The notes below the pieces were generated by a model that was not told the origin of the DNA, did no database searches, and saw nothing but the letters and a program-made list of their open reading frames with translations. From Paracoccaceae bacterium (GTDB taxonomy: Bacteria; Pseudomonadota; Alphaproteobacteria; Rhodobacterales; Rhodobacteraceae): a DNA stretch of 18,004 nt. The stretch is from positions 1 through 18,004 of the forward strand of contig DLZA01000046.1 of NCBI GenBank assembly GCA_003447515.1, given 5' to 3'. Both the position numbers and the translations under genes were made by a program. Shown piece after piece: positions 1 through 18,004 of this stretch; within the stretch, counting starts at the first letter, position 1; the number at the start of each line of letters is the position of its first letter.

Positions 1-176
1 TTGAATACAAAGTCGATCAAAATATTTTGGCTATATTGGGTTGTCAGAAAAATTTAACCCCTTGCGTCCTCAACCCGAAATTGCTTTCTTATAGTCAACG
101 GTCGCCAGCATGTTCTACGCCGCATCGAACGCGCAGGCTATAAACTTATTGCAATGTAAGGTGGCGGGTTTTCAAA
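1..176 (+). other. Leader region upstream of xdhA
   Basis: This stretch holds no gene I can support. A Shine-Dalgarno-like AAGGTGG at 159-165 precedes the xdhA ATG by about 11 nt and fits the chosen start. A short open frame ends in TAA at 157-159, but an in-frame stop near position 60 leaves it only about 30 codons long, and it matches nothing I recognise. It could be the eroded tail of an upstream gene or chance. A TATATT at 32-37 resembles a -10 box but has no convincing -35 partner, so the xdh promoter is not located. Confidence 0.4.
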
Positions 177-1550
177 ATGAAGATCGAGTTTCTTCTTAAT
201 GGAGAGGCAGTAACCGTGGACGGCAACAGCCCCACGCGCACGCTCTTGGACTATTTACGTGAAGAGTGCGGCCTGACTGGCACAAAAGAGGGCTGTAACG
301 AAGGCGATTGTGGGGCGTGCTCCATCATGATTACTGATGACGATGGAACGAAAGCATTGAATGCTTGCATCTTGTTCCTTCCACAACTGCATGGAAAATC
401 CGTTCGCACTGTCGAAGGGCTAGCTGCACCTGATGGCACATTACATCCAGTACAATCTGAAATGATCGAAAATCACGGCTCACAATGCGGTTTTTGCACA
501 CCTGGCTTCATTATGTCGATGGCAGCGGCGCATCAAAATAGTGAAACAAATCACGATGATGTTCTGGCGGGCAATCTGTGCCGCTGCACGGGCTACGTTC
601 CTATTATTCGTGCAGCGAGAGCAGCGGAAAAATTCGCTAAACCAAAGCACCTACAAATAAACAAATTGCCCGTGACTAAAACAATTCAATCGGAAAGAGT
701 CTTTGTACCCAAAACCTCGGACGAACTCGCCGATTGGTACATAAAGAACCCTGATGCGACCCTGATTGGTGGAGCTACAGACGTGGGTCTTTGGATAAAC
801 AAAGACCTTTGTGATCTGTCATCCATCGCCTTTATAGGTCAAATTGACGAACTGCGCGGCATAGAAATATCGGACAGTGGCATGGCCATCGGTGCCTCCG
901 TCACTCTATCCCAACTCCACAAAGCCGTGGCAAAAAAATACGCAAGCCTAGGAGAATTAGTCCGCCGTTATGGTTCCACGCAAGTGCGCAACGCGGCCAC
1001 CATCGGGGGCAACATCGCCAACGGCTCCCCAATAGGTGATGGCCCACCCGCTTTAATCGCGCTTGGCGCACAACTATACCTTCGGCGTGGTGACGATTTT
1101 CGCAACATGGCGCTCGAAGACTACTTCATCGACTATGGTAAACAAGACCGCAAAATCGGTGAATTCATCATTGGTATCGCCATTCCAGAACAACCGAACA
1201 ACCTTAAATGCTACAAGATTACTAAACGGTTCGATCAAGACATCTCAACCCTTTGCGGCTGTTTTAATATCACTCGGCATAGTGGCAAAATCACATCTGC
1301 TCGCATCGCATTCGGCGGCATGGCTGAAACACCAAAACGGGCCACAAGTGTGGAAATAGCGCTGATCGGCAAACCCTGGACGCAGGACACAATCACCGCT
1401 GCAGTAACTAAATTTAGCACAGATTATCAACCTATCAGTGATGTGCGTGCCTCTGCTGCGTATCGCGCTCAGACTGCGCAAAACTTGTTGCAACGGTATT
1501 TTGACGAAACCTTTGGACATGCCACCAATGTACTAGAGGTCACACCGTGA
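177..1550 (+). CDS. xdhA: Xanthine dehydrogenase small subunit (2x[2Fe-2S] + FAD)
   Basis: This is the electron-transfer subunit of cytoplasmic molybdenum hydroxylase xanthine dehydrogenase. It passes electrons from the molybdenum site in XdhB through two [2Fe-2S] clusters to FAD and then NAD+. The 457 residues fit the family. The plant-ferredoxin-like N-terminal domain carries C40, C45, C48 and C64. The helical second cluster domain has C104/C107 (QCGFCTPG) and C135/C137 (LCRCTGY). The FAD domain shows LIGGATDVG at about 196-204 and TIGGNIANGSP at about 275-285, followed by a CO-dehydrogenase flavoprotein C-terminal domain. All cluster ligands are present, so the protein should be functional. 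Its TGA stop overlaps the GTG start of xdhB (GTGA at 1547-1550), indicating translational coupling. The ATG start is supported by AAGGTGG upstream and by the N-terminus matching the family start. Confidence 0.95.
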   Translation: MKIEFLLNGEAVTVDGNSPTRTLLDYLREECGLTGTKEGCNEGDCGACSIMITDDDGTKALNACILFLPQLHGKSVRTVEGLAAPDGTLHPVQSEMIENHGSQCGFCTPGFIMSMAAAHQNSETNHDDVLAGNLCRCTGYVPIIRAARAAEKFAKPKHLQINKLPVTKTIQSERVFVPKTSDELADWYIKNPDATLIGGATDVGLWINKDLCDLSSIAFIGQIDELRGIEISDSGMAIGASVTLSQLHKAVAKKYASLGELVRRYGSTQVRNAATIGGNIANGSPIGDGPPALIALGAQLYLRRGDDFRNMALEDYFIDYGKQDRKIGEFIIGIAIPEQPNNLKCYKITKRFDQDISTLCGCFNITRHSGKITSARIAFGGMAETPKRATSVEIALIGKPWTQDTITAAVTKFSTDYQPISDVRASAAYRAQTAQNLLQRYFDETFGHATNVLEVTP

Positions 1551-3847
1551 CCGTCCACAAACCTACCAAGCACGACGCTGCAAAGCTTCACGTAATGGGG
1601 ACTGCCCGCTACACTGACGACATTCCAGTACCTGCTAACTGTTTGCACTTAGCATTCGGCCTTTCGGATGTGGCTCACGGCAACATCACCAGCCTTGATC
1701 TAAAAAGTGTGCACGAATCCGAAGGCGTAATCGATGTCCTAACCGCTAATGATCTGCCCGCTGCCAACGATGTGTCACCGTCCAATCACTACGAGCCTCT
1801 CCTTGCAAACGGTTCTGTGCACTTCGTTGGTCAACCCATCTTTCTCGTAGTGGCTACCTCTCATCTTCTCGCCCGCAAAGCTGCGGCGAAAGGCAAGGCG
1901 AAAATCAAGGAATTGCCTGCGGTTCTATCAATTAATGATGCAATAGCCGCTGACAGTAAATTCGAAGAGCCAATTATCTTTACCAAGGGCGACGTCGCTA
2001 GTGTAATCATCAAAGCCGAGCATACACTGTCAGGTTCACTCGAAATGGGTGGGCAGGAACACTTCTACCTTGAAGGCCAAGCAGCCCTTGCCGTTCCAAA
2101 TGAGGGTGACATCACCATCCACTCATCCACCCAACACCCTACCGAAATCCAGCACAAAGTGGCTGAAGCACTTGGCTTACCATTCCACAACGTCCGTGTA
2201 GAAACACGACGCATGGGCGGGGGTTTTGGTGGCAAAGAAAGCCAAGGCAACTCACTGGCCTGTGCCACCGCCATCGTCGCAGCCAAACATGGCGTGTCCG
2301 CGAAGATGCGCTATGATCGAGATGATGACATGATTATCACAGGCAAACGGCACGATTTTCGGATCGATTATACTGTCGGATATAATGGTGCAGGTTTAAT
2401 AGAAGGCATTGAATTTACGCAGTATTGTCGCTGCGGTTGGACCCAAGACCTCTCACTCCCTGTCGCTGATCGTGCCATGCTTCATGCCGACAACGCCTAC
2501 CATCTACCCAACGCAAAAATCACCTCGCACCGGCTAAAAACAAACACCGTCTCCGCAACTGCATTCCGCGGCTTCGGTGGCCCTCAAGGTATTCTTGGTA
2601 TTGAAAGAGTCATCGATCATATTGCTCACACGATGGACGTCGACGCCAGTTATATCCGGACCGCTAACGCTTACGCAAACCATACCCACAATAAAGGCCA
2701 AATCACGCCATATCATATGAAGGTTACGGACTCTGTCACCGACCAAATTATGATCGAGCTGTTAGACAAATCCAGATACTCCCAACGTCGCGAACTCATA
2801 AAGTGGTTTAATCACGAAAACCCCCGCCTCAAAAAAGGCCTCGCCATTTCACCTGTTAAGTTCGGTATCTCTTTCACGCTTACACATCTGAACCAAGCAG
2901 GCGCGTTGGTTCATATCTATTCTGATGGCTCCATCCACCTGAACCACGGCGGCACTGAGATGGGCCAAGGTCTATTCACTAAGGTCGCGCAAGTCGCCGC
3001 TTCCGTTTTTGGCACACCGCTATCATCTATTAAAATAACTGCAACAGACACGGCCAAAGTTCCCAACACCTCCGCCACAGCCGCGTCCTCAGGCTCTGAC
3101 CTAAATGGCATGGCGGTCAAAGCTGCTTGCGAAACAATCAAACAGCGGCTCATAGATTTTGCTGCCAAACACTTTGATACACCAACTGATCTAATCCAAT
3201 TTGGTACAGGTATTATCCAAATTGGCGAGCAGCAGATTTCTTTTGCAAAACTTGCGTCACTTGCCTACCAGAACCGCATCTCGCTGTCTTCCACTGGCTT
3301 CTACGCTACACCAAAAATTGAGTGGGACCGTAAGGCAGGCAAAGGTCGTCCATTCTTTTACTTCGCATACGGTGCTTCCGTCACCGAGGTTGTGATTGAT
3401 ACGCTCACAGGTGAAAATCGCATCTTGCGCACTGATATTATCCATGATGTTGGAAAATCTCTAAACCCTGCAATCGATATTGGCCAAATAGAAGGCGGCT
3501 ACGTTCAAGGTGCAGGCTGGCTCACCACAGAAGAGCTGGTCTGGGACAACAAAGGTGTACTAAAAACCCAAGCGCCCAGCACCTACAAAATCCCTGCCTG
3601 CTCGGATTGTCCGGACATTTTCAACGTAACGCTCTGGGACAAAGGTGAAAACACTGAAGATACTATTTACAAGTCCAAAGCAGTAGGTGAACCACCTTTC
3701 ATGTTAGGTATTTCTGCCTTCCTTGCATTGTCTGATGCTGTTGCTGCCACCGGGGATAAATCTATCTATCCAGATCTCCAGGCCCCCGCGACAGCAGAGC
3801 AAATCTTGAAAGCGGTTAATCGTCAAAAAGGTCTGAAATGGGACTAA
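1547..3847 (+). CDS. xdhB: Xanthine dehydrogenase large subunit, molybdopterin-binding
   Basis: This is the catalytic subunit that hydroxylates hypoxanthine and xanthine to urate at the Mo-pterin centre. The 766-residue length is normal. Visible motifs are MGTARYTDD near residue 17, GGQEHFYLEGQ near 168 (the Gln that contacts the Mo-oxo group), GGGFGGKE at 224-231, AFRGFGG around R341, and VGEPP around E715. By family knowledge E231, R341 and E715 correspond to bovine E802, R880 and E1261, which bind and activate purine. Their joint presence supports a purine substrate over the aldehydes or CO used by relatives. Translation starts at GTG, with AGAGG at 1535-1539 as ribosome-binding site. The 3' end overlaps xdhC by 10 nt, so xdhABC form one operon. 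Confidence 0.95.
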   Translation: MTVHKPTKHDAAKLHVMGTARYTDDIPVPANCLHLAFGLSDVAHGNITSLDLKSVHESEGVIDVLTANDLPAANDVSPSNHYEPLLANGSVHFVGQPIFLVVATSHLLARKAAAKGKAKIKELPAVLSINDAIAADSKFEEPIIFTKGDVASVIIKAEHTLSGSLEMGGQEHFYLEGQAALAVPNEGDITIHSSTQHPTEIQHKVAEALGLPFHNVRVETRRMGGGFGGKESQGNSLACATAIVAAKHGVSAKMRYDRDDDMIITGKRHDFRIDYTVGYNGAGLIEGIEFTQYCRCGWTQDLSLPVADRAMLHADNAYHLPNAKITSHRLKTNTVSATAFRGFGGPQGILGIERVIDHIAHTMDVDASYIRTANAYANHTHNKGQITPYHMKVTDSVTDQIMIELLDKSRYSQRRELIKWFNHENPRLKKGLAISPVKFGISFTLTHLNQAGALVHIYSDGSIHLNHGGTEMGQGLFTKVAQVAASVFGTPLSSIKITATDTAKVPNTSATAASSGSDLNGMAVKAACETIKQRLIDFAAKHFDTPTDLIQFGTGIIQIGEQQISFAKLASLAYQNRISLSSTGFYATPKIEWDRKAGKGRPFFYFAYGASVTEVVIDTLTGENRILRTDIIHDVGKSLNPAIDIGQIEGGYVQGAGWLTTEELVWDNKGVLKTQAPSTYKIPACSDCPDIFNVTLWDKGENTEDTIYKSKAVGEPPFMLGISAFLALSDAVAATGDKSIYPDLQAPATAEQILKAVNRQKGLKWD

Positions 3848-4767
3848 ACCTGTCAGAACTGCGCAATGCTGTCGCAACCCACGGCCCACTCACCCGCATC
3901 CTCATCGCTGATCACAAAGGCTCTACCCCACGCGAGGCTGGAACATCCATGCTTGTATGGGCCAACGGTCAATCTGGCACGATCGGCGGCGGCGCACTTG
4001 AACAACAGGTAACAGACTTCGCCCGCACGGTCGACAAACCTACCGCGGTCAACATCCCACTGGGCCCAGCGCTCGGCCAATGCTGTGGTGGCAACGTGGT
4101 CGTCATTTTCGAACCATTCTCAATCAAAACGCTCCCCACTGACACAGGAGCCTACATTCGCAGAATCAGCGGCGAAGCAAATCAACCCTTTGCCTTTAAA
4201 AAACTACGGAAATCAATTCGCAATTCGGAGCAGAATGTCAGCCCTGTCTGGCTCGACGGCTGGCTACTTGAGCCACTCTCCAATCCCAAAACATCCCTCT
4301 GGCTTTACGGTGCAGGCCACGTAGGCCGTGCCATTGTCGATACTTTCGATGGATTGCCTTTCGACATAAAATGGGTTGATACGAGCGCAGATCGCTTCCC
4401 TTCACATATCCCACCACATGCTGATCGCCTGATTGCAAGTAAGCCGACCAATGTCGTACGTTATGCATCTGACATCGCTCATCACGTTGTTCTAACCTAC
4501 TCTCATGCGCTGGATTTAGACCTTTGCCATGCAATTCTTTCGCGGCCCTTCAGTACTCTTGGTCTCATCGGCTCAGCTACTAAACGCGCACGATTCTCAT
4601 CAAAGCTGACTGATCTAGGCCACACATCTGCACAAATTTCCCGCATAATATGCCCAATTGGCCAGCGCCAGCTCGGTAAAACACCAAAAGCTATTGCTAT
4701 CGGGCTCGCTACTGAATTGCTCAGTTTTAACGCCCTTTCGTCTGCCAACAAAAAGGCCGCCACATAA
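3838..4767 (+). CDS. xdhC: Xanthine dehydrogenase accessory protein XdhC
   Basis: XdhC binds molybdenum cofactor, promotes its sulfuration and inserts it into XdhB; it is not part of the mature enzyme. The 309-residue protein has the family signatures: GSTPREAG (28-35), GTIGGGALE (about 50-58), and LGQCCGG with the cysteine pair C82/C83 thought to take part in cofactor handling. The C-terminal half is a Rossmann-like domain starting at LWLYGAGHVGRA (about 155-166). The start overlaps the end of xdhB by 10 nt and an AAGG lies just upstream, so the two are coupled. It is the last gene of the plus-strand unit and converges on the ABC importer operon. Confidence 0.93.
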   Translation: MGLNLSELRNAVATHGPLTRILIADHKGSTPREAGTSMLVWANGQSGTIGGGALEQQVTDFARTVDKPTAVNIPLGPALGQCCGGNVVVIFEPFSIKTLPTDTGAYIRRISGEANQPFAFKKLRKSIRNSEQNVSPVWLDGWLLEPLSNPKTSLWLYGAGHVGRAIVDTFDGLPFDIKWVDTSADRFPSHIPPHADRLIASKPTNVVRYASDIAHHVVLTYSHALDLDLCHAILSRPFSTLGLIGSATKRARFSSKLTDLGHTSAQISRIICPIGQRQLGKTPKAIAIGLATELLSFNALSSANKKAAT

Positions 4768-4925
4768 CATAACATCACTTCTCCATCTCTCGGGCCTAAA
4801 TAAAATCTATCCTGACGTCATTGCCAGCGACAACGCCAGCTTTGCGACCTAGCTAGGTGACGTCCTCACACTTTTCTGTGAAAAAGCGCTGGCACATAAA
4901 AAGTTAAACCGAAATACCAGATACC
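4768..4925. other. Convergent intergenic region with nested inverted repeats
   Basis: This 158-bp gap separates the 3' ends of xdhC (+) and the last permease gene (-), where bidirectional termination would be expected. Visible symmetry: TGCCAGCG (4822-4829) pairs with CGCTGGCA (4887-4894); TGACGTCA (4813-4820) recurs as TGACGTC (4858-4864); ACCTAGCTAGGT (4847-4858) is a perfect 12-bp palindrome; TCACA (4866-4870) and TGTGA (4877-4881) form a small hairpin followed by A4. None has a classic GC-rich stem with a long T tract, so calling it a terminator is inference from position. Confidence 0.35.
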
Positions 4926-5801
4926 CTAACTTGAATGGCGCCGGTGGCGGGATATCGCCACAAGCATCAAGATGGTTACAAAGTAAGGCAGGCTGGAAAG
5001 AACCTGGGATGGGATCGCGACCCCAATCGCCTGTGCGGTTAATTCACCCAGCGACAAAACACCAAACAAAACAGCACCAAAGGCAACACGCCCAGTTTGC
5101 CAGGTTCCAAAGACGACAAGCGCCAAGGCGATCCAACCACGGCCTGCAATCATCCCGTCCGCCCAAAGCGGTGTATAAACCGTCGAGGCATAGGCACCCG
5201 CCAACCCGCACATGCCACCACCAAACGCAACGGCTGCGCAGCGAATTCCACCAACTGGATAGCCTATTGCCCGCGCTGCTTCAACGTTTTCACCGACAGC
5301 AGCGATTATCAATCCCAGTTTCGTTTTATTAAGAATGTACCACAAAACCATGGTTCCGGTGATTGCCAACCAGACGACAATGTCTTGTGTAAACAATGCC
5401 GGGCCAATCACTGGTATCTTAGATAAGGCAGGTAATCCGAACTCACTCAGCCCAGAAATCGTTAGACTTTCATAGTTTTTACCAAATAGCGCTGAAAGCC
5501 CCAAACCAAGAACTCCTACCGCCAGTCCGGATGCAACCTCGTTCGCCTTGAGAAAAATAACTAGAAAGGCGAACAACATAGCAAGGGTTGCACCAGCTAG
5601 GGAAGCCGCTAAAAAGCCAAAGCTGTGAGAACCTGAATGATATACACAGATAAAGGCAATCGCGGCTCCAAGCGCCATCATCCCTTCAAGCCCCAGGTTC
5701 AACAGACCAGTCTTTTCGACGACCATTTCACCTAAAGCCGCAAGCAAAAGCGGCAAAGCAGCGGCGAGCGTGCCAGCTAGTAGGAATTCAAGCGCACTCA
5801 T
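4926..5801 (-). CDS. ABC importer permease, nucleoside/BMP type (second permease)
   Basis: This is an inner-membrane permease of the BPD_transp_2 family, the type found in BMP-family nucleoside or purine importers such as NupQ, RnsD and YufQ. Its 291 residues are mostly hydrophobic and suggest roughly eight to nine membrane helices. The segment EKTGLLNLGLEGMMALGA near the N-terminus is typical of the smaller permease of these systems, as is AVGENVEAARAIGYPV in the cytoplasmic loop that contacts the ATPase. Its start codon overlaps the stop of the preceding permease gene by 4 nt (ATGA, 5798-5801), and it is the last gene of the minus-strand operon. The substrate cannot be read from the permease alone; context points to a purine or nucleoside. 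Confidence 0.9.
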   Translation of the reverse strand: MSALEFLLAGTLAAALPLLLAALGEMVVEKTGLLNLGLEGMMALGAAIAFICVYHSGSHSFGFLAASLAGATLAMLFAFLVIFLKANEVASGLAVGVLGLGLSALFGKNYESLTISGLSEFGLPALSKIPVIGPALFTQDIVVWLAITGTMVLWYILNKTKLGLIIAAVGENVEAARAIGYPVGGIRCAAVAFGGGMCGLAGAYASTVYTPLWADGMIAGRGWIALALVVFGTWQTGRVAFGAVLFGVLSLGELTAQAIGVAIPSQVLSSLPYFVTILMLVAISRHRRHSS

Positions 5802-6868
5802 GCCGAAACACTCCGGTCAATCTGAACCCTAAACCGTATGAATGTGAAGGTCAGTAGGTAAAAAGCTAACAACATCCCCTGAAAAACTTCAACGGCCGCA
5901 ACGGGTAGACCAGCTGAAACTGTGGCGCTGTCGCCACCAATGTATAGAACCGAGATCAGGAAGCTTGATGCAATAATCCCAAGAGGCCTTAACCCACCAA
6001 CATAGGCAACTATAATGGCGGCATAACCGTAACCAGTGGCCACTGATCTCTGAAGCTGCCCTAGTGGTCCGGCGACCTCGCTTGCCCCTGCGATTCCTGC
6101 TGCAAGACCGCTCAAGGCAAGACTTAGCAAAATCATTTTGGGAGCGTTAAACCCAGCATAAAGAGCGGCCTTTGGCGACAAGCCAGATGTACGAAGCTGG
6201 TAGCCCCGAAAGTGGTGTTCCATCATCAGGTAAGCGAATAAACTAGCCAACAGAGCAAAGATCAAAGAAATATTGGGACGCACGTTTTCAAACAACAAAG
6301 GCAACAACGCATTCTCCGGGAACATGACTGTCTGCGGAAAATTAAATCCGCGTGGATCTTTCCATGGTCCCAATAAGAAATAATTTAGAACTTGTATGGC
6401 TATAAAAGTCAGCATCAAAGTGACCAGAATTTCCGATGCGCCGAAGCGTATGCGTAACCCGGCTGCAATTCCTGCATAAATGGTGCCACCTACCCCCCCT
6501 GCAATGATCATTGCAGGAAGCATCAAAGGAAAATTTCCTTCGGGAAAGTACACGGGAAACGCAGATGCGCAAAGCGCACCTATAACGAACTGTCCTTCAG
6601 CACCTATGTTAAACACATTTGCGCGAAATCCGATGGCTAAGCCTTGAGCAATTAACAAAAGAGGAGCCATCTTCAACAATACTTCAGTAAAACTATACCA
6701 ACTTAGGAAGGGTTTTAATAAAAGAGAGTGAAGTGCTTTTCCTGCTGGAACGCCCAAAAGCGCAAAAAGAACCAAACTCGTCATGCATGTGAGAATCAAT
6801 GCTAGTACCGGCGCTCCAAACATCGCCAGTCGCGACGCTGCATCGCGACGAATTAATCTCAACTTCAT
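5798..6868 (-). CDS. ABC importer permease, nucleoside/BMP type (first permease)
   Basis: This is the larger permease of the same importer (356 residues, BPD_transp_2 family, resembling NupP, RnsC and YufP). It begins with a short basic cytoplasmic tail followed by about nine to ten hydrophobic segments. The motif GFRANVFNIGAEGQFVIGAL near residues 80-100 is the family hallmark, and the later loop with TSGLSPKAALYAGF is the likely coupling region to the ATPase. It would form a heterodimeric channel with the smaller permease encoded next. Both ends overlap neighbours by 4 nt (5798-5801 and 6865-6868), indicating co-translation of transporter parts. Confidence 0.9.
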   Translation of the reverse strand: MKLRLIRRDAASRLAMFGAPVLALILTCMTSLVLFALLGVPAGKALHSLLLKPFLSWYSFTEVLLKMAPLLLIAQGLAIGFRANVFNIGAEGQFVIGALCASAFPVYFPEGNFPLMLPAMIIAGGVGGTIYAGIAAGLRIRFGASEILVTLMLTFIAIQVLNYFLLGPWKDPRGFNFPQTVMFPENALLPLLFENVRPNISLIFALLASLFAYLMMEHHFRGYQLRTSGLSPKAALYAGFNAPKMILLSLALSGLAAGIAGASEVAGPLGQLQRSVATGYGYAAIIVAYVGGLRPLGIIASSFLISVLYIGGDSATVSAGLPVAAVEVFQGMLLAFYLLTFTFIRFRVQIDRSVSA

Positions 6869-8364
6869 ACTTTTGCCCCTAACATAAAGGTGCCAACTTT
6901 TTCAGCTGTCGTTTCGGCCACCGGCAACGCTTTCGATAGGCGACCTTCATGCAAAACATGAAGGACATCACAGATTTCGAACAATTCTTCAAGCTCCTCT
7001 GAAATCACCAAGATGGCAGCGCCTTGACTTCGCATTTCAAGCAGGCGACGGCGGATTGCGGTAGCGGCACCGACATCAACACCCCAAGTGGGCTGAGACA
7101 CTAGCATCACATCGGGTGACAACATAATTTCGCGCCCAAGAATAAATTTTTGCAAGTTGCCACCAGACATCGCACCGGCTTCCGCATCCGGCCCGGGTGT
7201 GCGCACATCGAATTGCTCAATACAGCGGCGGGTAAATGTTTTCTCGACTTTGCGCTTTATGATCCCGCGCCATAGCATACCTTTTTGGTGGGCGGTCAGC
7301 AGGCTGTTATCTGCCAGTGACATTTCTGGCACCGCACCGCGCCCCAAGCGTTCTTCTGGTACAAAGGCGAACCCAAGTTCACGACGTTGCATGGGCCCCA
7401 AACACCCCACATCTTGTTTCTTAATGACAATCATATCTGGCTGATGTGCTCGTATTTCACCAGAGATAAGTGCGGCCAACTCTTGTTGGCCATTCCCAGA
7501 AATACCAGCAATCCCAATAATCTGACCTGCACGCAGATCCAGATTTATATTTTCCAAGGTGGTGCCAAACCGTGTCGCGCGTGGATGGCTAAGATTGGAG
7601 ATACGCAGCTGCGTCTCGCCAGGCACCACCGAAGTTGATACCCCAAGATGAGGCATCTCTCGTCCAATCATCATCTGCGCCAGAGCAAGTGCATCATGCT
7701 CACGCGGGTCAACCAGCCCAGTCACTTCTCCACCTCGCAGAACTGTGGCCTCATCGCAGAGTTCACGGATCTCTTCCAGCTTGTGAGAAATGAAAAGGAT
7801 TGCTGTTCCATCTACCTGAAGTTTTCGCAAGGTTTCAAATAAAAGTTTGACGCTTTGGGGCGGAAGCACAGAAGTTGGTTCGTCTAGGATTAAAAGCTTT
7901 GGGTTAAGAAGCAGGCAGCGAATAATCTCGACCCGCTGACGCTCACCCACTGAAAGGGTGTGAACCATGGCATTTGGGTCCACAGTCAGACCGAATCTTT
8001 CTCCAAGCTCATTAATCTTGCGCGCCAAATCTACCGTCTTCCCGGGTACCATAAGCGAAACATTTTGAACAACATTTAGCGTCTCGAAAAGTGAGAAGTG
8101 CTGAAACACCATACCGATACCCAACGCCTGGGCATCCGATGGCCTAGAAAGATGCACGGGTTCCCCATTCCAGTAGATGATGCCTTCGTCAGGGTGTTCG
8201 ACACCATAAATAAGCTTCATGAGCGTGGATTTCCCCGCACCATTTTCACCAAGAACAGCATGGATCGACCCGGGCTTTACACTCAGGTCGATCGCCTTGT
8301 TTGCTTGAACCGTGCCATAGCGTTTCGATACGCCTGTCAGATTCAAGATTGGTTGATCACTCAC
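6865..8364 (-). CDS. ABC importer ATP-binding protein, two nucleotide-binding domains
   Basis: This is the energising ATPase of the importer, with two tandem nucleotide-binding domains in about 499 residues as in NupO, RnsB and YufO. The first domain has Walker A GENGAGKST (39-47), signature LSVGERQR and Walker B LLILDEPTS. The second is degenerate in the usual family way: GISGNGQQEL for Walker A, MSGGNLQK for the signature and LVSQPTWGVD at Walker B. I chose GTG at 8362-8364 because family alignment begins just before the first beta strand and because GTG forms a 4-nt overlap (8361-8364) with the stop of the binding-protein gene. The longer frame starting at ATG 8400 adds 12 residues unlike the family and has no good ribosome-binding site. 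Confidence 0.92.
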   Translation of the reverse strand: MSDQPILNLTGVSKRYGTVQANKAIDLSVKPGSIHAVLGENGAGKSTLMKLIYGVEHPDEGIIYWNGEPVHLSRPSDAQALGIGMVFQHFSLFETLNVVQNVSLMVPGKTVDLARKINELGERFGLTVDPNAMVHTLSVGERQRVEIIRCLLLNPKLLILDEPTSVLPPQSVKLLFETLRKLQVDGTAILFISHKLEEIRELCDEATVLRGGEVTGLVDPREHDALALAQMMIGREMPHLGVSTSVVPGETQLRISNLSHPRATRFGTTLENINLDLRAGQIIGIAGISGNGQQELAALISGEIRAHQPDMIVIKKQDVGCLGPMQRRELGFAFVPEERLGRGAVPEMSLADNSLLTAHQKGMLWRGIIKRKVEKTFTRRCIEQFDVRTPGPDAEAGAMSGGNLQKFILGREIMLSPDVMLVSQPTWGVDVGAATAIRRRLLEMRSQGAAILVISEELEELFEICDVLHVLHEGRLSKALPVAETTAEKVGTFMLGAKV

Positions 8365-9455
8365 GAAGGCAACGGCGATATAACGCCAGCAACATGCCAA
8401 TCCATGCTAAGGATTTCCCCATCAGTCATGACCACCCCGTCTGCGACACGTTCGGTGCCAGATTGGTCAATCAGTGGACCCTTGAAGACATCAAATGTAC
8501 CACCCTTAATTTCAGCCTGACGCGCGTTGATTTTTGCCTGCATGTCGGCGGGTATATCTGGATTCCAATCTGCGGTGTAGACAATGTCATCTTCCATACC
8601 GAGCCAATAGTTGTCACCCTTGAAGTCACCAGCCACATGCCCATCCACTAGACGCTTAAAGTGCGGGCCCCAATCGGTGCCTACAACGCCAAGATATTTT
8701 TTGGTCGCATAGCTTTTCATCGAAGAATTCAGGTTCCAAGCATACACGCCGGCTTCCTCAGCAACGGCGATCACAGATGGCGTATCCTGCGCATTTGAAA
8801 AAATCACATCGACATCCTGTGAAATCAATGCCTTAGCTGCTTCTTGTTCGGATGCGGGATCAAACCAACTGTTAACCCAGACAACAGTAATCTCAATTTC
8901 AGGATCAACGGAACGCGCTCCCAACATGAACGAGTTGATTGATGTGATCAATTCAGGAATGGCGAAGGCACCAACACAGCCTAACTTTTTAGTCTTGGTC
9001 AGCGATGCCGCAGCCATTCCCATCAGATATGTCCCTTGCCAATATTTCGCAGTGAATGGCGCAAAATTCGGTTCAACCATAAACCCAGAGGCATGAATGA
9101 TCGAAACATCACGGCGGCGCTTAGCAATTTGAATGCCTCCATTCTGATATCCAAAAGAGCCAAGCAAAAGAACATCATGGCCTTCGCCAACCAACCCGTT
9201 GGCAATCCGGTCTGCATCAGGTCCTTCGGCGATGTTTTCCAGCACCGTTACTTCCAAAGCATCTCCATAGGCTTCCTGGACACTGCGCACGCCTTCCATC
9301 AATGTGCGTGACCAGCCCACATCTGCTTCGGGCGATGGCAGTAATACCCCCATTTTCACCTTGTCTGCAGCCATGGCCTGCATCGGTATCGCGATTGCAG
9401 TTGTAGCTGCAAGCGACCCTTTCAAGAATGAGCGGCGTTTTATAGATTGTGACAT
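8361..9455 (-). CDS. BMP-family substrate-binding protein, Tat-exported
   Basis: This is the periplasmic binding protein that delivers substrate to the importer. The 364-residue chain starts with a twin-arginine signal, KRRSFLKGS at about residues 6-14, followed by a hydrophobic stretch and an AMA|A cleavage site near residue 29, so it is probably exported folded. The mature part has the BMP/PnrA-like pattern (VKMGVLLPSPEADVGWS, later EQEAAKALISQDVDVIF and GTDWGPHFKRLVDG). Family members bind purine nucleosides or related bases. No lipobox is present, so it is soluble rather than a lipoprotein. Its ATG abuts the TAA of the amidohydrolase gene, and a strong AGGAGG (complement of 9463-9468) lies inside the end of that gene, which suggests higher expression of the binding protein. 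Confidence 0.92.
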   Translation of the reverse strand: MSQSIKRRSFLKGSLAATTAIAIPMQAMAADKVKMGVLLPSPEADVGWSRTLMEGVRSVQEAYGDALEVTVLENIAEGPDADRIANGLVGEGHDVLLLGSFGYQNGGIQIAKRRRDVSIIHASGFMVEPNFAPFTAKYWQGTYLMGMAAASLTKTKKLGCVGAFAIPELITSINSFMLGARSVDPEIEITVVWVNSWFDPASEQEAAKALISQDVDVIFSNAQDTPSVIAVAEEAGVYAWNLNSSMKSYATKKYLGVVGTDWGPHFKRLVDGHVAGDFKGDNYWLGMEDDIVYTADWNPDIPADMQAKINARQAEIKGGTFDVFKGPLIDQSGTERVADGVVMTDGEILSMDWHVAGVISPLPS

Positions 9456-10844
9456 TTATAGTCCTCCTGTTTGGTTTGGTAGAATCGTGTGAAGTGTATC
9501 TTCGGCGGCAGCGAACAGCGCAGCCTCGTCAAGATGAGGAAATGCACCATTTTTCCAAACGATACGCCCGTTAATCATTGTCAAGTCAACCGGCCCCCCG
9601 ATACCAACTTTGGCAACTAGGCTAACCGGATCATGACGGGTACCAACGTAATCAAGCTTGCGCGTGTCGATGGCGAAAAGATCAGCGGCCATTCCAGGGC
9701 GCAAGGCACCAATATCAGACCGCCCAAGCAAAGATGCCCCGCCTTCAGTTGCATAGGCCAAGAAAGATGAGGGTTTTGGAACCTCGTCTTCACGCGAACT
9801 GGCCACAAGGCATTGCAGCATATAAGAAGAATGTACCGCATGCATCAGGTTCGAATTATCATTTGACGCCGCGCCATCACATCCCAACCCAATTCGAACG
9901 CCCAAAGCATTCATAGCAGGAATATCGGTAACTTCAGCCCCGACCAGATAAACCGGTTCGGAACAATGCGATACTCCAGTGCCAGATGCAGACATTGATT
10001 TCAGTTCATCGCGCGTCAGTTCCCAACAATGGGCATAAAATGTGTCTGGTCCAGCGAATCCAAGGCTTTCACAGTAATCAACGGAACGCATTCCATGAAC
10101 CTGTTCTATCACTGCGCTTTCACCCTCGCCCACGTGGCTGTGCAGAATGACGCCTTTGTCGCGCGCAAGCGCGACCGATTCCACAAAAGTTTCACGATAA
10201 CAATTTACTGGCTGACAGGGAGCGACCGCAACCTTTCGCATTGCAAGTGGTTCTGACTGGTGGAAAGCGTCAATTGCCCGCGCACAATCCGCGATGAACT
10301 CATCTGTCGTCTCCAACATCTCATCAGGGATCGTGCTACCTTCGGATTTAGGCAAAGTATTCCCACCACGACCAGCGTGAAATCGGATCCCCATCATTTC
10401 TGCTGCCTCAAATTGACGATCAATAATGCGCGATCCCGCATGCCGAGGGAAGCAGTATTGATGATCAAATGCTGTCGTACATCCATGTTTGATCAGTTCT
10501 GCCATTGCAACAATCGAACTGTGATAAAAACAGTCTTCCGTTAATCTCGAAAAGATTGGATAGACACGGTCCAGCCATTCGATGACCGAATACCGCGTCC
10601 AATCAAGTTCCGCACGATTGCGTACAAAGCACTGAAAGAAATGGTGGTGTGTGTTTACCAAACCAGGATAAACAAAAAGGCCGGAACCATCGACAACTTC
10701 AGCTTTCTCAGGCACGATCCTTTCCAAATCAGGTCCTATTGATACAATGGCACCATGTTCACAAAGAATATCATGGTCCCACAAAACAGGTTCACTTTCC
10801 GAAGTGACAATCGCTGCGCACCGTTTTAGCAAAATAGCAGTCAT
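9456..10844 (-). CDS. Purine-deaminase-type amidohydrolase (8-oxoguanine deaminase-like)
   Basis: This is a cytosolic, metal-dependent amidohydrolase of the ATZ/TRZ (cog0402) group, which deaminates or dechlorinates heterocycles. With start M at 10844 it has about 462 residues. Visible active-site elements: NTHHHFFQ (H66 and H68 as HxH metal ligands), a later HSHVGEGE with the His ligand and catalytic Glu, YAHCWEL, and LGCDGAASND with the Asp ligand. The layout, including GCTTAFDH, APCQPVN and GTGVSHCSEP, resembles 8-oxoguanine deaminases most, but the residues that would fix the substrate cannot be assigned by eye. ATG 10844 is chosen because GGAGG lies 7 nt upstream and it overlaps the GST-like gene's stop (ATGA, 10841-10844). 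The longer frame from 10925 adds 27 residues unlike the family. Context suggests guanine or a methylated or oxidised guanine as substrate, giving a xanthine. Confidence 0.85.
   Translation of the reverse strand: MTAILLKRCAAIVTSESEPVLWDHDILCEHGAIVSIGPDLERIVPEKAEVVDGSGLFVYPGLVNTHHHFFQCFVRNRAELDWTRYSVIEWLDRVYPIFSRLTEDCFYHSSIVAMAELIKHGCTTAFDHQYCFPRHAGSRIIDRQFEAAEMMGIRFHAGRGGNTLPKSEGSTIPDEMLETTDEFIADCARAIDAFHQSEPLAMRKVAVAPCQPVNCYRETFVESVALARDKGVILHSHVGEGESAVIEQVHGMRSVDYCESLGFAGPDTFYAHCWELTRDELKSMSASGTGVSHCSEPVYLVGAEVTDIPAMNALGVRIGLGCDGAASNDNSNLMHAVHSSYMLQCLVASSREDEVPKPSSFLAYATEGGASLLGRSDIGALRPGMAADLFAIDTRKLDYVGTRHDPVSLVAKVGIGGPVDLTMINGRIVWKNGAFPHLDEAALFAAAEDTLHTILPNQTGGL
9463..9468 (-). promoter_or_regulatory. 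Strong Shine-Dalgarno site for the binding-protein gene
   Basis: On the minus strand the sequence reads AGGAGG seven nucleotides before the ATG at 9455-9453. It lies within the last codons of the amidohydrolase gene and is the most consensus-like ribosome-binding site I noticed in the operon, fitting the need for excess binding protein. Confidence 0.75.
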
Positions 10845-11452
10845 TCTGCCGCCTCCAGTTCGTGTAACCGGTGGATACCTGGCATTTCTATGAAGCCAGG
10901 CAAAGATCTGAGCGCTCGCATCCAAAGGCGAATTGAAGGGTAAACATCGAGGCTGACACCGCCATCAGGCGCTAATGCAGTGTTGGGAAAACAGGCAATA
11001 TCGGCAATTGTCGGCGTGTCCCCAGTCAAGAAAATCATCCCATCAAAACGTTGTTCGGTCAGATGTGCCTCAAGCAATCGCAACAAGTGCACGCCGCGCT
11101 TGCGAGCAGCATCAATATCAACTTCGAAACCAAGGACATCGTGAAGCCGGGCCATTCCAAGAGTTTCGTTCAAAGTCCTGGCGAAATCCAACCACCCATC
11201 ATCATCCCCCTGCCACTCAGGAAGATTTCTTGTTAGATGCCTCAACATGTCAGAACTGTCGGTCATAATCAAATCCTCATCCCGTAAGATTGGAAGCGTA
11301 CCACCAGGATTCAGCTTCAACATCTCGGGCGATTTGTGCTCCCGTGCCGGGTGAAAATTGACCGCTTGCAGTTCCAGTTTTTGGCCAGACAAAGCCGCCA
11401 TAAGCCGAATTTTGTAGCAACTTGCGCTGAGAACATAGTCATAAAGAATCAT
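10841..11452 (-). CDS. Glutathione S-transferase-like protein (NdmE-like role proposed)
   Basis: This 203-residue protein has the two GST domains. The thioredoxin-fold N-terminal half begins LYDYVLSASCYKIRL and contains LNPGGTLPIL, with the cis-proline at P54, and MTDSSDML in place of the usual ES-AI glutathione contact. The helical C-terminal half has PTIADIACFP near residue 150. Overlaps of 4 nt with both neighbours (11449-11452, 10841-10844) place it between the oxygenase catalytic subunit and the deaminase. In the Pseudomonas caffeine pathway, NdmE is a GST homologue that acts as a structural partner in the NdmCDE N7-demethylase complex. The same pairing here with a Rieske-less oxygenase suggests a scaffolding role. 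A true glutathione-dependent activity, for example with the formaldehyde released by demethylation, remains possible. Confidence 0.82.
   Translation of the reverse strand: MILYDYVLSASCYKIRLMAALSGQKLELQAVNFHPAREHKSPEMLKLNPGGTLPILRDEDLIMTDSSDMLRHLTRNLPEWQGDDDGWLDFARTLNETLGMARLHDVLGFEVDIDAARKRGVHLLRLLEAHLTEQRFDGMIFLTGDTPTIADIACFPNTALAPDGGVSLDVYPSIRLWMRALRSLPGFIEMPGIHRLHELEAAE
10852..10856 (-). promoter_or_regulatory. Shine-Dalgarno site fixing the amidohydrolase start
   Basis: The minus strand reads GGAGG seven nucleotides before the ATG at 10844-10842. It decides between this start and the longer open frame beginning at 10925. Confidence 0.7.
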
Positions 11453-12285
11453 GCAGCCACCATTTGTGCGCCATATGAATACCCAATACGTTTAAGCCAG
11501 CGTCGATAGGCTACCGAAGTCATATCAGCTTGCGTTGGTGTCTCCATCCCAGGGTCAAGCGGCAATTTTAGGGGTATCTGGTTTTCAAGAATTGACCGAT
11601 CTTGCATGAAAATCAACTGCTGAAAGCTTACCATTTCAGCCATAGTCGAATCGTCGTCATAAAGTGCCATCCAAGGCCAAACCTCGCACCATTCCTCGGT
11701 TAAGGGCTGCACGAACAGGGTGATAATATCCCATTCTTTGGGGCGAGGCGGGCAGGTTTTATAAAGGACCGCACAGGTGGGCGCAGGAACCCGGTACATG
11801 TATTCCGTGATGATTCCACCCTCAGCTGATTTCGCGGCTTGTGGCTGAAAAAATTTGACTTTGGTGGCCCAGACCTCATTCACCCCCTCACGGATTTCAA
11901 CCTTATAGCGGTCAACTTCAGTATGGGGTTCAGCACCAAGAATATCTGTATGAATGAACGGGAAATGCGCTATGTCCAAAAAATTTTCGACGGCCCGTAG
12001 AGGCGAACACTTCACTTTTACTGAACCCACATCTACCAGATGACGACCAGGCGTATCAGCCTCGGGGATAACGAACAAATCGTGGTCAGGCTGACCCAGA
12101 CTAGTCCAAAGATGGCCGAAACGTTCGATCGTAGGCAATGACACGCCACCACTCTTCTTTACAACGAAACCAGTGTCGTCATGTGTCAGTGAGATTTCTT
12201 GGTCAAACAGCAAAGTTTGGCGCGGCGTATAAATGTCCGATAACAACCCAACCGGATACCAATGATCTTTGCTTGAATCACTCAT
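11449..12285 (-). CDS. Rieske-oxygenase catalytic subunit without its own Rieske cluster (NdmC-like)
   Basis: The 278-residue protein has the mononuclear-iron catalytic domain of ring-hydroxylating/demethylating oxygenases. ENFLDIAHFPFIH (100-112) supplies the bridging D104 and iron ligands H107 and H112, and MQDRSILE supplies the third ligand D229. Its N-terminus starts like a Rieske domain (HWYPVGLLSDI, 8-18) and resumes with the post-Rieske strand (FGHLWTSLG, 56-64), but the CxH and CxxH cluster loops between are absent, making it 60-80 residues shorter than usual. Electrons must therefore come from another Rieske protein, most simply the one encoded immediately upstream, whose stop overlaps this ATG (12282-12285). 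NdmC of caffeine-degrading Pseudomonas has the same architecture and removes the N7-methyl of 7-methylxanthine. N-demethylation is inferred, not proven. Confidence 0.87.
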   Translation of the reverse strand: MSDSSKDHWYPVGLLSDIYTPRQTLLFDQEISLTHDDTGFVVKKSGGVSLPTIERFGHLWTSLGQPDHDLFVIPEADTPGRHLVDVGSVKVKCSPLRAVENFLDIAHFPFIHTDILGAEPHTEVDRYKVEIREGVNEVWATKVKFFQPQAAKSAEGGIITEYMYRVPAPTCAVLYKTCPPRPKEWDIITLFVQPLTEEWCEVWPWMALYDDDSTMAEMVSFQQLIFMQDRSILENQIPLKLPLDPGMETPTQADMTSVAYRRWLKRIGYSYGAQMVAA

Positions 12286-12902
12286 GCCGCTTCCAATTCA
12301 TCGCGTAGTTTCTCAACATAACGTGAGACGATTTTTTTATCTTGGCCTGCACCGGCAAACACATGTGCAAAACAGCTTCGTGATGTGCTGGGTTGCAGCG
12401 CAATTGCCAAATCATATTTGCCTCTCAAAACAATCAGAGGGTCCTGCGGATGATCAAAATACCGAGCTATTGCAGGAGCCCCGCATGAAATATCAAGTGA
12501 GCGGATGGGAATGCGATCTCCAATATCTGGAACATCACCATTGACAGTTCCGAGCGCCACCCAAAGCGCCTGATTTCGAGTTTCACACACGTAAGTATTC
12601 GCACAAATCGTCTTTGGCGGCGTCAAGTCTGGATGGGCAGGAATGTAGTCACACGCACCATCTAAATTATATTGCCAACCATGATAAACGCAGGCCAGTA
12701 CTTCGCCTCGTACAAACCCATGAGACAACCGCATTCCACGGTGAGGGCAGCGATCATCCCAGGCATGGAACCGGCCCAACCCACTTCTCCAGATAGCTAA
12801 ATCTAAGCCATCAACTCGCCGAGGTACCACCGTACCTACAGGAATATCTTCCGCCAGTCCGACAGCAATCCAGTTCAATACAATTCCCCACAATCTCGTC
12901 AT
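12282..12902 (-). CDS. Stand-alone Rieske [2Fe-2S] protein with C-terminal extension
   Basis: This is a soluble electron-transfer protein of about 206 residues. The Rieske motif is complete: C52-x-H54 (RCPHRGM) and C71-x2-H74 (CVYHGW), within a fold beginning NWIAVGLAEDIP. After the Rieske domain (to about 135) comes an extension of about 65 residues, with YFDHPQDPLIVLRG and a charged helical tail, that I do not recognise. There is no catalytic-iron motif and no flavin or plant-type ferredoxin domain, so it is neither a full oxygenase nor a reductase. It overlaps the Rieske-less catalytic subunit by ATGA, and I infer that it supplies that subunit's missing cluster in trans. The ATG at 12902 has no clear ribosome-binding site. 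A TTG at 12878, preceded by GGGGA and starting at NWIAVG, is a reasonable alternative that would give 198 residues. Confidence 0.85.
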   Translation of the reverse strand: MTRLWGIVLNWIAVGLAEDIPVGTVVPRRVDGLDLAIWRSGLGRFHAWDDRCPHRGMRLSHGFVRGEVLACVYHGWQYNLDGACDYIPAHPDLTPPKTICANTYVCETRNQALWVALGTVNGDVPDIGDRIPIRSLDISCGAPAIARYFDHPQDPLIVLRGKYDLAIALQPSTSRSCFAHVFAGAGQDKKIVSRYVEKLRDELEAA

Positions 12903-12952
12903 TAGAGTTAGTCAGCTCAGAGACTCAAATGCAAGGATTCGATTTTCACCTC

Positions 12953-12975
12953 AAGAGCTATCCGATCAAGCTCTT
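12953..12975 (-). promoter_or_regulatory. Intra-operon RNA hairpin candidate
   Basis: AAGAGCT (12953-12959) and AGCTCTT (12969-12975) are perfect complements separated by 9 nt. The hairpin sits across the stop codon of the small upstream gene, about 50 nt before the Rieske start, in the only sizeable gap (71 bp) of the operon. No T tract follows, so it is not a standard terminator. A processing site, partial attenuator or mRNA-stability element is possible. Confidence 0.35.
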
Positions 12976-13273
12976 AATCTTCGTAACGCTGCGATCCAGT
13001 TGATTGTGAATCCATAAGCGTAAGCTCATCGATATTAACACTCTTCGGCCCAAGACTTGCTGCGAGCGCAAAGGCTTCAATCATCTCGCTCACGCCAGCC
13101 ACCTCTATAAAGATCAATCGCGAACTTCGTTGAGTGATTTCAAATTCAACACCAAGTTTTCTGGCGTGCCGCTCGAGCCATTGGTCAAAATCGCAGCTAT
13201 CTAATTGCCCAGTAAGACTGAAGGTAAGCGATTTTAGACTGTCGTTTTTTGTTTGGCTAATATTTTTGCTCAT
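12974..13273 (-). CDS. Small acylphosphatase-like protein lacking catalytic residues
   Basis: This is a 99-residue protein, first gene of the minus-strand unit. Residues 17-90 follow the acylphosphatase pattern: a beta strand ending LTGQLDSCDFDQW (20-32), an amphipathic helix ERHARKLGV, a beta strand with FIEVAG, then MIEAFALAASLGPKSVNIDEL, like the family's GPxxAxVDxV ending. The catalytic Arg of the GxVQGVxFR loop corresponds to D30 and the catalytic Asn of WVxN to Q48, so acyl-phosphate hydrolysis is unlikely. It may be a binding or structural protein for the downstream enzyme. The fold assignment is by eye and moderate. The ATG at 13273 has only a weak purine-rich site upstream, but an in-frame stop lies a few codons before it, so no earlier start nearby is possible. 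Confidence 0.65.
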   Translation of the reverse strand: MSKNISQTKNDSLKSLTFSLTGQLDSCDFDQWLERHARKLGVEFEITQRSSRLIFIEVAGVSEMIEAFALAASLGPKSVNIDELTLMDSQSTGSQRYED

Positions 13274-14097
13274 ACTTCATCATGAATACAGGAAAGAAAA
13301 AGAATTCAAAGTCTTCAACCTGAATAAAAAAATTTTTAGTCAACGTCATGCGCTACCCACTGCCAAAATGCGTGCGCCCCCACGTTCCGGGTGTCGCAAG
13401 AACGTTGACCCAGGTCTTGGCAAGACCTAGACTGCTAAATGACGAATGAGAGGAAACTGGCGCCTTGCGGTAAAGCGATCGCCGCAGATGCCAAATATTT
13501 TTCTTGTGCGATGCTCGCATCTACGCCAGTGGGCGTTGCCCACAATTTGGTCATCACCAGATTACAGGGGCTGCATCATCACGGACGTCCAGTTTGGGTA
13601 AGCGGAAATGCAGCTTCGATGATTGCAGTGAAGGGCTTGTCTGGACCGGAAGCATTACCCAGCTGCGCCAAACTCCACGATCGCTTGGTCCTCCAAGAGC
13701 GCGCTCACGCTCTCAATTAATTGCATCACAGTCGCGACCACAACTTCACAACTAAAAACGAGCCATTTCAACACTTTAGGCACCAGATAAGCTGGTACAA
13801 CTGCCCGCTGACATGCCACGCGGCGAGGTCTACGGCGATTATCAGGTTGCAGCAGGTTCTTAACTCATTAGGTTACATCCGCCACCACCGGGCTGATGCA
13901 CGGTCGATGGCGTGTGATATATGCAGTTCTTGGGTTTGATCCTCTCTCGACAGATAGTCGGTGAGCGGCAAGATCTTTCCGATGGCTTTTTCTGACCATT
14001 TTTCAATACAGTCAAAATTCACTGAAGCACTAAACAGTTTTTATTATCGTTGGGTAGCTATATCGCAAACGGTCAAACTCATGGCTCCACACCTAGA
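13274..14097. other. 824-bp stretch without a recognisable gene
   Basis: This region lies between the start of the minus-strand methylpurine operon and the 3' end of the MFS gene. The part next to the operon (13284-13345) is AT-rich; the minus strand carries TTGACT (complement of 13338-13343) that could be a -35 box, but no good -10 lies at the usual distance. Farther out is a plus-strand promoter-like element at 13405-13433. Downstream of it the plus strand is open from an ATG at 13439 to 13939 except for one stop at 13718-13720. The translation matches no family I recognise and is rich in His, Arg and Ser, so I do not call a gene. A stem AGAGCG/CGCTCT lies at 13696-13713. The rest shows no clear structure; an eroded gene or a non-coding RNA is possible. 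Confidence 0.5.
13405..13433 (+). promoter_or_regulatory. Promoter-like element with palindromic spacer
   Basis: TTGACC (13405-13410) and TAGACT (13428-13433) are separated by exactly 17 bp, a sigma70-like arrangement on the plus strand. The spacer is almost filled by a perfect 17-bp palindrome, AGGTCTTG-G-CAAGACCT (13412-13428), a position typical of an operator that controls RNA polymerase. It points away from the minus-strand operon and would start transcription near 13440, where no recognised gene lies. The regulator could also act on the divergent operon. No regulator gene is visible in the window. Confidence 0.4.
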
Positions 14098-15306
14098 TTA
14101 ACCTTTAACTAACCGACCAAAGTTCCACATAATCCGGATAGCAATAATCATCAAAAAAGCTGATAAAACAAAAGGCGCACCGGGAAAGGTGAAAAACCAT
14201 CCATCGTCGCTGTACAGCCAAAACAGGCCTGTCATCAATGTTGGTGCTAAGATCGAAGCAATAGCGCGGACCGAACTGACAACACCTTGCAGTTCACCCT
14301 GTGCGTTGTCGGGCACTGCCCGGCTCATAATACCTTGCATCGCAGGGCCAGCCAACATGCCTACCGCGCTGAGAGGCAATAATGCGAAAATAACCCATGT
14401 GGCGGGAGCAAGAACGAAGCCAATAAAGGACAATAATTCCATCGATAAACCCAGCATAGCCGTACGATATTCGCCTAAACGCGGTATCACAAAGCGGATC
14501 AAAACCCCTTGGCCAAACACCAGCATCAAACCAAACGCCCCAAGCGAAAGACCCACAAGCCACTCTTCCCAGCCAAATTTAGCCATGGTGTAAAAAGCCC
14601 AGACCACAGGATAAACCAAAAACGCGACTTCTTGAAAGAAAAACACAATCAACAAGCGCGTTTGTCCTGTCAATTTACCAACCTGTTCAAATGCTCCCCA
14701 AGGGAGCGCGCGGTACCACTCAAAAGGACGACGGTTTTCTGCTGTAACTGTTTCTTCTAATGAGAAGAAACCAAATACCGCAATTCCCCCTGCTAAGACA
14801 GCCGCCACAAAAAAAGGCGCACGAGGCCCCCATTCGGCGGCCAGACCCCCAATGACTGGCCCCAAGATGAAGCCAACCCCAAAAGCAGCACCGAGCAGAC
14901 CAAAATTCTTACCCCGCTCCTTCGGTTCAGAGACATCCGCAATCACCGCACTTGCCGTTGAGTGGTTCGCCGCCGAAGCGCCACCAATAATCCGCGCCAA
15001 TAACAACAGCCAAAGCGACCCTGAAATACCCATCAGCACATAATCAAGCGACATCACCGAAAGCGACACCAACAACACTTTGCGTCGCCCAAACTGATCA
15101 GAGATATTCCCAATCAGTGGCCCAAATAAAAACTGCATCAGCGCGAAAACGGTAGACATAACACCCCCCCAAACCGCAGCATTTGCCAAAGTAGAACCCC
15201 CTAGATCCAACAGCAACGCAGGCATGACTGGCATGATCAAACCGATGCCAATTGCATCAATCATCACAGTCAATAAAATGAAATGAACAGCACGTTTATT
15301 GGACAT
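14098..15306 (-). CDS. MFS drug/proton antiporter, TetA-type (DHA1 family)
   Basis: This is an inner-membrane efflux transporter of 402 residues, with about twelve predicted helices, in the TCR/Tet branch of the major facilitator superfamily. Seen motifs: an acidic residue in the first helix (MIDAIGIGLIMPVMP), motif A in the loop after helix 2 (GNISDQFGRRKVLL, about 65-78), AANHSTASAVIADV after helix 4, and the antiporter motif C in helix 5 (GAAFGVGFILGPVIGG). Such chromosomal TetA-like proteins are common in alphaproteobacteria and usually have unknown substrates; nothing here shows tetracycline resistance. No tetR-like gene is adjacent, though 824 bp of unexplained DNA lies downstream. It is on the same strand as, and 209 bp downstream of, the enolase-superfamily gene, with no evidence that they are co-transcribed. 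Confidence 0.88.
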   Translation of the reverse strand: MSNKRAVHFILLTVMIDAIGIGLIMPVMPALLLDLGGSTLANAAVWGGVMSTVFALMQFLFGPLIGNISDQFGRRKVLLVSLSVMSLDYVLMGISGSLWLLLLARIIGGASAANHSTASAVIADVSEPKERGKNFGLLGAAFGVGFILGPVIGGLAAEWGPRAPFFVAAVLAGGIAVFGFFSLEETVTAENRRPFEWYRALPWGAFEQVGKLTGQTRLLIVFFFQEVAFLVYPVVWAFYTMAKFGWEEWLVGLSLGAFGLMLVFGQGVLIRFVIPRLGEYRTAMLGLSMELLSFIGFVLAPATWVIFALLPLSAVGMLAGPAMQGIMSRAVPDNAQGELQGVVSSVRAIASILAPTLMTGLFWLYSDDGWFFTFPGAPFVLSAFLMIIAIRIMWNFGRLVKG

Positions 15307-15515
15307 TTTGAAAGCCTTGAATCTTACTTGATGAATTTATTTCTATAACAGTTTTGCTTGCAAGAACGAAGTGACGCTCCATTTAAATTCTCACGCAAGA
15401 GGGTTAATAAACCAATCTCAGTCTCTTCAATAAAAATTTTTTGTGTCGTCTCCAGGCAGCTTTTATTTTCTGAAACCACCAAAAGTCATCAAAACCCACA
15501 CCGGCGTGCACACCC

Positions 15516-16754
15516 CTATTTTTCAAGCGGTGGTGCACCGCCTGCGAACCAATTAGGCGCATCATATCTACAGGGTGCATCTTGCATTTCTAGATGTAAA
15601 CCATCTTCGTTCCAGGGGTTGGCACGGGCCAAATCCTCGTCAAATTCAATACCTAAGCCTGGGCTCGTTGGAGTAACAATATAGCCATTGTCCCATTTAA
15701 TCGTATGTTTGATCAAATCAAGATGAAACACTCCTCCCGTTTGAATCGTTTCCACCATCAGCAAATTTGGGATATTCGCCGCCAACTGAATATTTGCAGC
15801 CCATTCCACAGGACCCGCATACAAATGTGGCGCCACTTGCGCATTGTAAACCTCAGCAATTGCCGCAATTTTCTTTGTCTCAAGAATACCACCAGACCGC
15901 CCAAGGGCAGGCTGCAAAATCGTTGCAGCACCCGAGCGCAACACTGGCGCAAACTCGGCTTTAGTAGTTAATCTTTCTCCCGTTGCCACAGGAATACGTA
16001 CCGCGCTGGCAACCTTTGCCATTTCATAAATATTATCAGGAGGAACGGGCTCCTCAAACCATAACGGCGAATAGGTTTCCAACGCCTGACCAAGCCTTAT
16101 CGCTCCGGCCGTTGAAAACTGTCCGTGCGTACCAAACAATAGGTCTGCTTTGTCCCCAATTACCTCTCGAATTGCTTTGCAAAATGCCACTGATTGCGCA
16201 ATATCCACCATTGAAGGCATATGTCCGCCCCGTGAGGTATAAGGCCCAGCCGGATCAAGCTTTATCGCTGTAAAACCTTGATCTACTGCTGCTTTAGCAC
16301 TTTCTGCCGCCATTTTTGGGGATGACCAAAACGCCGTAATATCGTGATGCTCCATTGGATACAGATATGTATATGACCTGATCCTTTCATTCATTAACCC
16401 ACCCAACAACGCATAAACGGGGCGCTCATGTGCTTTGCCAAGGATATCCCAGCACGCAATTTCCATGCCTGAAAAAGCCCCAATCGTGGTTGGGTCAGGG
16501 CGCTGGGTAAAACCACTAGAATAAACACGCCGGAACATCATCTCAATATTTTCAACATTTTCACCCAACATGTGTCGTTCAAACACATCACGTATGACAG
16601 CACACATTGCATCAGGGCCAACGGCTGCAGCATAGACTTCGCCATACCCAACAATTCCATTTTCCACAGTAAGTTTAATAAAGATAAAATACCGACCGCC
16701 CCAACCGGGGAGCTTATTTCCCACAACAAATATTTCTAGATCAGTCAGCTTCAT
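15516..16754 (-). CDS. Enolase-superfamily enzyme, mandelate racemase/sugar-acid dehydratase group
   Basis: This is a cytosolic Mg-dependent enzyme of about 412 residues, with the capping domain first and a (beta/alpha)7-beta barrel after it. It most resembles galactonate-dehydratase-like members: AIKLDP with K165, GTHGQ at 208-212, WFEEPVPP with E234/E235, ATGERL with E260, and VAPH with H310 as the likely acid. In relatives the strand carrying GTHGQ usually supplies the first metal Asp (DFHGR); here that position is G208, so the metal site is altered. The expected reaction is dehydration or isomerisation of a sugar acid, but the substrate is unknown. I use M at 16754 because AGAGGTG lies just upstream and the family begins there; the open frame extends to 16811. 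The divergent neighbour is a SulP transporter. Confidence 0.85.
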
Positions 16755-16904
16755 CTTACACCTCTGCATTTCAATCACACTGTGCCGATAAAAAAATATT
16801 TTCCAGTCCATTTACAATGTCCCCAACATTTTATTTTACAGGATCCTAGACCTTTGCTTACGAACACCTTATTTCAGGGCCAAAGACTTTGCAGGACAAC
16901 GCCA
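16755..16904. other. Divergent intergenic region
   Basis: This 150-bp gap separates the starts of the enolase-superfamily gene (-) and the SulP gene (+) and must contain both promoters. It is moderately AT-rich, but I see no convincing -35/-10 pair or palindrome. The minus-strand site AGAGGTG (complement of 16759-16765) serves the enolase-superfamily gene. Confidence 0.4.
16893..16896 (+). promoter_or_regulatory. Shine-Dalgarno site fixing the TTG start of the SulP gene
   Basis: AGGA at 16893-16896 lies 8 nt before the TTG at 16905. The next in-frame ATG is inside the membrane domain (17151), so TTG is the likely start. Confidence 0.55.
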
Positions 16905-18004
16905 TTGACTAAACGCACTCCCATTTCCGATTTTGCAGCAAATTTACGCGACAACTCTTATTTTTTGCATCCACGGGAATTTAACCTTCCGCAAACTAGA
17001 ACTGATATACTCTCGGGCCTGACCGTTGCATTAGCCTTGGTCCCAGAAGCCGTCGCTTTTGCCTTCGTCGCTGGCGTAGATCCCCTTGTGGGCCTCTACG
17101 CAGCCTTCATCGTCGGCTTGATCACAGCAGCCTTTGGGGGCCGTCCTGGCATGATATCTGGAGCGACAGGGGCCCTGGCAGTTGTAATGGTTTCTTTGGT
17201 TGCACAACATGGCTTGCAATATCTTTTCGCAACTGTTGTCCTTATGGGCGTTCTACAAATTCTCGCGGGTGTTTTTCGCCTTGGAAAGTTTATCCGCATG
17301 GTTCCACATCCTGTGATGCTTGGCTTTGTCAACGGTCTCGCAATTGTGATTTTCTTGGCACAAATGGAACAATTCAAGGTTCCTGACGGCAACGGACACC
17401 ATGTTTGGATGTCTGGCATGACCCTTTGGATCACACTCGCACTTGTAACCGCAACAATGGCGATCATCTGGATCACGCCTCGCATCACTAGGGCCTTCCC
17501 AGCCCCGCTTGCAGCCATCGGCCTCATTGCAGTTGCCGTTATCATGTTTGATGTACCCGTTCCACGCGTGGGCGATCTGGCATCAGTAGAGGGTGGCCTC
17601 CCACCTTTTGCCATTCCAAATGTTCCTTTCACACTCGAAACCCTTTGGATCATCCTTCCTTATGCCGTGATCCTTGCGGCCATCGGCCTTATCGAAAGCC
17701 TGCTCACGCTCAATCTTGTTGGCGAAATTACTAACCGACGAGGTGGTGCATCTAAAGAATGTCTCGCTCAAGGAGCCGCAAACACCATCACAGGTTTCTT
17801 TGGCGGCATGGGTGGTTGTGCAATGATCGGGCAATCAATGATCAACGTAAACTCTGGTGGCCGCGGGCGTCTATCTGGTATTTCTGCAGCTTTGTTTTTG
17901 CTAGCTTTCATTCTTGTCGGGTCCAGCATCATCGAACTCATTCCACTAGCCGCATTAGTAGGCGTGATGTTTATGGTCGTGATCGGCACCTTTGCATGGC
18001 AATC
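16905..18004 (+). CDS. SulP-family anion transporter, 3' end outside the window
   Basis: This is an inner-membrane anion permease (sulfate, bicarbonate or related anion) of the SLC26/SulP family. The frame opens at TTG 16905 and stays open to the window end, giving 366 codons and several hydrophobic helices. The N-terminal cytoplasmic segment ([16 protein letters not shown]) leads into the SulP signature [20 protein letters not shown] (about 36-55), then [20 protein letters not shown] and [12 protein letters not shown]. Further on are [19 protein letters not shown] and the conserved [19 protein letters not shown] region near residue 305-323. The C-terminal STAS domain would lie beyond the window, so its presence cannot be judged. 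Start choice rests on the AGGA site and on a family-like N-terminus. The gene is divergent from the enolase-superfamily gene. Confidence 0.9.

Follow-up and report, generated by a model that had tools for sequence, protein, structure and literature searches.

A conserved operon with a predicted N2,N2-dimethylguanine hydrolase and a two-piece Rieske oxygenase as a possible route for methylated guanines

The window (the whole stretch of DNA that was analysed, 18,004 nucleotides) contains nine tightly packed genes on the minus strand at positions 4926–13273, all with intact frames in an ORF check, and xdhABC lies head-on to them. The features are as follows:

12974..13273, minus strand: ACYP-like protein, 99 aa with an acylphosphatase fold, first gene of the unit (PF00708, 21.6 bits vs. 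a cut-off of 22.5)
12282..12902, minus strand: RIE, Rieske protein, 206 aa (Rieske family; N-terminal half of NdmD without the reductase)
11449..12285, minus strand: OXY, NdmC-like non-haem iron oxygenase, 278 aa, predicted N-demethylase (VanA_C, no Rieske match)
10841..11452, minus strand: GST-like protein, NdmE counterpart, probable structural partner (41% identity, 80/80 loci)
9456..10844, minus strand: NdmH-type amidohydrolase, predicted dimethylamine-releasing N2,N2-dimethylguanine hydrolase (13/13 active-site residues)
8361..9455, minus strand: BMP-family solute-binding protein, putative AtzT-like purine binder with a TAT-like signal (PF02608; PDB 3s99, 6pi5)
6865..8364, minus strand: ABC transporter ATPase with two ABC stretches and a GTG start (PF00005)
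5798..6868, minus strand: ABC transporter permease A, PermA (PF02653)
4926..5801, minus strand: ABC transporter permease B, PermB (PF02653)
177..4767, plus strand: xdhA-xdhB-xdhC, convergent neighbour outside the conserved unit (TIGR02963, TIGR02965 and TIGR02964, above cut-off)

Stop and start codons overlap by 4 nt at six junctions (RIE/OXY, OXY/GST, GST/deaminase, BMP/ATPase, ATPase/PermA and PermA/PermB), 0 nt separate the deaminase from the BMP gene, and 71 nt lie between the first small gene and RIE. The Pfam families VanA_C, Rieske, GST, Amidohydro_1, Bmp, ABC_tran and two BPD_transp_2 are represented across the unit. The Xdh subunits exceed their NCBI cut-offs (XdhA 574.9 vs. 467, XdhB 1195.8 vs. 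849.5, XdhC 246.5 vs. 161.6). The sequence-only reading had described a minus-strand unit of Rieske-less oxygenase, Rieske protein, GST-like protein, amidohydrolase and BMP importer facing xdhABC; all of these genes are present and the head-on xdhABC is genuine. The 99-aa ACYP-like gene was not mentioned in that reading.

Furthermore, we observed that all eight genes RIE–OXY–GST–deaminase–BMP–ATPase–PermA–PermB occur in 78 of the 80 loci retained out of 248 relatives, and in identical order in 78/78, so that the gene order which the earlier reading had proposed searching for is conserved. The remaining two loci, L071 and L094, are interrupted by contig ends; the raw PermA/PermB count of 79 includes matches in L071 to an unrelated upstream transporter, and the true count is 78. 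This eight-gene arrangement is far beyond chance, and its carriers belong mostly to two orders, Rhodobacterales and Rhizobiales. The same 4 of 149 family genomes hold both the window-type hydrolase and the window-type oxygenase (hypergeometric 5e-8), which is not independent evidence because both lie in one operon. A conserved linkage to xdh was rejected, since xdh-type genes flank 1/80 loci (L033); the association with xdhABC drawn earlier stands for the window, where the two adjoin, and is local to this genome. An Rfam search of the window up to E 1 gave no match, so no riboswitch was found, and six related loci yielded a tRNA and ar14 sRNA only. No OXY relatives were found in the viral contigs searched, and no description of this operon appeared among the matches listed by a literature search that covered few subscription journals.

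What does the amidohydrolase act on? The NdmHs, described in 2026, are AtzB homologues that hydrolyse N2,N2-dimethylguanine; one comes from a Rhodobacteraceae bacterium, and their physiological context is given as still under study (PMC13054789). All 13 active-site residues published in that report are present, by alignment, in 80/80 window-type copies: the CQNN residues C213, Q214, N217 and N165, the substrate-flanking W85, W93, Y98, Y133 and P300, and the catalytic Q74, E243, H275 and D326. The window hydrolase keeps equal spacing at a constant offset of −3 from the NdmH numbering. The CQNN set is missing in the 8-oxoguanine deaminases (2/2) and guaDs (3/3) compared, which deviate at W85, N165, Q214, N217 and P300. 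Identity with 8-oxoguanine deaminase (PRK08203) was rejected on a score of 372 bits against a cut-off of 532 and on the differing active-site residues (two relatives score 365.1 and 371.6, also under 532), and identity with guanine deaminase (TIGR02967) was rejected on those residues. JGI names some close homologues hydroxyatrazine ethylaminohydrolase. These residues make a strong case that the window amidohydrolase belongs to the NdmH family, whose activity is predicted for it.

Could 7-methylguanine nevertheless be the main substrate, as the sequence-only reading had suggested? The amidohydrolase would then form 7-methylxanthine (or demethylation to guanine would come first), and N7-demethylation would give xanthine. 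The NdmC homology of OXY and the adjoining xdhABC are consistent with this, as are the guaD or CDA-fold deaminases beside OXY in related clusters. One such genome, G480, keeps ACYP–RIE–OXY–GST with an adjoining CDA-fold deaminase; the window-type deaminase and transporter were not found in the 19.9 kb around these genes, and among the best few candidates scored genome-wide there was no NdmH-type enzyme at E up to 1e-130. Several related OXY clusters hold guaD, 8-oxoguanine deaminase (present in the sister clusters of G015 and G086) or xanthine-dehydrogenase-like genes, and in G073 (L152) there is a weak match (27%) of the adenosine-deaminase type. In L101, L102, L104, L106 and L151, the search beside OXY detected no deaminase; for L151 and other loci compared in the same way, this means none among the reference proteins, many ORFs there being unnamed. 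The expected co-occurrence with purine genes thus holds for several related clusters, and in the window-type operon the deaminase is the sole linked purine enzyme found. On the other hand, the amidohydrolase has the NdmH signature in 80/80 copies, and the published NdmHs favour the dimethylated substrate 150–3600-fold over guanine in a report whose main text does not contain the term "7-methylguanine" (PMC13054789). The full signature therefore makes 7-methylguanine unlikely as the main substrate, and we favour guanines dimethylated at N2.

Aligned over 273 positions, OXY and P. putida NdmC share 44% identity, and the GST of the unit is 41% identical to that of an ndmCDE-type cluster. The D-x2-H-x4-H His motif is found in 80/80 OXY copies and the Rieske ligands in 0/80; the third iron ligand, Asp, is intact, D229 being invariant in 28/28 aligned rows. 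In a midpoint-rooted tree of 49 rows, with long branches flagged, the OXY clade lies inside a Rieske-less assemblage that holds NdmC, and HpxD lies outside. Much of the clade surrounding OXY consists of uncharacterised proteins. Seven residues before the third iron ligand, Gln occurs in 75/75 scored of 80 window-type OXY proteins; the same pocket position is Gln in 114/114 scored of 120 proteins from an NdmC search and Asn in HpxD. This position holds Asn in NdmA (N282) and Gln in NdmB (Q289), and the "NdmA QL mutant" entries concern it. Among solved proteins, SxtT and SxtDIOX/GxtA come nearest to OXY in both sequence and fold, nearer than NdmA/B. The identities and the tree support the earlier proposal that a split oxygenase like NdmC/NdmE serves a methylpurine route, and they place OXY with NdmC rather than in a non-demethylase clade.

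Alternatively, OXY could hydroxylate purine C8 as HpxD does, and N2,N2-dimethylguanine would pass through xanthine to urate without molybdenum. HpxD is a related purine oxygenase (~29% identity) that also has an amide in this place of the pocket, the NdmH product xanthine would be the substrate, and in relatives xdh is unlinked to the operon. Moreover, HpxD/E-like oxygenases, guanine/8-hydroxyguanine-type amidohydrolases and nucleoside transporters are described as associated with xanthine riboswitches (PMC7373994). However, HpxD carries a Rieske cluster itself and branches outside the NdmC/OXY assemblage, the GST partner and the split form are NdmC traits, and xdhB is found in 4/4 operon-bearing genomes checked, which leaves C8 hydroxylation distinctly unlikely. 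OXY might instead remove the N2-methyls itself, in place of the hydrolase, and so convert N2,N2-dimethylguanine via N2-methylguanine to guanine. This would draw on the same substrate pool, and oxidative N-dealkylation is a known reaction of Rieske oxygenases (PMC12445004), but it would be redundant with a hydrolase of the same operon, and it is a ring N-methyl on which the nearest characterised relative acts (PMC4408171); we regard it as highly unlikely. N7-demethylation is the role that we prefer for OXY.

How would such an oxygenase work in two pieces? RIE measures ~195–220 aa in 80/80 loci. In the predicted structures, RIE has a complete oxygenase-subunit fold with a shrunken catalytic domain that lacks the iron site, and OXY has an oxygenase-subunit fold with a collapsed Rieske domain that lacks the cluster, so that the two resemble copies of a single oxygenase subunit that have degenerated reciprocally. 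Such degeneracy would allow productive contact between the RIE cluster and the OXY iron across the boundary between subunits, the arrangement known from ordinary Rieske oxygenase trimers. The C-terminal part of RIE matches the oxygenase family in hhalign with 28% probability, at a score of 28.2 that exceeds all 100 column shuffles (maximum 16.6); in its assignment, the predicted fold was weighed more than this weak match. The predicted pair, with no fused reductase unlike NdmD, is a new structural point. A reductase was sought in the unit across the 80 loci and none was found: the NdmD reductase region was matched in 2/80 loci (L038 and L039) and an HpxE-like reductase in 1/80 (L038), all outside the unit. 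Membership of OXY in the HpxDE type was rejected, as the Rieske ligands are missing and no HpxE-like reductase lies in the unit. The window genome has three NAD_binding_1 matches as reductase candidates; two of them lie ~0.5 kb from HODM-type genes and therefore probably belong to those.

The ACYP-like profile, built from 60 of 76 copies, with 16/20 others recovered, matches directly upstream of RIE in 76/80 loci. The protein aligns with acylphosphatase 1aps at E 0.033 and has Asp at the 1aps Arg position and no Asn at the second site, neither being conserved in a 61-row comparison. These aligned Arg and Asn positions are presumably the catalytic residues of acylphosphatase. Membership in that family was rejected, as the catalytic positions are not kept and the Pfam score falls just under the cut-off. 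The protein is possibly accessory to the oxygenase.

The best PDB matches of the BMP protein are 3s99 and AtzT (6pi5), the latter a guanine binder with a KD of 0.11 uM (PMC6834077). Five of seven ligand-contacting positions of AtzT (Ser97, Phe98, Glu165, Trp194 and Asn218) are identical in 79/79 BMP copies, and Tyr45 is replaced conservatively by a Trp; Asn220 is not kept, and all these positions are invariant in 79/79. By these alignments, the importer appears to retain most of the guanine pocket of AtzT. A non-purine heterocycle as the substrate (e.g., a natural s-triazine- or pterin-like amine), with the purine likeness ancestral, is the least likely of the readings weighed here: AtzB-cluster hydrolases and AtzT accept triazines (PMC13054789, PMC6834077) and the JGI names fit, but the oxygenase, the importer and the hydrolase each suggest purines, and the operon is spread over two orders, so that it did not arise in response to a recent herbicide.

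Downstream of the methylated guanines that we prefer as substrates, xdhABC is likely to supply the step from xanthine to urate, and the 4/4 genomes with xdhB above the cut-off include that of the window. The window genome also contains an OHCU decarboxylase gene, a formaldehyde-dehydrogenase-type gene that is incomplete at a contig end, and two HODM/dimethylamine-monooxygenase-type genes, presumably dimethylamine monooxygenases; no HODM-type gene was found in G134, one of the four operon-bearing genomes checked.

RNA turnover commonly yields methylated guanines, and 2,2,7-trimethylguanine is the base of the trimethylguanosine RNA cap. We see an even chance that the unit serves the catabolism of N-methylated guanine bases, which would probably come from RNA turnover, with the following steps. 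The BMP-type ABC importer would take in the base, as its pocket homology suggests. The NdmH-type hydrolase would convert the N2-dimethylamino group to a keto group with release of dimethylamine, yielding xanthine, or 7-methylxanthine if the substrate is also methylated at N7. The split oxygenase would then remove the N7-methyl as formaldehyde, a position assigned by analogy with NdmC, to give xanthine for Xdh to convert to urate; RIE would provide the [2Fe-2S] cluster, OXY the mononuclear iron and the GST-like protein the link holding both together, with electrons from a donor encoded outside the unit. 2,2,7-Trimethylguanine would call on the two known chemistries one after the other, via 7-methylxanthine, and N2,N2-dimethylguanine and 7-methylguanine would enter at parts of the pathway. 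If N2,N2-dimethylguanine were the only substrate, NdmH alone would yield xanthine and leave the oxygenase without an N7-methyl to remove. The overall scheme proposed earlier is thus retained in its purine-type importer, deaminase and xanthine product and altered in its main deaminase substrate.

Several observations count against this pathway. The identity of OXY to NdmC stops at 44%, and Rieske oxygenases can shift specificity; the different deaminase of G480 is at odds with a release of dimethylamine in that genome; the guanine deaminases of sister clusters suggest plain 7-methylguanine or guanine as substrate; and xdh is unlinked in relatives, no reductase was found in the unit, and the importer departs from AtzT at Asn220 and Asn169. 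The nearness of OXY to SxtT and SxtDIOX/GxtA, the five related loci in which no deaminase was detected beside OXY, the absence of an Rfam match in the window up to E 1 and the lack of a HODM-type gene in G134 also weigh against it.

A more specific version is possible but doubtful: a dedicated pathway for 2,2,7-trimethylguanine and its partly methylated relatives, in which NdmH would give 7-methylxanthine and dimethylamine, and an NdmC/NdmE oxygenase of a new form that lacks the reductase, a hetero-assembly of reciprocally degenerate RIE (cluster only) and OXY (iron only), would give xanthine. On this version, the atrazine-degradation proteins AtzB and AtzT would have arisen from components of methylguanine pathways of this kind.

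The cluster occurs in many marine and root-associated bacteria, and it seems designed for importing and demethylating methylated guanines as food. It would give the recently discovered NdmH its natural pathway, and it offers an answer to the question of NdmH's physiological context that can be tested in rhizobia and roseobacters amenable to culture. Among the matches listed by the literature search, there was no paper on a bacterial pathway consuming methylated guanines, and the main text of PMC13054789 has zero matches for "operon", "Rieske", "BMP", "genome neighborhood", "transporter" and "AtzT". According to PMC13237722, the structure of the NdmCDE complex had still to be solved in May 2026, and reciprocal degeneration offers a concrete structural hypothesis for it. 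The RIE/OXY pair also suggests an evolutionary origin for this unusual oxygenase in two pieces, and would explain how a Rieske oxygenase can come apart and yet keep its electron path across subunits.

Among known systems, NdmCDE of P. putida CBB5 removes a ring N7-methyl with a Rieske-less oxygenase, a Rieske domain on another protein and a GST-like partner (PMC4408171), and the window unit has the same three elements. However, the NdmD Rieske domain is fused to a reductase, whereas RIE ends where that reductase begins, and the window unit adds the ACYP-like gene, the hydrolase and the BMP importer and has no ndmA/ndmB. HpxD of HpxDE, the Mo-independent xanthine hydroxylase of Klebsiella and Pantoea, resembles OXY in sequence and in its pocket amide but is full-length, falls in a separate clade and has an adjoining PDR/VanB-type reductase gene. 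SxtT and SxtDIOX/GxtA each carry both metal sites on one full-length subunit, whereas RIE and OXY divide them, and SxtT aligns a Tyr where OXY has its amide. The 8-oxoguanine and guanine deaminases share the amidohydrolase branch and the catalytic Q74, E243, H275 and D326 positions with the window hydrolase but differ at five active-site positions, and clear members sit in the sister clusters instead. In the operon BMP protein, Asn220 of AtzT aligns with Asp224, Gln223 is inserted, and the second-shell Asn169 aligns with Ser172. Finally, the NdmHs were characterised as isolated enzymes (PMC13054789), whereas the window hydrolase is encoded in an operon.

The unit under study comprises nine minus-strand genes, with xdhABC lying head-on to it:

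177–4767, plus: xdhABC, xanthine dehydrogenase
4926–5801, minus: PermB, importer, ninth gene of the unit
5798–6868, minus: PermA, importer, eighth
6865–8364, minus: importer ATPase, seventh
8361–9455, minus: BMP, solute-binding protein, sixth
9456–10844, minus: amidohydrolase, fifth
10841–11452, minus: GST, NdmE counterpart, fourth
11449–12285, minus: OXY, NdmC-like Rieske-less iron oxygenase, third
12282–12902, minus: RIE, Rieske protein, second
12974–13273, minus: ACYP-like, small acylphosphatase-fold protein, first

Six junctions overlap by 4 nt, the hydrolase and BMP genes lie 0 nt apart, and a 71-nt gap separates the ACYP-like gene from RIE. The sequence-only reading had described a minus-strand unit facing xdhABC, and it placed both correctly; xdhABC is genuine by its scores, which exceed the NCBI cut-offs. 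Upstream is a long gap (13274–14097) containing a 93-aa plus-strand ORF (13439–13720) with no Pfam match. Beyond it are an MFS transporter (14098–15306, minus) resembling Tet(A/B/C)-type pumps but, at 316.5 bits, far short of the 475 bits that the family requires, an enolase-superfamily sugar-acid dehydratase (15516–16811, minus) under the cut-offs of the families listed, and a frame open past the contig end (16782–18002, plus), by eye like a SulP-type anion transporter.

When a single genome was scanned for each species, 248 OXY relatives emerged, and the best 80 of the 248 were kept as loci. All eight genes from RIE to PermB were present in 78 of the 80, with identical order in 78/78; contig ends interrupt the two others, L071 and L094. 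In 76 of the 80, the ACYP-like gene lies immediately upstream of RIE. Named hosts belong to Rhodobacterales and Rhizobiales, some records being unclassified Alphaproteobacteria, and some loci are plasmid-borne, for instance on pRL10 of Rhizobium johnstonii 3841. The unit is an accessory trait: among 149 genomes sampled within the family, 4 carry window-type OXY (at least 65% identity), and among 385 sampled within the class, 2 carry relatives (E up to 1e-90). Xdh-type genes flank 1 of the 80 loci; thus the arrangement facing xdh, although present in the window, is local to its genome. xdhB scored above cut-off in all four operon-bearing genomes checked.

Could the amidohydrolase act on a purine other than 7-methylguanine? 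It resembles the NCBIfam 8-oxoguanine deaminase yet falls far short of the cut-off (372 vs. 532 bits). AtzB homologues, one of them encoded by a Rhodobacteraceae bacterium, have been reported as N2,N2-dimethylguanine hydrolases (NdmH) that yield xanthine and dimethylamine with a kcat/KM of 10^5–10^6 per M per s, and their active-site residues have been named (PMC13054789). All 13 of these residues are kept in 80/80 window-type copies (the window's own and those of 79 loci), at a constant numbering offset of −3 in the window protein, whereas W85, N165, Q214, N217 and P300 differ in two 8-oxoguanine deaminases and three guanine deaminases taken from related clusters. Judged by its active site, the enzyme is an NdmH. 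The JGI name of some close homologues, hydroxyatrazine ethylaminohydrolase, agrees with this AtzB kinship. The NdmH paper describes the physiological context as under investigation, and the words operon, Rieske and transporter do not occur in its main text (PMC13054789).

OXY is 44% identical over 273 positions to P0136 (M1EY73_PSEPU, named methylxanthine N7-demethylase), and the GST is 41% identical to one from an ndmCDE-type plasmid cluster. In a 49-row tree (midpoint root, some long branches), the window clade of 23 rows (support 100/100) is sister to an alphaproteobacterial clade and falls inside a Rieske-less assemblage with NdmC, with HpxD-type enzymes outside. The closest named relatives of the window's oxygenase are from Roseobacteraceae/Paracoccaceae. 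By sequence, then, OXY is a relative of NdmC. A Gln seven residues ahead of the third iron ligand was found in 75/75 scored of 80 window-type sequences and 114/114 scored of 120 NdmC-search proteins; the position is Asn in HpxD and Tyr in SxtT, a solved Rieske oxygenase. The solved "NdmA QL mutant" is altered at this position (N282/Q289). This pocket residue favors a purine-like substrate and is compatible with either N7-demethylation or C8-hydroxylation. Within NdmCDE, the Rieske cluster is absent from NdmC and resides on NdmD, fused to its reductase, and NdmE is GST-like; homologous clusters of unknown function exist in Sinorhizobium and Mesorhizobium (PMC4408171), and such clusters were also among our related loci. 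In L102 (S. meliloti pSymA, 8848–13108), two neighbouring proteins carry the annotation ring-hydroxylating dioxygenase alpha subunit; neither has the Rieske motif, and an NdmD-type protein and a GST come after them. The ACYP-like protein, which accompanies the oxygenase in the same 76 loci, has the acylphosphatase fold without its catalytic residues; it is possibly an unrecognised subunit or assembly factor.

The closest solved relatives of BMP are 3s99 and AtzT, the latter purified with bound guanine (KD 0.11 µM; PMC6834077). When AtzT contacts were mapped by alignment, Ser97, Phe98, Glu165, Trp194 and Asn218 were identical in 79/79 BMP copies and Tyr45 was Trp in all 79; Asn220 aligns with Asp224, preceded by an inserted Gln223 (both invariant in 79/79), and second-shell Asn169 aligns with Ser172.

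Alongside the observed gene content, conservation, residues and predicted folds, we infer the substrates, step order and split-enzyme assembly. From a guanine with two methyls at N2 and one at N7, NdmH would yield 7-methylxanthine, the NdmC substrate; the oxygenase would convert this to xanthine and formaldehyde, and Xdh would produce urate. The earlier proposal of 7-methylpurine chemistry is right in kind, but the first substrate is probably another, given the NdmH residues. The window is a contig of a genome 71% complete, which carries an OHCU decarboxylase, a formaldehyde-dehydrogenase-type gene below cut-off (474.5 vs. 543.95 bits) and cut by a contig edge, and two HODM-type genes of the dimethylamine-monooxygenase kind; the HODM type occurs in 3/4 operon-bearing genomes.

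Other deaminases accompany OXY elsewhere. In genome G480, the ACYP-RIE-OXY-GST block is intact (OXY 63%) and adjoins a 163-aa CDA-fold deaminase, whose nearest solved proteins by sequence are named CMP/dCMP deaminase, then guanine deaminase; in the 19.9 kb read, neither the hydrolase nor the importer of the window type was found. In the OXY sister clade, R. tumorigenes has guaD with OXY, and G015 has with it a guaD slightly below cut-off (364.6 vs. 375.4), xanthine-dehydrogenase-like genes, an adenosine-deaminase-family protein and an 8-oxoguanine deaminase above its own cut-off (569 vs. 532). OXY occurs with an 8-oxoguanine-deaminase homologue, guaD and a xanthine-dehydrogenase-like gene in G086, and with the latter two in G156; guaD adjoins a partial OXY in G163, and guaD and a molybdenum hydroxylase accompany the ndmCDE-type set of Mesorhizobium AR02. 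In L101, L102, L104, L106 and L151, none was detected next to OXY. This type of oxygenase is thus often, though not always, paired with a deaminase, which can be any of several unrelated kinds. The purine clusters of G015 (L015/L016), G086 (L148/L149) and G156 (L150) hold two NdmC-like oxygenases, deaminases, a GMC oxidoreductase and a xanthine-dehydrogenase-like protein, with an aldehyde dehydrogenase in G015 and G086. The ndmCDE-type set of L101 (P. putida plasmid p420352-strA, 2545–15953), with no ndmA/ndmB annotated nearby, adjoins urate hydroxylase HpxO and a xanthine-permease-family transporter; this cluster is probably another purine pathway.

The operon proposal is open to an unusually direct test; the operon itself puts known parts together in a new variation.
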